NCBI RefSeq assembly: GCF_003852405.1
Contig: NZ_QAJM01000003.1
Location: 1-64,000, forward strand
Direction of reading: 5' to 3'
Source of the DNA: Pseudomonas sp. KBW05
Lineage (GTDB): Bacteria > Pseudomonadota > Gammaproteobacteria > Pseudomonadales > Pseudomonadaceae
Length of the DNA stretch: 64,000 nt
In this document: piece after piece, positions 1 through 64,000 of the stretch
Layout of the letters: each line of letters begins with the position of its first letter
How positions within the stretch are numbered: the stretch's first letter is position 1
Program-made: the position numbers and the translations under genes
The notes under the pieces: generated by a model
What the model saw: only the letters and a program-made list of their open reading frames with translations
What the model was told of the DNA's origin: nothing
The model's database searches: none

Positions 1-1
1 G

Positions 2-328
2 ATCAAAATCGAAAACCCACACCTGTGGGATGCCGAGATGAAGGAAGAAGCGACCCAGATGATCCTGCAAGGGACCCAGCTGGAAATCGAATACGCACGC
101 GACACCATGCCGCGCGGCGTGTTGGGCATGAACGCAGCGATGATGGAGGACTACCTCAAGTTCATCGCCAACCGTCGTCTGTCGCAGATTGGCTTGAAGG
201 AAGAATACCCAGGCACCACCAACCCGTTCCCGTGGATGAGCGAGATCATGGACTTGAAGAAAGAGAAAAACTTCTTCGAGACCCGTGTGATCGAGTACCA
301 GACCGGCGGCGCGCTGAGCTGGGATTGA
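2..328 (+). CDS. nrdB: Ribonucleoside-diphosphate reductase beta subunit, C-terminal end (partial)
   Basis: Only the last 108 codons are inside the window and the reading frame is open from base 2. The small subunit of class Ia ribonucleotide reductase houses the diiron-tyrosyl radical cofactor and passes the radical to the large subunit during dNTP synthesis in the cytoplasm. The metal ligands lie upstream of the window. What is visible is the conserved tail: NPFPWMSEIMDL, then KEKNFFETRVIEYQTGGALS and a final WD. The extreme C-terminus of this family docks on NrdA. A Rho-independent terminator follows 23 bp after the stop, so this is the last gene of its transcript. Confidence 0.95.
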   Translation: MKIENPHLWDAEMKEEATQMILQGTQLEIEYARDTMPRGVLGMNAAMMEDYLKFIANRRLSQIGLKEEYPGTTNPFPWMSEIMDLKKEKNFFETRVIEYQTGGALSWD

Positions 329-351
329 TTCCGAAGCCAAGCTGCATCAAG

Positions 352-378
352 AAGCCCTGACTCGTTCAGGGCTTTTTT
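352..378 (+). terminator. Rho-independent terminator after nrdB
   Basis: A perfect 9-bp stem (AAGCCCTGA / TCAGGGCTT, 352-360 and 366-374) with a 5-nt loop runs into six T residues (373-378). Confidence 0.9.
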
Positions 379-567
379 ATGCCCCGTGTTTGGCCATTTC
401 TTGAAGCACATCGCACCAGACACCGCGGTCATAAGGGTTCGGATCGCACCAGCAATGCTGTAGCCTTGTGCCCCTATTGCCATCAGCCATTGATACGCGA
501 GCAAACGCCTGCTGTCACAGCTGATGCACTTCCAAAAAAATTAGATAGGACCGAGGCCAACCCGTGA
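379..567 (+). pseudogene. Decayed HNH endonuclease C-terminal fragment
   Basis: The open frame has 62 codons. Residues 8-35 resemble the core of HNH nucleases: LEAHRTRHRG, then GSDRTSNAVALCPYCHQ, where functional members usually read LE-x-HH-x2-H, GSD-x3-N-x-VALCPNCH and a final histidine. The second His of the HH pair is Arg here, the N-terminal Cys pair is missing, and the downstream His is absent, so catalysis is unlikely. The frame starts directly after the nrdB terminator and its TGA overlaps the GTG of the next gene (GTGA). I infer a remnant of an HNH gene whose 5' half is gone. It may be untranslated. Confidence 0.5.
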
Positions 568-1223
568 ACCCAGACATGCTCGAAGCCGGCCCCGCTGATG
601 CCAAAGTACTTTCCGTCTTTGACTTCGACGGCACCCTGACCCACCACGACAGTTTTGTGCCGTTCCTCAAGTTTGCCTTCGGCAAGGCTGAGTTCTGCCG
701 GCGCATGGTGAAGCTGGCGGTGCCTGGGCTGCGGTTTTTGTTGCGGCTGACCAGCCGGGATGAGTTGAAGGCGCAGTTGATCCGCACCTTTATGACCGGC
801 GTGGAGAAGGCTTGGGTGCAGCAGCAGGCGCAGGCCTATTGCCAGGCATATTGGAACAAGTTGATGCGCCCGAGCGGCTTGCAGTCGGTGGCGGATGAGT
901 TGAAGTCCGGCGCGGTGGTGACGCTATGCTCGGCGTCACCGGCGCTAGTGTTGCAACCGTTTGCCGATCGACTGGGGATCAAGTTGATTGGCACCGAGCT
1001 TGAGGTGGTCGACGGGGTGTTGACCGGCAAGCTCACCGGGAATAATTGCCGGTGTGAAAACAAGGTGCTGCGCCTTGAAGCGGTGTATGGGGACCTGGGG
1101 GAGTATCGGCTACGGGCCTGGGGTGATACGCGCGGGGATCGGGAGTTGCTGGCGGCAGCGCAGGATGCGCATTTTCGGCATTTTCATACGAAGAAGAAAA
1201 AGCAGGCTCGGTTGCAGCGGTGA
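564..1223 (+). CDS. HAD-IB family phosphatase (SerB/PgpC-like)
   Basis: 219 aa cytoplasmic hydrolase. The four HAD motifs are visible: DFDGTL with the nucleophile D20 and D22, TLCSAS near residue 119, a lysine in NKVLRLE near 165, and GDTRGD near 187. The layout (short cap inserted after motif I, HDSF following DFDGTLT) fits the HAD-IB group that contains phosphoserine phosphatase and phosphatidylglycerophosphatase C; the substrate cannot be read from sequence. The GTG at 564 is preferred because GAGG sits 7 nt upstream; an ATG at 576 is the alternative. The last residues are Lys/Arg-rich (TKKKKQARLQR). Confidence 0.8.
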   Translation: MNPDMLEAGPADAKVLSVFDFDGTLTHHDSFVPFLKFAFGKAEFCRRMVKLAVPGLRFLLRLTSRDELKAQLIRTFMTGVEKAWVQQQAQAYCQAYWNKLMRPSGLQSVADELKSGAVVTLCSASPALVLQPFADRLGIKLIGTELEVVDGVLTGKLTGNNCRCENKVLRLEAVYGDLGEYRLRAWGDTRGDRELLAAAQDAHFRHFHTKKKKQARLQR

Positions 1224-1257
1224 TACCAGTGGGCGGGGTCGGCAAAGAAGACTGAGT

Positions 1258-1301
1258 CGATCCCTTCGCGGCCTCGCTGGGGCTCGACACACACATTTGA
1301 T
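1258..1301. repeat. REP-like single element, left of vapBC
   Basis: A singlet sharing GATCCC, GCCTCGC and GGGCTCGAC with the segment at 2224-2271 in the same orientation. The two copies bracket the vapBC pair. It belongs to a different sub-family from the GTGGGAGCGGGC elements elsewhere in the window. Confidence 0.55.
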
Positions 1302-1406
1302 CGGTATAAGGCTGAAGGTCTGGCACTAGCATGGGGTGCTAGGGGTCTATGGCAGGTCGTTTTTTACAATCAAGCAGAGTTAACAAAAGCTGCTGGTTAA
1401 ACAGCG

Positions 1407-1811
1407 CTAAGCCGCAATCCAGTTCTCTACAATCAAGCCATTTACTCGTTTGAACTCAGCTTCGTTGTTAGTCACGAGGACCAGTCCTGAGCTTCTAGCG
1501 TGCCCTGCAATATGAAGGTCATTTACACCGATTGGTGTGCCCTTCTTCTCGAGATCAGACCGGATCGAGCCGTAGTGAAAAGCGGCTTTGTCATCGAAAT
1601 GTACGACGTCGAGCCGAGAAATGAAGTCCTCCACGGCTCGCGTATTTTTCTCAACGAACTGGCTTTTTTCTGCCCCATGCATCAGTTCTGCGAGGGTGAT
1701 GGAAGAGATCACCATACGTCCCACGTTGGCATTGAATTTTTCCAGTACTTCGATGGGGCGACGCTTGATGATGTAGATCACAATGTTGGTATCAAGCATG
1801 TACTTAATCAT
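1407..1811 (-). CDS. vapC: VapC-type PIN-domain toxin ribonuclease
   Basis: 134 aa. The start MLDTNIVIYIIK carries the first PIN acidic residue (D7). An E in TLAELMHGAE, a D in GVNDLHIAGHA and the VTNNEAEF segment supply the remaining active-site positions. This is the usual length and order of VapC toxins, which cleave tRNA or rRNA. The ATG at 1811 overlaps the end of the upstream antitoxin by 8 bp, the normal vapBC arrangement. The frame stays open further upstream, but that stretch lies inside vapB. Base composition is visibly more AT-rich than the flanking genes, which suggests acquisition. Confidence 0.88.
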   Translation of the reverse strand: MIKYMLDTNIVIYIIKRRPIEVLEKFNANVGRMVISSITLAELMHGAEKSQFVEKNTRAVEDFISRLDVVHFDDKAAFHYGSIRSDLEKKGTPIGVNDLHIAGHARSSGLVLVTNNEAEFKRVNGLIVENWIAA

Positions 1812-2043
1812 CAAAGGACTCTCGCTCTTGCTGGGTCTGATCGGCGCGTTCCTCCATAAAATCATCAGATACCGATTGGCTTGCAAGAAAAAAGCTGTCC
1901 CAAGTGTTTTCAACCGGCGAGATAATCAGTTCGCGCCCAACGGCGCGGACCTCGACCGTTTTCACACCGGCAGGAAAACGCATGTCAGCAGGGATACGAA
2001 TGTTTTGCGTCCGATTGTTGGTGAAGATTGTTCCGGAAGACAT
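1804..2043 (-). CDS. vapB: VapB-type antitoxin (AbrB/SpoVT-like DNA-binding)
   Basis: 79 aa. The N-terminal half (IFTNNRTQNIRIPADMRFP, then KTVEVRAVGRELII) is the swapped-hairpin AbrB/MazE-type fold typical of VapB partners of MvpT/VapC toxins. The acidic C-terminus (MEERADQTQQERESFDD) would bind the toxin. The ATG at 2043 is chosen because GAGAGG lies 8 nt upstream; a GTG at 2052 would have that motif abutting it. Antitoxins of this type usually repress their own operon with the toxin as corepressor. Confidence 0.85.
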   Translation of the reverse strand: MSSGTIFTNNRTQNIRIPADMRFPAGVKTVEVRAVGRELIISPVENTWDSFFLASQSVSDDFMEERADQTQQERESFDD

Positions 2044-2223
2044 AAGGAACACCTCTCAGGGGTTGGAAAGACTGGGAAGAATGATAGTTTGCTCACGCTC
2101 TATTGCATAGCTCTATAGCAACCATCCGACGAGTGTCTAAAGCTTGAACACGTGATGCGGCCTTAACCCGTACAGGCAAACTGTCGCGTTGACGCAAACG
2201 ACGAGTTTGACACGTTCCCGAAT

Positions 2224-2271
2224 TGATCCCATTGCCGCCTCGCCTGGGCTCGACGGCTCCTACACTTAGAT
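2224..2271. repeat. REP-like single element, right of vapBC
   Basis: Second copy of the 1258-1301 element (GATCCC, CCGCCTCGCCTGGGCTCGAC, then CTCCTACACTTAGAT), same orientation. The 297-bp gap between vapB and the next gene otherwise holds only the vapBC promoter region. Confidence 0.55.
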
Positions 2272-2340
2272 AGTTTTTATTGCTGATATTTAGGGCAAAT
2301 CCCGCTATTAATAGCGAAACCACTCACGGACCCGAGCCCC

Positions 2341-3288
2341 ATGAAATTCGACACGGCCTACAGCCTGAGTCTCGATGAAAAACTGTCGATCTACGACGTA
2401 CGAGATCTGAATTTCGACGAAACCACCAATTTCGACTCCGACAAGGACCGCTTCCTCTGCCCCAACGATGAATGCCGGGCAGCATTCGATTCAGGCAATG
2501 CGTTGAGCACCTTCAACGCAAAAAACGTCAACTACCAGCGCACACCGCACTTCAAGAACAAGACCGGCACCCGGCATATCGACGGCTGCCGTTATGCCAG
2601 CACGCACAAGGCCGCATCGGGTGAAAGTGACGACGGGCGCGAGGACAATTTCCCATCAGAGTTTGTGCTCACGCGCCGCCAGTATGAGCGCAAAGCCCCC
2701 GTCGCCGGTGTTGAAGGAAACACCCCGCAAGATCCAACGAAAGCGCCTTCGAACCGCAGCAGCACTTCCCATAACGCCAGCGAGAGCACTCCAGACAAAA
2801 CCAGCGTGTTCGCCCACCCGGTGGAATGCTTCGTGTCGAATATCGACGACAAGGACAAGCTTAAAAGCATGCCCTTGAAGATCGGCGACCATACCGCGAC
2901 CTACTGGGCATTTTTCAAGAAGATCGAATACCTGCAAGATAACAAGGGCCTGATCTACTGGGGCAGGATCAAGGCGATCAAGGACTACACCAGCAGCTTT
3001 CGCATCGACTTTGAAAAGAAGGTGTGGCTCGACAAGAAGCCTTACTCGGTGAACGTCTACCTGAGTAAAAAACTGATCGAGAACTACCGCAAGCGCAAGG
3101 CGTTCCTGGAGCAGATCAAGGCCGCTGCGGACAGTGAACAGCCGTTGTATTGCTTCTTTTACGGCGTGACGCCGGAGCTGAAACAGGTACCCAGCAAGAA
3201 GAATCCCGAACAGACGTTCGGGGTGTTCAGCGTCAACATCGAAAACCTCGACCACCTGATTATTCGGGAAGCGCCAGGGGTGGAATAG
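2341..3288 (+). CDS. Uncharacterised protein with CoiA-like zinc-ligand motif and a second folded domain
   Basis: 315 aa, not recognised as a named family. Residues 38-83 contain CPNDEC (C40, C45), HF (H70) and HIDGC (H79, C83). This Cys-x4-Cys ... His-Phe ... His-x3-Cys pattern resembles the N-terminal metal site of CoiA-like competence/nuclease proteins. A Ser/Thr/Pro-rich linker spans about 115-155. The C-terminal part (about 157-315) is rich in alternating hydrophobic and aromatic residues (YWGRIKAIKDY, YCFFYGV, FGVFSVNIENLDHLIIRE), which looks like beta structure. No signal peptide or membrane segment is present. It stands alone between vapBC and an SOS-controlled gene, so it may be an accessory or stress gene; its function is unknown. 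Confidence 0.75.
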   Translation: MKFDTAYSLSLDEKLSIYDVRDLNFDETTNFDSDKDRFLCPNDECRAAFDSGNALSTFNAKNVNYQRTPHFKNKTGTRHIDGCRYASTHKAASGESDDGREDNFPSEFVLTRRQYERKAPVAGVEGNTPQDPTKAPSNRSSTSHNASESTPDKTSVFAHPVECFVSNIDDKDKLKSMPLKIGDHTATYWAFFKKIEYLQDNKGLIYWGRIKAIKDYTSSFRIDFEKKVWLDKKPYSVNVYLSKKLIENYRKRKAFLEQIKAAADSEQPLYCFFYGVTPELKQVPSKKNPEQTFGVFSVNIENLDHLIIREAPGVE

Positions 3289-3338
3289 CGGTTCACCGAG
3301 CGCCCATGAAAAATCCAGTTGATAGACGGTCAAAACAA

Positions 3339-3354
3339 CTGTACAAAAACACAG
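3339..3354 (+). promoter_or_regulatory. LexA (SOS) box
   Basis: CTGTACAAAAACACAG matches the LexA operator CTGT-N8-ACAG exactly, with flanking TA on the right. A -10-like TATAGT follows immediately (3355-3360), so bound LexA would block this promoter. It lies 39 bp before the ATG at 3394. Confidence 0.8.
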
Positions 3355-3393
3355 TATAGTTTGCCCTCCCCCGTCAAACCCTGGAGAAACCCC

Positions 3394-3774
3394 ATGTCCT
3401 CCCTGGCAATGAGCTCTTTCGTAGAACAGCAGATCGTCCTGCACCAATTCACCGCCAAGCACAGCGCACAGGCCCGCGCGATACTGGGCTGGAGCCGCGA
3501 AGACCTGGCCCGCCAGGCGGGTGTGGCGGTGGAGGCGGTGCAACGCTTCGAAAGCCACGCCGACGTGGAGGACGACATCCGTTTAACCCTGGCGTTTCGG
3601 CTGGAAGCCGAAGGGTTGGTGTTCTTCCCGGGGTTTGCGCCGGGATGGGGGATGAATGCACGCAGATCGCCCCCCACCCCTAACGAACCTGCCGAGCCAG
3701 GTATTATCTCGCGGCTGATGAGTTCAACAGCGGTATCGGTTGATTCACCCAGCCCTCTACCTAATGGTGCGTAA
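3394..3774 (+). CDS. Small XRE/Cro-type HTH protein under SOS control
   Basis: 126 aa. Residues about 20-62 form a lambda-repressor-like HTH (ARAILGWSREDLARQAGVAV, then VQRFESHADVEDD, followed by RLTLAFRLEAEGLVFFPG). The tail after residue 75 is low-complexity and poorly conserved in appearance. The start at 3394 has GGAG 8 nt upstream; the frame extends further but has no better start. The LexA box just upstream indicates induction by DNA damage. The target is unknown; there is no neighbouring phage gene. Confidence 0.75.
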   Translation: MSSLAMSSFVEQQIVLHQFTAKHSAQARAILGWSREDLARQAGVAVEAVQRFESHADVEDDIRLTLAFRLEAEGLVFFPGFAPGWGMNARRSPPTPNEPAEPGIISRLMSSTAVSVDSPSPLPNGA

Positions 3775-3797
3775 AGGGCTGGCGCATTGCCTACCGA

Positions 3798-5288
3798 TCA
3801 AAGCTGCGGTTTAGTGGACACTTGAGCCGCCTGCTCATACCCATGGGCTACAGCGAGCAATGTGGCTTCGGACCTGTCGGTGCCGAAAAAGTAGGCGCCG
3901 GTCGGTAGGCCGTCATCATTCTTTCCAGAAGGCACGGTGATTCCGGGATAACCCGCTATTGCTACGCCGAAGTAACTATTCGTATCGAAATCCGACACCA
4001 TGGCGTCCAGGTTTTCTTCTTTGATCGGATCGTCCACAGTGCTGCGAAAATCCTGGATGAGTTTGTCCCAACCCTCTTTGCGCTCTTGCGGCGTAAGGCT
4101 GGAGGTATTGATTTGCTTGAGCCCTGGCTGGTGGTCCGTCTCAGTGCCATCGCGGTCGTCGTTGAAATGGATCAACTCAGTCAGTGACTTGACAGGTAGC
4201 CCCTCGCGCGTGACCAGGTAGCGGTTCAGCTCTTCCTTAACGTCCGAAAGCAGCAGGTCCTCGTACTGCGATGCGTCTGCCAGGCGCAGATTGACCGGTA
4301 CCAATACCGCGCCTTGCTCGCGAAGCACTTCCAGGGTTTTGCTGAATTGCGGGCTGTTTTCCACCGACAGGCTTTCGCCGTCCTTGGTAAACGTCGCGGG
4401 GTAACCAATCCGCTTACCTTTCAACGCACCCGGGACCAGCAATTGGGTGTAATCGATCCCTGACGAGGCTGTCGGACCTTCAGGGTCACTCGACATGGCG
4501 TTAAGCATCAACGCAACATCGTGTACCGAACGGGCCATTGGGCCAGGCGTATCTTGCCTCTGGCTAGCAGGAATAATCCCGTCACGATCCAACAAGCCAA
4601 CACTGGGTTTAAGCCCCACTACGCCATTGAATGCCGCCGGTACGACGATCGAGCCATTGGTTTCGGCACCAACCGCCAAGGGCGCCAACCCCGCCGCAAC
4701 CGCTGCAGCCGAACCAGAACTGGAGCCGCCAACATCGGCGTCCGGGTGGTGCGGGTTGCGTGTTTGCCCGCCCCGGCTGCTCCAGCCATCAGGCCCCCCG
4801 CGAAAACCAGCTAACTCAGTCATATTGGTTTTACCCAGGATCACTGCGCCCTGCTTGATCAGGTAATCGACGAGCGGAGCATTCTTGCCGGCAGGCGTAC
4901 CCACGAGGCCAAAGGCACCTGCACTGGTTTGCATGCCCGTGGTTTCGATGGTGTCCTTGAGCAAAATGGGAATGCCATGCAATGGCCCGCGAACCTTGCC
5001 ACTGGCGCGCTCAAGATCCAACTCGCGTGCGGTCTCCAATGCCTCGGGGTTGAGTTCGATCACGGACTTCAATTGCGGGTCCAGCGTACGAATACGCTCT
5101 TGCAGAAAACTGACCAGATCAACCGACGTCATCCCGCCAGGCCTGCTCATCTGCTCACCCAGTGCACGAACACTCGCGTATTCGGTACCAGGAGGGACTG
5201 GTTTTACAACCATTGGGGAAGGGCCTACCACCGCATGCTGGACAGCGCGCTGGATTAACGAATACATACCATAAGCAAAGCCCACCAT
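3798..5288 (-). CDS. Amidase signature (AS) family amidase
   Basis: 496 aa. The Ser-cisSer-Lys triad of the amidase signature family is readable: K111 in GIPILLKDTI, the glycine/serine run VGGSSSGS at 186-193, and the nucleophile S213 in ETNGSIVVPAAFNG. These enzymes hydrolyse amide bonds (amino acid amides, fatty amides, Gln-tRNA in GatA); the exact substrate is not evident. The GSIVVPA variant of the common GSIRIPA is a small oddity. The ATG at 5288 has AGGAG 7 nt upstream. There is no convincing signal peptide. A gene for a related but half-length protein lies 134 bp upstream on the same strand. Confidence 0.88.
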   Translation of the reverse strand: MVGFAYGMYSLIQRAVQHAVVGPSPMVVKPVPPGTEYASVRALGEQMSRPGGMTSVDLVSFLQERIRTLDPQLKSVIELNPEALETARELDLERASGKVRGPLHGIPILLKDTIETTGMQTSAGAFGLVGTPAGKNAPLVDYLIKQGAVILGKTNMTELAGFRGGPDGWSSRGGQTRNPHHPDADVGGSSSGSAAAVAAGLAPLAVGAETNGSIVVPAAFNGVVGLKPSVGLLDRDGIIPASQRQDTPGPMARSVHDVALMLNAMSSDPEGPTASSGIDYTQLLVPGALKGKRIGYPATFTKDGESLSVENSPQFSKTLEVLREQGAVLVPVNLRLADASQYEDLLLSDVKEELNRYLVTREGLPVKSLTELIHFNDDRDGTETDHQPGLKQINTSSLTPQERKEGWDKLIQDFRSTVDDPIKEENLDAMVSDFDTNSYFGVAIAGYPGITVPSGKNDDGLPTGAYFFGTDRSEATLLAVAHGYEQAAQVSTKPQL

Positions 5289-5422
5289 AAGCGTCTCCTG
5301 AGGTCAAAAAAAACGAAGGATCAGGTCGATCCGTCCGTAGTCTAAAAACCCCAGCCCTCACACGCGGCCAGCCAATGACCACTCACCGCGTGGGAGGATT
5401 CAACGCGTCCCGTAGTTATCCA

Positions 5423-6148
5423 CTACATACCAGCAACCTGCTGGCGATACGCCTGAACCAGCGCCGCCAACGAATCCCGCGACCACCTCGCGCCATAAAA
5501 CCGCAGTTGCACTCCCTCTTCCAACGGCTCGCAGAGGCTGGGATACCCGCTCAGGCATGCATCATGAAACGCGTTGCTCAGGTCGTCGGATACCAGGGCA
5601 TCAAGGCGATGCCGGGTCACGAGATCATCGATTTCGTTTATGACCTGCAAGGTGAACTCAACGCTGTCGTCCGCACGTTGTGCATCCACCGCAACCAGTT
5701 GCGCGCCGGCTTGGCGCAGAGTGTCGAAGGCTCGGCGCAAGGCGCTGCTGTGTTCGACAGGTTCGGCATGACCACCGCGCACATACCGCCCGACAAAACC
5801 GATACGCCAACCGGCCAACATCTGGGTAGCGGTGAAGCTGGTGTTGTTCAACACCAGCGGAACTTCCACCATGACAGGCCCTGTGGGCTCGATACCGCTC
5901 AGGGCGATAAGTGATAACGAAGGATCCCGCACAGTTCTCACCTGCGGAGGCAACGCGTTGTATCCCGGAATACGTACAGCGCTGTCGGAGTGCTCGGCAC
6001 CAAAGACGATACCGGAAGGGCTCGCAGGGTTGATTTTCACCGGGGAGGCTGCAGGCTCAAGACAGGCAGGTTCCAGAGAAACTGGCGACACCACCCCAGG
6101 CCGACACGGCGTGCCCAGCTGCCATTTTTTCTTACAGTCGAGTTCCAT
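5423..6148 (-). CDS. Amidase-family-derived protein lacking the catalytic half
   Basis: 241 aa. The stretch from about residue 115 on (GWRIGFVGRYVRGG, RRAFDTLRQAGAQLVAVDAQ, LVTRHRLDALVSDDLSNAF, SGYPSLCEP) parallels the C-terminal half of the adjacent amidase (KRIGYPATF, KTLEVLREQGAVLVPVNLR, LDAMVSDFDTNSY, AGYPGITVP). No GGSSSGS or LLKDT segment exists here, so Ser-Ser-Lys chemistry is impossible. The first 110 residues are Pro/Ser-rich and unrelated. The ATG at 6148 follows GGGGG by 8 nt; a GTG lies two codons upstream. It may be a decayed paralogue or a repurposed domain. Confidence 0.6.
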   Translation of the reverse strand: MELDCKKKWQLGTPCRPGVVSPVSLEPACLEPAASPVKINPASPSGIVFGAEHSDSAVRIPGYNALPPQVRTVRDPSLSLIALSGIEPTGPVMVEVPLVLNNTSFTATQMLAGWRIGFVGRYVRGGHAEPVEHSSALRRAFDTLRQAGAQLVAVDAQRADDSVEFTLQVINEIDDLVTRHRLDALVSDDLSNAFHDACLSGYPSLCEPLEEGVQLRFYGARWSRDSLAALVQAYRQQVAGM

Positions 6149-6256
6149 CAGCACCGCCCCCGAAAAATGAAGTTTCCGGGATCATCGCACTCTCAGCTGA
6201 CACTTGTCGCAGGACTGAAACACCCTGAAAAATCCTTTTTTCCTGCGCACTGCACC

Positions 6257-7315
6257 TTAGCCAGCGGCCGGTTCCTGCACGCCTTGAGTCTCCACCTCCA
6301 ACCACCACGCGTGCCCACGCTCAGGCTGACTCAAGCTGAACGCCTGGCCCATCGCCGGCGTGGTGATCGACACATTGCGCTCCCACGCCAGGGCCATGAT
6401 GCGGTCGAAGGGTTCGTGCCAGGCATGGAACGCCAGGTCGAACGTGCCGTTGTGAATCGGCAGCAGCCAGCGCCCCTTGAGGTCGATATGCGCTTGCAGG
6501 GTCTGCTCCGGCTGCATGTGTACGTGGGGCCAATCAACGTTGTAAGCACCCGTTTCCATCAGCGTCAGATCAAACGGGCCGTACTGCTCGCCGATGCGTT
6601 TGAAGCCATCGAAGTAGCCGGTATCACCACTGAAGAAAATCCGCCGCGCGCCGTCGATCATCACCCATGAGCACCACAGGGTCTGGTTGCCGTCAAACAA
6701 GCCACGCCCGGAAAAATGTTGCGCAGGCGTGGCAACAAAACGCACGCCATCGACCTCACTTCCCTGCCACCAATCCAGCTGCCGCACCTTCGCGGGATCG
6801 ACGCCCCACTTGACCAGAATGTCGCCCACACCGAGCGGTGCCAGAAACCAGCGGGTCTTCTCGGCCAATTGGACGACAGCCTTGTGATCAAGATGGTCGT
6901 AATGATTGTGGGAAAGAATCACTGCCTCCAGCGGTGGCAGCTCTTCAAGGCTGATGGGAGGCTGATGGAAACGCTTGGGCCCGGCCCAACTGAACGGCGA
7001 GGCACGCTCGGCGAACACCGGATCGGTGACCCAGAACTTGCCACGCATTTTCAGCAATACGGTGGAATGCCCAAGGCGAAACACGCTGTGGTCAGGGGCG
7101 GCCAGCAGTTGCTCACGGGTCAGCGGTTGCACCGGGATCTTGCCCACCGGTCGCGTACTGCGCGGCTTGTTGAACAACATGTTCCAAAAAATGCGCAAGG
7201 TCTTGCCAAACCCACCGTGCTGCACGGGAGCGTCGTTGCTGAAGTGGCTGTGTTCCTGCTCGGCAGGCTTACGCGCCTTGGACGAAGGGGCAACACGGGA
7301 TGAGATCGTGGCCAT
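6257..7315 (-). CDS. MBL-fold metal-dependent hydrolase (RomA/NAPE-PLD-like)
   Basis: 352 aa. The metallo-beta-lactamase zinc motif HNHYDH is at 136-141, followed by the later ligands in TPAQHFSGRG and FFSGDTGYF. The order and length fit the RomA/UlaG-like branch that also includes N-acyl-phosphatidylethanolamine phospholipase D; members act on phospho- or acyl-ester substrates, here unknown. About 50 residues precede the fold and contain no obvious signal peptide. It is divergent from the tetR gene at 7439 with two operator-like palindromes between, which suggests it is the regulator's target. Confidence 0.85.
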   Translation of the reverse strand: MATISSRVAPSSKARKPAEQEHSHFSNDAPVQHGGFGKTLRIFWNMLFNKPRSTRPVGKIPVQPLTREQLLAAPDHSVFRLGHSTVLLKMRGKFWVTDPVFAERASPFSWAGPKRFHQPPISLEELPPLEAVILSHNHYDHLDHKAVVQLAEKTRWFLAPLGVGDILVKWGVDPAKVRQLDWWQGSEVDGVRFVATPAQHFSGRGLFDGNQTLWCSWVMIDGARRIFFSGDTGYFDGFKRIGEQYGPFDLTLMETGAYNVDWPHVHMQPEQTLQAHIDLKGRWLLPIHNGTFDLAFHAWHEPFDRIMALAWERNVSITTPAMGQAFSLSQPERGHAWWLEVETQGVQEPAAG

Positions 7316-7347
7316 TACCAGGTGACTCCTACGGACCGCTCAAAAGT

Positions 7348-7363
7348 TACACTGCACAGTGTA
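7348..7363. promoter_or_regulatory. TetR-type operator 1
   Basis: TACACTGCACAGTGTA has perfect 7-bp arms with a 2-bp centre. It lies 33-48 bp before the start of the MBL gene and occupies the spacer after a TTGAAA -35-like hexamer on the minus strand (7365-7370). Confidence 0.65.
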
Positions 7364-7394
7364 GTTTCAAGATTGCAACAAAAGCCGGAACAAG

Positions 7395-7410
7395 TAAACT
7401 ACCGAGTGTA
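7395..7410. promoter_or_regulatory. TetR-type operator 2
   Basis: TAAACTACCGAGTGTA repeats operator 1 with one arm mismatch. It overlaps a -10-like TAAACT placed 16 bp after TTGCAA (7373-7378), 29-44 bp before the tetR start, and so would give autoregulation. Confidence 0.55.
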
Positions 7411-7438
7411 ATTTTCCCGAAAGAGCCCAACAACCGCC

Positions 7439-8065
7439 ATGACTGCCCCTCAACGCCTCACCGACCGCAAACGCGAAGCCATCGTGGCCGCCGCCATCGC
7501 CGAGTTTCGCGCTAACGGTTTCGAGGTCACCAGCATGGACAAGATCGCCGCCACCGCCGGCGTTTCCAAGCGCACCGTGTACAACCACTTCCCGAGCAAG
7601 GAAGAGTTGTTCGCCGAAATCCTTCACCAGCTCTGGGCCAGCAGCGTCGCGCAACTGGACGTGAGCTACACCAGCGACCGCCCACTGCGCGAACAATTGC
7701 GCGGGTTGCTACAGGCGAAGATGACCATGATGGCGGATGCCAATTTCCTCGACCTGGCCAGGGTCGCCATCGCTGCCACCATTCACTCGCCGGAACGTGC
7801 GCAAGATATGGTTACCCGCCTGAGCAAACGTGAAGAAGGTTTTACGCAGTGGGTCCGCGCCGCCCAGGAAGATGGCCGGCTCAGTTGCACCGACCCGGCT
7901 TTCGCTGCCCACCAGATCCAGAGCCTGCTCAAGGCGTTTGCGTTCTGGCCCCAGATCACCCTCGGCCAACCCACCCTCGACGCCGCCAACCAAGCCAGCG
8001 TGATCGAGTCGGCCATCGACCTGTTCCTGGCCGGCTACGAAGTGCGCCCCGCTAAGCCGTTGTAA
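7439..8065 (+). CDS. TetR/AcrR family transcriptional regulator
   Basis: 208 aa. Residues about 10-56 are the TetR N-terminal HTH (IVAAAIAEFRANGFEVTSMD, then KIAATAGVSKRTVYNHFPSK). The rest is the all-helical ligand/dimer domain; the region around LSKREEGFTQWVRAAQEDG resembles the AefR-like C-terminal type. The gene faces away from the MBL hydrolase, and the 123-bp gap carries one palindrome in front of each gene, so it likely represses both. The ligand is unknown. Confidence 0.9.
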   Translation: MTAPQRLTDRKREAIVAAAIAEFRANGFEVTSMDKIAATAGVSKRTVYNHFPSKEELFAEILHQLWASSVAQLDVSYTSDRPLREQLRGLLQAKMTMMADANFLDLARVAIAATIHSPERAQDMVTRLSKREEGFTQWVRAAQEDGRLSCTDPAFAAHQIQSLLKAFAFWPQITLGQPTLDAANQASVIESAIDLFLAGYEVRPAKPL

Positions 8066-8251
8066 ACCAATCGTCGAAACGACATCACGGGTCGCTTTTG
8101 ACGCATTCGCCCTCTGTTTTGCGCAAATGGCCTGTAAGGCCACTGATTATTGCGTTGCAAATAACTGACAATAATCAACGTATTATCCGATCAACGGTGA
8201 ACCCGGGATCGCGCACTGTTGCATCTGCAAAATTGAGCTGACTCAGAATCT

Positions 8252-9310
8252 ATGGAAAACAGACAGGGCAAAGGACTTTCGTTTGCCAAGCGTATCTACA
8301 AGCCAAGGATTATTGGCCTGGGCATCGGCAGCATCAGTGTCGCCGCCGCCCTATACCCGCTGGCCATGCCCGGCTGGATCTGGGCGTTCCTGCTGTTCAA
8401 CGGCTTTGCCTGGGCGCACGTGGCGTATCAACTCTCAACCCGTGCCCAATTCCCCTACCAGGCCGAACAACGCAACCTGCTCTACGACTCGTGTTTCGGT
8501 GGGTTCTGGGCGGCTGCCACCCAGTTTACGCCCCTGACCGCCGTGACAATCCTGTCGATGATGGCCATGAACAACGTCGCCGCTGGTGGCAAGCGCCTGT
8601 TCCTGCGCGGCCTGCTGGCACAGGCCGTTGGCGTCGCCGCCGCATGGCTATTGTTCGGCGCCCGATTCAATGCGGATGTCAGCCTGCTCCAGGTCTATGC
8701 CTGCCTGCCGATGTTGACCCTCTACCCCATGGCCATCGGTACCGTCTGCTATCAATTGGCGATAAAGCTGTCAGAACACAAGCGCGCCCTCAGCGCGCTG
8801 AGTCGCACCGACAGCCTCACCGGCCTGCTCAACCATGGTTCCTGGAAAGACCTGCTGCACATCAAGTTCCACAAGTGCCAGCAACAACAGAGCCATGCCA
8901 CCATCGCCCTGATCGACATCGACCACTTCAAACAGATCAATGACACCCACGGGCACATCGTCGGTGACGCGGTCCTGCGCCAACTGAGCCTGGAACTGCG
9001 GCGCAACCTGCGGGAAAACGACTTGGCCGGGCGTTACGGTGGCGATGAGTTCTGTGTGATTCTTCCGCAAATGCCGTTGGAAGATGCCGCGCAAGTGATG
9101 GAGCGCATGCGCGAAACATTCGGCAACTACCGCAACCCGCAAATTCCTGAATTGCGCGTGAGCTTGAGCATCGGCCTGGCCGATTTCCAGCCCTGCTTCA
9201 GCGATGCCGCCATGTGGCTCAACGCCGCGGATCGTGCGCTGTACGCCGCCAAAGCCAGCGGCCGCAACCGGGTCAATGTCAGCGACTTTCCCGTCGCCCA
9301 TTCGGCCTAA
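8252..9310 (+). CDS. Membrane diguanylate cyclase, MASE2-GGDEF
   Basis: 352 aa inner-membrane enzyme that makes c-di-GMP from two GTP. The N-terminal half (about 14-170) has several hydrophobic spans and the FAKRIYKPRIIGLGIG opening of the MASE2 sensor. The GGDEF domain (about 185-345) has DSLTGLLNHG, DIDHFKQINDTHGH, and an intact GGDEF active site near 263. An RxxD inhibitory site (REND) ends five residues before GGDEF, so product feedback inhibition is expected. The 186-bp upstream region holds no clear regulatory motif beyond a short TGGCC/GGCCA hairpin at 8128-8142. Confidence 0.93.
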   Translation: MENRQGKGLSFAKRIYKPRIIGLGIGSISVAAALYPLAMPGWIWAFLLFNGFAWAHVAYQLSTRAQFPYQAEQRNLLYDSCFGGFWAAATQFTPLTAVTILSMMAMNNVAAGGKRLFLRGLLAQAVGVAAAWLLFGARFNADVSLLQVYACLPMLTLYPMAIGTVCYQLAIKLSEHKRALSALSRTDSLTGLLNHGSWKDLLHIKFHKCQQQQSHATIALIDIDHFKQINDTHGHIVGDAVLRQLSLELRRNLRENDLAGRYGGDEFCVILPQMPLEDAAQVMERMRETFGNYRNPQIPELRVSLSIGLADFQPCFSDAAMWLNAADRALYAAKASGRNRVNVSDFPVAHSA

Positions 9311-9533
9311 GTTGTCCTACGACACCTCGTCTGAATTTCCTACCCACCGCCCACGGCGATAGCATAATGCCGCCATTGGTCGCCTCCGGTGAAAAGTGCC
9401 TGCCCCTGGCCGAACTTCTGACGCACCGCGCGACTCTGAAGCCGTTGTTCCACCCCTGCTGTCAGCACCCGGAAGCTGACAATGAGCACGTCAACCGTAG
9501 CGTCAGGCGCTCTACGGGGGCAGGCGACTTTGC

Positions 9534-10892
9534 ATGGATAACCCCGAAGCTTGCTTGCCCGAGCACCCGAATATGCTATTCAACGCCCACAAAAAAACCA
9601 TCGCTACCCTGCAACACACGGTGGCGCAACAGGCCAGCCTGCTGGACGCCATCGAGCGCTCCATGGCGGTCATCGAGTTTGACCTGCAAGGCAACGTACT
9701 GCGGGCCAACGACAACTTCCTCAAGGCCATGGGCTACCGTGCCGAACAGATCCTGGGCCAATCCCACCGGCTGTTCTGCACGCCCGTATTCGCGCGCAGC
9801 GCCGAGTACAGCCAGTTGTGGACGAACCTGCGCAATGGCCAATTCCAATCCGGCACGTTCGAACGTGTGGCGGGCACCGGTCAATCGGTGTGGCTTGAAG
9901 CCAGCTACAACCCGGTACGTGACGAGGCCGGCCGCGTGGTCAAAGTGGTGAAGTACGCCATGGACGTCACACCACGCATGCAGGCCGAAAGCGAAGCCAA
10001 CGCCAAGTTGGATGCCATCGGCCGCGCAATGGCGGTGATCGAGTTCAACCTCGACGGCACCATCATCACCGCCAATGAAAATTTCCTACAGCGCATGGGC
10101 TACAGCCTCACCCAGATCCAGGGCCAGCATCACCGCCTGTTCTGCACGCCGGAATTGGCCAACAGTTCGACCTACAGCGACTTCTGGCGACGCTTGAACC
10201 AAGGCGAGATGTTCAGCGGCCAGTTCGAACGCCTGGATAAACAGGGCCACACCGTGTGGCTCGAAGCCAATTACAATCCGGTGTACGACGCCAGCGGACG
10301 CCTGTGCAAAGTGGTCAAGTTCGCCTCCGACGTCACCGCCATGGTGCAACAGCACAGCGCCGACGCAGCCAGCGCGGCCCAGGCCTATCACATCTCCCTG
10401 AGCACCCGCGACATCGCGGAAAAAGGTGCCGAGGTGATACAGCAAACCGCCAGCGGCATGCGGGAAATTGCCGCCGACATTGACGGATCCTCCCAATTGA
10501 TCGCCAAGCTCGGCGAGCGCTCACAGCAGATCACCGCCATCGTCAATACCATCCGTGGCATCGCCGACCAGACCAACCTGCTGGCGCTGAACGCCGCCAT
10601 CGAAGCCGCGCGAGCCGGCGAGCAGGGCCGGGGATTTGCCGTAGTGGCCGATGAAGTACGGCAACTGGCGGCACGCACCAGCGGTTCCACCGCCGAAATC
10701 TCCAGCATGATCGCGATGATCCAGGACGAAACCCGCCAGGCCATCCACAGCATGGACGGCACCCGCGACCGCGCCGCGCAAGGGGTCGACCTGGCCAACC
10801 GCGCCGGCACGGTGATCCTGCAGATTCGTGAAGGCACCAGCGAGGCGGTACAGGCGGTGAGTGCGTTCGCCAATGAACGCGGCGGCAGCTGA
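9534..10892 (+). CDS. BdlA-like soluble PAS-PAS chemotaxis transducer
   Basis: 452 aa with no transmembrane span. Two tandem PAS domains (about 37-150 and 160-272) each contain MAVIEF, AN(D/E)NFL, HRLFCTP and WLEA(S/N)YNPV(R/Y)D segments. A methyl-accepting signalling domain follows with the CheA-contact hairpin [20 protein letters not shown] near 345-364. This architecture is that of BdlA, which couples c-di-GMP to biofilm dispersal in P. aeruginosa. It sits directly after a diguanylate cyclase gene. Start 9534 is used; an ATG at 9573 (MLFNAHKK) is nearly as good. The 223-bp gap in front holds no recognised element. Confidence 0.85.
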
Positions 10893-10969
10893 CCCGATCT
10901 TCATGCGTAGGGGCCGAGGGCTCGGTCTATAGTGATTGCCTGTCTCTATGTTGATGATCCGAGCCCGCC

Positions 10970-11488
10970 ATGACCCCAGATAAACCCGAAGTCGACCACC
11001 TGCGTTTTCACCGCCCCCACGCCCACCTGGCGCCGACCTTTGGCAACGACACCTTTGCCCTCAAGGCCGAAGCCTTCGCGCGGTTCTTCGGCACACCGAC
11101 CTTCCTTGGTGCACAGACCGCCATCGTGGTGTTGTGGGTGGTGCTGAACATGACCGGCGTCACGCACTTTGACGTGTACCCGTTCATCCTGCTCAACCTG
11201 GCCTTCAGCCTGCAATCGGCCTACGCCGCGCCGTTGATCCTGCTGGCCCAGACGCGCCAGGCCGCACGCGACAAAGCCCAGTCCGACGCCGACGCGCAGC
11301 ATCGCGAAGCCTTGGCCGTGGCCAACACCGAACGTCAGGCCCAGGCCGCGCAGACCACCAAGCAGTTGCTGGAATTGCTGGAGCAAAACACCCGCCTGAC
11401 GGAAATGACCAAACAACTGACCGAGCGCATCGAAACCCTGACGTGTGAAATGCACGAGCAGTTCGTACGCAAACCCCAAGACCACTGA
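10970..11488 (+). CDS. DUF1003 membrane protein
   Basis: 172 aa. Two adjacent hydrophobic spans (about 45-66 and 69-92: AIVVLWVVLNMTGV, FILLNLAFSLQSAYAAPLIL) with the conserved FDVYPFILLN linker identify DUF1003. The C-terminal third (about 95-165) is a long charged coiled-coil stretch rich in Ala/Gln/Glu. Function of the family is unknown; it is probably an inner-membrane protein with a cytoplasmic helix. It is followed at once by a REP pair. Confidence 0.82.
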   Translation: MTPDKPEVDHLRFHRPHAHLAPTFGNDTFALKAEAFARFFGTPTFLGAQTAIVVLWVVLNMTGVTHFDVYPFILLNLAFSLQSAYAAPLILLAQTRQAARDKAQSDADAQHREALAVANTERQAQAAQTTKQLLELLEQNTRLTEMTKQLTERIETLTCEMHEQFVRKPQDH

Positions 11489-11496
11489 TGAACCCT

Positions 11497-11586
11497 TGTG
11501 GGAGCGGGCTTGCTCGCGAAGGCGGTGTTTCAGTCACCTGATGTACTGGCTGACCCACCGCTTTCGCGAGCAAGCCCGCTCCCACA
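11497..11586. repeat. REP inverted pair (BIME)
   Basis: GTGGGAGCGGGCTTGCTCGC and its inverse, about 40 bp apart, form a long hairpin between the convergent DUF1003 and LysR genes, where it probably also helps 3'-end formation. Confidence 0.93.
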
Positions 11587-12471
11587 TTAGATTTGTGTTG
11601 TGCTTACGGCCTTGCCCAACTCATCAAACAACGTCACCACCGAGCGCAACGCCCGGCAATCGGGGCGGGTGAGCAGCCACAGCGCCGTATCATGCCCGGC
11701 CAACGCCGGTCCCAACGGTTGCAACCCGTCATCCAACAAGAAATCCGGCAACGCCGCCACGCCCAGTCCTGCGCGCACCAGTTCGCTGACCGACAACATG
11801 CTGTTGCAGCGGTAACTGAGGCGTACACCCGGCAAATGCTCGCGCCGCCAGACGACCGTCGGGTGATCCGGCAGGAAGTCGTCCGGCGCGATCCACGCCA
11901 ACTCAGCCAGCTCACGGCCCGCGTGCTGGCGGGCATAAGCCGGACTGGCGCAGACCTGATAGGCGACCTCACCGAGGCAGCGTCCTACAAGATGTTCCGG
12001 CGGTGTCTTGGTCAGGCGCAAGGCAATATCTGCATCGCGGCGGCTGAGGTTGGCGAAGTCATTCGAGGTACTCAGTTCCAGGGTCAGCGCCGGGTAATCC
12101 GGCATGAACTGCGCCAGCGCCGGCAGCAACAGACCTTGCAACACCGAGTCGGTACAGGTCAGGCGCACGGTGCCGCTGATCACTTCACCGCCCTGCTCCA
12201 CGCCAATGCGCGCCGCCTCCAGGGCTTGTTCGGCACGCTCGGCCTGCTGCGCCAAGTCCCGGGCCAGGCTGGTGGGCAGATAGCCCGTGCGGTTTTTTTC
12301 AAACAGAGTCTGGCCCAGCGCCGCCTCCAGGCGCCGCACCGCGCGAAACACCGTAGACACATCCACACGCAACAACCCCGCCGCGCGCGCCAGGGTGCCA
12401 CCGCGTACCAGCGCGAGGATCAGCGACAGGTCCGCGTGTTCGATTTGATAGTGCGTTACTGCATTGAACAT
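11587..12471 (-). CDS. LysR family transcriptional regulator
   Basis: 294 aa. The N-terminal winged HTH (about 10-65: LILALVRGGTLARAAGLLRV, then DVSTVFRAVRRLEAALGQTL) is followed by a periplasmic-binding-like effector domain (about 90-285). The ATG at 12471 (MFNAVTHYQIEH) matches where LysR proteins begin; the much longer open frame upstream is not LysR-like. Divergent, 80 bp away, is the glutaminase-like/monooxygenase operon, its likely target. A conserved (T)VFRAVRRLE replaces the common V-S-x-x-I-x-x-LE. Confidence 0.88.
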   Translation of the reverse strand: MFNAVTHYQIEHADLSLILALVRGGTLARAAGLLRVDVSTVFRAVRRLEAALGQTLFEKNRTGYLPTSLARDLAQQAERAEQALEAARIGVEQGGEVISGTVRLTCTDSVLQGLLLPALAQFMPDYPALTLELSTSNDFANLSRRDADIALRLTKTPPEHLVGRCLGEVAYQVCASPAYARQHAGRELAELAWIAPDDFLPDHPTVVWRREHLPGVRLSYRCNSMLSVSELVRAGLGVAALPDFLLDDGLQPLGPALAGHDTALWLLTRPDCRALRSVVTLFDELGKAVSTTQI

Positions 12472-12551
12472 ATGGGTAAATGCCAATATTGATTGCGCTA
12501 ACGCCAATCTATAGTGCGCTCCAGGACACCACAAGCCATGGGATGCACACG

Positions 12552-13250
12552 ATGATAAGCACGACGCTGAACCTCGCCCTGATCGGCGATTACAACCCTG
12601 AGGTGACCGCACACCAGGCCATTCCCGTGGCACTGCAACAGGCAGGCGACTCACTCGGCCTGACGGTTCACCTGCATTGGCTCGACACCGATACACGCCC
12701 GTCATTGCATGGCTTCGACGGTTTCTGGTGCGTGCCCGCCAGCCCCTACCGCGACCTCGACGGCGCACTGCGGGCGATCCGTTTTGCCCGCGAGCAGCGG
12801 CGACCTTTCCTCGGCACCTGTGCTGGTTTTCAACACGCGCTGCTGGAATATGCGCGCAACGTATTGGGTTGGGCGGATGCCGAGCATGGCGAGTTGGCAC
12901 CCGACGCCAAACGCGCCGTGATCGCACCTTTGAGCTGCGCGTTGGTGGAAGCTGTCGACAGCGTGCGTTTGGTGCCCTACACCCGTATCGCCGAGGCTTA
13001 CGGCTCGTTGGATCTGCACGAAGGTTACCGTTGCCGCTATGGGGCAAACCCTGAGTTTCTGCACGCCCTGCTGGACGCAGACTTGATTCCCAGCGGCCAC
13101 GACTCGAACGGCGACCTGCGCGCGGTGGAATTGCTCGACCATCCGTTCTTCATCGCCACCCTGTTCCAACCCGAACGCGCTGCGCTCAAGGGCATCACCC
13201 CGCCGCTCGCCGTGGCGTTGCTCAAGGCTTGCCGGGCGGTGTCGGCATGA
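12552..13250 (+). CDS. CTP-synthase C-terminal-region-related class I glutamine amidotransferase-like protein
   Basis: 232 aa. It matches only the glutaminase half of CTP synthase: FLGTCAGFQHALLEYARN contains the nucleophile C90, with DGFWCVPASPYRD before it. In functional glutaminases the charge-relay motif reads FHPE; here it is LFQPERA, so the catalytic His is Gln. There is no synthetase domain. This is the stand-alone family annotated as CTP synthase C-terminal-region-related; its reaction is unknown. It is translationally coupled (ATGA) to the following monooxygenase-like gene and divergent from a LysR gene. ATGs at 12543 and 12552 are both possible. Confidence 0.75.
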   Translation: MISTTLNLALIGDYNPEVTAHQAIPVALQQAGDSLGLTVHLHWLDTDTRPSLHGFDGFWCVPASPYRDLDGALRAIRFAREQRRPFLGTCAGFQHALLEYARNVLGWADAEHGELAPDAKRAVIAPLSCALVEAVDSVRLVPYTRIAEAYGSLDLHEGYRCRYGANPEFLHALLDADLIPSGHDSNGDLRAVELLDHPFFIATLFQPERAALKGITPPLAVALLKACRAVSA

Positions 13251-13567
13251 TCGCCAACACGCCTGCCCCGCCCTACTACGCGGTGATTTTCAGCTCGCTG
13301 CGCACCGACGGTGACCACGGCTACGGCGAAGCCGCCACGCGCATGCTAGAACTGGCGCGTAAGCAGCCGGGGTTTCTCGGGGTGGAATCGGCGCGGGAGG
13401 ATGGGCTGGGGATTACGGTGTCGTACTGGAAAAGTGAGACGGCGATCCTGGCGTGGAAGCAGCACGCCGAGCACCAGGCGGTGCGCGAGCAAGGGCGGGC
13501 CCGTTGGTATTCAGCGTTCCAGACACGGGTGTGCAAGGTCGAACGGGCCTACACATTCCAAAACTGA
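13247..13567 (+). CDS. Antibiotic biosynthesis monooxygenase (ABM)-like protein
   Basis: 106 aa. It is a single ferredoxin-like ABM domain: YYAVIFSSLRTDGDHGYGE, LARKQPGFLGVESAREDGLG, VSYWKSETAILAWKQHAEH and QGRARWYSAFQTRVCKVER. Such small proteins act as cofactor-free monooxygenases or heme/quinone-binding enzymes, usually as dimers. The start overlaps the stop of the amidotransferase-like gene (ATGA), so the two are co-translated and probably share a pathway. A REP element follows. Confidence 0.8.
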   Translation: MIANTPAPPYYAVIFSSLRTDGDHGYGEAATRMLELARKQPGFLGVESAREDGLGITVSYWKSETAILAWKQHAEHQAVREQGRARWYSAFQTRVCKVERAYTFQN

Positions 13568-13569
13568 AC

Positions 13570-13675
13570 TGTGGGAGCTGGCTTGTGTGGGAGCGGGCTT
13601 GCTCGCGAAGACGGAGTGTCAGGCAACAGATTTATTGGCTGACCCACCGCTTTCGCGAGCAAGCCCGCTCCCACA
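13570..13675. repeat. REP inverted pair with duplicated left head
   Basis: GTGGGAGCTGGCTTG (13571-13585) is fused directly to TGTGGGAGCGGGCTTGCTCG (from 13586). The inverse copy ends at 13675. It separates the convergent ABM and DUF2025 genes. Confidence 0.92.
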
Positions 13676-13710
13676 TTTGGATCTTCATAAGGATGAAGAT
13701 GTGTGGTGAC

Positions 13711-14034
13711 TTAACTGACCAAACTACGCAACGCACTGATCTGCGGAATCTCCACCCGGCGCATATACACCCGCAGCGGCTCGCTGATGTTGATGCGGTC
13801 GTCGATATTCTGGTCCAGCAGTAATTGGATACGCTCGCGCGACAAAGTCATGGTGTCGTCCGTGGCCGGCAGCCAGACAAACTCGGCGGTGGGGATGATG
13901 CCGTCATCGGCCACGTCCATGCCAAAGGAGTCTTCGCTGAAACGCACGATGTATTGGCCGGTCTTGCGGTTCAGGCCAACAAACCCGTGGAGTTGGTCAG
14001 CGGCCTGGCAGATAAGCTCGGAAGTGATGCGCAT
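13711..14034 (-). CDS. DUF2025 family protein
   Basis: 107 aa small soluble protein. The sequence (MRITSELICQAADQLHGFVG, then KTGQYIVRFSEDSFGMDVAD, IPTAEFVW, LRVYMRRVEIPQISALR) matches my memory of the Pseudomonas DUF2025 family, whose role is unknown. The ATG at 14034 is chosen because GAGG lies 7 nt upstream; the frame remains open for 38 more codons without family resemblance. It stands alone between a REP and glpQ. Confidence 0.75.
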   Translation of the reverse strand: MRITSELICQAADQLHGFVGLNRKTGQYIVRFSEDSFGMDVADDGIIPTAEFVWLPATDDTMTLSRERIQLLLDQNIDDRINISEPLRVYMRRVEIPQISALRSLVS

Positions 14035-14224
14035 GGTAAACCTCACTGAAAAGTCCCACTGGGACTGGAAAGATGGTTTACACGCGTGGCAGAAATGGAT
14101 GCCCTCTAACGGAGCAGCTCTGCGCAAGATTACTGCAATGCACCACAAAAAAACCGAGAAAATTGACGCCCACGCACGTTAATGTCGGTTTGGTGATAGC
14201 GCCATTCGCAATCAATTGTTAAAA

Positions 14225-14263
14225 AGGAGGCCTTCTAAAAGCTACCTCCTCGAAAGGACTTCG
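14225..14263 (+). promoter_or_regulatory. Two possible hairpins in the glpQ leader
   Basis: AGGAGG (14225-14230) can pair with CCTCCT (14245-14250). Next to it CGAAAGGACTTCG (14251-14263) can form a 4-bp stem that shows the ribosome-binding AGGA in its loop. GGA in a hairpin loop over the Shine-Dalgarno is the type of site bound by RsmA/CsrA. This is inference from base pairing only. Confidence 0.35.
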
Positions 14264-14266
14264 CAT

Positions 14267-15394
14267 ATGCCTGTCACGTTCACCAAGAGCGCCCTGCTGC
14301 TCGCACTGATGCTGGGCCTTGGCCAGGCACAGGCTGCCGACCCGATCAGCCCGGCTGAATTGGCAACCAACGCAGGCATTCCATACCCGGCGGTCATCGC
14401 CCACCGTGGCGCATCCTACGACGCTCCCGAATCCACCGCCGCTGCTTACAAAGTCGCCCGCGACCTGGGTGCCGACTACCTGGAAATGGACTTGCAGCGC
14501 AGCAAGGACGGCGTGCTGTTCGCCCTGCATGACAACAACCTGCAGCGCACCACCGACGTGGCCACCAAGTTCCCCGAGCGCAAAGACGCGCCGGCCAACG
14601 AATTCACCTGGAAAGAACTGCAAACCCTCGACGCTGGCAGCTGGTTCAACGCCGCCTACCCCGACCGTGCGCGCCCGGGTTTTGTCGGCCTGAAAATCCA
14701 GAGCCTGGACGACATCATCAAGATCGCCGAAGGCAACCCGCAGCACAAACCCGGCCTGTACATCGAGACCAAGGAGCCCAAGCAATTCCCGGGCATCGAA
14801 GCCGACCTGAAAAACAAGCTGTTGGATAAGGGCTGGTTGAGCTCCGCCGGTTCCAAGCTGGGCAAGAGCAACACCGGCGTCGGCCAGGGCAAGGGCCGCG
14901 TGGTCCTGCAAACCTTCGAAAAATCCAGCCTGGTCGAGCTGCAGAAAGAAATGCCAAACACCCCGAAAATCCTGCTGTTGTGGGTCGGTGAAGGCAGCAT
15001 CGAGCCAAAATCCAAGCAGACCTTCGCCGAGTCCGGCGAAACCACCAAGGCCGCCTACTACGCCAAGCAAGAGCCAAAAGACGCCGCCGAGTTCGAGAAG
15101 TGGGTAGACGAAGCCAAGAGTCTGGGCGCCATCGGCACCGGTCCTTCGGCGGAGCTGACCGCGCACGGCGATCAAAGCTATTCGGACCTGGTCAAGCCAG
15201 AGATGAACAAGCTGACCCACGACAAAGGCCTGCTCGTGCACGTCTACACCGTGGATGAGCCGGTGGACTTCGACAAAGTGATGAAGGCCGGCGTCGATGG
15301 CATCTTCACCAACCGCGCCGCCGAACTGTTGAAGTTCTACAAGCGCTGGCCGTCGTCCAGCGTGCAAGACCTGCTGAACGACTATAAGTACTGA
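14267..15394 (+). CDS. glpQ: Periplasmic glycerophosphodiester phosphodiesterase
   Basis: 375 aa. A Sec signal peptide (MPVTFTKSALLLALMLGLGQ, then AQA-A cleavage near 24) precedes a GDPD TIM-barrel. Catalytic and metal residues are visible: H46-R47 (IAHRGASYDAPEST), E73 and D75 (LEMDLQRSKDG), H88 (ALHDNNLQRTTD). It hydrolyses glycerophosphodiesters to glycerol-3-phosphate and an alcohol in the periplasm. The ATG at 14267 is preferred over an earlier open start because it begins the signal peptide. An araC gene starts at the very next base after its stop, so the two are co-transcribed. Confidence 0.93.
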   Translation: MPVTFTKSALLLALMLGLGQAQAADPISPAELATNAGIPYPAVIAHRGASYDAPESTAAAYKVARDLGADYLEMDLQRSKDGVLFALHDNNLQRTTDVATKFPERKDAPANEFTWKELQTLDAGSWFNAAYPDRARPGFVGLKIQSLDDIIKIAEGNPQHKPGLYIETKEPKQFPGIEADLKNKLLDKGWLSSAGSKLGKSNTGVGQGKGRVVLQTFEKSSLVELQKEMPNTPKILLLWVGEGSIEPKSKQTFAESGETTKAAYYAKQEPKDAAEFEKWVDEAKSLGAIGTGPSAELTAHGDQSYSDLVKPEMNKLTHDKGLLVHVYTVDEPVDFDKVMKAGVDGIFTNRAAELLKFYKRWPSSSVQDLLNDYKY

Positions 15395-16048
15395 GTGAAG
15401 GCCGAATGGTCGGGCCGCTTGTGGTTGGGCCGCGACTACGGCCTGATCCTCGGCGAGCTGGGGCGCACCGCGCCCCATGCGCACTATGCGCATCAGGTGA
15501 TGTGCAGCACGGGCTCACCGATCACGGTCAGCCTGGATGGCCAGGTCACCACGGCCCATCGCCTGTTTATCCCTTCGCGACACACCCACGCCATTCTTGA
15601 AACACAGGGCGAGGTAACGGTGTTGTATGCCGAACCTGCCGTGTTTGATATCGCCCCTTTGCTGCACGCGGACCTGTCCCTGGAAGCCTTGCGCCAACTG
15701 CCCCGGCGCAGCCTGGATGACCCGCGCCTGGAACGCGCCCTCAGCGCCCTGGATCAACAGCTGGGCGGCAAGGTGTCGGCCCAGGCGTTGGCCGAGGCGG
15801 CGCACCTGTCGCTCAGCCAGTTGGAGCGCCTGTTCAGCCATCGCCTCGGCGTGCCCGTGCGCCGCCTGGTGCTGTGGCGACGGCTGCGTGTCGCCCTGCA
15901 ACTGGCCCTCGCCGGCAACACCTTGACCCAAGCCGCACACGGCGCGGGTTTTGCAGATTCGGCGCATTTCTCGCGGACCATGAAGCAATTGTTCGGCGTC
16001 ACGGCAGCGGCGTCATTGCGCCAGTTGGATGTGCAACTGCTAGCGTAG
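15395..16048 (+). CDS. AraC family transcriptional regulator
   Basis: 217 aa. The N-terminal part is a short cupin-like sensor (LILGELGRTAPHAHYAHQVM, then SLDGQVTTAHRLFIPSRHTH). The C-terminal AraC double HTH spans about 130-212 (LAEAAHLSLSQLERLFSHRL, LTQAAHGAGFADSAHFSRTM). The GTG start at 15395 abuts the glpQ stop (TGAGTG), which implies translational coupling. It may report on a product of GlpQ or be unrelated. Its 3' end overlaps the convergent hydroxylase gene by 9 bp. Confidence 0.85.
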   Translation: MKAEWSGRLWLGRDYGLILGELGRTAPHAHYAHQVMCSTGSPITVSLDGQVTTAHRLFIPSRHTHAILETQGEVTVLYAEPAVFDIAPLLHADLSLEALRQLPRRSLDDPRLERALSALDQQLGGKVSAQALAEAAHLSLSQLERLFSHRLGVPVRRLVLWRRLRVALQLALAGNTLTQAAHGAGFADSAHFSRTMKQLFGVTAAASLRQLDVQLLA

Positions 16049-16903
16049 CGCGTCAGGCAACGGCGGTTCCTTGCCAGTGCGTACCGGCATAAACGGATCA
16101 CGCAATTGCGCGCCATAGTCCCGCGGAAAATCCGGGCGGCTGCCAATCCCCAGATCCCCCGGGCCCATGCGGTAGTCATCACGGTAAAACGCCGTGCCCA
16201 GCAGCCAATCCCACAGGTTGAAAAACAGGCCGAAATTCACATCCCCGGCGCGGCCGTACTTCATATGGTGGAAGCGATGCACCGGTGCCCAGGCGAACAC
16301 CCAGCGCAACGGCCCCAGGCGCATATCGACGTTGGAATGCTGCAACAGCAGTTGCACGGCAATCGCCAACGCAAGCAACAGTGCCACGTCCAGGGGAATG
16401 CCCAGCAAGATCAGCGGCAGCAGGCCTGCCGTGGCTTCGAGCATTTGGTGCAAGGGATGTTTCATCAAGCCGTTGAAACCATAGAACCGCTGCACACTGT
16501 GGTGCACCGCATGCAAACGCCACAACGGCGCGATGCGATGGCTGGCGTAGTGCATCAAGGTGATGCCCGCGTCGGCCAGCACGATGGCCATCAACAGCTG
16601 CTGCCACAACGGCCAGCCACGCGGCCAGATGCCATCGAACGCCAGCAACGCCGTGAGCCCCGGCAGGATCAACAGGCCCAAGGCGTTGAGGCTTTCGTTG
16701 ACCAGCGCGTGCAAGGTGTCGCGGCGGCGATCGCCCAGGCTGCGATTCCACTGCGGTTCGTAGGGCAACCACTGTTCCGCTAGGAACGACACCGCCACCG
16801 CCGTGGCAAAGATCAACAGCAGCCACTGCGGCTGGCAGAGTGCCCAACCGATAAAGCCCAGCAGAAATGCCGGCGCATAGATCCAACTGACTAACCGTTT
16901 CAT
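16040..16903 (-). CDS. Sterol desaturase/fatty acid hydroxylase superfamily protein
   Basis: 287 aa integral membrane protein. Three histidine boxes that bind a di-iron centre are seen: HYASH (118-122), HAVHH (131-135) and HRFHH (209-213). Hydrophobic spans lie at about 10-42, 75-92, 103-117 and 160-188. The family hydroxylates or desaturates lipid-like substrates; the substrate here is unknown. It is preceded by a divergent PepSY gene and its end overlaps the araC gene tail to tail. Confidence 0.85.
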   Translation of the reverse strand: MKRLVSWIYAPAFLLGFIGWALCQPQWLLLIFATAVAVSFLAEQWLPYEPQWNRSLGDRRRDTLHALVNESLNALGLLILPGLTALLAFDGIWPRGWPLWQQLLMAIVLADAGITLMHYASHRIAPLWRLHAVHHSVQRFYGFNGLMKHPLHQMLEATAGLLPLILLGIPLDVALLLALAIAVQLLLQHSNVDMRLGPLRWVFAWAPVHRFHHMKYGRAGDVNFGLFFNLWDWLLGTAFYRDDYRMGPGDLGIGSRPDFPRDYGAQLRDPFMPVRTGKEPPLPDALR

Positions 16904-16985
16904 CCGAGTCTCCCTTCAAGTGAGGACCCAGCATGAAATCCCGCGCGCCCGGCGGATTGAACAAACTGCGCAACCGCTTGAATTA

Positions 16986-17002
16986 ATTAAGGGTGAATTA
17001 AG
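16986..17002 (-). promoter_or_regulatory. PmrA-type response-regulator box
   Basis: On the minus strand the site reads CTTAAT-N5-CTTAAT, matching the PmrA/BasR box YTTAAK-N5-YTTAAK. It lies 55 bp before the PepSY start in the 154-bp divergent region. Confidence 0.5.
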
Positions 17003-17057
17003 TTGCGCTGGCTAACCTGAGGCCACTTAAACAGCTCACCCGAAAAGGACACACACC

Positions 17058-17363
17058 ATGAAAACCCTGACCGCTTTGTTCGCCGCCACCGCCTTGACCC
17101 TGACCGCCGGCCTCGCCCAGGCCGACGTGCGCCCTGACCAGATCCCAGGCCTGTTGCAGTCCGGTGCGGTGAAGCCTTTCGAGCAACTGAACAAAGCCGC
17201 CCTGGCCAAACACCCCGGCGCCACCATCAATGACACCGAACTGGACGACGAAGCCGGTCGCCTGGTCTACGAAGTGGACCTGACCGACACCACGGGCAAA
17301 AAGTGGGACGTCAAGCTCGACGCCAAGACCGGCGAAGTGCTGGAAAACAAACTGGATACTTGA
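17058..17363 (+). CDS. Exported PepSY-domain protein
   Basis: 101 aa. A signal peptide (MKTLTALFAATALTLTAGLA, then QA-D near 23) precedes a single PepSY domain (GATINDTELDDEAGRLVYEV, KKWDVKLDAKTGEVLENKLD). Such small periplasmic proteins are thought to inhibit proteases or take part in envelope/metal sensing. AAAAGGA is 7 nt before the ATG. A PmrA-like box upstream suggests control by a two-component system responding to cations or cationic peptides. Confidence 0.85.
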   Translation: MKTLTALFAATALTLTAGLAQADVRPDQIPGLLQSGAVKPFEQLNKAALAKHPGATINDTELDDEAGRLVYEVDLTDTTGKKWDVKLDAKTGEVLENKLDT

Positions 17364-17381
17364 TCAAAGCGCAGAACCCCA

Positions 17382-17486
17382 TGTGGGAGCGGGCTTGCTC
17401 GCGAAAGCGGTGGGTCAGTCAACAACTATGTGACTGAAACACTGTATTCGCGAGCAAGCCCGCTCCCACACAAGCCCGCTCCCACA
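17382..17486. repeat. REP inverted pair with duplicated right head
   Basis: A standard pair whose right arm is followed by an extra CAAGCCCGCTCCCACA copy. It lies between the convergent PepSY and chemoreceptor genes. Confidence 0.92.
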
Positions 17487-17501
17487 TTTTTTTGTACTCC
17501 G

Positions 17502-19130
17502 TCAGGCACCCAACCGCGCCGTCACCTCATTCAACTCCCCCGACAAACCTCGCAGGTTCAGACTCGCCGCTTCCGTACGCTGCACGTTATCCATATTGGC
17601 CGTGGCCACCGTGGTGATCTGCGTAATGTTGCGCGAGATGTCCTCGGCCACCGAAGTCTGCTCCTCAGCCGCCGTGGCAATCTGCCGGTTCATGTCACGA
17701 ATCGCCTCCACCGCCTCGGTGATATGCGCCAGCATGGCGCCCGCCTGGGTCACCTTCTCGACACTTTCATCGCTGCACGACTGGCCGCTGACAATCGCCT
17801 CGGCCGCATCCACCGCGCCGGTTTGCACCGCGTGGATAATCTGGTTGATCTCGATGATCGACGCCGCCGTGCGTTGCGCCAGCGAGCGCACTTCATCGGC
17901 CACCACCGCAAAACCACGGCCTGCTTCGCCGGCACGCGCCGCTTCAATCGCCGCGTTCAGCGCCAGCAGGTTGGTCTGCTCGGCGATTGCGCGAATCACT
18001 TCCAACACCTTGCCGATGCGCACGCTGTCGGTTTCCAACTGACGGATGATGGTGCCAGTGTTGAGGATTTCGTTGCGCATCTGGCCGATGGTGGCGATGG
18101 TGATTTTCATCACTTCGCCGCCTTCGCGGGCCGAGTGATCCGCTTCATCGGCGGCGCGTGAAGCGCTGGCGGCGTGGCGTGCGACTTCCTGGGCCGTGGC
18201 CGACATTTCGGTCATGGCCGTGGCCACCTGGTCGGTGCGGTTGAACTGCTCGTGGGTGCCGGCGCTCATCTGCCCGGCGATGGAATTCAACTCGCCGCTG
18301 GCGCTGACCAGGTCGGTGGCGCTGCGCTGCAAACGGCTGAAGGTTTCGGCGAGAAAGTCGCGCAAGGTGTTGGCGGCGGCGGCCAGGTGCCCGAGTTCAT
18401 CCTGGCGACGGCTGGCCACCCGCTCGGCGAATCGGCCGTGACTCAGTTGGGTCACGTAGTCGATCAAGCCGCGAATCGGCAGGATCAAGTTACGGTTGAT
18501 CAACCACAGGCTGAACAGGCCGATCAACACACCCGACAGCAGCATGATCGCCAGACCGACGATCACCGTGCGCTCGGCGTAGGCACTGATGGCCAGGGAT
18601 TGTTTCGCACCTTGTTCACGCAGGTCGCTGACCAGCGCGCTCATCTGATCACTCGCAGCACGGTCCACGCCTTTGACGGCGGCGTCGCCGGCCGTCGCAT
18701 CGCGGCCAGCGGCCACATAAGCGTCGCGGCCTTTCTGGTAGGCCACGCCGAGTTGCTGGTGCTCCTCGCGCAGGGCTTCGATACGGCGGCTCAAGGTGGC
18801 ATCGTCACGGGTCTGGGCGACCAGCCGGGTGAGGATGCCTTGCACATCACGCTGACGGTCCTGGAACTGGCCCCAGTATTTGTCCATGTCTTGTGGCTGC
18901 TTGCCACGCAGCAGGACGTTTTTCCATTCCTGCACTTGCACCTTGAATTGCAGGTTGGCCTCGTCGATCAGCTGTGAGGTCTGCAATGGCCCGTCGATCA
19001 AACTGCGATAACTTTGCACCCCGTTGGAGAGGAAGTTGAAACAGGCCAGGGCGATCAACAGCATCGCCAGCAAGCTGCCACCGAGCAGCGACAGGATTTG
19101 TGCTCTCAAGGAGGTTCGCAAAACATTCAT
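17502..19130 (-). CDS. Methyl-accepting chemotaxis protein, 4-helix-bundle sensor type
   Basis: 542 aa. TM1 at about 10-32 and TM2 at about 190-214 flank a helical periplasmic ligand domain of roughly 160 residues. HAMP follows ([20 protein letters not shown]), then the long signalling helices with the CheA/CheW hairpin [20 protein letters not shown]. The C-terminus lacks a CheR-docking pentapeptide. The ATG at 19130 begins a classical positively charged N-terminus ([11 protein letters not shown]); the preceding 22 codons are not MCP-like. The ligand is unknown. The divergent region it shares with the CorA gene has a Pho box, oriented toward the CorA side. Confidence 0.9.
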
Positions 19131-19305
19131 CGGGGTAAAGCCTCGATACAGGGAATTGGTGCATGCACGCCATAACATCCCTGTCATCAATGGCACCGCC
19201 CATCCACAGCGGTTCTACCCGCTTGAATCGGCCGCGCCAGACGCTTCTTGAACGCTTCCTGATAAATGGTCAAATTAATGTCACCGCAGCGAAACAATTA
19301 GAAAA

Positions 19306-19323
19306 CTGTCACAAAACTGTCAA
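19306..19323 (+). promoter_or_regulatory. Pho box (PhoB binding site)
   Basis: CTGTCACAAAACTGTCAA is two CTGTCA-type 7-mers separated by four A residues, the canonical PhoB direct-repeat layout. A -10-like AATGAT starts 11 nt after it (19334-19339), the usual distance. A degenerate second unit (TGGTCAA-N4-ATGTCAC) is at 19267-19284. Confidence 0.75.
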
Positions 19324-19392
19324 ATCCACTTGCAATGATTCGCCTACGCGAACCTGTGAAACGTCCTACAGGCCCTTAGTCTGCGAGCCGCC

Positions 19393-20415
19393 ATGAACCA
19401 CAGCATTGACCACAGCCACCAGGATCCCGATCTGTTTGGCTTGCTTTACGGTTTCCGTTTTCGCCCCGGCGAAAAAGGCGAGCAGATTGATTCGGCCACC
19501 GCTCTGCGGGCCTTGCAGCAACCGGCCGACCCGGAAGAATTTTTGTGGCTGCACCTGAACCTGGCCCACGCCGCGTGCGAGCGCTGGATGCAGACCCACC
19601 TGGAATTGCCCGAAGAATTCTTCGAAGCGCTGCACGAAGGCTCGCGCTCCACCCGTATCGAACACGTGGACTCGGCCTTGCTGGCGGTGGTCAACGACGT
19701 GGTGTTCAACTTCAGCAGCATGGTTTCTTCAGACATTTCCACCCTGTGGGTCTGCGCCCGCAGCCGCCTGCTGGTCAGCGCGCGCCTGCAACCGCTGCAC
19801 TCGGTGGACAAGCTGCGCTCGTCGGTGAAGGCCGGTGAACGCTTCCGCTCACCGCTGGAATTGCTTGTGCATTTGCTGCGCGACCAGGGCGAAGTGCTGA
19901 CCCAGATCGTGCGCAAGACCAGCATCAGCGTCGACCATATCGAAGACCAGTTGTTGTCTTCACGCCTGTCCACCAACCGCGCCGAACTGGGCGCCGCGCG
20001 CCGCGTGCTGGTGCGCCTGCAACGCCTGCTCGCGCTGGAACCGGGCTCGCTGCTGCGCCTGCTCAACCGCCCGCCGCAGTGGCTGCAAAAGGAAGACGTG
20101 AAGGAACTGCGCAAATCCACCGAAGAGTTTGCGCTGATCATCAACGACCTGATGGCCCTCGGCGAGCGCATCAAGCTGTTGCAGGAAGAAATCGCTGCCA
20201 ACCTCAACGAGCAAAGCAACCGCACGCTGTTTACCCTCACGGTGGTGACGGTGCTGGCGTTGCCGATCAATATCATTGCCGGTTTTTTTGGCATGAACGT
20301 GGGGGGCGTGCCGCTTTCCACGGACCCGGAGGGGTTCTGGATTCTGGTGGCGTTGGTGGCGACGTTTACGTTGATTGCCGGGCGCTGGGCTTTCAGAAAG
20401 CGCAAAGACTACTGA
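19393..20415 (+). CDS. CorA-like divalent cation transporter (ZntB type)
   Basis: 340 aa. A large cytoplasmic N-terminal funnel (about 1-275) with long helices is followed by two transmembrane helices (about 280-300 and 312-332) and the selectivity loop GMNVGGVP, a variant of the GMN motif. ZntB proteins typically carry such GxN-extended loops and move Zn2+, while CorA proper moves Mg2+; which cation applies cannot be settled from sequence. It is preceded by a Pho box and followed after a REP by a PiT phosphate/metal-phosphate transporter, so a link to phosphate status is likely. Confidence 0.85.
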   Translation: MNHSIDHSHQDPDLFGLLYGFRFRPGEKGEQIDSATALRALQQPADPEEFLWLHLNLAHAACERWMQTHLELPEEFFEALHEGSRSTRIEHVDSALLAVVNDVVFNFSSMVSSDISTLWVCARSRLLVSARLQPLHSVDKLRSSVKAGERFRSPLELLVHLLRDQGEVLTQIVRKTSISVDHIEDQLLSSRLSTNRAELGAARRVLVRLQRLLALEPGSLLRLLNRPPQWLQKEDVKELRKSTEEFALIINDLMALGERIKLLQEEIAANLNEQSNRTLFTLTVVTVLALPINIIAGFFGMNVGGVPLSTDPEGFWILVALVATFTLIAGRWAFRKRKDY

Positions 20416-20434
20416 ACTGGAATGCAGTTAAAAA

Positions 20435-20538
20435 TGTGGGAGCGGGCTTGCTCGCGAAAGCGGTATGTCAGTTATAGATAAGTTGACTGACCCACCGCTT
20501 TCGCGAGCAAGCCCGCTCCCACACAAGCCCACTCCACA
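20435..20538. repeat. REP inverted pair with degenerate duplicated right head
   Basis: A standard inverted pair; after CCCGCTCCCACA there is a shortened extra copy CAAGCCCACTCCACA. It lies between the co-directional CorA and PiT genes. Confidence 0.9.
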
Positions 20539-20664
20539 TTTAGCGCTGCGGTGTTATCTCGACCGGCGGCATCTTCAATCATTGAAACACTGACATATGG
20601 CAGCATCTCTGTAACATTCTGCAATGATCATGAACGACATCCCTCCCACACTGGATGCTCCGGC

Positions 20665-22290
20665 ATGGCCACCCCTTCCCTGACTGCCGCCCCCCACGCC
20701 CCCCACGCCTCCCCCGCAGACCCCAAGCCCCGGTTGGACAAGAAACCCAACCTGGTGACGGTGATCATTTTCTTCGCCGTGCTCGCCATGGGCCTGCTGT
20801 TCACCGCCTACAGCCTGATGCACGACATGCACGAGCTGGGCACGGTGGTCACCACCTGGACGCCGTTCCTGCTGCTCGGCGTGGCGCTGTTGATTGCCCT
20901 GGGTTTCGAGTTCGTCAACGGCTTCCATGACACCGCCAACGCCGTGGCGACAGTGATCTACACCAACTCGCTGCCGCCGCATTTTGCGGTGGTGTGGTCG
21001 GGCTTTTTCAACTTCCTCGGCGTGCTGCTGTCCAGCGGCGCGGTGGCGTTCGGCATCATTGCCCTGCTGCCGGTGGAGCTGATTTTACAGGTCGGTTCAT
21101 CGGCCGGTTTCGCAATGATCTTTGCCCTGCTGATCGCGGCGATCCTGTGGAACCTCGGCACCTGGTGGCTGGGCTTGCCGGCCTCGTCGTCCCACACCCT
21201 GATCGGTTCGATCATCGGCGTCGGCGTGGCCAACGCCCTGATGCACGGGCGTGACGGCACCAGCGGGGTGGACTGGGCCCAGGCGATCAAGATTGGCTAT
21301 GCGTTGCTGTTATCGCCGCTGATCGGCTTTGGTTTTGCAGCGCTGCTGTTGCTGGCCCTGCGCGCCTTTGTGAAGAACCGCTCGCTGTACAAGGCACCGA
21401 AAGGCGACACCCCGCCGCCGTGGTGGATTCGCGGCATGCTGATCGCCACCTGCACCGGCGTGTCGTTCGCCCACGGCTCCAACGATGGGCAAAAAGGCAT
21501 GGGCCTGATCATGCTGATCCTGGTGGGCACGTTGCCGATGGCCTACGCGCTGAACCGCACCATGCCCGCCGAACAGTCGTTGCAGTTCGCCGCCGTGGCC
21601 GAAGTGACCCAGGTCGCCCTGGTGAAAAGCGCGCCGCAAGTGTTGGCGGGCGATCCACGGCCGATCCTCTCGACCTACGTGCGCACCAAGGAAGCCACGC
21701 CGGAATTGGTGCCAGCCCTCGCCGCCCTCGCCGGGCAGATCGGTGAAGAAGTCAAAGGCTACGGCTCCCTGGCCAAAGTCCCTGCCGAAGCCGTAGGCAA
21801 CGTGCGTAACGACATGTACCTGACCAGCGAAACCATTCGCTTGATGGACAAGGGCAAGGTCGGCAACTTCGATGCCGACACCCAAGGCAAGCTGCAACTG
21901 TTCAAGCAACAGATCGACAACTCCACGCGCTTTATCCCGCTGTGGGTGAAGATCGCCGTGGCCATCGCCCTCGGCCTGGGCACCATGGTCGGTTGGAAGC
22001 GCATCGTGGTAACCGTAGGCGAGAAGATCGGCAAGACCCACCTGACCTACGCCCAGGGCGCCGCCGCGGAAACCGTGGCGATGCTGACCATCGGCGCGGC
22101 AGATATGTATGGCTTGCCGGTGTCCACCACCCATGTGTTGTCGTCCGGTGTGGCCGGGACCATGGTGGCGAATGGCGGTGGGTTGCAGATGAAGACTATC
22201 CGCAACTTGCTGATGGCGTGGGTGCTGACGTTGCCTGCGGCGATTCTGCTCTCGGGTAGCCTCTACTGGCTGTTCACCAAACTCTTCTGA
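20665..22290 (+). CDS. PiT family inorganic phosphate transporter
   Basis: 541 aa inner-membrane symporter. Two PiT signature halves are visible: FVNGFHDTANAVATVIYT near residues 85-102 and SFAHGSNDGQKGMG in the second half, with multiple hydrophobic spans and a hydrophilic central loop (about 335-430). PiT proteins import phosphate, often as a metal-phosphate complex, with H+ or Na+. The ATG at 20665 (GGA about 9 nt upstream) starts a cytoplasmic Pro/Ala/His-rich tail; the frame is open earlier but without a ribosome site. No clear Pho box precedes it. Confidence 0.92.
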   Translation: MATPSLTAAPHAPHASPADPKPRLDKKPNLVTVIIFFAVLAMGLLFTAYSLMHDMHELGTVVTTWTPFLLLGVALLIALGFEFVNGFHDTANAVATVIYTNSLPPHFAVVWSGFFNFLGVLLSSGAVAFGIIALLPVELILQVGSSAGFAMIFALLIAAILWNLGTWWLGLPASSSHTLIGSIIGVGVANALMHGRDGTSGVDWAQAIKIGYALLLSPLIGFGFAALLLLALRAFVKNRSLYKAPKGDTPPPWWIRGMLIATCTGVSFAHGSNDGQKGMGLIMLILVGTLPMAYALNRTMPAEQSLQFAAVAEVTQVALVKSAPQVLAGDPRPILSTYVRTKEATPELVPALAALAGQIGEEVKGYGSLAKVPAEAVGNVRNDMYLTSETIRLMDKGKVGNFDADTQGKLQLFKQQIDNSTRFIPLWVKIAVAIALGLGTMVGWKRIVVTVGEKIGKTHLTYAQGAAAETVAMLTIGAADMYGLPVSTTHVLSSGVAGTMVANGGGLQMKTIRNLLMAWVLTLPAAILLSGSLYWLFTKLF

Positions 22291-22304
22291 CACAACACTA
22301 TTCA

Positions 22305-22400
22305 AACTGTGGGAGCTGGCTTGCCTGCGATGGCGGTGGATCAGTCAACAAATCTGTTGAATGTTAATCCGCTATCGCAGGCAAGCCAGCTCCCACAGTT
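22305..22400. repeat. REP inverted pair, GGGAGCTGGCTTGCCTGCGAT variant
   Basis: Arms AACTGTGGGAGCTGGCTTGC and the inverse enclose about 40 bp between convergent PiT and pxpC. The CTGGCTTGCCTGCGAT core differs from the main CGGGCTTGCTCGCGAA type. Confidence 0.92.
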
Positions 22401-23375
22401 TTATCCGGCGAACAACCCGGTCATCATCTTCACCCGCTTTTTGTAGACCCGCCGCGCCTCCAGCGCCTCTTCCAGGCTCACCGCCACAAACCCCGCCCGC
22501 TGGTTCGGCTGCATCTGCCCGATCAAGTCCAGGTCGGCACTGATGACCGTGCCAATCATCGCGTAGCCACCGCCCGACACCGCATCCCGATGCAGCACAA
22601 TCGGCTCCAGCCCCGCCGGCACCTGGATCGAGCCAATCGGGTAGCAACTGTCGACAATATTCGACGGATCCGAGCCCGCGCCAAACGGCTGCTCCCGTGG
22701 CTGAAAACTCAGCGCGCTGCCGCCCTTGAAGCGATAGCCGATGCGGTCTGCCTCTGAACCCACGGTCCAGGGTTCGGCAAAAAAGCTGCTTTTCGCCGCC
22801 TCGCTCAAACGCTCGTAATACAAGCCTGGCACCACCCGCAAGGTCACATCACCGCCGACCGAACGGCGCAGGGCCATCGGCAAACTGTTGCCGGCACGCC
22901 CCGCTCCACTCGCCGCGCCGGCTGGCAACACATCGCCCTCTTGCAAGCGCCGCCCGTGGAACCCACCGAGCGCACCCAGGGTGTAAGTCGAGCGACTGCC
23001 CAGCACCACCGGCACATCGATGCCACCCGCCACCGCCAGGTACGTGCGGGCGCCGGCCTTGGGAAACTCAAAGCGCAGCACCTGCCCGGCACGCACCTGG
23101 AACGCAGTGTCCTGGTGCACCACTTCACCGTCCAGGCGCGGCGACATCAACGCGCCGCTGAGGGCCACCAAAGCGTCCTGTTGGAATTCCAATTCCGGGC
23201 CGATCAACGTGCACTCCAGGCCGGCCGCACCAGGCGGGTTGCCCACCAGGTGGTTGGCCGCGCTCAGTGCGTACTGGTCCAAAGCCCCCGAGGGCGGGAT
23301 ACCCAGGTGGTAATACCCTTCGCGGCCAAGGTCTTGCACCGAGGTGGCGAGGCCGGGTTTGAGGACCTTGATCAT
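22401..23375 (-). CDS. pxpC: 5-oxoprolinase subunit C (biotin-dependent carboxyltransferase-like)
   Basis: 324 aa. The KipA/allophanate-hydrolase subunit 2 fold is recognised by MIKVLKPGLATSVQDLGREG, then GIPPSGALDQYAL, LSGALMSPRLDG and RTYLAVAGGIDVPVVLGSRS. With PxpA and PxpB it opens 5-oxoproline (pyroglutamate) to glutamate with ATP, a damage-repair and recycling step. Its ATG overlaps the pxpB stop (ATGA), so the two are co-translated. Confidence 0.9.
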   Translation of the reverse strand: MIKVLKPGLATSVQDLGREGYYHLGIPPSGALDQYALSAANHLVGNPPGAAGLECTLIGPELEFQQDALVALSGALMSPRLDGEVVHQDTAFQVRAGQVLRFEFPKAGARTYLAVAGGIDVPVVLGSRSTYTLGALGGFHGRRLQEGDVLPAGAASGAGRAGNSLPMALRRSVGGDVTLRVVPGLYYERLSEAAKSSFFAEPWTVGSEADRIGYRFKGGSALSFQPREQPFGAGSDPSNIVDSCYPIGSIQVPAGLEPIVLHRDAVSGGGYAMIGTVISADLDLIGQMQPNQRAGFVAVSLEEALEARRVYKKRVKMMTGLFAG

Positions 23376-24250
23376 GCCAGCGCCTCCTGCAGGGTTTTCG
23401 GGTAGCCGATGGGGTCGGCCAGAAAGGCGTCGAGGGAAAATTCCACTGGGCGAATACGCAGGTCGAAACGTCCTGCGTCCACCTCGGCGACGGCCCGGTC
23501 GTAAGCGTCACGGTCCATCGGTTTGAACTGCACGATATCGCCGGGGCGAAAGAACACCATGTGCTCCTTGAGGTACGCCAACTCCTGCGCCGGGTCGTAG
23601 ATCGGTGCCGGGGTCACGCCGAACATCTGGTAGCCGCCGGCGCCGCGCACCGAGTAGATGCAGCCAAAGCAGCCGCCATGGCCGAGGGTCAATTTTGGCG
23701 TGTCGGTGCGCGGGCGCAGGTATTTGGGCACCTGCAATTGGCGCTCGCGCTCGACCATCTGGAACATGAACGGCAAGCCCGCGACAAACCCCACCATCGA
23801 CACAAACCACGGCGCACCGCTGTGGGCGGCGATAAACGCCTCCACATCGGCCAGGCCATTGATGCGCGCGGCGTACTCCAGGTCGGTGCCGCTGGGGTCT
23901 TGATGGCGGTCGCGAAAGCGCATCAACGTCTCGTGGGTCCAGGGGTCGTTGTACAGCACCGGGATCTCGATAATGCGCGTGTGCAAGGTGCGCTCGGCCA
24001 CGGCCTGGGCTTCGGCGCTTTGCACGGCGTCGAGCAGCACGTGGGGCGCGATGCGGTCGGGGTCGAAGCGGATCTGGAACGAGGCATTGGCCAGGCACAC
24101 ATCCAGCACGCCTTCCAGCGCCAGGCGCTCCACCGCGCGGGTCACCGCCATGCCTTTGAAAAAGGCCTCCAGGGACATGCTGTCGCTGACTTCGGCAAAC
24201 AGGTGTTCATCCCCGCCGAAGCTGTAGCGGATGGGGGTTGTTTCAGCCAT
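23372..24250 (-). CDS. pxpB: 5-oxoprolinase subunit B (KipI/allophanate hydrolase subunit 1)
   Basis: 292 aa. The KipI-like domain is marked by SFGGDEHLFAEVSDSMSLE, then IEIPVLYNDPWTHET, VGFVAGLPFMFQM, LTLGHGGCFGCIYSVRGAGG and YQMFGVTPAPIYDP. The ATG at 24250 has AGAGGA 7 nt upstream, so it is preferred over an ATG seven codons earlier. It is longer than the usual ~220-aa PxpB, with a C-terminal extension (MVFFRPGDIVQFKPMDRDAY onward). It lies 59 bp after pxpA and overlaps pxpC. Confidence 0.88.
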   Translation of the reverse strand: MAETTPIRYSFGGDEHLFAEVSDSMSLEAFFKGMAVTRAVERLALEGVLDVCLANASFQIRFDPDRIAPHVLLDAVQSAEAQAVAERTLHTRIIEIPVLYNDPWTHETLMRFRDRHQDPSGTDLEYAARINGLADVEAFIAAHSGAPWFVSMVGFVAGLPFMFQMVERERQLQVPKYLRPRTDTPKLTLGHGGCFGCIYSVRGAGGYQMFGVTPAPIYDPAQELAYLKEHMVFFRPGDIVQFKPMDRDAYDRAVAEVDAGRFDLRIRPVEFSLDAFLADPIGYPKTLQEALA

Positions 24251-24309
24251 GTCTGTTCCTCTTGGAATCATTGTAGAAAGGCAGGCGAAAAAAAAATAAT
24301 GGGGCGATC

Positions 24310-25068
24310 TTATTCTGCGGTTTTGACCGTAATGCCCGCGTGGTCCAGGGCTTCGCGGGTGGCCTCGACCAACTCCAGCGCACCGGGGGTGTCGCTGTGC
24401 AGGCAGATGGAATCAAATTCGATAAACAGGTCTTCGCCTTCGACGGTGCGCACCAGTCCGGTCTGACAAGCCCGTAGGACTCGCGCCGCGACCGTCGCAG
24501 GATCCAGCGCGCGCACCGTGCGGGTAAACACAATGGAGCCGCTGAGATCGTACTCACGATCCGCATAGAATTCGCGCACCACCGGTTGCCCCAACTCCTT
24601 GGCCACGCGCCAGATCACCGAGTTGGGCATGCAGTACAGCAACAGCGTCGGCTCGATGATTTGCAGGTTTTGCACCAACAGGCGCGCGGCTTCTTCGTCG
24701 CGGGCCAGGTGCATGTAGAGCGCGCCGTGGGGCTTGATGTGTTGCAGGCTCATGCCCTGAGCGCGGGCGATCTCCCGCAGGGCGCCGAGTTGGTAGAGGA
24801 TGTCGTCGACCAATTCCTGGGCCGGCGCATTGATATGCCGACGGCCAAAGCCCACCAGGTCGCGAAAGCCCGGATGCGCGCCGATGGCCACGCCCAGTTG
24901 CTTGGCACGCTCGACGGTGCGGCGCATGGTGCCGGGGTCGCCGGCGTGGAAGCCGGTGGCGATATTGGCCGAGCTGATGTAGGCCATCAGCTCGGCGTCA
25001 ACGCCATCGCCGATGGTCCAGGGGCCGAAGCCTTCGCCCATGTCCGAGTTGAAATCCACTGCCTGCAT
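24310..25068 (-). CDS. pxpA: 5-oxoprolinase subunit A (LamB/YcsF family)
   Basis: 252 aa. LamB/YcsF signatures are clear: [52 protein letters not shown] and [14 protein letters not shown]. It is the first gene of pxpABC, which hydrolyses 5-oxoproline. The long upstream open frame is not family-like; the ATG at 25068 gives the conserved N-terminus. A LysR gene is divergent 102 bp away and probably controls the operon. Confidence 0.92.
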
Positions 25069-25137
25069 TGGAGTCGCTCCGCCTAAGTGATAGCAGAAAG
25101 TAGGCTGCGGCTTGACCCCTTGGGAAGATCTATTATC

Positions 25138-25150
25138 AGATGGGCCATCT
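25138..25150. promoter_or_regulatory. Inverted repeat between pxpA and lysR
   Basis: AGATGGGCCATCT is a 6-bp-arm palindrome with one central base, and flanking TC/TTCTGA gives further partial symmetry. It is a candidate LysR-type recognition site in the 102-bp divergent region. Confidence 0.45.
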
Positions 25151-25170
25151 TCTGAAAAACAGATATTGCT

Positions 25171-26088
25171 ATGTCCCTGACCTTGCGCCAAGTCCGCTAC
25201 TTCGTCGCCACCGCCGAGATCGGCCAGATCTCCCAGGCGGCGATTCACCTGAACATCTCCCAGTCGGCGGTGACCACGGCGATCAAGGAGCTGGAAGGCA
25301 TGCTCGGCGTGCAACTGTTTGTGCGCTCGGCCCAGGGCATGAGCCTGACCGACGCCGGGCGGCATTTTCTCAACCGTGCCTATGTGATCCAGCGCAGCGT
25401 GGACGACGCCCTGAACAGCCCGCTGCCCGACTACCGCGCCAGCGGCGAACTGCGGGTGGCCGCCAGCTACACGGTGCTCGGCTACTTCCTGCCCCACCAC
25501 TTGCAGCGCATGGAACACTGGCACCCGGACGTGACCATCCAGGTCTTCGAGCAGGAACGCCAAGCCATCGAACAGGGCCTGCTGGACGGCCAATTCGACA
25601 TGGCCGTGGTGCTCACCGCCAACCTGACCCACGCGGATATCACCTCGGAGATCCTGTTCAACTCTGAGCGCCGCCTCTGGCTGCCCAGCCATCACCCCTT
25701 GTGCGAGCGCGGCACCGTGAGCCTGGCGGATGTCGCCCAGGAGCCCTACATCCTGCTCACCGTCGATGAGGCCGAACACAGCGCCATGCGCTATTGGGAA
25801 CAGGCCGGGCAAACGCCCCAGGTGCGGCTGCGCACCAGTTCGGTGGAAGCCGTGCGCAGTATGGTCGCCAATGGTAGCGGCGTGGCGATTCTATCGGACC
25901 TGGTACACCGGCCCTGGTCGCTGGAAGGCAAACGCATCGAAACGCTGACCGTTACCGACCCCGTCACACCGATGAGCGTCGGCCTGGCCTGGCACCGCGA
26001 GCGCGCGTTCACCCCGGCGATGCAGGCGTTTCGCGACTACTTCCACGACGCCTTCCTCGCCCCGCAACAGTTGTCGGCACGCCGCTAG
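25171..26088 (+). CDS. LysR regulator, likely controlling pxpABC
   Basis: 305 aa. Typical LysR opening ([20 protein letters not shown], then [20 protein letters not shown]) and a type-2 periplasmic-binding effector domain (about 92-295). It is divergent from pxpABC and separated by a short region with a palindrome, so it most likely activates 5-oxoproline or pyroglutamate use. Its end overlaps the next, convergent LysR gene by 4 bp. Confidence 0.9.
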
Positions 26089-26981
26089 AGTGCGCCTTGC
26101 AACAGCGCGGCCAGCCAATCCATAAACACCCGCACCCGCAGCGGCAAATGCCGTTGGCCGGCGTACAGCAGCGACACATCCAACGGCGGCGCCGGGTAGT
26201 CGGGCAAGAACGCCACCAATTCGCCGCTGGCCAGCAACTCGCGAATGCCCAAGGCCGGCACCTGGGTAATGCCAAACCCGCCCAGGCACGCCACGCGGTA
26301 CGCATCGGTGCTGTTGACGGTAACCCGTCCGGCCATGGCAATGCGGTGCACCTTGTTGCCTTGCTGGTATTCAAACCCTGCCGAGCGGGAACCCAACGGC
26401 CGCACGTAATGCACCAGTTGATGGTGGGCAAGGTCGGCCAGCGTCGTAGGCACGCCGTAACGTTGCAGGTACGCCGCGCTCGCACAGTTGATCATCGGCA
26501 GGCTGCACAGCAGGCGCGCCACCACGCTCTGGTCTGGTTGTGCGCCGACCCGCAGCACACAGTCGAAGCCTTCGGCGAGCAGGTCGGCCTGGCGGTCGGT
26601 GCTGCTGATTTCCAGCTCGATCAGCGGGTGCGCGTCCATGAACTCCGGCAGGCGCGGCAGGATCAATTCCCGCGCCATCACGTTGGGCATGTCCACCCGA
26701 ATACGCCCGCTCAACTGCGCTTCGTCCTGGCGAAACAGCCCTTCCAACTCCTCCATGTGCGCCAGCAGATCCTTGCTGCGTTCGTACAGCACGCGCCCGT
26801 CCTGGGTCGCCTGCACCTTGCGCGTGGTGCGTTGCAACAGGCGCGCGCCGAGCAGTTCTTCCAGCGCTTGCACGTGCTCGGACACAGTGGATCGTGGCAG
26901 GCCAAGGCTCTCGCCGGCGCCGGTAAAACTCGACAGTTCGGTGACGCGCACAAAGGTGCGCAGCAGCTCCAGTTTGTTCAT
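26085..26981 (-). CDS. LysR family regulator
   Basis: 298 aa. HTH (LLRTFVRVTELSSFTGAGES, then LGLPRSTVSEHVQALEELLG) and effector domain are complete. It belongs to the CrgA-like group by the N-terminal MNKLELLRTFVRV. It is divergent from an SDR gene (106-bp gap), its probable target. Confidence 0.9.
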   Translation of the reverse strand: MNKLELLRTFVRVTELSSFTGAGESLGLPRSTVSEHVQALEELLGARLLQRTTRKVQATQDGRVLYERSKDLLAHMEELEGLFRQDEAQLSGRIRVDMPNVMARELILPRLPEFMDAHPLIELEISSTDRQADLLAEGFDCVLRVGAQPDQSVVARLLCSLPMINCASAAYLQRYGVPTTLADLAHHQLVHYVRPLGSRSAGFEYQQGNKVHRIAMAGRVTVNSTDAYRVACLGGFGITQVPALGIRELLASGELVAFLPDYPAPPLDVSLLYAGQRHLPLRVRVFMDWLAALLQGAL

Positions 26982-27087
26982 GGGATTGTTCGCCTTATCC
27001 GGCCAGTGATTCCGGTATAGCGCTGTTTATCACGTTATGGTCGGACAAATACACTCAATCCCACAGACAACCTGAGAGGACTGCACC

Positions 27088-27846
27088 ATGACCCGTAAAA
27101 TCGCATTGATCACCGGCGCCAGCCGCGGCCTGGGCAAAAGCGCGGCGCTGCACCTGGCGGCACAGGGCGTCGATATCATCGGCACTTACCACAGCGCGGC
27201 GGCCGAAGCCCAGGCGGTGGTCGAGCAAATCCAGGCCCTGGGCGGCCGCGCCGCGATGCTGCAACTGGATGTGAGCCAGAGCGCCACCTTCAATGATTTT
27301 GTCGGCGAAGTCGCCGGCGTGCTCAAGGATGTGTTCGCACAGGATCACTTCAACTTTCTGATCAACAACGCCGGTATCGGCGCCCACGCCAGCTTTGCCG
27401 AAACCAGCGAAGCGCAGTTCGACCAACTGGTGGCGATCCAATTCAAGGGCCCGTTTTTCCTCACGCAAAAGCTGCTGCCGCTGATCCGTGATGGCGGGCG
27501 CATCGTCAATATTTCCAGCGGCCTGGCGCGGTTCAGCCTGCCGGGCTATGCGGCGTACGCGGCGATGAAGGGGGCGATGGAAGTGCTGACCCGCTATCAG
27601 GCCAAGGAGCTGGGCGCGCGCGGGATCACCGTGAATATTCTCGCCCCCGGCGCCATCGAGACCGACTTCGGCGGCGGCGCCGTGCGGGACAATGCGGCCC
27701 TCAACAGCATGGTCGCCAACAACACGGCACTGGGACGTGCCGGGTTGCCGGACGATATCGGCGGGGCCATTGCAACCTTGCTGGCCGATGGCAGCAACTG
27801 GATCACCGGTCAGCGCATTGAGGCTTCGGGCGGGATGTTTCTTTGA
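27088..27846 (+). CDS. SDR family NAD(P)-dependent oxidoreductase
   Basis: 252 aa classical short-chain dehydrogenase. Cofactor motif TGASRGLGKSA (residues 9-19), NNAG, catalytic Ser in IVNISSGLARF, Tyr/Lys in YAAYAAMKG, and a C-terminal WITGQRIEASGGMF segment. The substrate is unknown. GAGAGGA precedes the ATG by 10 nt. Its last 44 bp overlap the 3' end of the convergent PACE gene. Confidence 0.9.
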   Translation: MTRKIALITGASRGLGKSAALHLAAQGVDIIGTYHSAAAEAQAVVEQIQALGGRAAMLQLDVSQSATFNDFVGEVAGVLKDVFAQDHFNFLINNAGIGAHASFAETSEAQFDQLVAIQFKGPFFLTQKLLPLIRDGGRIVNISSGLARFSLPGYAAYAAMKGAMEVLTRYQAKELGARGITVNILAPGAIETDFGGGAVRDNAALNSMVANNTALGRAGLPDDIGGAIATLLADGSNWITGQRIEASGGMFL

Positions 27847-28264
27847 CCGCCTGGAGCTTGTCGCGCAGCGCGTCATAGGCCCAGTGATAGACATAGGTGT
27901 ACGGCAGGAAGAACAGCAGTACGCCGATGTCGAGGATAAACGCGTCCAACAGGCTGATGTTCAGCCACGCGGCAATCAGCGGCACGCACACGATGATCAG
28001 CCCGCCTTCAAACATCAGCGCATGCAGCACCCGCGTCCAGGCGTTGTTGGCCAGTTGCAGGCGCGCCTTGAGGCGGTCGAACAGGCTGTTGAAAATGATG
28101 TTCCAGGTCAGCGCCAGCAAGCTGATGCCCAGTGTCACCGCGCCCATCTCCAGCGCCGGCCGGCCGGTGATCCACACCAGCAACGGCGTGCAGATCAACA
28201 GGGCCAGGCCTTCAAAACCGAGGGCTTGGCCAACACGTTCAGAAATCGATTTGGTGGGGTTCAT
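27803..28264 (-). CDS. PACE family efflux transporter (bacterial transmembrane pair)
   Basis: 153 aa with four membrane spans in two tandem halves. The PACE motifs are visible: the first-helix glutamate (ALGFEGLALLICTP, E18), TWNIIFNSLFD, the repeated LHALMFEGGLI and the end YTYVYHWAYD. Members such as AceI export biocides or short-chain diamines using the proton gradient. A LysR gene is divergent 88 bp away, as for AceI/AceR. The C-terminal tail overlaps the SDR gene. Confidence 0.88.
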   Translation of the reverse strand: MNPTKSISERVGQALGFEGLALLICTPLLVWITGRPALEMGAVTLGISLLALTWNIIFNSLFDRLKARLQLANNAWTRVLHALMFEGGLIIVCVPLIAAWLNISLLDAFILDIGVLLFFLPYTYVYHWAYDALRDKLQAVKETSRPKPQCADR

Positions 28265-28352
28265 GGTCTGGCTCCGTGAGTGAAGATGGTTGCCATGATT
28301 ACCCCTGGACTCGATACTTCATAACCAATAACCATCGAGATAGGCGATAGTC

Positions 28353-29207
28353 ATGGCGTCCAATGAAGTGCTGCAGGCGTTTGTGCAGGCCGCCACCCAA
28401 GGCTCGTTTTCCGCGGCGGCGCGCAAGCTGGGCAAGAGCCAGTCCACCGTCAGTGCCGCCGTGGCGAGCCTGGAGATTGACCTGGACCTGATGCTGTTTG
28501 ACCGCAGCAGCCGCAAGCCCACCCTGACCGCCGCCGGGCAGGTGTTGCTGCAACGTGCCGAGCAGGTGCTGGAAGCCAACAGCCGTTTGGAATTGGCGGC
28601 GAGCCAGTTGTCCCAGGGCCTGGAGCCGAAACTGACGATTGCCATGTCGGATACCTATCAATCCGACCGTTTTGAGGTCGCCCTCAGTGCGTTTGAACAA
28701 CGCTACCCGGACCTTGAGCTGGAATGCCTGATCGCCGAATGCGAAGACTTGATCGCCCTGGTGCAAAGTGGCCGGGCGCAAGTCGCTTTTATCGAAAAAC
28801 AAGAGGTGTACCCGCCCGACCTGACCGGCGCGCCCGTGGAGGAACGCACGGAAATCGCCCTGTATGTCGCGCCCAAGCACCCCTTGGCAATGCTGCAAAA
28901 CATCCCCGCCGACACCCTGCGACAACACCGTGAACTGCGCCTGGCGAGCATCATCAATCCGAATGAAACCCGCGCCAGCGGGCGGGTGTGGTCGGCGCCG
29001 AGTTACCTGATGCTGATGGAGATGGCCCAGCTCGGATTTGGCTGGGCGCCGCTGCCGCGCTGGCTGGTGGAGCGCTTTGATGGTGGCCAGTTGGTGGAGC
29101 TCAAAGCCCGCAGTTGGCCGCGTTCGGTGGCGGTGGATGCGCTGTGGTCGCGGCACCACCCGCCGGGGCCGGCGGGGAGTTGGTTGCTGGGCAAGATGCT
29201 TGAGTAA
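28353..29207 (+). CDS. LysR regulator, likely controlling the PACE exporter
   Basis: 284 aa. HTH (LQAFVQAATQGSFSAAARKL, then GKSQSTVSAAVASLEIDLDL) plus effector domain. The divergent position relative to the PACE gene parallels the AceR-AceI layout, so ligand-induced expression of the exporter is the likely role. A tandem ATAACCA repeat lies in the 88-bp gap (28321-28334). Confidence 0.88.
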   Translation: MASNEVLQAFVQAATQGSFSAAARKLGKSQSTVSAAVASLEIDLDLMLFDRSSRKPTLTAAGQVLLQRAEQVLEANSRLELAASQLSQGLEPKLTIAMSDTYQSDRFEVALSAFEQRYPDLELECLIAECEDLIALVQSGRAQVAFIEKQEVYPPDLTGAPVEERTEIALYVAPKHPLAMLQNIPADTLRQHRELRLASIINPNETRASGRVWSAPSYLMLMEMAQLGFGWAPLPRWLVERFDGGQLVELKARSWPRSVAVDALWSRHHPPGPAGSWLLGKMLE

Positions 29208-29218
29208 CCCCTGGCGGG

Positions 29219-30061
29219 TTATGCCGCCGACAGCTGCGGCGGGCGGTTGGCCTGGAAATATTCGTGCAGAGCACGTAATGCTGGCAACTCCAGTGCTTGC
29301 GCGGCGAAACACAATCCCACTCGACGTGTAGGTGCGGGCAGGTGCCATTCGCGAATGACTACGCCAGCCCGCTCCGCCGCGATCGACTGCGGCAACATCG
29401 CCACGCCCACCCCGGCCGCGACCATATGCAGCGCCTGGGTCAGGGACCCGGCATGCCCAGCCACCGCTTGCGGCGAGCGGCCGTACATGGCCATCAAGCG
29501 CTGGTGTGAATCGTGTTGCGGGCAGGTAATCCAATCTTCAATCGGCGCCCATGCCTGTTCTTTGCTCGACTGCGCCATGGGGTGTGCGGCAGGCAACACC
29601 ATCACGTAGGACTCTTCCCAAAGCGGCAGGAACAACTCGTCCTCGCAGCACATTTCCTCCACAGCCAGACGCCCTTGGCCTGCGCAGCCTTCCTGCAAAG
29701 TCAGCAACAAGCCCGGTAGGCCTTGGTGCGCCATGCGCAGGAAGGTTTCGATCTGGCTGTCGGCGATATCGCCCTCCACACCCAGCTCCAGGGCGATGCG
29801 ATTCTCGCGCCCGCGAAACAAACGGCTTAACGCCTCGGCTTCGGCCACCATGCGCCGCGCCTGGGGATACAGCACCCGCGCCTCGGCACTCACCGCCACA
29901 CCCCGTGGCTGACGCACGAACAACGCCACGCCCAGCTCGTCTTCCAACTGCTTGATGGTCACCGACAAGGTCGGCTGGCTGATAAACAAACGCTGGGCTG
30001 CCGCGGTGATATTGCGCTCTTCAAAGACCGCGAGAAATGCCTTGAGGTGACGCACATCCAT
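29219..30061 (-). CDS. LysR regulator, likely controlling the adjacent SDR
   Basis: 280 aa. The ATG at 30061 gives the standard start MDVRHLKAFLAVFEERNITA followed by AAQRLFISQPTLSVTIKQLE; 24 codons upstream are open but unlike LysR. The effector domain ends in a Pro-rich tail. It is divergent from the SDR gene at 30173. Confidence 0.88.
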   Translation of the reverse strand: MDVRHLKAFLAVFEERNITAAAQRLFISQPTLSVTIKQLEDELGVALFVRQPRGVAVSAEARVLYPQARRMVAEAEALSRLFRGRENRIALELGVEGDIADSQIETFLRMAHQGLPGLLLTLQEGCAGQGRLAVEEMCCEDELFLPLWEESYVMVLPAAHPMAQSSKEQAWAPIEDWITCPQHDSHQRLMAMYGRSPQAVAGHAGSLTQALHMVAAGVGVAMLPQSIAAERAGVVIREWHLPAPTRRVGLCFAAQALELPALRALHEYFQANRPPQLSAA

Positions 30062-30172
30062 AGTTAAATCCGATGACTGACAGAGAAATAAGGCATTTTT
30101 CAGCCTTGTCGGCGGTAAATATACTGCGACCACCCGTTAGTTATCGATTTTTCTTATCTCAGGAGTTCATGC

Positions 30173-30898
30173 ATGAGCAAGCCACTGATCATCATCACCG
30201 GCGCCAGTTCCGGTATCGGCGAAGCCACTGCCCGCCGGTTGTCGGCCGCCGGCCACCCGCTGTTGCTGTTGGCACGTCGTATTGATCGCCTTGAGGAGCT
30301 GGGCCTGCCGAACACCTTGAACCGTGGCGTCGACATCACCGACCGCGCCGCCCTGGTCGCCGCCGTCAAAGAAGCCGAAGCCCGATTCGGCCCGGCCGAT
30401 GCGCTGATTAACAATGCCGGCGTAATGTTGCTGGGCGCAGTCAGCGAGCAAGACCCGACGCAGTGGGAACAGATGCTGGATGTGAACGTCAAGGGCCTGC
30501 TCAACGGTATCCACGCCGTGGCGGCTAGCATGGTTGCGCGTAAAGCCGGCACCATTATCAACGTCAGCTCGGTGGCCGGGCGCAAGACCTTCCCGAATCA
30601 CGTGGCGTATGTGGGCACCAAGTTTGCCGTGCATGGGATTTCGGAAAACCTGCGTGAAGAATTGTCGCCCAGCAATGTGCGCGTCATCACCATCGCCCCT
30701 GGCGCGGTGGAAACCGAATTGCTCAGCCACACCACTGACGAAGCGATCAAGACCGGCTACCAGGCCTGGAAACAGGACATGGGCGGCACCGTGCTCAGCG
30801 CCGATGATGTGGCCTCGGCGATTGCCTATGCCTACCAGCAGCCGCAGCATGTGTGCATTCGCGAGATCGTGTTGGCCGCTACCCGCCAGCAGCCATAA
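30173..30898 (+). CDS. SDR family oxidoreductase
   Basis: 241 aa. Cofactor motif TGASSGIGEAT, NNAG, catalytic Ser in INVSSVAGRK and YVGTK with the Tyr/Lys pair. The region DPTQWEQMLDVNVKGLLNGI is typical of the YdfG-like group acting on small hydroxy or carbonyl compounds. CAGGAG precedes the ATG by 8 nt. It is divergent from a LysR gene. Confidence 0.88.
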   Translation: MSKPLIIITGASSGIGEATARRLSAAGHPLLLLARRIDRLEELGLPNTLNRGVDITDRAALVAAVKEAEARFGPADALINNAGVMLLGAVSEQDPTQWEQMLDVNVKGLLNGIHAVAASMVARKAGTIINVSSVAGRKTFPNHVAYVGTKFAVHGISENLREELSPSNVRVITIAPGAVETELLSHTTDEAIKTGYQAWKQDMGGTVLSADDVASAIAYAYQQPQHVCIREIVLAATRQQP

Positions 30899-30938
30899 CC
30901 CAGATAACTGCAAACCACTCGGTCCCACATTTTGATCT

Positions 30939-32162
30939 TCATTGTTTGAATGATTTGAGTTCGGCCAGGCGTTGTTCGAGGAAGCGTTTTTCTGGCGCCT
31001 GCTGGGTCAGTGACAGGGCTTTTTCATACGACATGCGCGCTTCTTCAACACGCCCCAGTTGCCGGCAAAACTCCCCGCGTGCCGAGTGCGCCAGGTGATA
31101 ATCGAGCAACTCGCCACGCGCCAGAATCCCCTCGACCTGTTGCAGCCCCGCCAAGGGTCCATCGCGCATGGCCAGTGCCACGGCGCGGTTCAGTTCGATC
31201 ACTGCCGACGGCAGCATCCTGAGCAACACATCGTAGAGCCCGACGATCTGCGGCCAGTCGGTTTCTCCCGCACTGGGCGCTTCGGCATGCACGGCCGCGA
31301 TCGCCGCTTGCAGGCAATAGGGCCCAAAGCGCCGAGTGGTCAAAGCGTGCTCCACCAGTGCACAGCCTTCTTCGATCAAGGCGGCATCCCACAGCGAGCG
31401 GTCTTGCTCATCCAGCAATACCAACTCCCCGCTGGCCGTGGTGCGCGCCGGGCGGCGGGATTCATGCAACAGCATCAACGCCAGCAAGCCCATGACTTCG
31501 GGTTCGGGCAGTAACTCCATCAACAATCGAACCAGGCGAATGGCCTCACGGGTCAAATCCTCGCGAGTCAGGTCCGCCCCGATGGACGCCGAATAGCCCT
31601 CGTTGAACACCAGGTAAATCACCCGCAACACGCTGTCCAGGCGCTCGGGCAATTCGTCCCGGGACGGCACTTGATAAGGGATCTTCGCCTCGCGGATCTT
31701 GCCCTTGGCCCGCACAATGCGCTGGGCGATGGTCGCCGGCGTGGCCAGGTAAGCCCGGGCGATTTGCTCGGTGGTCAGGTCGCAGATCTCGCGCAAGGTC
31801 AGCGCCGCCTGGGCGTCGGCCGCCAGTGCCGGGTGGCAACAGGTGAAGATCAGGCGCAGGCGGTCATCTTCCACGTGTTCATCGCTCCAGTCTGCCGCTT
31901 CCAGTGCATCGGCCTGCGCCTGCAGCAACGGGGTGAACCGCGCCTGGCGGCGCAGACGGTCGATGGCCTTGAAGCGCCCGGTCGACACCAGCCAGGCGCG
32001 TGGATTGTCCGGCACACCGTCCAGCGGCCAGCGCTGCACCGCTACAAAAAACGCTTCGTGCAGGGCTTCTTCGGCCAGGTCGAAATCACCCAGCAAGCGA
32101 ATCAACGTCGCAAGGACCCGGCGTGATTCGCTGCGGTAAATGGCCTCGACCGACAGGTTCAA
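30939..32162 (-). CDS. ECF42-type RNA polymerase sigma factor
   Basis: 407 aa. Region 2 (RRVLATLIRLLGDFDLAEEA, then LHEAFFVAVQRWPLDGVPDN, RAWLVSTGRFKAIDRLRRQA) and region 4 (LREICDLTTEQIARAYLATP) are followed by a ~220-residue TPR-like extension. That is the ECF42 arrangement, a group without an anti-sigma factor that is encoded beside DGPF/YCII proteins, as here. The start is TTG at 32162, overlapping the upstream stop as TTGA; no ATG/GTG fits the conserved N-terminus. Last gene of a four-gene operon. Confidence 0.88.
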   Translation of the reverse strand: MNLSVEAIYRSESRRVLATLIRLLGDFDLAEEALHEAFFVAVQRWPLDGVPDNPRAWLVSTGRFKAIDRLRRQARFTPLLQAQADALEAADWSDEHVEDDRLRLIFTCCHPALAADAQAALTLREICDLTTEQIARAYLATPATIAQRIVRAKGKIREAKIPYQVPSRDELPERLDSVLRVIYLVFNEGYSASIGADLTREDLTREAIRLVRLLMELLPEPEVMGLLALMLLHESRRPARTTASGELVLLDEQDRSLWDAALIEEGCALVEHALTTRRFGPYCLQAAIAAVHAEAPSAGETDWPQIVGLYDVLLRMLPSAVIELNRAVALAMRDGPLAGLQQVEGILARGELLDYHLAHSARGEFCRQLGRVEEARMSYEKALSLTQQAPEKRFLEQRLAELKSFKQ

Positions 32163-32635
32163 TCGGGCATGCCCTGGGTCACCAGGGTGACCAGCCGATC
32201 CAGGCTCTGGCCCCAGCCATCATGAAAGCCCATGGCTTCGTGGGCCTGCTTGTCTTCGGCACTCCAGTGCATGGCGCGGGCGGTGTAAAGCGTCTTGCCG
32301 TCGACCTCTTCAAAGGTGACTTCGGCACTCATGAACGGCTTGCCCGAAGGTATCCAGCCGGGCATGAAAGCATCGGTAAACACCAGCCGATTGGGCGCAT
32401 CGATTTCCAGGAATACACCCTGGGTCGGGTACTCGGCACCGTCCGGCGCCCGCATCAAGGTGCGAAACAAGCCACCGACCCACAGGTTCATTTCGCACTC
32501 GGGGGTGGTCATGCCGTGGGGGCCCCACCATTGCTGGAGCAAAGCGGGTTCGGTCCAGGCGCGGAACACGCGGCTGCGCGGCGCATCGATCATGCGGCTG
32601 ATGGACAATTCAAACTCGGCAGGTTGCATGGACAT
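32159..32635 (-). CDS. SRPBCC/AHSA1-type domain protein
   Basis: 158 aa START-like ligand-binding fold (FELSISRMIDAPRSRVFRAW, LLQQWWGPHGMTTPECEMNL, FMSAEVTFEEVDGKTLYTAR, MGFHDGWGQSLDRLVTLV). AHSA1-like proteins of this sort are recurrent partners of ECF42 sigma genes. AGAGG is 8 nt before the ATG. Its TGA overlaps the TTG start of the sigma gene. Confidence 0.88.
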   Translation of the reverse strand: MSMQPAEFELSISRMIDAPRSRVFRAWTEPALLQQWWGPHGMTTPECEMNLWVGGLFRTLMRAPDGAEYPTQGVFLEIDAPNRLVFTDAFMPGWIPSGKPFMSAEVTFEEVDGKTLYTARAMHWSAEDKQAHEAMGFHDGWGQSLDRLVTLVTQGMPD

Positions 32636-32669
32636 GGGGTAAACCTCTTGAGTCTTGGGGTTGTTGTAG

Positions 32670-33014
32670 TCAGAGATTCAATTCACGTACGGGGCGCACT
32701 TCCACACTGCCGACCCGGGCGGCCGGAATGCCACCGGCCACCTGGATCGCTTCATTCAAGTCACGGGCCTCGATCAGGTAGAAACCGGCGAGCTGCTCCT
32801 TGGTCTCGGCAAACGGTCCGTCGGTGATCGACAACTTGCCATTGCGCATACGCACGGTGGTAGCGGTGGTCACCGACTCCAGTGGCTCGGCGGCCAGCAT
32901 GCGACCGCTGGCCTGAACGGACTGCGCATAGGCGAAGCACTCCGGGTCTGCCGGGCTGTCCGGCGAGGTGTGCAGCACCTGTTCGTTGCTGTAGATCAGG
33001 CACAGATATTTCAT
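32670..33014 (-). CDS. YCII/DGPF-domain protein
   Basis: 114 aa. The hallmark TDGPFAETKEQLAGFYLIEA and MKYLCLIYSNEQ identify the DGPF (YCII-related) family, the standard companion of ECF42 sigma factors. Biochemical role is not established. It lies 34 bp upstream of the AHSA1 gene on the same strand. Confidence 0.92.
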   Translation of the reverse strand: MKYLCLIYSNEQVLHTSPDSPADPECFAYAQSVQASGRMLAAEPLESVTTATTVRMRNGKLSITDGPFAETKEQLAGFYLIEARDLNEAIQVAGGIPAARVGSVEVRPVRELNL

Positions 33015-33056
33015 GGCGTTCTCCGTTTTCGGACTACTGACTATAGATCGCGCAGG

Positions 33057-33476
33057 TCAAGGTTTCAGGTCGAACAGACCGGCGCCGGTCTCCATATCGA
33101 ACGGCGCGGACCAATGCTCATGCACCACTTTCCATTGGCCATCGATGCGCTGGTAGCCAGCGCTGACGCGCATCCAGCAGGTCTTGAGCACTCCGTCCGG
33201 GCCGGTGCCCCCACAGTGGGCCAGCCAGTGGGCAAAGGCGCTGTCTGCTCCGGCAACGATATGCAGCTCATGAAAGTCGAACACGCCGGGGCCAGGGCAG
33301 AACTCCATACACGCCTGCCAATGTGCCTGGTAGGCAGCCTTGCCCTTGAATTGCAGCGCGCCAACGGCATCGAACGCGATGATATCGTCGGCGTAAAAGC
33401 TGACAATCTTCTCGACGTCCTTGGCGGTGACAGCTTGTTTCCATTGTTCGATCAGGGTGTTGATAGCAGTACTCAT
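33057..33476 (-). CDS. SnoaL/NTF2-like small protein
   Basis: 139 aa cone-shaped alpha+beta fold of the NTF2 superfamily (LIEQWKQAVTAKDVEKIVSF, YADDIIAFDAVGALQFKGKA, WKVVHEHWSAPFDMETG). AAGGAG is 8 nt before the ATG at 33476, which decides the start over a longer open frame. First gene of the ECF42 operon; probably binds or modifies a small molecule. Confidence 0.85.
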   Translation of the reverse strand: MSTAINTLIEQWKQAVTAKDVEKIVSFYADDIIAFDAVGALQFKGKAAYQAHWQACMEFCPGPGVFDFHELHIVAGADSAFAHWLAHCGGTGPDGVLKTCWMRVSAGYQRIDGQWKVVHEHWSAPFDMETGAGLFDLKP

Positions 33477-33625
33477 GGCGATACTCCTTGGGGTAGAAAC
33501 CATCACGGAAGACACCGTTAGTCGAATGGCCCACCGGCAAATCGACAAGCCCCTTAAAAATAATTTCGCCCCCGGCAAACCCGCTAGAATCCAGGCCTCT
33601 TTGTAGGATTTCGGATACGCCCCCG

Positions 33626-34144
33626 ATGGAAACCCGCCTCGCCCTTTATGAGACGCTGAGCCTTGCGCAGAAACAGCAACTCGACACCCTGCAAGTACAC
33701 CCCGAGCAACTGGCGTATTCCGGCGATATCTACTGTGCGCTGAACAGCTTGCTGGTCAATCCCCATCCCGACGCCATCAAAGGCTTCGCCCTGCTCGCCG
33801 ACGAAACGCCCGTGGCCTTCCTGCTGCTCAAACGCCCGCCCTGCCTGCCCCATTGGGCGGATGAACACAGCGCGACCTTGCATGCGTTGCAGGTGGATCG
33901 GCATCAGCAAGGGCGTGGTTTCGGCAAAGCGTGCTTGCAGGCGCTACCCGCAGCTGCATTGCAGGCGTGGCCGCAAATCAGGGGGTTGGAGTTATCAGTG
34001 GACGCCGACAATGAGGCGGCGATGGGGCTGTATCTGGGGCTTGGGTGGATGGACAACGGGGAGGCATACCGAGGGAAAATCGGGTTTGAGCGCAGGCTGA
34101 GCTGGGTATTTGATCGGAGCAGCCTTGACACATCAAAAATGTAA
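33626..34144 (+). CDS. GNAT family N-acetyltransferase
   Basis: 172 aa. The acetyl-CoA loop is VDRHQQGRGFGKACLQALPA, preceded by ATLHALQ and followed by LSVDADNEAAMGLYLGLGWM. The substrate is unknown. The hipBA promoter -35 (TTGACA) lies inside its last codons, so the two units are tightly packed. Confidence 0.85.
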   Translation: METRLALYETLSLAQKQQLDTLQVHPEQLAYSGDIYCALNSLLVNPHPDAIKGFALLADETPVAFLLLKRPPCLPHWADEHSATLHALQVDRHQQGRGFGKACLQALPAAALQAWPQIRGLELSVDADNEAAMGLYLGLGWMDNGEAYRGKIGFERRLSWVFDRSSLDTSKM

Positions 34145-34152
34145 CGTATACA
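34125..34152 (+). promoter_or_regulatory. hipBA promoter
   Basis: A perfect -35 TTGACA (34125-34130) and a -10-like TATACA (34147-34152) are separated by 16 bp. The -35 is inside the end of the acetyltransferase gene, and the first operator copy overlaps the -10. Confidence 0.6.
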
Positions 34153-34186
34153 TGACTTAACCATATAAAAGTAATGAATATATGAC
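34141..34186 (+). promoter_or_regulatory. hipBA operator: two 16-bp direct repeats
   Basis: GTAACGTATACATGAC (34141-34156) and GTAATGAATATATGAC (34171-34186) share 13 of 16 bases and begin exactly 30 bp apart, about three helical turns. The second abuts the hipB ATG. Confidence 0.65.
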
Positions 34187-34441
34187 ATGGACACTTCGAT
34201 TATCACCCAACGTCTTGGTGAGCAAGTGCGCGCCATGCGCCTCAGTCGAGGCTACAAGCAGGCGGAACTGGCGAAGCTTGCGGGCATAACGCGTCAAAAA
34301 CTGATCGAAATTGAACAGGGAAGCCCTTCGGTTTCAATGAATGCCTATGCCCGTGTGATTGCGGCGCTGGGCAGTGAACTCAAATTGGTGCCTGTAACCC
34401 TGCCGACACTGGAAGAATTGGGAGACCTGTTCAATGAATAA
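34187..34441 (+). CDS. hipB: HipB-like XRE antitoxin
   Basis: 84 aa. An XRE HTH covers about 9-64 (LGEQVRAMRLSRGYKQAELA, then KLAGITRQKLIEIEQGSPSV, SMNAYARVIAALG). HipB binds operator DNA and neutralises HipA. There is no strong Shine-Dalgarno. Its stop overlaps hipA by 8 bp. The direct repeats upstream are the expected autoregulatory sites. Confidence 0.9.
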   Translation: MDTSIITQRLGEQVRAMRLSRGYKQAELAKLAGITRQKLIEIEQGSPSVSMNAYARVIAALGSELKLVPVTLPTLEELGDLFNE

Positions 34442-35642
34442 CCCCAGCTTGCGCGTGCATACGCCTCAGGGTGAAAGCGGCAGCGTCTTGATGAGTGCCG
34501 ACGACTATCTGTTTCGCTACAGCGACAAAGCTCTGGCAAACAGCGCAGTCAGCCTGTCGATGCCAGTGCGGGCAGAAGAATATCGTCGCCGGGAGCTTCA
34601 CCCCATTTTCCAGATGAACCTGCCGGAAGGTTACGTGCTGGAGCAACTGCGCAATCGTCTCGCCAAGACCGTGAAAGTCGACCCGATGTTGCTGCTGGCG
34701 CTGTCCGGCAGCAGTGCGCCGATTGGTCGGGTATTTGTGTCTTCGGATCAGGTCAACGAATTGATCCTGCGCAATGGCCCGCCCACCACCGGGGAAAATC
34801 TCGATGAGATTCTGGCCTGGGACGGCGCCGAAGATCTCTTTGCAGACCTGGTCGATCGCTACATCCTGCGGGCGGGTATTTCCGGTGTACAACCCAAGGT
34901 GCTGGTACCGGAAAAGCCTCAAACACCCGAACAGAAATTCACCTCCAAGACAGACGACCTGATTATCAAGAGTGGGCGTGAAGAGTTTCCCGGGCTGGCC
35001 ATCAATGAATACCTGTGCATGTCCATTGCGCGGGATGCGGGCTTGCCGGTACCGCCGTTTTACCTGTCGCAGAACCATAAGCTGTTCATCATGCGGCGCT
35101 TTGATAGGGACGAGCAGCTCAACCCGCTAGGTTTTGAAGACATGACCACGCTGATGGGGCTTTCTGCGGAACAGAAATACAGCAAAAGCTACGCCGCCAT
35201 CGCCAAGGCCGTGCGCCTGTTCTGTGCGCCGGTGCAGATCCGTAGCTCGCTCGACCAACTGTTCGACAGTGTTGCCCTGAGCTGCATCGTAGGTAACGGC
35301 GATGCTCACCTGAAGAATTTCGGTGTGCTCTACAGCGATCCGGTGAAATTCGATACACGCCTGGCGCCGGCCTACGACATCGTGAATACCACTGCGTACA
35401 TTCCCGAAGACTCACTGGCTCTGGACCTGGCAGGCAACAAATCACTATTTGCCTCGCGCCTGGGCATCCTTGAGTTTGCAAAAACCTGTGAAGTCGAACA
35501 CCCCGAAGCTCGACTTCAAGCGTTGCTTCAAACCCTTGAAGTCGTGCTCAAGCGCGAAGATGAATACTGCCGATTAGCGCCTGCCGTTGCCAAGGCCATA
35601 CGCGAATCGGCGCAGGGCTTCCAACTCACCTTTGGTGGCTGA
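34434..35642 (+). CDS. hipA: HipA-type serine/threonine kinase toxin
   Basis: 402 aa. The N-terminal domain (HPIFQMNLPEGYVLEQLRNR) and kinase core are intact: the autophosphorylation loop GISGVQPKVLV, the catalytic loop GNGDAHLKNFGVLY near 287-300, and the metal site segment LAPAYDIVNTTAY. HipA kinases phosphorylate aminoacyl-tRNA synthetases or similar targets and cause growth arrest. Length is slightly under the E. coli protein (440 aa). Confidence 0.9.
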   Translation: MNNPSLRVHTPQGESGSVLMSADDYLFRYSDKALANSAVSLSMPVRAEEYRRRELHPIFQMNLPEGYVLEQLRNRLAKTVKVDPMLLLALSGSSAPIGRVFVSSDQVNELILRNGPPTTGENLDEILAWDGAEDLFADLVDRYILRAGISGVQPKVLVPEKPQTPEQKFTSKTDDLIIKSGREEFPGLAINEYLCMSIARDAGLPVPPFYLSQNHKLFIMRRFDRDEQLNPLGFEDMTTLMGLSAEQKYSKSYAAIAKAVRLFCAPVQIRSSLDQLFDSVALSCIVGNGDAHLKNFGVLYSDPVKFDTRLAPAYDIVNTTAYIPEDSLALDLAGNKSLFASRLGILEFAKTCEVEHPEARLQALLQTLEVVLKREDEYCRLAPAVAKAIRESAQGFQLTFGG

Positions 35643-35663
35643 ACGCCCTGTGGTGAGGAAGGT

Positions 35664-36143
35664 TTACTTGTCGCCCACCGGCAACCAGATCTCCACCGTC
35701 CCGGTGCCTTTGCGCACGTCAAAGTCGGCGCTGTAGCGCTCGAAATCCGCGCCCACCACCCTGTAGCCCGAGTGCGGCAACCACTCGAACATGATGCGTT
35801 CGTACGTTTGCTCAAGCGCCTGCACCGGCCCGTAATGCGGGAACACGGCGTAGTTGAGCGGTGGGATTTCGATGTATTCGAAGTTGCTCGGCACATCGGC
35901 TTTGCCAGGGACTTCGACGCCGGCCATGTAGTCGAATTCGCCATGTTTGGGGTTATGGCAAACGCCATAGGTCACTCCGCCGACGCGCTTTTTGATGTCT
36001 TTGATGCAGGTATCAAACAACTCCCACAGCTTGGGAATATCGCCCACGGTGGCCTTCGAATAACGCCCTTGTACACCGGCAATCACCAGCGCCTTGCCCG
36101 CTTCCATGCGTGGCTCCAACGGTTGTTTTATCTGCTGATCCAT
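35664..36143 (-). CDS. GyrI-like/AraC effector-binding-domain protein
   Basis: 159 aa stand-alone small-molecule-binding domain (LVIAGVQGRYSKATVGDIPK, LWELFDTCIKDI, YGVCHN, YIEIPPLNYAVFPHYGPVQA, GTVEIWLPVGDK). No HTH is present. AAGGAGA is 8 nt before the ATG at 36143, which sets the start. GyrI/Rob-type domains bind drugs or lipophilic ligands and may inhibit DNA gyrase; the role here is unknown. It is convergent with hipA. Confidence 0.8.
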   Translation of the reverse strand: MDQQIKQPLEPRMEAGKALVIAGVQGRYSKATVGDIPKLWELFDTCIKDIKKRVGGVTYGVCHNPKHGEFDYMAGVEVPGKADVPSNFEYIEIPPLNYAVFPHYGPVQALEQTYERIMFEWLPHSGYRVVGADFERYSADFDVRKGTGTVEIWLPVGDK

Positions 36144-36274
36144 ACGAACAGTCTCCTTCTTATAGGGAACAAACCCGCATCGAGTATAGGGGCATATCCG
36201 CGCTGTACTCCAAGCAGAAAATTTTCCTACGCATCTGGACAACTGGCCATCATCGCCCGTATTGTCTGCCCGCA

Positions 36275-36290
36275 GGCCACCGCAGTGGCC
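36275..36290 (+). promoter_or_regulatory. Hairpin in the alaC leader
   Basis: GGCCAC-CGCA-GTGGCC forms a 6-bp stem with a tetraloop, 47 bp before the alaC ATG. No uridine tract follows, so it is not a simple terminator. Confidence 0.35.
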
Positions 36291-36336
36291 GACGTCGCTC
36301 GGACGGTTCCGGGCGCTTACGTACCTCGAGGCAACA

Positions 36337-37548
36337 ATGGCAGACCAAGGTTCGCCGCGCCGCTTTGCGCGCATAGATCGACTCCCCCCTTACGTTTTCA
36401 ATATCACAGCCGAGCTGAAGATGGCTGCGCGTCGGCGCGGCGAAGACATCATCGACTTGAGCATGGGCAACCCCGACGGCCCCACGCCGCCGCACATTGT
36501 CGAAAAGCTCGTGCAAGTGGCCCAGCGTGAAGACACCCACGGCTATTCCACCTCCAAAGGCATTCCGCGTCTGCGCCGGGCGATTTCGCGCTGGTACAAG
36601 GACCGCTATGAAGTGGACATCGACCCCGAGTCGGAAGCCATCGTGACCATCGGTTCCAAGGAAGGCCTGGCGCACTTGATGCTGGCCACCCTGGACCAGG
36701 GCGACACCGTGCTGGTGCCCAACCCGAGCTACCCGATCCACATCTACGGTGCCGTGATTGCCGGCGCCCAGGTGCGCTCGGTGCCGCTGATCCCCGGCGT
36801 GGATTTCTTCGCCGAACTGGAACGGGCGATTCGCGGCTCGATCCCCAAGCCGAAGATGATGATCCTCGGCTTCCCGTCCAACCCCACCGCGCAGTGCGTG
36901 GAGCTGGATTTCTTCGAACGCGTGATCGCGCTGGCCAAACAGTACGACGTTCTGGTGATCCACGACCTGGCCTACGCCGACATCGTCTACGACGGCTGGA
37001 AAGCCCCGTCGATCATGCAGGTGCCGGGCGCCAAGGACATTGCGGTGGAGTTTTTCACCCTGTCCAAGAGCTACAACATGGCCGGCTGGCGCATCGGTTT
37101 CATGGTGGGCAACCCGGAACTGGTCAACGCCCTGGCGCGCATCAAGAGCTACCACGACTACGGCACGTTTACCCCACTGCAAGTGGCGGCGATTGCTGCG
37201 CTGGAAGGTGACCAACAGTGCGTGAAGGACATTGCCGAGCAGTATCGTCAACGCCGCAACGTACTGGTCAAGGGCCTGCATGAGTTGGGTTGGATGGTGG
37301 AGAATCCGAAGGCGTCGATGTACGTCTGGGCGAAGATTCCCGAGGCGTATGCCGCCATGGGTTCGCTGGAGTTTGCCAAGAAGTTGTTGCTGGAGGCGAA
37401 GGTGTGCGTGTCGCCGGGGATTGGGTTTGGCGAGTATGGCGATGATCATGTGCGCTTTGCGCTGATCGAGAACCAGGACCGGATTCGGCAGGCGGTGCGG
37501 GGGATTCGCGGGATGTTCAGGGCGGATGGCCTGGTTACCAAGGCCTAA
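36337..37548 (+). CDS. alaC: Alanine transaminase AlaC (class I/II aminotransferase)
   Basis: 403 aa PLP enzyme, cytoplasmic. The Schiff-base lysine is in [15 protein letters not shown] near 243; [27 protein letters not shown] and [17 protein letters not shown] are AlaC-type signatures. It converts pyruvate and glutamate to alanine and 2-oxoglutarate. GAGG lies 6 nt before the ATG at 36337; the frame is open 25 codons further upstream but lacks homologous sequence. Confidence 0.92.
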
Positions 37549-37578
37549 CGCGATCCCTCTGTAGAAATGCGATAAAAA

Positions 37579-37668
37579 TGTGGGAGCGGGCTTGCTCGCG
37601 AAAGCGGTGAATCAGTCACCAGATTCGTTGACTGACACTACGCATTCGCGAGCAAGCCCGCTCCCACA
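37579..37668. repeat. REP inverted pair
   Basis: Standard TGTGGGAGCGGGCTTGCTCG pair between convergent alaC and gntT, no duplicated head. Confidence 0.92.
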
Positions 37669-37705
37669 TTTGGATTGGGTTTGCACCCTACCTTTGTGGT
37701 GTGGG

Positions 37706-39058
37706 TTACACCACCAACGACAACAGCATGATGAAGATCAGGGCCACGACGGACAGAATCGTCTCCATCGCCGTCCACGTCTTGAACGTCTCCGCCACGG
37801 TCATGTTGAAGTACTGCTTCACCAGCCAGAACCCCGCATCGTTGACGTGCGACAAGATCAACGACCCCGCCCCCGTCGCCAACACCAGCAGCTCACGGTT
37901 AACGCCTGGGATCATGCCCACCACCGGCACCACGATGCCCGCGCCAGTAATGGTTGCCACGGTTGCCGAACCGGTTGCGATACGAATCACCGCCGCCACC
38001 AGCCACGCCAGCAGGATCGGGTTGATCTGCGCGTTCACCGCCATATGGCCGATCACGTCGCCCACGCCGCTGGTCACCAGCATCTGCTTGAAACCACCGC
38101 CGGCACCGATGATCAGGATGATCGCGGCGGTCGGCGCAAGGCTGGCGTCGAGCAATTTGAGGATCTGCTTGGAGTGAATGCCCTGGCGATGGCCAAATGT
38201 GTACAGCGACAGCAGCAACGCCAGCAGCAGCGCGGAGATCGGGTGACCGATCATGTCCATCCAGTTGCGCACGATATGGCCGTCAGGCAAGCCGATATCC
38301 GCAAAGGTTTTCAGCAGCATCAGGAACACCGGCAGCAGCACAGTGATCAGGGTGATGCTGAAGCTCGGCAGGTTCTTGTGTTCCGACTCACGGGCCAGTT
38401 GGTCCACCAGTTCCTGGGACGGGTTGCCCGGGATGTACTTGGCGATGAACGTACCGAAGATCGGGCCGGCGATGATGGCCGTCGGCAGCGCGACGATCAG
38501 GCCGTACAGGATGGTCTTGCCGATGTCCGCGCCAAACACGCCGATGGCCAGCAGCGGGCCCGGGTGCGGTGGCACCAGGCCGTGCACCGCCGAGAGGCCG
38601 GCGAGCAGCGGGATGCCGATCTTGATCAGCGACACGCCGGTGCGGCGCGCGACGATGAATACCAGCGGGATCAGCAACACAAAACCGATCTCGAAGAACA
38701 GCGGGATGCCCACCAGGAACGCGGCGAACATCATGGCCCACTGGACCTTTTCCTTGCCGAAGGCGCGGATCAGGGTCTGCGCGATCTGATCGGCACCGCC
38801 GGATTCGGCCATCATCTTGCCGAGCATCGTGCCCAGCGCGAGGATGATGCCGACAAAGCCGAGCACCCCGCCGAAGCCGTCCTGGAACGCCTTGATGATC
38901 TTGTCCACGGGCATGCCCGAGGTCAGGCCGAGGAAGCCGGCCGCGATGATCAGTGCAATGAACGGGTGCACCTTGAACTTGGTGATCAGTACGATCAACC
39001 CGATGATAGTGACCACTGCATCAAGCAGCAGGTAAGACTCATGGGACATGCCAAACAT
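37706..39058 (-). CDS. gntT: Gluconate permease (GntP family)
   Basis: 450 aa with about 12-14 hydrophobic spans. GntP-family markers are ILALGTMLGKMMAESGGADQ, FFEIGFVLLIPLVFIVAR, GLVPPHPGPLLAIGVFGADI and SHVNDAGFWLVKQYF. It imports gluconate by proton symport. AGGAGA 8 nt before the ATG at 39058 selects this start. It has its own GntR-like operator and is downstream of gntK on the same strand, so it may be both co-transcribed and independently regulated. Confidence 0.93.
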   Translation of the reverse strand: MFGMSHESYLLLDAVVTIIGLIVLITKFKVHPFIALIIAAGFLGLTSGMPVDKIIKAFQDGFGGVLGFVGIILALGTMLGKMMAESGGADQIAQTLIRAFGKEKVQWAMMFAAFLVGIPLFFEIGFVLLIPLVFIVARRTGVSLIKIGIPLLAGLSAVHGLVPPHPGPLLAIGVFGADIGKTILYGLIVALPTAIIAGPIFGTFIAKYIPGNPSQELVDQLARESEHKNLPSFSITLITVLLPVFLMLLKTFADIGLPDGHIVRNWMDMIGHPISALLLALLLSLYTFGHRQGIHSKQILKLLDASLAPTAAIILIIGAGGGFKQMLVTSGVGDVIGHMAVNAQINPILLAWLVAAVIRIATGSATVATITGAGIVVPVVGMIPGVNRELLVLATGAGSLILSHVNDAGFWLVKQYFNMTVAETFKTWTAMETILSVVALIFIMLLSLVV

Positions 39059-39115
39059 GGGGGGTCTCTCCTGTTTGTTGTTGTTATTAAAGCGGGTGTT
39101 GAATTTCCTGCCGGG

Positions 39116-39127
39116 GATAGCGCTATC
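39116..39127. promoter_or_regulatory. GntR operator before gntT
   Basis: GATAGCGCTATC, a perfect 12-bp palindrome 58-69 bp before the gntT start, in the gntK-gntT gap. Confidence 0.7.
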
Positions 39128-39142
39128 TTTTCCGGCAAAAAA

Positions 39143-39676
39143 TCACTTGGAAGGTTCGAAGCCGTGTTGCAGCCACCAGGCATGGGTCTGCTCGGCCAAC
39201 GCCTCGACACTGTCTACGCTGGCGTTGAGGGCCAGGGTCAGCGGCTCGCCCACGGGCGACTCAAGGGTGGCGAACTGGCTGTCGATCAGGCTGGCCGGCA
39301 TGAAGTGGCCGGGGCGGTGGGACACGCGGTCGGACGCCACTTCACGGCTCAGCTCCAGAAACACGAAACCCAGGCCCGGCGCGGCTTCGCGCAGGTGGTC
39401 ACGGTATTTCTTCTTGAGGGCGGAGCAAGTCAGTACCGGGTGTTCACCGGCTTTTAGCGAACGGCGCAATTCATCGCAGAGGATGTCGAGCCAGCCGGCA
39501 CGGTCGTCGTCGTTGAGGGGGTGGCCGGCGCTCATCTTTTCGATGTTCGCGGCAGGGTGAAAGCTGTCGCCTTCAATCGCAGTGGCGCCGTTCAGACGGC
39601 ACACGGCCTCGCTGACGCTGGTCTTGCCACAGCCAGCAACACCCATGATGACCAGGGCAGTAACAGGTTGACTCAT
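39143..39676 (-). CDS. gntK: Gluconokinase
   Basis: 177 aa. Walker A GVAGCGKTS at 12-20, then AIEGDSFHPAANIEKMSAGH and LTCSALKKKYRDHLR, all gluconokinase features. It phosphorylates gluconate to 6-phosphogluconate for the Entner-Doudoroff route. GAGG lies 7 nt before the ATG at 39676; a longer open frame exists but starts in the regulatory region. Confidence 0.93.
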   Translation of the reverse strand: MSQPVTALVIMGVAGCGKTSVSEAVCRLNGATAIEGDSFHPAANIEKMSAGHPLNDDDRAGWLDILCDELRRSLKAGEHPVLTCSALKKKYRDHLREAAPGLGFVFLELSREVASDRVSHRPGHFMPASLIDSQFATLESPVGEPLTLALNASVDSVEALAEQTHAWWLQHGFEPSK

Positions 39677-39694
39677 GAAACACCTCAGGACGCA

Positions 39695-39706
39695 GATAGC
39701 GCTACC
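39695..39706. promoter_or_regulatory. GntR operator before gntK
   Basis: GATAGCGCTACC, 11 of 12 bases identical to the gntT site, 19-30 bp before the gntK ATG. Confidence 0.7.
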
Positions 39707-39847
39707 TTTGCACGCTGTAAGGCTAGTGCAAAAACAGGCTTTTCCCGCGCCGTCTTGTCTTTTTTTATGGAGTGACGCGTGCATCCGCTCCAAGCGTTTG
39801 AACCCGGATCAGGCAACCCGAAATTCAAGAATTTGCAGCCTTTTGGA

Positions 39848-39859
39848 GACAGCGCTACC
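39848..39859. promoter_or_regulatory. GntR operator before gntR
   Basis: GACAGCGCTACC, 10 of 12 bases identical to the gntT site and 11 of 12 identical to the gntK site, 35-46 bp before the gntR ATG; suggests autoregulation. Confidence 0.65.
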
Positions 39860-39893
39860 TTAGTGCCTCGATTTTTGTTTGGCAAGCCGCCTG

Positions 39894-40922
39894 ATGACCT
39901 CCAAGAACGATAAAAAATTGCGCACCACGGGTCGCCCGACCCTTAACGAAGTCGCCCGCCTCGCCGGCGTCAGCCCCATTACCGCCTCCCGCGCCCTGCG
40001 CGGCATCAGCACCGTGGCCACCGAACTGGTGGAAAAAGTGCAAAAGGCCGCCAGCGAGTTGAACTACGTGGTCAACCCCGCCGCCCGCGCCCTGGCCTCG
40101 GCCCAGAGCCATTCGGTGGTGGTGATCGTGCCGTCATTGTCCAACCTGCTCTTTATCGAAACCCTCGAAGCCATCCACCAAGTGCTGCGGCCCAAGGGCT
40201 TTGAAGTGCTGATCGGCAACTCCCACTATTCCCGCGACGAAGAAGAAAACCTGCTGCGCAACTACATGGCCTACCAGCCACGGGGTTTGCTGCTGACCGG
40301 CTTCGACCGGACCGAGAGCGCCCGACGAATGGTCGAGGCCAGTAATGTGCCGTGTGTGTACATGATGGACCTGGACCCGAATGCCGGCGTGAACTGCGTG
40401 GGTTTCTCGCAATTGGCGGCGGGTGAAACGGCGGCGGCGCACCTGCTGTCCCGTGGGCGCAAGCGCCTGGCTTATATAGGTGCACAACTGGACCAACGCA
40501 CCTTGCTGCGCGGCGAAGGTTTCCGCCGCGCGCTGCAACAGGCGGGTATGTACGACCCGGCGCTGGAATTGCTGACGCCGCGCCCCTCCTCCGTGGGCCT
40601 CGGCGGCGAACTGTTCCTGCAGATGCTGGCCGCCCATCCCGACGTGGATGCAATCTTCTTCGGCAACGACGACCTGGCCCAAGGCGCACTGCTCGAAGCC
40701 CTGCGCCACGGCATCAACGTGCCGGCGCGCGTCGCCGTGCTGGGTTTCAACGACCTGCCCGCTTCGTCGTTCATGGTGCCGCGCCTGAGCAGCATCAGCA
40801 CCCCGCGTGAAGCGATTGGGCGGCGTTCGGCGGAGCATCTGTTGACGATCATGGCGGGCAACAAGGTGGCCAAGCCGGTGGTGGATATGGGCTTCGAGTT
40901 GCAGGTGCGCGAAAGTACCTGA
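39894..40922 (+). CDS. gntR: LacI-family gluconate repressor GntR
   Basis: 342 aa. LacI HTH at the N-terminus (RPTLNEVARLAGVSPITASR, then ALRGISTVATELVEKVQKAA) and a sugar-binding type-1 domain with DVDAIFFGNDDLAQGALLEA and AVLGFNDLPASSFM. It is divergent from gntK and all three genes carry matching operators, so it represses the gluconate regulon with gluconate or 6-phosphogluconate as inducer (the inducer is inferred). The ATG at 39894 is preferred over a TTG five codons upstream. Confidence 0.92.
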   Translation: MTSKNDKKLRTTGRPTLNEVARLAGVSPITASRALRGISTVATELVEKVQKAASELNYVVNPAARALASAQSHSVVVIVPSLSNLLFIETLEAIHQVLRPKGFEVLIGNSHYSRDEEENLLRNYMAYQPRGLLLTGFDRTESARRMVEASNVPCVYMMDLDPNAGVNCVGFSQLAAGETAAAHLLSRGRKRLAYIGAQLDQRTLLRGEGFRRALQQAGMYDPALELLTPRPSSVGLGGELFLQMLAAHPDVDAIFFGNDDLAQGALLEALRHGINVPARVAVLGFNDLPASSFMVPRLSSISTPREAIGRRSAEHLLTIMAGNKVAKPVVDMGFELQVREST

Positions 40923-40930
40923 CCCTCTAA

Positions 40931-40945
40931 AGCCAGCTCCCACAT
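40931..40945. repeat. Solitary half-REP
   Basis: AGCCAGCTCCCACAT matches the outer end of a REP without its inverted partner, just after gntR. Confidence 0.6.
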
Positions 40946-41029
40946 CTTTTTTACCGTGCCCACTTGGAAATATCGCGGTCGGCTCCTGCCCCTGCTAGAT
41001 TGGCGGCTCTCCACCGCAAGGAAAGCACC

Positions 41030-41662
41030 ATGGGACACTCTCTGAAAATCTTGGGCCGCACGTCCTCCATCAACGTGCGCAAAGTGCTGTGGACCTGCCA
41101 GGAACTCGGCATCGACTACCACCGCGAAGACTGGGGCATCGGCTACACCCCCACCCAATCCCCCGAGTTCCTCGCCCTGAACCCCAACGCCCAGGTGCCG
41201 GTACTGATCGACGATCACGGTGTGCTGTGGGAATCCAACACCATCTGCCGTTACCTCGTCGGCCTCTACGAACGCCATGACCTGCTGCCCGCCGAACCCG
41301 CGCCACGGGCACGCGTCGAGCAATGGATGGACTGGCAAGCCACCGAGCTCAACCCGTCCTGGGGCTATGCCTTTCACGCGCTGGTGCGGCAGAACCCCGA
41401 CTACCAGGACCCGCAGCGCATCCAGGCCGGCGTGCAAGCCTGGAACAGCAAGATGGGCCTGCTCGAACAACAGCTGACCAAGACTGGCGCCTTTGTCGCC
41501 GGCGATGAATTCACCTTGGCCGATATCCTCGTTGGCCTGTCGGTACACCGCTGGCGCAACGCACCCCTGGAGCATCCGCCCTACCCAGCGGTCGAGGCGT
41601 ATTACCAGCGCCTCAGCCAGCGCCCAGGTTTCCAGGCCTTCGCCCTCGACGGCCATAACTAA
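41030..41662 (+). CDS. Glutathione S-transferase
   Basis: 210 aa. Thioredoxin-like N-domain with the active-site SSINVRKVLWTCQELGIDY (Ser/Arg near 10-15), NPNAQVPVLIDDHGVLWESN for glutathione binding, then a helical C-domain. Small enzyme conjugating or transferring glutathione; substrate unknown. AAGGA precedes the ATG at 41030. The Udh-like gene follows 15 bp downstream and is likely co-transcribed. Confidence 0.9.
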   Translation: MGHSLKILGRTSSINVRKVLWTCQELGIDYHREDWGIGYTPTQSPEFLALNPNAQVPVLIDDHGVLWESNTICRYLVGLYERHDLLPAEPAPRARVEQWMDWQATELNPSWGYAFHALVRQNPDYQDPQRIQAGVQAWNSKMGLLEQQLTKTGAFVAGDEFTLADILVGLSVHRWRNAPLEHPPYPAVEAYYQRLSQRPGFQAFALDGHN

Positions 41663-41677
41663 AACAAGGACAACACC

Positions 41678-42415
41678 GTGAAAGGACTCAACGTACTGCT
41701 CACTGGCGCTTGCGGCAGAATCGGCAAGACGTTTTTCGAAGCCTCGAAAGACCGCTACCGCTTCACCCTTACCGACCGCATCACGCCGGATTTTGCCCTC
41801 GGCGAACACCGTTTCGTACACGCCGACCTCAGCGACAAAACCGGCCTGGCGGCGCTGCTCGACGGTATCGACGTGATCGTGCACCTGTCGGGCATCCCCC
41901 ACGCCAGCGCCTCGTTCGACGAATTGCTGCCGAACAATATCCTCGCCACCACCTACCTGTTCGAAGCCGCCGTGGCCGCCGGGGTCAAGCGTCTGGTCTT
42001 CGCCAGCAGCGCGCAGACCATCGAAGGTTACCCGGTGGACCGCCAGATCGTTCCCGGCATGCCGGTGATGCCCGCCAACCTTTATGGCGTGAGCAAATGC
42101 TACGGCGAGGCGCTGTGCGCCTACTACGCAGCGAAAACCCCGCTCTCGACGATTGCCCTGCGCATCGGCGCCTTCGAGTTCGTCGAAACCCACGACCTCA
42201 ACAACGCCCGCGACCTCAGCGCCTGGCTCAGCCCGCGCGATGCGGTGCAGCTGCTGCAACGCTCGGTGGAAGCCGAAGGCGTGAAGCACCTGATCGCCCA
42301 TGGGATTTCCAACAACCGCTTCAAGCGCCTGGATTTGAGCGAAACCACACGGGTGTTGGGTTATCAGCCGCAGGATGATGCGTTCCAGACATTTGAAATC
42401 CCGATCACCTACTGA
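41678..42415 (+). CDS. NAD-dependent epimerase/dehydratase, uronate dehydrogenase-like
   Basis: 245 aa extended SDR. Cofactor motif TGACGRIGK, catalytic Ser in VFASSAQTIEGYP and the YGVSKCYGE Tyr/Lys pair. The arrangement and length approach uronate dehydrogenase (about 265 aa), which oxidises glucuronate/galacturonate, but a plain sugar epimerase is possible. The start is GTG with AAGGA 7 nt upstream. It is near the gluconate genes, though in a separate unit. Confidence 0.75.
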   Translation: MKGLNVLLTGACGRIGKTFFEASKDRYRFTLTDRITPDFALGEHRFVHADLSDKTGLAALLDGIDVIVHLSGIPHASASFDELLPNNILATTYLFEAAVAAGVKRLVFASSAQTIEGYPVDRQIVPGMPVMPANLYGVSKCYGEALCAYYAAKTPLSTIALRIGAFEFVETHDLNNARDLSAWLSPRDAVQLLQRSVEAEGVKHLIAHGISNNRFKRLDLSETTRVLGYQPQDDAFQTFEIPITY

Positions 42416-42423
42416 GGCACCGA

Positions 42424-42460
42424 CGGCAACGGTTGGCCGCCAACAGGCCAACCGTTGCCG
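42424..42460 (+). terminator. Strong hairpin after the Udh-like gene
   Basis: CGGCAACGGTTGGCC (42424-42438) and GGCCAACCGTTGCCG (42446-42460) form a perfect 15-bp stem with a 7-nt loop, starting 8 bp after the stop. No T tract follows, so it may be a pause or RNA-processing signal rather than a classical terminator. Confidence 0.6.
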
Positions 42461-42503
42461 CAATCACCGCGCCATCCCCAATGAAACCGGGGGTTTCACA
42501 CCC

Positions 42504-42517
42504 GGCACGCTATTTGC
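42504..42517 (+). promoter_or_regulatory. Sigma-54 promoter
   Basis: GGCACGCTATTTGC has the invariant GG (-24) and GC (-12) with 10 bp between, and reads GGCACG-N4-TTGCT against the consensus TGGCACG-N4-TTGCW, with C in place of the leading T. It lies 40 bp before the ATG at 42558. A TGAAACC-GGG-GGTTTCA palindrome (42482-42498) precedes it. Confidence 0.65.
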
Positions 42518-42557
42518 TCCACCTGTGGCACACAGACATTCCCCCAGGTGACCGATC

Positions 42558-43046
42558 ATGCTGGTTAACAACAACACCCAAGCCGTGACCACCGTGCAGC
42601 AGCTCAAGCGCTCCGACATGGACCCGGCCAACGCCGCCGCCAGCGCGCTGTACAGCGGCGCCCTGCAAGCGGCGCAGCAAAGCGTAACCGTGCCGGCCGC
42701 GCAGAAGGAACTGGACAAGGCCGCCGACCGCATCGACGAAGCCTTCGCCAAGACCCGCGTGCAGTTGCAAGCCAGCACCACGGATGTGCCGGCGGTCAAC
42801 GCCACGTCTTCGGCCCGCGCGGAATTCACCGACTACATGAGCAAATCCCCGGCCGAGCGCATCCGTGAGCAATTGCTCAAGGAACAAGGTTTGACCGAGG
42901 CGGATGTGCAGGGCATGTCCCAGGAAAAGCAGGACGCGATCAGCAAGCAAGTGGCGGAGCGCGTGAAGCAGCAGCAAGAGCAGCAGGTCGTCGCGAAGGC
43001 CACTGACCCGGCGCAGGCTGTGAAAGCGACCCTGGCGGCTATTTAA
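42558..43046 (+). CDS. Hypothetical protein with sigma-54 promoter
   Basis: 162 aa, not recognised. It is hydrophilic, Gln/Ala-rich and helical, with no signal peptide or membrane span. The last 60 residues (MSKSPAERIREQLLKEQGLT, then EADVQGMSQEKQDAISKQVA) look like a small helical domain seen in other Pseudomonas hypotheticals. The sigma-54-type promoter suggests expression under nitrogen, motility or surface-linked control. Confidence 0.75.
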   Translation: MLVNNNTQAVTTVQQLKRSDMDPANAAASALYSGALQAAQQSVTVPAAQKELDKAADRIDEAFAKTRVQLQASTTDVPAVNATSSARAEFTDYMSKSPAERIREQLLKEQGLTEADVQGMSQEKQDAISKQVAERVKQQQEQQVVAKATDPAQAVKATLAAI

Positions 43047-43093
43047 GCCAAATGTGCAATGGCTGTTGCCAGTTGATTAAGGGTTAACACTGT

Positions 43094-43193
43094 ACCTGTG
43101 GCGAGGGAGCTTGCTCCCGCTGGAGTGCGAAGCGCTCCCAAAATCTTGGGGCTGCTACGCAGCCCAGCGGGAGCAAGCTCCCTCGCCACAGGT
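43094..43193. repeat. Second-type REP inverted pair (GGCGAGGGAGCTTGCTCCCGC)
   Basis: Arms of 30 bp (43094-43123 and 43164-43193) are perfect inverse copies: ACCTGTGGCGAGGGAGCTTG and onward. A smaller hairpin-rich insert (GAGTGCGAAGCGCTC, GGGCTGCTACGCAGCCC) fills the centre. This type occurs only here in the window. Confidence 0.92.
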
Positions 43194-43231
43194 TACTTTT
43201 ATCCCTTCCACATTCTTGGCCTGCTGCCAGG

Positions 43232-44551
43232 TTATTGCAGTTGTAACGTGGAATTGAACTGACTGATCGCATCCACCACATGCTTTGACCCTTCCTGAAT
43301 TTCCAGGATCACCTGCCCCGCCTCGTTCGCCAGCTCCACCCCCAGCCCCGTGCGGCTCAAGCTCGACTGCATGCTCGACACCGCACTCAGCGACAGGTCG
43401 TGGTTCTTGCGCACCACATCGACAATTTCCACCGTCGCCTGGCTGGTCCTGGCCGCGAGGCTGCGCACTTCATCGGCCACCACCGCAAAGCCGCGCCCAT
43501 GCTCACCGGCGCGCGCTGCTTCGATGGCCGCGTTGAGCGCGAGCATATTGGTTTGCTCGGCGATGCTGCGGATGGTCTGCACAATGGCGCCGATGATGTC
43601 CGACTGCTTGCTCACCGCGTCGATGCTTTGCGCCGCCTGGTTCAAGTCGTGGGAAATCTCTTCAATGATCTGCACGGTTTGCTGCACCACCTCCGAGCCT
43701 TTGCGCGCGCAGGCGTCGTTTTGTACCGAGGTGGCGTGGGCCGAATCGGCAGCATTGCGCAAGGTAGTGACCTGATCGGTGATGTCGCTGGCAAACTTCA
43801 CCACTTTGTACAGGCGCCCATTGGTGTCGAAGATCGGGTTGTAGGACGCTTCCAGAAACAGCGTCTTGCCGTGTTTGTTTCTGCGTTCAAAGCGGTGGGA
43901 ATGGTATTCGCCACGGTTGAGAGAAGCCCAGAACGCCTTGTAGGCCGGCGACTCCACTTCGCTGCGATGGCAGAACATGCTGTGGTGCTGGCCGATGATT
44001 TCGTCCAACGAGTACTGCACCGTGCGCAGGAAGTTGTCGTTGGCGTTGAGGATCTGCCCCTGTGGGGTGAACTCGATCACCGCCATGGAGCGGCCGATGG
44101 CATCGATCAGGCTTTGGTTTTCGTGTTCATGGTGAACCCGCGCGGAAATATCCGACGCCACCTTGATCACGCTCCGCACCTGCTTGTCGCTGTCCAGCAC
44201 GGGCATGTAGCTGGCTTCCAGCCACACTTCCTGGCCGCGCTTGTTCAGGCGCATAAAGGTGCCGCTGATGGCCTCGCCCCGCGCCAGGTCGCGCCAGAGC
44301 TTGGCGTAGGGTTCGCTGTGGGTGTAGGCCTCTTCGCAAAAGATCCGATGATGTTTGCCGCGAATCTCCTCGGCGCTGTAGCCCATGGTTTTGCAGAAGT
44401 TGTCGTTGGCATCGAGGATCACGCCATTGCGGTCAAACTCGATCATCGCCATGGAACGGCTGATGGCGGCAAGTTTGGCGTTGGCTTCGGTAAGGGCGCA
44501 GGAGAAACGTTCGATTTCTTGCAGGTCGGATTTGTGATGGCGGTTGAACAT
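43232..44551 (-). CDS. BdlA-like soluble PAS-PAS chemotaxis transducer
   Basis: 439 aa. Two PAS domains (about 27-140 and 150-265; [40 protein letters not shown]) and the signalling hairpin [20 protein letters not shown], with no transmembrane span. It shares overall layout and many motifs with the protein at 9534-10892 and with BdlA. The ATG at 44551 follows AAGGGTGA; 37 more upstream codons are open but unlike the family. The repeated [10 protein letters not shown] / [10 protein letters not shown] motif is typical of this group. Probable role: sensing redox or metabolite state and feeding the chemosensory/c-di-GMP network. Confidence 0.85.
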
Positions 44552-44716
44552 GGTCAGATCACCCTTGATTCCCGGCGCCTGTCGGCGCATTCCATTCATC
44601 AGTTGGATACTGCTGGCAAACCTTGCATGGGGAACAACCATCCGAATCGCTTTATATGCCAAGCGTCATAACGGTTCTGGGTGAGCATAGACAGGGCTTG
44701 GCGCTATGCAAGGCCA

Positions 44717-45586
44717 CTAGTCAGCCAGCATTTTTAACAATGCATGGGCGGCAGGTGATGGCGGGCAGGTTTGCGAGGCCACCAAGGAAAATTCGCGGTG
44801 CACCGGAACGGCCAGCGGCATCACGCGCAGGCCTTGGCGCTGGGCCGGCAGGGTCATTTCCGGCACCAGGGTCACGCCAACGCCTTCACGCACCAGGCTG
44901 AAGGCGCTGCTCCACTCGCGCACTTCCACGCGGATATCCGCCAGGGCCAGCCCGGCCTCGGCGCCCAGGCTGCGGGCGTTGGCAGTGCAGCCGCCCGTGG
45001 CCAGTACAAAGGGTTGCTGCAACAATTCCGCAAGCGTCACTGTGGCATCGGCCGACCGTTGCGCCAGCGCATGTTGCTGCGGCAACACCGCCAGCCAGTT
45101 GTCACGCCCCAGCACCGTGGCATTGCGCTCGGGCTTGGGGTTGAGCACCACGCCGAGGTCGATCAGGCCGGCGTCGAGCAAGGTGTTTACTTCGTTGTCG
45201 GTGACTTCCAGGGTGGTGACTTCGATCCCTGGGTACAGCTGGGCGAAACGCTGCAACAGCGGCGTGACAAACGTCGCCAACACCATGGGAAAACTCGCGA
45301 TGCGAATACTCCCACGCAGCATGGGCTTGGCCTCGTCCACGGTGCTGCGAATGGCCTGCAAGGCGCCAAGCATCACCCGCGCCTGCTCGATCACACTCAG
45401 CCCCAGCGCCGTGGGCAAGGTGTTGCGCGGCGCGCGGGTAAACAGCTGCGCCCCCAAGGTGGCCTCCATGCCGGCCATGGCCTGGCTGGCGGCAGACTGG
45501 GTCATGCCCACGCGCTCGGCGGCGGCGGTGATGCTGCCGTGGTCGGCAACGGCCACCAGCAAGCGCCAGTGCATCAGGTTCATCAT
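44717..45586 (-). CDS. LysR family regulator
   Basis: 289 aa. HTH (LLVAVADHGSITAAAERVGM, then TQSAASQAMAGMEATLGAQL) and a standard effector domain. AAGGAC is 10 nt before the first of two ATGs (45586, 45583). It is divergent from a GST gene 95 bp away and probably controls it. Confidence 0.88.
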   Translation of the reverse strand: MMNLMHWRLLVAVADHGSITAAAERVGMTQSAASQAMAGMEATLGAQLFTRAPRNTLPTALGLSVIEQARVMLGALQAIRSTVDEAKPMLRGSIRIASFPMVLATFVTPLLQRFAQLYPGIEVTTLEVTDNEVNTLLDAGLIDLGVVLNPKPERNATVLGRDNWLAVLPQQHALAQRSADATVTLAELLQQPFVLATGGCTANARSLGAEAGLALADIRVEVREWSSAFSLVREGVGVTLVPEMTLPAQRQGLRVMPLAVPVHREFSLVASQTCPPSPAAHALLKMLAD

Positions 45587-45681
45587 GGCAGTAGCTGTCC
45601 TTATGGCAGGGACTGAAGGTTTAATTTTACCCACGGTGCCATGGCCGCGAGACTGGCGCAAATCCCCTGGAGCTGCCCACG

Positions 45682-46284
45682 ATGAAACTGTATTACTTCC
45701 CACACGCCTGTTCCCTGGCACCGCATATCGTCCTGCGGGAATTGGCGCTGCCGTTCGAGCTGGTGCGGGTGGATAACCAAGCGAAAACCACAGCCAATGG
45801 CGAAGACTTCCTGCAGATCAACCCCAAGGGCTATGTGGCGGCGCTGCAACTGGACAGCGGCGAAGTGCTGACTGAAGCCAGTGCGATCCTGCAATACCTG
45901 GCCGACCTCAAACCCACCGCCGGCTTGGCCCCGGCCAATGGCAGCTGGGCGCGCGTGCGCTTGCAGGAATGGCTGAATTTTATTGCCACCGAGATTCACG
46001 GCGGGCTGGCGGTGTTCTTCAACGCGGCTATCCAGGGCGAAGTGCGGGCGATGTTCCAGGCCACGCTGTTCAAGCGGTTGGCGATTTTGGAGCAGACGTT
46101 GGAAGGCCAGGAGTATCTGCTGGGTGCGCAGTATTCGGTGGCGGATACGTATTTGTTCGTGGTGCTGCGCTGGGCGGCTTTCCACGATATTGACCTGGGC
46201 GCATGGCCGGCGTTGGCGGCGTTTCAACAACGGATCGGGCAGCGGCCAGCAGTGGTTGCGGCATTGGCTGCCGAGAGCCAATAA
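45682..46284 (+). CDS. Glutathione S-transferase, GstA/beta-like
   Basis: 200 aa. N-terminal MKLYYFPHACSLAPHIVLRE carries the Cys/His region typical of bacterial beta-class GSTs, then ADLKPTAGLAP and a helical C-domain ending RPAVVAALAAE. Substrate unknown. Divergent from a LysR gene. Confidence 0.88.
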   Translation: MKLYYFPHACSLAPHIVLRELALPFELVRVDNQAKTTANGEDFLQINPKGYVAALQLDSGEVLTEASAILQYLADLKPTAGLAPANGSWARVRLQEWLNFIATEIHGGLAVFFNAAIQGEVRAMFQATLFKRLAILEQTLEGQEYLLGAQYSVADTYLFVVLRWAAFHDIDLGAWPALAAFQQRIGQRPAVVAALAAESQ

Positions 46285-46304
46285 GAAGCTACACCACACA
46301 CTAC

Positions 46305-46425
46305 TGTGGGAGCGGGCTTGTGTGGGAGCGGGCTTGCTCGCGAAGGCGGTGGGTCAGACAGAACATCTGTGCCTGATACACCGTATTCGCGAGCAAGCCC
46401 GCTCCCACACAAGCTCGCTCCCACA
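46305..46425. repeat. REP inverted pair with both heads duplicated
   Basis: TGTGGGAGCGGGCTTG occurs twice in a row on the left and its inverse appears twice on the right (the last copy reads CAAGCTCGCTCCCACA). It lies between the convergent GST and OpuAC genes. Confidence 0.92.
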
Positions 46426-46441
46426 TTTGACTCGAGGTGGC

Positions 46442-47446
46442 TCAGAGCGCAGCGTTGACCTTGGCCGCCACCTCCGCTGGCACCCACTGCTGCCACACCT
46501 GCGGCTGCTCCTTGAGGAATGCCAAGGCCACCTGGCGCGGCGATGTGCGCTTCTCGCTCATGTCCGCGAGGATGCCGTTGAGTAGATCAATCGGCAGGTC
46601 GACCTTTTCAAAGAAACTCACCAGCTGCGGGTACTGCGCCTTGAACGGCGCCGACACGCCAATCGCCAGCTGCGCCGGCATTGAGCGGGTGCCGATGGGG
46701 TTGGGGTTTTTCGCGTCGGCCAGCGTCTTCCAGGCGTCGGCGTTGAACGCCGGTTCTTCCAGCTTGATCAGCTTGAAGCGCCCCAGCAGGGGCGTCGGCG
46801 ACCAGTAGTAGAACAACACCGGCTTGCCGCGCCGGATCGACGAGGCCACTTCCGCATCCAGCGCCGCGCCGGAGCCTGTGCGGAAGTTGACGAAGCTGTC
46901 GGTCAGGCCGTACGCCTTGATCTTCTGGCTGTTGACGATTTCCGAGGTCCAGCCGGTGGGGCTGTTGAGGAAGCGCCCGCGGCTCGGGTCTTCGGGGTCG
47001 CGGAACACGTCCTTGTAGCGCGCCAGGTCGGCCACCGACTTGAGGTCCGGCGCCAGGGGCTTGATGCCGCGCGCCGCGTCGCCCTTGATCACGTATTCGG
47101 GCACCCACCAACCTTCGGTGGCGCCTTTGACCGTGTCACCGAGGCCGAACACTTTGCCTTCGCTTTCAGCCTTGACCCACGCCGGACTGCGCCCGGCCCA
47201 TTCTTCGCCGATCACCTGGATATCGTCCTTGGCCAGGGCGGCTTCGAGGCTCACGGTGCTGCCGGGTAAGGTATCGGTGGGCAGGCCGTAGCCTTTTTCG
47301 ACGATCAGGCGCAGGACTTCGGTGATCAGGCTGCCGCTTTCCCACGTGATGTCGCCGAAGTGGATCGGCGCGGCGGCGTGTGCCGGCTGGGCCAATAGCG
47401 TCAGTGCGAGCAGCGAGCCACCCAGTAGGTTTTTCAGTCTTTTCAT
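46442..47446 (-). CDS. Periplasmic OpuAC-type substrate-binding protein
   Basis: 334 aa. A signal peptide ([20 protein letters not shown], then PAHA near 24) precedes the glycine-betaine/proline-betaine type binding domain (IHFGDITWESGSLITEVLRL, IGEEWAGRSPAWVKAESEGK, TEGWWVPEYVIKGDAARGIK). Tryptophans in the W-E-S, GEEW and EGWW segments could form the aromatic cage seen in quaternary-amine binders. No permease or ATPase gene is adjacent. It starts 58 bp after the TonB receptor stop on the same strand, so it is probably in the same ECF-controlled transcript. GAGG is 6 nt before the ATG at 47446. Confidence 0.82.
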   Translation of the reverse strand: MKRLKNLLGGSLLALTLLAQPAHAAAPIHFGDITWESGSLITEVLRLIVEKGYGLPTDTLPGSTVSLEAALAKDDIQVIGEEWAGRSPAWVKAESEGKVFGLGDTVKGATEGWWVPEYVIKGDAARGIKPLAPDLKSVADLARYKDVFRDPEDPSRGRFLNSPTGWTSEIVNSQKIKAYGLTDSFVNFRTGSGAALDAEVASSIRRGKPVLFYYWSPTPLLGRFKLIKLEEPAFNADAWKTLADAKNPNPIGTRSMPAQLAIGVSAPFKAQYPQLVSFFEKVDLPIDLLNGILADMSEKRTSPRQVALAFLKEQPQVWQQWVPAEVAAKVNAAL

Positions 47447-47504
47447 GCAGAACCTCGTGTTGATGATCGTTCCCCCGCAAGCGTGGGAACGAGCGGTGGA
47501 CCGG

Positions 47505-50129
47505 TTAAAAGTCATAACTGAGTCGCGTGTAGTAAAACGCCCCTTCCGGCGCCGCCGGCGACAGGTAGCTGTACTGTTGGCCCGGGGTCTGGCGCAGGCG
47601 GCTGTTGAAGTCGTCGGGCTTGCTGTCGAACAGGTTGTTCACGCCCACTGACACGCGTAGCTGTTGGCTGAACGCGTAGTTCACGTCCAGGTCGGTGGTC
47701 CACTGCGCGCTGAAGGTCTGGTCGTAACGGGCGTTGGCCTCAGACGCCGCGTATTTGCGGTATTTGCCGTAGCGGGTCTGGTTGAGGGCGATCGTCCATT
47801 GGTTGAGCTTGTGCACCGCGCCAAACACCAGTTTGTCCTCGGGATAACCATGCTCGATAAACCCTCGGGCTTCACGGGTCAGTACTTCGAAGCCGTTGGG
47901 GTTCTCGTGGACTTTCTCGATGGTGGTCCGTGCCTTGGTGTAACCCGCCGACAGGTTCAAGTCACCGAACTGTGCGAGGCCCAGGTTGTACTTGCCGACG
48001 ATATCGACGCCACGGGTGCGGGTGTCTGCGGCGTTGGTCATGAACTGCGCCCAGGAATACTGGCCGTAGCCGGCATTGGTGAGAATCTGCTCGGCCAACG
48101 GCCCGGAAATACCACCGCTGAACACCAGCCGGTCGCGGATCGCGATCTGGTAGGCATCGATGGTCAACGACGCATGCTCGCTAGGACGCAGCACCAGGCC
48201 GAGGGAGTAGTTGGTGGACTTCTCCGGCTTGAGCGGCTGCGCGCCAAGGGCCCGGGCTGCCGGGTTGTCGGCCGGCAACATGCGGGTCAGCACCGGGTTG
48301 CCATTCACATCCAGGTTGGTGGTGGTGGTCCACGACGTGCCGATCTGCCCCAGGCTCGGCGCATGGTAGGCGTTGTTGATCGTGCCGCGCAGCGCCACTT
48401 GCGGCGTGAAGTCATAACGCGCCGAGAGCTTGCCGGTGGTGGCCGAGCCAAAATCCGAGTAGTGCTCGGTGCGCCCGGCGAGGCCCACTTGCAGCTGGTC
48501 GGTAACCTGGTTTTCCAGGCCGAAATACACACCGCCCACATCGCGCTTGAAGGTGCCAGCATCGTCCGGGGTCAGGCCGGACGCCTGCACTGCGCCCACC
48601 TGCACGTTGTCGATGCCGCCGTAGGAGTAGGAATCGTAGTCGCCGGCCTCCAGACGGTATTGCTCGTGACGGTAGGCCACTCCGGCAGAGACGGTCAGCG
48701 GATGACTGGACCAATTCACATCAAGGTCTTTGGCGTAGTCGAGGGCGAGGTTGGTCTGCTCGTTGACCAGGGTGGCGACGTTGAACTTGGTCGGGCTGTT
48801 GGCGCCGTAGCTCGGGTTGACGGTGTTGAAGGCCAATTCATCGTGCTCGTCGCGCCCGTAGGTGGCACTCAAGTCGAAGCGGCCGAGACTGTCGTCTTCA
48901 TACCGGGTGCCCAGCGTAATGGCGCCGTCTTCATAGCGGTAGCGGTACTTGGGAATCGTGCCGTTGGGGTAGATCGACGCCACGTTGTTGGGGCTGCTCG
49001 CCAGCAGCGGCGGCGTGTTGTTGACCGACGTGTCCTGGCCGAATGTGGCGAAACTGTAGACGCGCCACTGATCATTCAGGCCGATCTCGGCATTCGCCGC
49101 CAGGTTGTATTTATCCCGCCCGGCACCACCCCAGCGCGGGTCTTGCACGCGGCCGTCGGCCACATATTTGTCGCCGATATCGTCGGGCTTGTTATTCAGC
49201 GTGTTGAAGCTCAGGGTCAGGAAGCCATCCCCCGGCAAGCCCACGCCGTACCAGCCATCGGTGGTCTTGCTGAAGCCATCGCCCTGGGCGTATTTGCCCA
49301 GCTGGGTGTTGATGCCACCACCGCTGTCGCGCTCCTTGAGCACGATATTGACCACACCCGCCACCGCATCGGAACCGTATTGCGCCGAGGCGCCATCGCG
49401 CAGCACTTCGACGTGGTCGATGGCGCTGATGGGGATCATATCCAGGTCCACCGGCTGCGCACCGATAAACGGCACGCCGCCGGAAATGTTCACCACCGCC
49501 GAGGTGTGCCGGCGCTTGCCGTTGATCAGCACCAGCGTCTGGTCAGGCGACAGACCACGCAGGGACGCGCCCTTGGGGTCCTGGCCACGGGTGGCGCTGT
49601 TGTTCTGCGGAAAGTTGAACGACGGCAACAGTTGGAACAACGCCTGGTTGAGACTGGTGGCACCGGTTTGCTTGAGTTCTTCAGCGTTGATCACATCCAC
49701 CGGCGCGGCGCTGGCCAGGGCAGTGGCGTCACTGCGCCGGGTGCCAATGGCGACCACGCGGTCCAGGGTCGGCGCCTGGGCGGCACGGGTTTGCGCCTTG
49801 ACGTTGCTATCCGCGCTCTCCTTGATGATGAACGCACCGTCCGGGCTCACTTGGACCTGTAGGCCGGTGCCCTTGAGCGCGGCGTCCACCGCCTGCTGCG
49901 CCGACAGCGAACCGTCCACGCGGGCCGAGGAATAGTCGCCCAGTTGCGGCGTAAACGAGATCACCTGGCCGCTTTGGCGGCTGATGTTCAGCAGCACTTC
50001 ATCCAGCGGGCCAGGGGCGATGTGGTAGACCTGGCGCGTATCGGCGGCGCTGGCGGCGAACGACCACAACAGGCTGGCCAACGGCACCAGGGCAAAGGTT
50101 CGAAGCGGCACACGGTTGAACTGACTCAC
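47505..50129 (-). CDS. TonB-dependent outer-membrane receptor with STN signalling domain
   Basis: 874 aa. A signal peptide (VPLRTFALVPLASLLWSFAA, near 7-28) is followed by an STN domain (about 35-86: YHIAPGPLDEVLLNISRQSG) that contacts FecR, a TonB-box-like DRVVAIGTRR, a plug (about 115-230, SDAVAGVVNIVLKERDSGGG) and a 22-strand barrel ending in YTRLSYDF. It takes up a ligand and reports it to the sigma/anti-sigma pair directly upstream. The ligand is unknown. The start is GTG at 50129 with GGAG 6 nt upstream; the longer open frame before it is non-coding leader. Confidence 0.9.
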   Translation of the reverse strand: MSQFNRVPLRTFALVPLASLLWSFAASAADTRQVYHIAPGPLDEVLLNISRQSGQVISFTPQLGDYSSARVDGSLSAQQAVDAALKGTGLQVQVSPDGAFIIKESADSNVKAQTRAAQAPTLDRVVAIGTRRSDATALASAAPVDVINAEELKQTGATSLNQALFQLLPSFNFPQNNSATRGQDPKGASLRGLSPDQTLVLINGKRRHTSAVVNISGGVPFIGAQPVDLDMIPISAIDHVEVLRDGASAQYGSDAVAGVVNIVLKERDSGGGINTQLGKYAQGDGFSKTTDGWYGVGLPGDGFLTLSFNTLNNKPDDIGDKYVADGRVQDPRWGGAGRDKYNLAANAEIGLNDQWRVYSFATFGQDTSVNNTPPLLASSPNNVASIYPNGTIPKYRYRYEDGAITLGTRYEDDSLGRFDLSATYGRDEHDELAFNTVNPSYGANSPTKFNVATLVNEQTNLALDYAKDLDVNWSSHPLTVSAGVAYRHEQYRLEAGDYDSYSYGGIDNVQVGAVQASGLTPDDAGTFKRDVGGVYFGLENQVTDQLQVGLAGRTEHYSDFGSATTGKLSARYDFTPQVALRGTINNAYHAPSLGQIGTSWTTTTNLDVNGNPVLTRMLPADNPAARALGAQPLKPEKSTNYSLGLVLRPSEHASLTIDAYQIAIRDRLVFSGGISGPLAEQILTNAGYGQYSWAQFMTNAADTRTRGVDIVGKYNLGLAQFGDLNLSAGYTKARTTIEKVHENPNGFEVLTREARGFIEHGYPEDKLVFGAVHKLNQWTIALNQTRYGKYRKYAASEANARYDQTFSAQWTTDLDVNYAFSQQLRVSVGVNNLFDSKPDDFNSRLRQTPGQQYSYLSPAAPEGAFYYTRLSYDF

Positions 50130-50197
50130 TTTGGCTCCCCCCAAGAGAACGCGATAACGCTGCTCCCCGCAGCGCTTACGGGAGTGATGTGAAATAG

Positions 50198-50226
50198 CGC
50201 GGGGAAAACTTGCAGATCGTTTGGTT
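50198..50226 (-). promoter_or_regulatory. Shared ECF-promoter-like motif, receptor copy
   Basis: On the minus strand the 29-bp element reads AACCAAACGATCTGCAAG and onward to CCCCGCG. It is 26/29 identical to 53594-53622 before the desaturase gene. It lies in the 141-bp gap between fecR and the receptor gene, 69 bp before its start. The layout AACCAA-17 bp-CCCGCG could be a -35/-10 pair for the adjacent FecI-type sigma. Confidence 0.65.
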
Positions 50227-50270
50227 ATGTCCTTAGAACCTGCCCACATTGGTTGGCGTCGTTGCGACAG

Positions 50271-51209
50271 TCAGGTGGCACTGACGGTTACCCATAACCC
50301 TGTGCGCCGAGTGATGCGGATCGGCAAGGTGCGCGCCAGGGTGTCGAGGATCTGCTCGGGGTTGTCCAGGCGGTACAGGCCGCTGACGCGCAGCTCGGCC
50401 ACTGCCGGGTCCAGGCGCAGCACGCCGCGGTGATAGGGGCGCAGCGCCTCGATGACCTCCGTCAATGGGCGGTCGCGCACTTGCAGGAAGCCCTCCACCC
50501 AGGCCGTGGCGCCGGAAGCACTGGCGGCTACCGGGCCGAAGCCGTCGCGATCGAAATGCACTTCATGGCCCGCCGCGAGTTGCAGGCGTTCGCCGCGCTG
50601 GCTGTCGATTTCCACCGCGCCATTGAGCGCGACCACTTGCCCCTGCCCTGCCCGCTCACGCACCAGGAAACCGTTGCCGTAGGCCCGCAGGCGGGTCTGT
50701 TCGGTCTGGATCAAAAAGGGCCGCATGCGGTCGCTGGCGACCTTGGCCAGCAACTCACCCTCGCGCAAGCGCACCAGGCGTTGTTGTGGGTCAAACAGGA
50801 TGTCGGCCGCGCTTTGCGCGTTGAGCAGCAACTCGCTGCCGTCAGCCAGCGTCACCGTACGCCGTTCGCCGGTGCCGGTGCGGATGTCCGCCGTGAGCTG
50901 CGTCAGGCCCGTGGGCTTGGCCAACAGTGCCGCGCCGACCGCCACGCCCGCACCGACCAGCACGACTTGCAACACGTGGCGCCGACTGGACGGTGCCTCC
51001 AGCGCCTGCTGCAAGACTTTGCCGCTCACGCCTTGGGCCTGAGGAACCTGGAACACACCGAGGCTCACTTCCAACTGCCGGCACAACGCATCGTGGCGTG
51101 GGTCGGCCGCACGCCATTGTTCATAACGCTGCCAGTCCCCCGCCGTGGCCTGGCCGGAGCGCAACAGCACATACCAACGCGTGGCGCTGTCGATCAGTGC
51201 GTCGCTCAT
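50271..51209 (-). CDS. fecR: FecR-type anti-sigma factor
   Basis: 312 aa. The N-terminal cytoplasmic sigma-binding part (SATRWYVLLRSGQATAGDWQ, then RYEQWRAADPRH) is followed by one transmembrane span (about 85-104), a FecR domain (VTLADGSELLLNAQSAADIL) and a C-terminal STN-like domain (LTEVIEALRPYHRGVLRLDP). It transmits receptor occupancy to the sigma factor. The ATG overlaps the sigma stop (ATGA). Confidence 0.92.
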   Translation of the reverse strand: MSDALIDSATRWYVLLRSGQATAGDWQRYEQWRAADPRHDALCRQLEVSLGVFQVPQAQGVSGKVLQQALEAPSSRRHVLQVVLVGAGVAVGAALLAKPTGLTQLTADIRTGTGERRTVTLADGSELLLNAQSAADILFDPQQRLVRLREGELLAKVASDRMRPFLIQTEQTRLRAYGNGFLVRERAGQGQVVALNGAVEIDSQRGERLQLAAGHEVHFDRDGFGPVAASASGATAWVEGFLQVRDRPLTEVIEALRPYHRGVLRLDPAVAELRVSGLYRLDNPEQILDTLARTLPIRITRRTGLWVTVSAT

Positions 51210-51715
51210 TCCAGGCACAACCGCAGGCAACGGTTGAAGGCACGGGTCATGTAATCACTGACCGAGCGCTGGGAGATACCCAATTCGGCGGCGATTTGCG
51301 GGTAAGTCAGGCCATTGAGCTGGGACAGCAGGAAGGTCGCCTTGACCTTGGCGGGCAAGCCGTCGAGCAACTGGTCGATGGCTTGCAGGGCTTCGAGCAT
51401 TTGCGCCAGGTCTTCGGGAGACGGTGCGCTGCAGGTCTCATCGTGATCGAGGGCATCAAGGTAGGCGCGTTCCAGATCACGGCGGCGCCACAGCTGGTAC
51501 ATCAGGCGCTGGGCGATGGTGGTGAGCAAGGCGCGGGGCTGGCGGATCGGCAGCCGGTCCGGCGACGTCAGCAGTTGGACGAACGTGTCGGCCGCAATGT
51601 CTTCGGCATGGGCGCGGGAATCGAGGTGGCGGTGCAGGCGGCCGCACAGCCAGTCGTAATGGCTGCGGAACAATCCGCCCACGTAATCGCTGTGAGAACT
51701 GTCGGCGCCGGACAT
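51206..51715 (-). CDS. fecI: FecI-type ECF sigma factor
   Basis: 169 aa. Region 2 (GLFRSHYDWLCGRLHRHLDS, then RAHAEDIAADTFVQLLTSPD) and region 4 (LPAKVKATFLLSQLNGLTYP, then QIAAELGISQRSVSDYMTRA) are typical. GGAG lies 6 nt before the ATG. No copy of the shared motif precedes it; instead a very AT-rich 50-bp segment (51783-51831) supplies a likely housekeeping promoter. Confidence 0.92.
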   Translation of the reverse strand: MSGADSSHSDYVGGLFRSHYDWLCGRLHRHLDSRAHAEDIAADTFVQLLTSPDRLPIRQPRALLTTIAQRLMYQLWRRRDLERAYLDALDHDETCSAPSPEDLAQMLEALQAIDQLLDGLPAKVKATFLLSQLNGLTYPQIAAELGISQRSVSDYMTRAFNRCLRLCLE

Positions 51716-51782
51716 AGTGGCTCCATCTGAGTAGGTTGCGCGTTATGTCCGGTGTTCCGGTGGGGCGATCCTAGCAAGGCTG

Positions 51783-51831
51783 CTTATTCTTTTATAATAT
51801 TTAAAAGGTATTTTTATATAACTTTATTTAA
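51783..51831. promoter_or_regulatory. AT-rich segment before the fecI gene
   Basis: About 50 bp made almost entirely of A and T, with TATTAT and TTATAT hexamers, in a window of high GC. It overlaps the end of the upstream PhnD-like gene and probably contains the sigma gene promoter. I see no good 19-bp Fur box in it. Confidence 0.45.
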
Positions 51832-52615
51832 GCACCAAGTAGCCGGCACTGGCGGCTTGCTGCTGGTAGTCCAGGAGCACTTGGTAGTCGTCTTCGCTGG
51901 CTGGCAAGACTTCCCGCACCCCCAGGGTTTCCACGACCTGCGGCAAATCCTGCAACGCCAGGTTCATCGCCTCACGAATCCTTGCGACCTGCGCATCGCT
52001 CAAGCCCAGCGGGCCGATATAGGGCAGCGTCGGGCTCGGCGCGCTGCGGGTGACGAGGCGCAGCCCTGCGACTTCGTCAGGGGCGAAGCGCGCGAGGTAG
52101 TCGTAGGTGACGCTGTCGATGGCGCCGAGGTCAGCGCGGTTTTCCCGCAGCCAGCGCAAGCTCTCGCGGTGGGCGCCGCTGATGGCGACGCTGGCAAAGA
52201 AACGGCCGTCGCGTTGCCAAGGGGCCAAGCGTTCGCGCAGCAGGTTCATGCCGCTGTTGGAGTCGTGGCCGTTGATCACGCCACGGCTGTTGTAGAAATC
52301 GGCCAAGGTGCTGCGCGGGTTGTCGGCCTGGGTCAGCAGCAGGCTGCAATGTTCACCCTGGCTGCTGTGGGCGAGTTCATAGCGGGGACGGCCAATGACG
52401 CGGACCTGGCCGCGCAGCTGGGTCATCAGCGGATAGCCGCAGGTTTGGCTCACAAGCAGTTCGGGGGCAAGCCACAGGCTGCGCAGGTCCAGATGATCGG
52501 CGTTGCGACGTTTGAGACCCAGCCGTTCGAAGATACGCGCCAGCCACTCTTGGTTGGCGTGTTGGATTGGCTCGGGCGCCACATACATCAGCAACTCGGC
52601 GTAGTGCTCACTCAT
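51824..52615 (-). CDS. PhnD-like substrate-binding-fold protein without signal peptide
   Basis: 263 aa. A periplasmic-binding-protein type 2 fold of the phosphate/phosphonate group: LLVSQTCGYPLMTQL, VINGHDSNSGMNLL, VAISGAHRESLRWLRENRAD and LGAIDSVTYDYLARF. The N-terminus MSEHYAELLMYVAP is not a signal peptide, so the protein is probably cytoplasmic and acts as a ligand-binding or enzymatic domain instead of an ABC-transport partner. It starts 9 bp after the desaturase stop, so both are co-transcribed. Confidence 0.8.
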   Translation of the reverse strand: MSEHYAELLMYVAPEPIQHANQEWLARIFERLGLKRRNADHLDLRSLWLAPELLVSQTCGYPLMTQLRGQVRVIGRPRYELAHSSQGEHCSLLLTQADNPRSTLADFYNSRGVINGHDSNSGMNLLRERLAPWQRDGRFFASVAISGAHRESLRWLRENRADLGAIDSVTYDYLARFAPDEVAGLRLVTRSAPSPTLPYIGPLGLSDAQVARIREAMNLALQDLPQVVETLGVREVLPASEDDYQVLLDYQQQAASAGYLVLK

Positions 52616-52624
52616 GCTTGTCTC

Positions 52625-53554
52625 TCATGCAAAAGGATGGCGCGGGCTGTCGATGGCCTTGAGGGCGTGGCGGCTGATCAACTGCCCGTAGCCCTGCACC
52701 AGGAAACCACCGCTGCGCGCCAGCCACTGCTCGCGGCGGGCACGGTAGACCGTGGGCAGAAAATACCAGGGCAGCTTCGGCAAGTCGTGGTGCACCAGGT
52801 GCAGGTTGTTATTGAGGAACAACCAGGACCAGGGCCAGGCCGCTTCGTTAAGCACGGTACGTTGCTCGGGTTGCGGGTGCGGGCGATGTTCATAGTAGGA
52901 ACGGATCGACGCCAGGGACAGCGCCGGCACGCTGACCAGCAGCAGGTAATGCCACACCGACAGTGCGCTGTAGTGGGCGATGAAACCCAGCATCAACAGG
53001 GTGATGGCGCCATGGGTCAACCACATCGGCCAGGCCTGGGGCAGGCGCCGCCATTCATGGCGCGTCAGGCGTGCTATTGCCAACGGCGCAGCCAAGAGGA
53101 CGCGACCGAGTAGGGTCTTGGTCAACCAATGGATGCCGCGTTCGAACAGTGAGCTGTGGTCCCACTGCTGTTGGTTGAGGTAGCGGCTTTCCGGGTCGAT
53201 GCCCGGCAGGGTCAGGTCGTCGTCGTTGTGGTGCAGCAGGTGGCTGTCGCGGTACAGGGTGTAGGGGTACCAGACGGCGAACGGCGCGTAACCGAGGAGT
53301 TTGTTGAGCAGCAGCGAACGGGTGGGATGGCCGTGGAGCAATTCGTGCTGCACCGACAACCACAGCGTCACCAGCGGGATCAGCAATAGGATGCTCAGCC
53401 ACAGGCCCAGCCAATGGCTGCCAAGGATCACGGCAAACCAGCCGGCATACACGCCGATCAGCAGCAGCCAGGTCGGCCATTCGGTCTTGGCGGTGAAGCT
53501 GTGCGCCAGGGCTTGGATTTCCTGGCGGTGGTTCGGGTCAAGGTAGTGGGCCAT
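52625..53554 (-). CDS. Fatty acid desaturase-family membrane di-iron enzyme
   Basis: 309 aa. Three histidine boxes (HELLHGH, HLLHH, HLVHHDLP) and about four to five hydrophobic spans match the membrane desaturase/hydroxylase family. Substrate unknown; such enzymes act on fatty acyl chains, alkanes or related lipids. It is preceded by a copy of the 29-bp motif and a leader hairpin, followed by the PhnD-like gene. Confidence 0.85.
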   Translation of the reverse strand: MAHYLDPNHRQEIQALAHSFTAKTEWPTWLLLIGVYAGWFAVILGSHWLGLWLSILLLIPLVTLWLSVQHELLHGHPTRSLLLNKLLGYAPFAVWYPYTLYRDSHLLHHNDDDLTLPGIDPESRYLNQQQWDHSSLFERGIHWLTKTLLGRVLLAAPLAIARLTRHEWRRLPQAWPMWLTHGAITLLMLGFIAHYSALSVWHYLLLVSVPALSLASIRSYYEHRPHPQPEQRTVLNEAAWPWSWLFLNNNLHLVHHDLPKLPWYFLPTVYRARREQWLARSGGFLVQGYGQLISRHALKAIDSPRHPFA

Positions 53555-53562
53555 CGTCAGCT

Positions 53563-53585
53563 CAGAGCAGGTGTTTCCTGCTCTG
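53563..53585 (-). promoter_or_regulatory. Leader hairpin before the desaturase gene
   Basis: CAGAGCAGG (minus strand) and CCTGCTCTG form a perfect 9-bp stem with a 5-nt loop, ending 8 nt before the ATG. Its loop-side GGA may make it a post-transcriptional control site. Confidence 0.45.
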
Positions 53586-53593
53586 TGCCGTGA

Positions 53594-53622
53594 CGCGGGA
53601 AAATCTTGCAGATCATTTGGTT
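53594..53622 (-). promoter_or_regulatory. Shared ECF-promoter-like motif, desaturase copy
   Basis: Minus strand AACCAAATGATCTGCAAG, through to TTCCCGCG; differs from the receptor copy at only three of 29 positions. It is 40 bp before the desaturase ATG. Confidence 0.65.
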
Positions 53623-53635
53623 CTAAGTTTGGAAC

Positions 53636-53752
53636 TCAATGGCCGAACAAGCCGCTCTCGGACTTCTTGGCTTTCTTGTCGGCGCGTTTTTCATCGGCGG
53701 TCTTTGCCGGTTTTTTCTTCGCGGCTTTCTTTGAATCCATACCTTTGGCCAT
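53636..53752 (-). CDS. Lysine-rich microprotein
   Basis: 38 aa, beginning MAKGMDSKKAAKKKPAKTAD. Nearly half of the residues are Lys or Ala, which is typical of nucleic-acid- or ribosome-associated tails. GGAG sits 8 nt before the ATG at 53752. It recalls a small Pseudomonas protein of this pattern; function unknown. The longer open frame around it is not otherwise coding. Confidence 0.6.
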   Translation of the reverse strand: MAKGMDSKKAAKKKPAKTADEKRADKKAKKSESGLFGH

Positions 53753-53855
53753 GATGCATGCTCCACTGACAGTGAATGTAACAGTGGGTATACCACCTAT
53801 TGCCCGGCAGAAGGCGCTTATAATCGCGCCCCCTTTCTCACGCCTCCTGAACACC

Positions 53856-54293
53856 ATGCCCGAGTTGACCATCGATCTGCTGGCAGAGCCCCTGTGGCCG
53901 CTGCTGAACAAGTTTTATCGCAGCCACAATTCGTCGATGAAGGCGCTCAAGGGCGGGCGTTTGTGGGTCGCACGCGATGGCGAGATCGTCGCCGGCCTGT
54001 GCCTGACGCCCGTCGTGGGCGGGCAGTGGTTGACTGGGGTTTTTGTCGACCCGGCGTATCGCGGCCAGGGCTTGGCGGCGAAGTTGATTCTTCAAGCGGC
54101 TGCGGAGGGTGAAGGCACGCTGTGGTTGCTGTGCCATCCGGATCTGGAGGGGCTTTACCAGCGCATGGGTTTTACCCAGGACACGCTGCTGCCCCAATCC
54201 CTCAGCGAACGGCTGGTGCGCTACAAGCGCAACAAGCCGATGATCGCCATGGGCTTAGAACGTTTGGTGAGGTCGACCGCGGATAATGTGTGA
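53856..54293 (+). CDS. GNAT family N-acetyltransferase
   Basis: 145 aa. Acetyl-CoA motif VFVDPAYRGQGLAAKLILQA and a GNAT end GLYQRMGF. The ATG at 53856 gives the conserved start MPELTIDLLAEPLWPLLNKF; a longer open frame upstream runs antisense to the Lys-rich gene and is rejected. Substrate unknown. Confidence 0.85.
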   Translation: MPELTIDLLAEPLWPLLNKFYRSHNSSMKALKGGRLWVARDGEIVAGLCLTPVVGGQWLTGVFVDPAYRGQGLAAKLILQAAAEGEGTLWLLCHPDLEGLYQRMGFTQDTLLPQSLSERLVRYKRNKPMIAMGLERLVRSTADNV

Positions 54294-54353
54294 TCGGCCG
54301 ATCGAGGGCCCATGCTAGCCTCGGCGGCACAGTGGCCCACTTTTCGGATGATC

Positions 54354-55172
54354 ATGAAAACGACGTTTGCAGCGCTGTCCCTTACCGCCCTCCTCTTCCC
54401 GACTTTCAGCCAGGCCGCCGACGCGCCCATCAGCGCCCAGCAGTACGCCAGCGTGCTCGCCGGCAACTGGCGCGACCCGGCCAACAGCGCCCGCGATGGG
54501 TATCGCCACCCACAGCAGACCCTGGCGTTTTTCGGCCTGGGCGCCAAACAGACGGTGATCGAAATCACCCCCGGCGGCGGTTGGTACAGCGAACTGCTGG
54601 CGCCATTACTCAACGATCACGGGCACTATGTCGCTGCCGTACAAGCCGCGAGCAGCAGTGCCTACGCGCGTACGTCCGAAGAAAACCTGAAGAAGAAGTT
54701 TGCGGCGGACCCGGCGCGGTATGGCAAGGCACAGGTGGTCGAGTTCGAGCCCAAGGCGCCGGTGTTTGGCCAGCCGGGGTCGGCGGATGCAGTGCTGACT
54801 TTTCGTAACGTGCATAACTGGGTGGAGGCAGGCACCGCGCCAGCCACGTTCAGTGCGTTTTATGCCGTGTTGAAACCGGGTGGTGTGCTGGGCGTGGAAG
54901 ATCATCGAGCCAAGGACGGGGCGGATCTTGCGGCGATCAAGGACACGGGTTACCTGACCACGGCCCAGGTGGTGAAGCTGGCCACCGATGCCGGGTTCAA
55001 GCTGGCGGCGCAGAGTGAAGTGAACGCCAACCCGAAGGACACCAAGGATTACCCGGCCGGGGTGTGGACGTTGCCGCCGACGTTGCGGTTGGGGGAGCAG
55101 GATAAGGCCAGGTATGTGGCGATTGGCGAGTCGGATCGGATGACGTTGCGGTTCGTCAAACCTGCGAAATAA
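54354..55172 (+). CDS. Exported SAM-methyltransferase-fold protein
   Basis: 272 aa. An N-terminal signal peptide (MKTTFAALSLTALLFPTFSQ, then AADAP) precedes a Rossmann-like methyltransferase fold: the motif-I-like EITPGGGWYSELLAPLLNDH, VLTFRNVHNWVEAG and LKPGGVLGVEDHRAK. SAM is not expected in the periplasm, so activity there is uncertain. The ATG at 54354 (or 54348, two codons upstream) begins the signal peptide. Confidence 0.8.
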   Translation: MKTTFAALSLTALLFPTFSQAADAPISAQQYASVLAGNWRDPANSARDGYRHPQQTLAFFGLGAKQTVIEITPGGGWYSELLAPLLNDHGHYVAAVQAASSSAYARTSEENLKKKFAADPARYGKAQVVEFEPKAPVFGQPGSADAVLTFRNVHNWVEAGTAPATFSAFYAVLKPGGVLGVEDHRAKDGADLAAIKDTGYLTTAQVVKLATDAGFKLAAQSEVNANPKDTKDYPAGVWTLPPTLRLGEQDKARYVAIGESDRMTLRFVKPAK

Positions 55173-55194
55173 CCCGAACTGAACGCGGACCAAA

Positions 55195-55283
55195 TGTGGG
55201 AGCGGGCTTGCTCGCGAATGCGGTGGATCAGTCAACTTATGTGTGGCTGACACACCGCATTCGCGAGCAAGCCCGCTCCCACA
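55195..55283. repeat. REP inverted pair
   Basis: Standard pair between convergent methyltransferase-like and def genes. Confidence 0.92.
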
Positions 55284-55307
55284 TTTGGATCTCTGTATTT
55301 CTGGGGG

Positions 55308-55847
55308 TTAATCGTCGGCAGTGGGATCCATGTCGGGAAACATCACTTCGATAAAGCCGAACTTAGTGAAATCGGTGATCCGCGACGGGTACAACCGCCC
55401 GATCAGGTGATCGCACTCGTGCTGCACCACCCGCGCATGGAAACCCTCGGCAATCCGTACGATCGGCTCGCCCTTGGGGTCGAAACCTTCGTAGCGGATC
55501 TGCTGGTAACGGTTCACCGCCCCGCGCAAACCGGGCACGGACAGGCAACCTTCATAGCCCTCTTCCAGCACCGGACTCAACGGCGTGATCAGCGGGTTGA
55601 TCAGGATGGTCTGCGGCACCGGCGGCGCGTCCGGGTAGCGTTCGCTGGCCTCGAAACCAAAGATCACCAGTTGCAGGTCAACGCCGATCTGCGGCGCGGC
55701 CAGGCCAACACCGCCGACGTGTTCCATGGTCTGGAACATGTCGTCGATCAATTGCCACAGCTCGGGGCTGTCGAACATTTCCGGGGGCACCGGTGGCGCG
55801 ATACGCAGCAGGCGCTCGTCACCCATTTTCAGGATTTCACGGATCAT
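55308..55847 (-). CDS. def: Peptide deformylase
   Basis: 179 aa metalloenzyme removing the N-formyl group from nascent proteins. All three motifs are present: [21 protein letters not shown] and [12 protein letters not shown]. The C-terminal region ([17 protein letters not shown]) is of the Gram-negative secondary-paralogue type; pseudomonads usually carry more than one def gene. Three bases separate it from the upstream BrkB gene stop, so both are one unit. Confidence 0.93.
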
Positions 55848-55850
55848 CGA

Positions 55851-56795
55851 TCAGACTTCATCAGTGGTGGGCTTGGAGTGGTCCCGGCCGAGGCCCGAGA
55901 CATGTTGTTTTTCCTGCGGCGGCTCATCGAAATCCTTGGCACCCGGCGCCTTGCCTTCGGCCGACATGTGTTCGATCACCGCATTCATTTCCGCCCCCAG
56001 CAGCAACACCGCGGCGGAAATATAGAAGTACAGCAGCAACACAATGATCGCACCGATACTGCCATACATGGCGTTGTAGTCGGCGAAGGTTTTTACGTAG
56101 TAGCCAAAGCCCAGGGACGCGACGATCCACACCACCACCGCCAACACGGAGCCTGGGGTGATAAAGCGGAATTTCTGCTTCACGTCGGGCATCACGTAGT
56201 ACATGAGTGCCACAGCGAACATCAGCAGGATCACGATCAGCGGCCAACGCAAGATGGTCCACAGGGTGACCACGAACTCCTGCATGCCGATCTGCCCGGC
56301 CAGCCACTCCATCACTTGCGGACCAAGCACCATCAATGCGGCGGCGGCCAGCAGCATGCCGGCGATACCCACGGTGTAGAAGATCGATAGCGGAAAGCGC
56401 TTCCAGATCGGCCGGCCTTCGACCACGTCATAGGCGGCGTTCATCGCGCTCATCATCAGGCGTACGCCGGCCGATGCGGTCCACAGGGCAATCACGATAC
56501 CCACCGAGAGCAGGCCGCCCTTGGATTGCTGCAACTGGTCGATCACCGGGTTGACCTGCTCCAGGGCCTGGGGCGGCAACACCAGCTCCGACTGCAGGCG
56601 CAGCCAGGTGAAGAAATCGGGCAGGTGCAGGAAACCAATCAGGGCGATGAGGAACAGCAGGAAAGGAAACAGCGAGAACAGCATCTGGTAGGCCAACGCC
56701 GAGGCGTAGGTGGACATCTCGTCATCGACAAACTCTTTGACGGTGCGCACCAGTACTTTGTGGAGCTTGAGGCCGTTGAGGACCGGAAAAATCAT
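55851..56795 (-). CDS. YihY/BrkB family membrane protein
   Basis: 314 aa with about six membrane spans. YihY-like features include MSTYASALAYQMLFSLFPFL, LWTASAGVRLMMSAMNAAYD and FVTLWTILRWPLIVILL-type spans near 145-175, then a charged cytoplasmic tail ending in HVSGLGRDHSKPTTDEV. The family is linked to envelope permeability and was once called ribonuclease BN in error. It is the upstream member of a def-containing pair. Confidence 0.88.
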   Translation of the reverse strand: MIFPVLNGLKLHKVLVRTVKEFVDDEMSTYASALAYQMLFSLFPFLLFLIALIGFLHLPDFFTWLRLQSELVLPPQALEQVNPVIDQLQQSKGGLLSVGIVIALWTASAGVRLMMSAMNAAYDVVEGRPIWKRFPLSIFYTVGIAGMLLAAAALMVLGPQVMEWLAGQIGMQEFVVTLWTILRWPLIVILLMFAVALMYYVMPDVKQKFRFITPGSVLAVVVWIVASLGFGYYVKTFADYNAMYGSIGAIIVLLLYFYISAAVLLLGAEMNAVIEHMSAEGKAPGAKDFDEPPQEKQHVSGLGRDHSKPTTDEV

Positions 56796-56917
56796 AGCGT
56801 CTCCTTTCGCCGCAAAAAATTGAGTTCAAGGGCGACTCAGGGGCCGTTTTCTACATCAAGGTAGCTTATTTGGCGACCTTGAAACAATTTCGAAACTTTA
56901 ACTGCATCCGGTGACAT

Positions 56918-56942
56918 AAAAACGGCCATCCGTGGATGGCCG
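56918..56942 (-). terminator. Rho-independent terminator after csbD
   Basis: CGGCCATCC and GGATGGCCG (9-bp stem, 2-nt loop) followed on the minus strand by five T residues. It lies directly downstream of the CsbD gene. Confidence 0.85.
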
Positions 56943-56964
56943 CTTTCGCTGCTCAAGTACCCGC

Positions 56965-57150
56965 CTATTTGACGGCTTTCTTGACGGCGTCCTTGGTGTC
57001 GCCAATGGCTTTTTCGACCTGGCCTTTCTTTTCCTGCACCACGCCTTCAGCGCGCAGTTTGTCGTTGCCGGTGACTTTGCCGACGCCTTGCTTGATGTTG
57101 CCAATGGCTTCGTCTTTCAAACCTTTTGCCTTATCCGCTGTGCTGCCCAT
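56965..57150 (-). CDS. CsbD family stress protein
   Basis: 61 aa. [20 protein letters not shown], then [16 protein letters not shown] and [14 protein letters not shown] are the CsbD core. These small soluble proteins are induced in general stress. GGAG 8 nt before the ATG at 57150 sets the start. Confidence 0.92.
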
Positions 57151-57350
57151 GGTATTTCTCCAGAAGAACAATCAAGGGTTTTGGTCATTACCTAGAGATT
57201 GACCCGGCGCTGTCCGGCAGAGTTTCAATTATTTTTCGAGGGGCATTTCATCGCCAGGCGCAGGTTTGGCTTTATGTTTTGCGGCCAACCCACGAGAATG
57301 CCCGGCACATTCAGGCTATAACGCTGAATAACAGATCCCGTAGGAAGGTT

Positions 57351-57728
57351 ATGAAACTCAATAAAGCACAGGCCATCGCCCGCAGAAACACCGAACTGGG
57401 CGGTGCCGTACTCGGCGTCAACAACTGCCACTTCACCGACCTGGACAGCAAGCGCAACATCTGGTGGTTCGACCTGCCGGTGGTGCGTATTGGCGTGGGC
57501 CAGTACGAGTGGATTCACCTGTTGATGCATAACGCCGAGACCGACCAGTTGCTGCACCTGAAGGTGCCGACCGTGTTCCTGCGTGAGCACATCGAAGGGC
57601 TGGTGGTGCGTAATGCGAACAAACGCAAGCCGGAGATTACCCTGGAGCTGAGCGCGGACAAGGATTCGTTCTTGAAGGATGTGCGGCCGGCCGGTGCAGG
57701 CATCAACTTCGCGCAATTTTCCCTGTAA
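57351..57728 (+). CDS. Hypothetical protein
   Basis: 125 aa, not recognised. It has many basic and aromatic residues (IWWFDLPVVRIGVGQYEWIH, LREHIEGLVVRNANKRKPEI) and no signal peptide or membrane span. AGGAAGG is 2-8 nt before the ATG at 57351, which starts MKLNKAQAIARRNTELGG. The upstream part of the open frame is non-homologous. It stands alone between csbD and a REP. Confidence 0.75.
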   Translation: MKLNKAQAIARRNTELGGAVLGVNNCHFTDLDSKRNIWWFDLPVVRIGVGQYEWIHLLMHNAETDQLLHLKVPTVFLREHIEGLVVRNANKRKPEITLELSADKDSFLKDVRPAGAGINFAQFSL

Positions 57729-57742
57729 AAACCGAATCGAAA

Positions 57743-57863
57743 TGTGGGAGCGGGCTTGTGTGGGAGCGGGCTTGCTCGCGAATACGGAGTGTCAGTCGCA
57801 GATGTTTTGACTGATCCACCGCCTTCGCGAGCAAGCCCGCTCCCACACAAGCCAGCTCCCACA
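57743..57863. repeat. REP inverted pair with both heads duplicated
   Basis: TGTGGGAGCGGGCTTG is doubled on the left; on the right the main CCCGCTCCCACA is followed by CAAGCCAGCTCCCACA of the second sub-type. Confidence 0.92.
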
Positions 57864-57901
57864 AGGGATTGCATTTCAAGGCAAGCCAGTCGGCCGGCAT
57901 T

Positions 57902-57929
57902 AAAAAACCCCGCATTCGCGGGGTTTTTT
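57902..57929. terminator. Bidirectional Rho-independent terminator
   Basis: CCCCGC (57908-57913) and GCGGGG (57918-57923) with a 4-nt loop, flanked by six A residues on the left and six T residues on the right. It serves fadD1 on the minus strand and the hypothetical gene on the plus strand. Confidence 0.9.
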
Positions 57930-57935
57930 ATTGGG

Positions 57936-59627
57936 TTACTTCTTCAGGCCGAGCTTCTTCAGCTCTTCATCACGCAACTCGCGACGCAGGATCTTGCCCA
58001 CGTTGGTCGTCGGCAAGGCATCGCGGAATTCCACGAGCTTGGGCACCTTGTAGGCGGTGACGTTGGCACGCATATGCTCCATCACCTGGTCCTTGGTCAA
58101 GGTGGCACCCGGCTTGACCACGATGAAGATCTTGATGATCTCACCGGACTTCTCGTCCGGCACACCGATGGCCGCGCATTGCAGCACGCCCGGCAGGCCG
58201 GCCAGCACGTCTTCCAGCTCATTGGGGTACACGTTGAAGCCCGAAACCAGAATCATGTCCTTCTTGCGGTCGACAATGCGCATGTAGCCGTCCGGCTGGA
58301 TGATCGCGATGTCGCCGGTCTTCAACCAGCCTTCGCTGTCGAGCATCTCGGCGGTGGCGTCTTCACGCTGCCAATAGCCCTTCATCACCTGCGGCCCCTT
58401 CACGCACAGCTCGCCGGTTTCGCCCAGCGGCAGCTCGGTGCCATCATCGGCGATGACTTTGCACACGGTGGACGGCACGGGAATGCCGATAGTGCCGATC
58501 TGGATATGCTGGATCGGGTTCACGGTCGCCACAGGGCTGGTTTCGGTCATGCCGTAGCCTTCGCAGATGCCACAGCCGGTCACGTCCTTCCAACGCTCGG
58601 CGGCTGCCAATTGCAGGGCCATGCCGCCCGACAGGGTGACTTTCAGCGCAGAGAAATCCAGCTTGCGGAACGCCTCGTTGTTGCACAGCGCCACGAACAG
58701 CGTGTTCAGGCCGACAAAGCCGCTGAACTTCCACTTCGACAGTTCCTTGACCATCGCCGGCAGGTCGCGCGGGTTGCTGATCAGGATGTTGTGGTTGCCG
58801 ATCAGCATCATCGCCATGCAATGAAAGGTGAACGCATAGATGTGGTACAGCGGCAGCGGCGTGATCAGGATCTCGCAGCCTTCATTGAGGTTGGAGCCCA
58901 TCAGCGCCTTGCATTGCAGCATGTTGGCGACCAGGTTGCGGTGGGTGAGCATCGCGCCCTTGGCTACGCCGGTGGTGCCACCGGTGTATTGCAGCACCGC
59001 GACATCGCCGCTCGCCGGGCTGGCATCGCTGACCGGTTGGCCGTGCCCCTTGGCCAGCACGTCGTTGAACTTGATCGCGTCTGGCAGGTGATAGGCCGGG
59101 ACCATTTTCTTCACGTACTTGATCACGCTGTTGATCAGCAAGCGCTTGAGCGGCGGCAACAGGTCGGCGACTTCGGTGACGATCACGTGCTTGACGGCGG
59201 TCTTGGGCACGACTTTTTCTGCCAGGTGCGCCATGTTGGCCAGGCAGACCAGGGCCTTGGCGCCAGAGTCGTTGAATTGGTGTTCCATTTCCCGCGCGGT
59301 GTACAGCGGGTTGGTGTTGACCACGATCAGGCCAGCCCGGATAGCACCGAACACGGCGACCGGGTATTGCAGGACGTTGGGCAACTGCACGGCGATGCGG
59401 TCGCCGGGCTTCAAGTCGGTATGCTGTTGCAGGTACGCGGCAAACGCGCCGGACAGTTCGTACAACTCACCGTAGGTGATTGTCTTGCCCAGGTTGCTGA
59501 AAGCCGGTTTGTTGGCGAAGCGCTGGCAGGACTGCTTCAGTACCGCCTGAATATTTGGATACTCGTCTGGATTGATCTCTGGAGCAATCCCGGCGGGGTA
59601 CTTATCCTTCCAAAAGTCTTCGTTCAT
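57936..59627 (-). CDS. fadD1: Long-chain-fatty-acid-CoA ligase FadD1
   Basis: 563 aa acyl-adenylate enzyme. The AMP-binding motif YTGGTTGVAKGAMLTHRN, then GYGMTETSP, KTGDIAIIQPDGYMRIVDRK and KDMILVSGFNVYPNELED are all intact. It activates long-chain fatty acids to acyl-CoA on the inner membrane for beta-oxidation. Gene order (fadD1, fadD2, hydrolase, MaoC) matches what I recall of P. aeruginosa PA3299-PA3302. GAGGAG is about 9 nt before the ATG. Confidence 0.92.
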   Translation of the reverse strand: MNEDFWKDKYPAGIAPEINPDEYPNIQAVLKQSCQRFANKPAFSNLGKTITYGELYELSGAFAAYLQQHTDLKPGDRIAVQLPNVLQYPVAVFGAIRAGLIVVNTNPLYTAREMEHQFNDSGAKALVCLANMAHLAEKVVPKTAVKHVIVTEVADLLPPLKRLLINSVIKYVKKMVPAYHLPDAIKFNDVLAKGHGQPVSDASPASGDVAVLQYTGGTTGVAKGAMLTHRNLVANMLQCKALMGSNLNEGCEILITPLPLYHIYAFTFHCMAMMLIGNHNILISNPRDLPAMVKELSKWKFSGFVGLNTLFVALCNNEAFRKLDFSALKVTLSGGMALQLAAAERWKDVTGCGICEGYGMTETSPVATVNPIQHIQIGTIGIPVPSTVCKVIADDGTELPLGETGELCVKGPQVMKGYWQREDATAEMLDSEGWLKTGDIAIIQPDGYMRIVDRKKDMILVSGFNVYPNELEDVLAGLPGVLQCAAIGVPDEKSGEIIKIFIVVKPGATLTKDQVMEHMRANVTAYKVPKLVEFRDALPTTNVGKILRRELRDEELKKLGLKK

Positions 59628-59660
59628 GGAAGCCCACTCCTCAGCGACGCGAATTCATCA

Positions 59661-59675
59661 TCGCATTTGATGCGA
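59661..59675. promoter_or_regulatory. Inverted repeat in the fadD1 leader
   Basis: TCGCATTTGATGCGA has 6-bp arms and a 3-bp centre, just downstream (minus strand) of a TAATAAT-type -10. It may be an operator or leader hairpin. It does not match the PsrA consensus. The rest of the 384-bp fadD1-fadD2 gap has an AT-rich stretch (59780-59880) and a REP, and no gene. Confidence 0.4.
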
Positions 59676-59902
59676 TTATTATTGGTGTATGTTTTTTTAG
59701 GTGAATCTGGCGCTTTCAAGCAGGCCGAGACGTCACAAAGCGCGCCGAGAGTAGCAGCTTTGCCAAGGGCCGCCTAGAGCCAAACGCAGGCCCCACAGTC
59801 ATATTCGCGACTGTCCTACAATATTTGGTCACACTATAAACAACACCTAATTACCCCAAAAAAATGCTCTGGAATAGGCCTTTCAGGACAACACAAAGCA
59901 AA

Positions 59903-59992
59903 TGTGGGAGCGGGCTTGCTCGCGAAAGCGGTGTGCCAGTCACCCAATATGTCGACTGATACACCGCTTTCGCGAGCAAGCCCGCTCCCACA
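59903..59992. repeat. REP inverted pair
   Basis: Standard pair between fadD2 (whose end it follows) and the fadD1 leader, followed by a T-rich run. Confidence 0.92.
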
Positions 59993-60011
59993 TTTTTTAC
60001 CCTATTTCAAA

Positions 60012-61700
60012 TCAGGCGATGTCGCGAAGCTCACGCCGCAAGATTTTCCCTACAGGCGTCATCGGCAACGACTCACGCAACACAATATGCTTGGGCACTT
60101 TGTACCCCGTGAAGTTGGTCTTGCAGTACGCCTTCAGTTCCTCAAGGCTCACGCCCTGGGCGCGCGCGACCACGAACAGCTTCACCGCCTCCCCCGTGCG
60201 CTCGTCCGGCACGCCGATCACCGCGCAGTTGGCCACCGCCGGGTGCGCCATCACCACGTCTTCGATCTCGTTGGGGTACACGTTGAAACCCGAGACGATG
60301 ATCAGGTCTTTCTTGCGGTCGACAATGCTCACAAAACCATCGGTGTCGATCACCGCAATGTCACCGGTCTTGAGCCAGCCTTCGGCATCGAGGGTCTCGG
60401 CGGTGGCGACCGGCTGCTGCCAGTACCCCTTCATCACCTGCGGGCCCTTGATGCACAGCTCGCCCCGCTCGCCCAGGGGCAGCTCGCGACCTTCATCATC
60501 AATCACCTTCATCGCCGTGCCCGGCACCGGAATACCCACGGTGCCCAGCCGCGATTGGCTGCCGTAAGGGTTGGTACTGGCAACCGGCGAGGTTTCGGTC
60601 AGCCCGTAACCCTCGCCGATGGAACAACCCGTCAGCGCCTTCCAACGCTCAGCCGTGGCCTTGACCAGCGCCGTGCCGCCGGAGTTGGTGATCTTCAGGT
60701 GGGAGAAGTCCAGGGTCTTGAAGTCCGGATGATCCATCAACGCCACAAACAATGTGTTCAAGCCCAGCAGGCAAGAGAACCGCCACTTCTTCAGCTCCTT
60801 GATAAAGCCGCCGATGTCCCTTGGGTTGGTGATCAACACGTTGTGGTTGCCGGTCACCATCATGCACATGCAGTTCGCCGTGAACGCATAGATGTGGTAC
60901 AGCGGCAGCGGCGCGATCATCACTTCCTGTCCTTCGCGCACCAAGGGCTGGCCGTCGTCGGTGACCTGGGACATGCACGCCCGCGCCTGCTGCATATTCG
61001 CCACCAGGTTGCCGTGGGTGAGCATCGCGCCCTTGGCCAAGCCGGTGGTGCCGCCGGTGTATTGCAGCACGGCGATATCATCCAGGGTCACCGGATGGCG
61101 GGTCACGCCCAGGCCTGCGCCCATGCGCAAGGCGCGCTTGAATGAAACAGCCCGCGGCAGGCTGTAGGCCGGGACCATCTTCTTCACCTTGTCCACCACG
61201 GTGTTGATCAGCCAGCCTTTGGCGGCGGGCATGAAGTCGCCCATCTTGGCTTCGATCAGGTAGTCGATCTCGGTGTCGCCGCACACCTCCTGCACCCGCG
61301 AACCGAACAGGTTGAGGTAGACCAGCGCACGCACACCGGCGTCCTTGAACTGGTGGCGCATCTCGCGCGGGGTATACAGCGGGTTGGTATTGACCACGAT
61401 CAGCCCGGCGCGCAAGGCACCGAATACGGCAATCGGGTAATGCAGCACGTTGGGCATCTGCACAGCGATGCGCTCGCCGGGCTTGAGGTCGGTGTGCTGT
61501 TGCAGGTAGCCGGCGAACGCCGCGCTCTGGCGCTCCAGCTCGGCATACGTGAGGGTGATGCCCATGTTGCTGAACGCCGGACGGTCGGCAAAGGCCTTGC
61601 AGGAACGTTCGAAGACTTCGATTACCGACTTGTAGGCCGTGAGGTCGATGTCATTGGGGACGCCTGCGGCGCGTTTGTCATTCCAGAAATCAGGTTGCAT
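60012..61700 (-). CDS. fadD2: Long-chain-fatty-acid-CoA ligase FadD2
   Basis: 562 aa. Closely parallels FadD1: YTGGTTGLAKGAMLTHGN, GYGLTETSPVASTNPYGSQS, KTGDIAVIDTDGFVSIVDRK and KDLIIVSGFNVYPNEIED. The two are tandem, presumably from duplication, with a 384-bp spacer. In P. aeruginosa the paralogues prefer different chain lengths; preference here cannot be read from sequence. Divergent from the hydrolase gene across a 210-bp gap. Confidence 0.92.
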   Translation of the reverse strand: MQPDFWNDKRAAGVPNDIDLTAYKSVIEVFERSCKAFADRPAFSNMGITLTYAELERQSAAFAGYLQQHTDLKPGERIAVQMPNVLHYPIAVFGALRAGLIVVNTNPLYTPREMRHQFKDAGVRALVYLNLFGSRVQEVCGDTEIDYLIEAKMGDFMPAAKGWLINTVVDKVKKMVPAYSLPRAVSFKRALRMGAGLGVTRHPVTLDDIAVLQYTGGTTGLAKGAMLTHGNLVANMQQARACMSQVTDDGQPLVREGQEVMIAPLPLYHIYAFTANCMCMMVTGNHNVLITNPRDIGGFIKELKKWRFSCLLGLNTLFVALMDHPDFKTLDFSHLKITNSGGTALVKATAERWKALTGCSIGEGYGLTETSPVASTNPYGSQSRLGTVGIPVPGTAMKVIDDEGRELPLGERGELCIKGPQVMKGYWQQPVATAETLDAEGWLKTGDIAVIDTDGFVSIVDRKKDLIIVSGFNVYPNEIEDVVMAHPAVANCAVIGVPDERTGEAVKLFVVARAQGVSLEELKAYCKTNFTGYKVPKHIVLRESLPMTPVGKILRRELRDIA

Positions 61701-61790
61701 TATTCTTGTCCTCTTACCTGAGTGTGTCCGGCCGCTTTTGCAGTGCTATATAAAGCGGAGCTTGGGGGACGTTAGCAGTTATGGCCAAAC

Positions 61791-61804
61791 TGGCAAATAT
61801 GCCA
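61791..61804. promoter_or_regulatory. Inverted repeat in the fadD2/hydrolase divergent region
   Basis: TGGCA-AATA-TGCCA, 5-bp arms, midway between two divergent genes; candidate regulator site, with a further TGGCCAAAC-type half site next to it. Confidence 0.35.
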
Positions 61805-61910
61805 AACCCTGTCATTGATTGTATGAATCTCGCCTCTGATGCGTAGGCAGATACCCCGCCCCTCAATGGATGAGCTATACACTGCATCGACCCCGAGCAA
61901 AGGAAGCGCC

Positions 61911-62855
61911 ATGAACCACAGCACCTTCTGGCTGACCGCGAATGACCGCAGCCGCCTGTACGTCAATCAATGGCTGCCGGAAGGCCAGGCCAGGGCGATT
62001 ATCATGCTGTCCCACGGCATGGCCGAGCACAGCGGGCGTTATGCACGCCTGGCGGGCGCCTTGTGCGCAGCGGGCTACGGCCTGTATGCGCTGGACCAGC
62101 GCGGCCACGGCCGCACCGCCGATGAAGGCACCCTGGGCCTGTACGCCGAAAAAGATGGCTGGAACAAGGTGGTGGGCGATCTCGCCAGCCTCAACCAGCA
62201 CATCGGCCAGCAGCAGCCGGGCCTGCCGATCATCCTGTTGGGGCACAGCATGGGCAGCTATATCGCCCAGGCCTACCTGCTGCACCACAGTGCCAGCCTG
62301 GACGGGGCGATTCTCAGCGGCTCGAATTTCCAGCCGGTGGCGCTGTACCGTGCCGCACGGCTGATCGCGCGGATCGAGCGCGCGCGCCAGGGCTTGCGTG
62401 GGCGCAGTGCGTTGATCGAGTTCCTGTCGTTCGGTTCATTCAACAAAGCGTTCAAACCCAACCGCACCGCTTTCGACTGGCTCAGCCGCGACCCGGATGA
62501 GGTGGACAAGTACATCAACGACCCACTCTGCGGTTTCCGCTGCACCAACCAGCTGTGGATCGACCTGCTCGGTGGCTTGCAGCAGATCAGCAAAGCGTCC
62601 AATCTCGCGCAGATCGATCCGGGTCTGCCGATCCTGGTGACCGGCGGCGAATGTGATCCGGTGAGTGAGGGCAAGCGTCTCACAAGCTTGGCCAGCGCCC
62701 TGCGCGAGGCCGGCTGCCAGCAGGTACAACTGACGATTTACCCGCAGGCGCGCCATGAAGTGTTCAATGAAACCAACCGCGATGAAGTCACCGCGGATGT
62801 GCTGACGTGGCTCGACCAGGCCCTGACCCTGCACAGGCCGGCCCGCTGCGAGTAA
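61911..62855 (+). CDS. Alpha/beta hydrolase (monoacylglycerol lipase/lysophospholipase-like)
   Basis: 314 aa. Oxyanion/opening motif SHGMAEHSGRYARLAGALCA, nucleophile elbow LLGHSMGSYIAQAYLL, acid in ILVTGGECDPVSEG and a late His in YPQARHEVFNETN. The HGMAEH start is the signature of the lysophospholipase/monoacylglycerol lipase branch. Beside the fadD genes it could release fatty acids for activation. AAAGGA is 7 nt before the ATG at 61911. Confidence 0.9.
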   Translation: MNHSTFWLTANDRSRLYVNQWLPEGQARAIIMLSHGMAEHSGRYARLAGALCAAGYGLYALDQRGHGRTADEGTLGLYAEKDGWNKVVGDLASLNQHIGQQQPGLPIILLGHSMGSYIAQAYLLHHSASLDGAILSGSNFQPVALYRAARLIARIERARQGLRGRSALIEFLSFGSFNKAFKPNRTAFDWLSRDPDEVDKYINDPLCGFRCTNQLWIDLLGGLQQISKASNLAQIDPGLPILVTGGECDPVSEGKRLTSLASALREAGCQQVQLTIYPQARHEVFNETNRDEVTADVLTWLDQALTLHRPARCE

Positions 62856-62912
62856 TTTTTGCTTTAAAATCAGCCGATTAAATGACCGATTAGCCACAGG
62901 ATGCACCTTTAG

Positions 62913-63383
62913 ATGACCCAGGTAACCAACACCCCGTACGAAGCCCTCGAAGTCGGCCAGACCGCCAGCTACAGCAAATTGGTGGAAGAGCGCGATATCC
63001 AGCTGTTCGCCGCGATGTCCGGTGACCACAACCCGGTGCACCTGGACGCCGAATACGCCAAGGCGACCATGTTCAAGGAGCGTATCGCCCACGGCATGTT
63101 CAGCGGCGCCCTGATCAGCGCGGCCGTGGCCTGCGAACTGCCTGGGCCGGGCACTATCTATATCGGCCAGCAGATGAGCTTCCAGAAGCCGGTGAAAATT
63201 GGCGACACCCTGACCGTGCGCCTGGAAATCCTCGAAAAACTGCCGAAGTTCCGTGTGCGCATTGCCACTCGCGTGTTCAACCAGCGGGATGAGTTGGTGG
63301 TGGATGGCGAAGCAGAGATCCTGGCGCCGCGTAAGCAGCAGGTTGTAACGCTGACCGAATTGCCACCGATCAGCATTGGCTGA
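62913..63383 (+). CDS. MaoC-like dehydratase / (R)-specific enoyl-CoA hydratase
   Basis: 156 aa hot-dog fold. Hydratase-2 motif: FAAMSGDHNPVHLDAEYAKA, then MFKERIAHGMFSGALISAAV, with the catalytic Asp (D42 region) and His. PhaJ-type enzymes hydrate trans-2-enoyl-CoA to (R)-3-hydroxyacyl-CoA and can link beta-oxidation to PHA synthesis. It follows the hydrolase by 57 bp and completes the fatty-acid unit. Confidence 0.9.
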   Translation: MTQVTNTPYEALEVGQTASYSKLVEERDIQLFAAMSGDHNPVHLDAEYAKATMFKERIAHGMFSGALISAAVACELPGPGTIYIGQQMSFQKPVKIGDTLTVRLEILEKLPKFRVRIATRVFNQRDELVVDGEAEILAPRKQQVVTLTELPPISIG

Positions 63384-63413
63384 TCTCGATCCAAAGATTC
63401 ATACAAAACCGAA

Positions 63414-63533
63414 TGTGGGAGCGGGCTTGTGTGGGAGCGGGCTTGCTCGCGAAAGCGCTGGGTCAGTCAATGAAGCAGTGACTGAAAGACCGCATTCGCG
63501 AGCAAGCCCGCTCCCACAAAGACCACTCCCACA
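63414..63533. repeat. REP inverted pair with duplicated heads
   Basis: Left head doubled (GTGGGAGCGGGCTTGTGTGG onward); the right end carries a degraded extra copy AAGACCACTCCCACA. Lies between convergent MaoC and the PA2169-family gene. Confidence 0.92.
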
Positions 63534-63551
63534 TTTGTAACTGGGTAAGGC

Positions 63552-64000
63552 TTACGACTGAGCGCGAGCCTGGTTACGCAGTGCCTTCACCTGGTCGTGG
63601 TTGCGTTGTACGCCGTGGTACTGACGCTCAACCAGGTCACGAATGCCCAGCAGGTTGTGCTTGTTGATCTTCTCGATCGCTTCCTTGTAAGCCTTCAGCG
63701 CGTGGTCTTCACCGCGCTCGGCTTCGTTCAATACAGCCTCTTCATCTTTACCGGTAAGCATCGACTTCACGTCGACCCAGCCACGGTGCAGTGCGCCGGC
63801 AACGCTGCCGGAATCTTCCGGATCACCGCCCAAGGCACGTACGGCGGTTTTCAGCTCAGCGGCGGCAGTCGCGCAATCGGCGGAACGCTTTGCAAACAGG
63901 GCTTTGAGTTCTGGGTGCTTGATGTCTTCAGCGCACTCCTTGAAACCCTTTTGGCCGTCGATGCTGGTCTCGATCAGGTCGTTCAGTACGGAGATCGATT
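63552..64000 (-). CDS. PA2169-family four-helix-bundle protein (DUF2383), N-terminus cut
   Basis: 149 codons are visible, open to the window edge. The helical pattern (VLNDLIETSIDGQKGFKECA, DIKHPELKALFAKRSADCAT, NEAERGEDHALKAYKEAIEK) is that of the PA2169-type ferritin-like family, with ED/EK ligands in a four-helix bundle. Function unclear; often stress-associated in Pseudomonas. An internal TTG at 63833 is not the start. Confidence 0.85.
   Translation of the reverse strand, partial: SISVLNDLIETSIDGQKGFKECAEDIKHPELKALFAKRSADCATAAAELKTAVRALGGDPEDSGSVAGALHRGWVDVKSMLTGKDEEAVLNEAERGEDHALKAYKEAIEKINKHNLLGIRDLVERQYHGVQRNHDQVKALRNQARAQS

Follow-up and report, generated by a model that had tools for sequence, protein, structure and literature searches.

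A putative FecI-type sigma factor regulon joining a desaturase, two binding-fold proteins and an optional TonB receptor in Pseudomonas

Background

Six adjoining genes in the 64-kb window (the whole stretch of DNA analysed here) of a soil Pseudomonas probably belong to a small regulon with a dedicated FecI-type sigma factor and an optional sensor, and the regulon may serve a function in methylated-solute use. That one sigma regulon would cover the locus is well supported, by comparative genomics only, because of the distribution of a promoter-like motif and the co-occurrence of the sigma and desaturase genes. FecI-type sigma factors are usually described together with a FecR protein and a receptor. 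What appears to be new, from the genome comparisons, is a core composed of a desaturase, a PhnD-like protein, the sigma factor and an OpuAC-type protein, with FecR and the receptor as optional parts and a conserved promoter belonging to the sigma gene itself. A literature search that covered few subscription journals found no paper on this gene cluster.

The locus and its genes

The genes are DES (desaturase), PHN (PhnD-like), SIG (FecI-type sigma), FecR, TBDT (TonB receptor) and OPU (OpuAC-type), contiguous on one strand as the initial annotation had described them (Table 1).

Table 1. Genes and leader elements of the locus (positions in the window)
Feature	Position	Strand	Remarks
DES, membrane di-iron enzyme, fatty-acid-desaturase superfamily	52625-53554	-	Pfam PF00487, 101.8 bits (cut-off 29.7)
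PHN, PhnD/AioX-like binding fold, apparently cytosolic	51824-52615	-	Pfam PF12974, 50.2 bits
SIG, FecI-type ECF sigma factor	51206-51715	-	Sigma70_r2 and r4_2; NCBIfam NF008889, 195.4 bits (cut-off 181)
FecR-type sigma regulator	50271 to about 51209 (start assumed)	-	Pfam FecR, 70.7 bits; DUF4880, 44.1 bits
TBDT, TonB receptor with STN-like signalling domain	47505 to about 50129	-	Pfam barrel and plug above cut-off
OPU, OpuAC-type binding protein, signal-peptide-like start	46442 to about 47446	-	Pfam OpuAC, 187 bits
29-bp element before DES	53594-53622	-	
29-bp element before TBDT	50198-50226	-	
Promoter-like motif TCTGCAAG-N17-CACA before DES	53584-53612	-	overlaps element 53594-53622
Promoter-like motif TCTGCAAG-N17-CACA before TBDT	50188-50216	-	overlaps element 50198-50226
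Promoter-like motif ATTATT-N5-ATAA-N6-TTGCTA before SIG	51772-51798	-	1 mismatch in window

DES was placed in its superfamily by both the Pfam match and three histidine boxes (H70, H74, H76; H105, H108, H109; H252, H255, H256), which are invariant in 32 aligned sequences; its structure model was too poor to be used (pLDDT 44). The predicted model of PHN (pLDDT 86) has a two-lobed binding fold, with AioX, ArrX and PhnD as top fold matches, and the PhnD equivalog profile gave 26 bits, far below its cut-off of 261. Inspection of PHN by eye revealed no hydrophobic leader or signal peptide, the first strand being already at residues 3-7. The cytosolic location initially given to a binding fold agrees with this for PHN and does not suit OPU, which is probably periplasmic, judging by eye from its N-terminus. 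No permease gene lies next to OPU in the window; orphan OpuAC proteins share one permease in Pseudomonas.

SIG reached 164 on the strict FecI equivalog NF041727, below the cut-off of 260, and is therefore not the E. coli-type FecI itself. The FecR protein of the window carries both the N-terminal anti-sigma domain (DUF4880) and the FecR domain. In TBDT the STN match lies at the expected place (residues 58-102), with 21.5 bits against a cut-off of 28.4. The start of this gene was assumed to be a GTG; a longer ATG frame, reaching 50249, would span the 29-bp element.

Distribution of the locus and loss of FecR and the receptor

Among 60 genomes of the genus, SIG (at least 57% identity) and DES (at least 62%) occur in one and the same set of 21, where they adjoin each other. 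The core of the locus, as genome comparison presents it, is DES–PHN–SIG–OPU. FecR and the receptor, initially taken as standing parts of the system, are so in the window and are optional across species, being present in 13 of 80 loci, with 8 changes of state on the tree of neighbours. Five sigma genes terminate in the final codons of the receptor (L034, L041, L044, L050 and L053), and worn tail codons of the receptor are found in L033 and L091. Gene order and these fused tails indicate that FecR and the receptor have been deleted repeatedly in relatives; gain instead of loss is ruled out wherever such tail codons persist, whereas in the large FecR-less clade either may have happened.

Close species thus differ by natural deletion, with the sigma factor alone, with sigma factor, FecR and receptor, or, in P. 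agarici, with the sigma factor and a receptor that has kept its barrel and lost its STN domain together with most of FecR. They offer a natural series in which to ask what FecR does and how the sigma factor is restrained without it. The series also invites the question of how a signalling branch is rewired, as the promoter known from the sigma gene stands directly before DES in 5 of the 6 sigma-less genomes.

In FecR-less species, P. koreensis for instance, the sigma gene might be a decaying leftover, its frame held open by overlap with, or closeness to, the OPU start. The ratio dN/dS of SIG (0.27 without FecR vs 0.13 with FecR), the highly variable C-terminal ends of the SIG proteins and a SIG stop overlapping or almost touching the OPU start in many loci would fit such decay. 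We nevertheless consider it unlikely, as both ratios are far below 1, the DNA-reading helix is retained in 78/78 sigma proteins, the core of the two-block motif is invariant in FecR-less species too, and the promoter-like block before SIG (up to 2 mismatches) is kept in 76 of 77 SIG leaders. The faster evolution without FecR could reflect relaxed use of the sigma factor. If the locus is a regulon under its own sigma factor, as we prefer to read it, relatives without the sensor would run DES-PHN-SIG-OPU as a single unit. It is a bolder and rather improbable idea that the sigma factor, repeatedly freed of receptor and FecR, acts as a self-amplifying relay, the ligand being sensed inside the cell by the PhnD/AioX-like protein whose gene directly precedes SIG. 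The basic circuit would then sense a solute intracellularly, and surface signalling would be an add-on that can be removed.

A promoter-like motif before DES and the receptor

The initial annotation had pointed out that both leaders outside the sigma pair carry the same 29-bp element. The two copies are indeed identical at 26 of 29 bases and are enclosed in an ungapped 42-nt repeat of 79% identity. No third copy exists in the window (merged pattern, up to 3 mismatches; none in 100 shuffles), and a 22-bp part of the element (up to 3 mismatches) matches only these two sites in the 6.5-Mb genome. The conserved unit extends beyond the 29 bp to a CACA block 10 bp further on, the element being half of the fixed-spacing motif TCTGCAAG-N17-CACA. 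This motif was present in 80/80 DES leaders and 13/13 receptor leaders, that is, in all leaders fetched, and was absent before the DES relatives in all six cases without a sigma gene. Exact matches number 23 in 96 genomes, each of them inside this locus or its relic; only SIG carriers and one relic contain them. With 2 mismatches allowed, the motif matches its own genome 27 times, vs 4 for the reversed pattern; further targets or a composition bias are therefore possible. The proposal of a single ECF regulon joining receptor and desaturase held up in these genome comparisons.

Alternatively, a different regulator, for example one of the LysR type, might use the motif as its operator, with the sigma gene as a mere companion; the retention of the motif in L101 and L111, where SIG has been lost from the locus, speaks for this. 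The restriction of exact matches to SIG carriers and the relic, and the absence of the motif from DES leaders without SIG, make such an operator quite unlikely. Its two short blocks, at a fixed spacing and a short distance upstream of the genes, are moreover laid out as in promoters (the -35 and -10 roles of the blocks are assumed), and a search at the locus found no other regulator gene.

The conserved block before SIG, the sole module hit in its own genome, went unmentioned in the initial annotation. At up to 4 mismatches, 18 loci that contain receptor paralogues or DES relatives showed no enrichment of this motif (5 matches vs 2-6 in shuffled sequences), and a sulfur-starvation operator as SIG promoter was dropped; control by CysB is therefore only a thought. 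RsmA-like GGA repeats were also considered as background.

Proposed mechanism and ligand

We propose that a regulator not resembling Fur turns on SIG through the conserved promoter of the sigma gene itself. By sequence conservation, SIG would then recognise both copies of the motif, the one before DES for expression of DES, PHN and probably, by read-through, more SIG, and the one in the receptor leader for expression of the receptor and OPU. In the window species, FecR and the receptor would, as judged from their families, provide sensing of the outside in the manner usual for cell-surface signalling. The last step is the least certain: the most likely task of the proteins would be to capture a small solute with a methylated ammonium or sulfonium group and to oxidise it, and this solute might serve as an organosulfur source.

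OPU has the aromatic cage and polar pocket residues of betaine/DMSP-binding OpuAC proteins, and its best solved structure is 7YLE, a DMSP-binding protein. Seven of the 8 DmpX pocket residues given in PMC10030565 are kept in 73/73 OPU proteins, Ala153 being replaced by Thr in all 73. Elsewhere, the DES-PHN pair stands with ABC importers and flavin monooxygenases in three other genera, and DES lies close to OpuAC- or SsuA-type importer genes in G040, G023 and G051. MocD, the rhizopine oxygenase, is presumably a demethylating relative of DES. The pocket residues and the gene neighbours in other genomes, those of receptor paralogues included, give some support to a small compound with a methylated ammonium or sulfonium group, perhaps an organosulfur one, as the ligand. 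No support was found for the lipid-linked ligand guessed initially, and the lipid reading was set aside because DES and the DES-PHN pair stand with importer and monooxygenase genes elsewhere, neighbours that point to small solutes. The motif is now defined and the ligand class can be tested, which gives a handle on a conserved enzyme/binding-protein pair that has no known function in the records examined.

It is very unlikely that the locus is just a common surface-signalling system for an iron carrier, with the other genes as passengers, despite the FecI, FecR and TonB receptor families present and the siderophore receptors that are the closest solved, though weak, relatives of TBDT: iron/Fur control was rejected as the three window leaders hold no Fur-like box (best match 10/19 in each vs a background mean of 9.4), FecR and receptor were lost while the remaining genes persist, and in 7 of the 12 loci examined, receptor paralogues adjoin sulfonate-type genes.

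Comparison with known systems

The initial statement that a standard FecI/FecR unit governs nothing but its receptor is too strong. The E. coli fecABCDE genes lie in tandem behind one FecI-dependent promoter (PMC9249621), and among the genes under the control of the PUMA3 system of P. aeruginosa (VreA/VreI/VreR) are those of a two-partner secretion system (PMC2729926). The window shares with FecI/FecR/FecA the order of the sigma, FecR and receptor genes, the receptor having an STN-like domain, and a putative sigma-type promoter before the receptor. It differs in that its motif also precedes the genes of an enzyme and of an apparently cytosolic binding protein, that most loci lack FecR and the receptor and that the window leaders hold no Fur-like box. 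E. coli fecIR is not autoregulated (PMC9249621); SIG, by contrast, stands behind a gene presumed to be its own target. PUMA3 is similar in that a surface-signalling sigma factor controls more than a receptor (PMC2729926). It differs from the FecR-less loci in retaining its regulator, and its receptor has no barrel, whereas in that of P. agarici the barrel is present and STN is missing. That the FecR-like protein of PUMA3 is required for sigma activity (PMC2729926) argues against SIG working readily without FecR.

OPU is distant in sequence from DmpX of DmpXWV (phmmer E 2.7e-34), differs at Ala153 and has no permease beside it in the window; it shares the pocket of this DMSP-binding protein, with four-Trp cage, Thr, Glu and Tyr (PMC10030565). 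The DES-PHN modules of Erwinia, Klebsiella, Rhizobium plasmids and G040 have no sigma, FecR or receptor gene at their loci and no named function in the records examined. They have the DES-PHN pair in common with the window, accompanied by an ABC importer and a flavin monooxygenase of the NtaA/DmoA or LLM type, and in G040 an OpuAC gene stands in the same run.

Genomes, loci and comparisons

The locus set consisted of the best 80 of 134 relatives of the desaturase-superfamily gene (DES) in one scan of named genomes, fetched together with as much as 10 kb of flanking sequence per side and all titled Pseudomonas; since these loci were picked by DES similarity, DES is present in every one by construction. 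The relatives set comprised 96 genomes, i.e. the window's own genome together with 59 from its genus and 36 from the order. A quick tree was built from up to three neighbouring genes of 75 loci and the window, and in it the named loci closest to the window, which is itself from a Pseudomonas, are those of P. canadensis, P. reactans and P. aylmerensis. Pairwise dN/dS values (Nei-Gojobori) were taken from pairs with dS of 0.1 to 1.2.

The initial annotation had described six genes, encoding DES, a PhnD/AioX-like protein (PHN), a FecI-type sigma factor (SIG), its regulator FecR, an STN-type TonB receptor and an OpuAC-type protein (OPU), with two copies of a 29-bp element, and these positions were borne out. 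The inverted repeat behind OPU resembles the REP-type repeats of Pseudomonas.

Features of the locus in the window
Feature	Position	Strand	Description
Six-gene locus	46442-53554	-	DES, PHN, SIG, FecR, receptor, OPU
Element copy	53594-53622	-	before DES
Element copy	50198-50226	-	before the receptor
Repeated ACCGGA	~51737-51760	-	conserved; between SIG promoter and SIG start
Large imperfect inverted repeat	46305-46425		behind OPU; two 56-nt arms, 89% complementary

A two-block motif precedes DES and the receptor

The element copies are identical at 26 of 29 bases, and a search of the own genome (22 bp, up to 3 mismatches) returned only these two. Two blocks, TCTGCAAG and CACA, stand at a constant spacing of 17 nt in 80/80 DES leaders and in all 13 receptor leaders whose start is intact. 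The DES leaders do not vary in CTGCA, the first block's final G or CACA, with the first T conserved at 94% and the seventh base at 96%; the uniformity of the first block is partly owed to selection, because it was located as the best TCTGCAAG match (up to 2 mismatches) within 160 bp, CACA being outside this criterion. The AACC start of the 29-bp element is not conserved in many FecR-less species, and CACA falls beyond the limits of this element.

Across the 96 genomes AANNATCTGCAAG-N17-CACA has 23 exact matches, 22 of which are, by coordinates, DES or receptor leaders of carriers (genomes with a DES and SIG locus). The remaining one lies in G058, which lacks a full DES and has a 19-residue DES stump directly behind the motif. 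G006 has a site with one mismatch and a DES stump of 35 residues; in G002 and G005, sites with one mismatch occupy the same position on the chromosome. Four carriers have inexact sites only (G029, G037, G044, and G020 with two). At 2 mismatches the own genome contains 27 matches versus 4 for the reversed pattern, and further targets beyond the locus are possible.

SIG and DES occur together

The co-occurrence proposed initially was found: SIG (at least 57% identity) and DES (at least 62%) are present in exactly the same 21 genomes of the relatives set, and adjoin each other every time. Six further genomes carry DES at 55-60% without SIG of at least 57%, and the motif was not found in their 250-bp DES leaders (4 or 5 of 12 positions wrong). 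Counter-cases are L101, which kept the motif although PHN, SIG and OPU were not found, and L111, which kept it with SIG not found; L074 ends at a contig edge. PHN-OPU pairs without DES and SIG occur in G022, G023, G026 and G050, with the usual neighbours alongside in three of these genomes. A single putative sigma regulon is well supported by these sequence comparisons.

Another promoter-like motif, ATTATT-N5-ATAA-N6-TTGCTA, lies upstream of SIG in 76/77 loci (up to 2 mismatches) and in 0/80 of the corresponding DES leaders (5 mismatches at best). It stands at DES itself in 5 of the 6 SIG-less genomes (up to 2 mismatches), which suggests that the same input acts directly on DES in these species and on SIG in the others. 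With at most one mismatch it has 24 matches in same-genus genomes (19 upstream of SIG, 3 upstream of DES, one elsewhere in G009 and one in G031, at the position occupied by the locus in other genomes, with no gene remaining there) and 10 more in other genera. The GGA repeats of the ACCGGA stretch are reminiscent of RsmA-type sites.

FecR and the receptor are optional

FecR and the receptor lie between SIG and OPU in 13/80 loci; in 59/80 they are absent and OPU follows SIG after 21-232 bp. The other eight (L039, L041, L046, L048, L058, L074, L101, L111) lack OPU or SIG or are cut off by a contig end. The receptor (at least 81%) is found in 8/60 same-genus genomes, always at this locus, the next best match being 50%. 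In 38 same-genus genomes, including 9 of the 14 carriers without full FecR, the best FecR match was 41-44%, or none at E 1e-50.

Loss is shown in L034, L041, L044, L050 and L053, because their sigma frame ends in the receptor's terminal TRLSYDF; worn versions end it in L033 and L091. On the tree, FecR/receptor presence needs 8 changes, 4 of them forced by starred branches. In P. agarici (L058) FecR is reduced to a short start, the receptor retains leader, plug, barrel and motif with the STN domain gone, and the sulfonate-type binding protein SsuA (395.6 bits, cut-off 299) occupies OPU's place. In L048 the sigma frame extends to 223 aa into other sequence, perhaps another deletion scar, and OPU was not found.

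All 78 sigma proteins (the window's and those of 77 loci) keep the DNA-reading helix LGISxRSVxxY. SIG dN/dS is 0.27 without FecR versus 0.13 with it, so the sigma factor is constrained yet faster-evolving without FecR; no such increase is seen for DES (0.15, 0.17), PHN (0.17, 0.18) or OPU (0.09, 0.14). A C-terminal tail, RSQALC..HSANQ..RSA, is common to many FecR-less loci (e.g. L056, L081, L104) and absent from the window's sigma factor. The point of interest is that the surface-signalling half is shed repeatedly while the sigma factor stays.

Possible ligand and related systems

OPU retains 7 of 8 pocket residues of the DMSP-binding protein DmpX in 73/73 proteins (72 loci and the window), and PHN has no signal peptide. 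DES gave 86 matches in plasmid records, all below 60% identity. Six regions were opened: those of Erwinia, Klebsiella and Rhizobium have DES-PHN together with an ABC importer and a flavin monooxygenase (NtaA/DmoA or LLM); that of Phaeobacter has DES without PHN and a carnitine 3-dehydrogenase nearby; unannotated Burkholderia and Caballeronia regions have a PHN relative close to DES. In L208 (G040, 1978-8426) DES, a ProV-type ATPase, a permease, OpuAC, a DmoA/NtaA-type monooxygenase and PHN follow one another on a single strand, with no sigma gene.

Among 12 receptor-paralogue loci, taken from the best matches and the own genome, sulfonate-type binding, permease or monooxygenase genes lie near 7 (L243, L246, L249, L250, L251, L252, L253) and not clearly near 5. 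In L252 (G051, ~6453-11671) a further SIG-FecR-receptor set (52%, 31%, 39%) has genes of the SsuA, permease and ATPase types as neighbours and is a candidate for sulfonate-related surface signalling. Taken together, the OPU pocket, the DES/PHN neighbours, the receptor-paralogue neighbours and the likeness of PHN to AioX, ArrX and PhnD point to a small methylated cation or organosulfur solute as the possible ligand.
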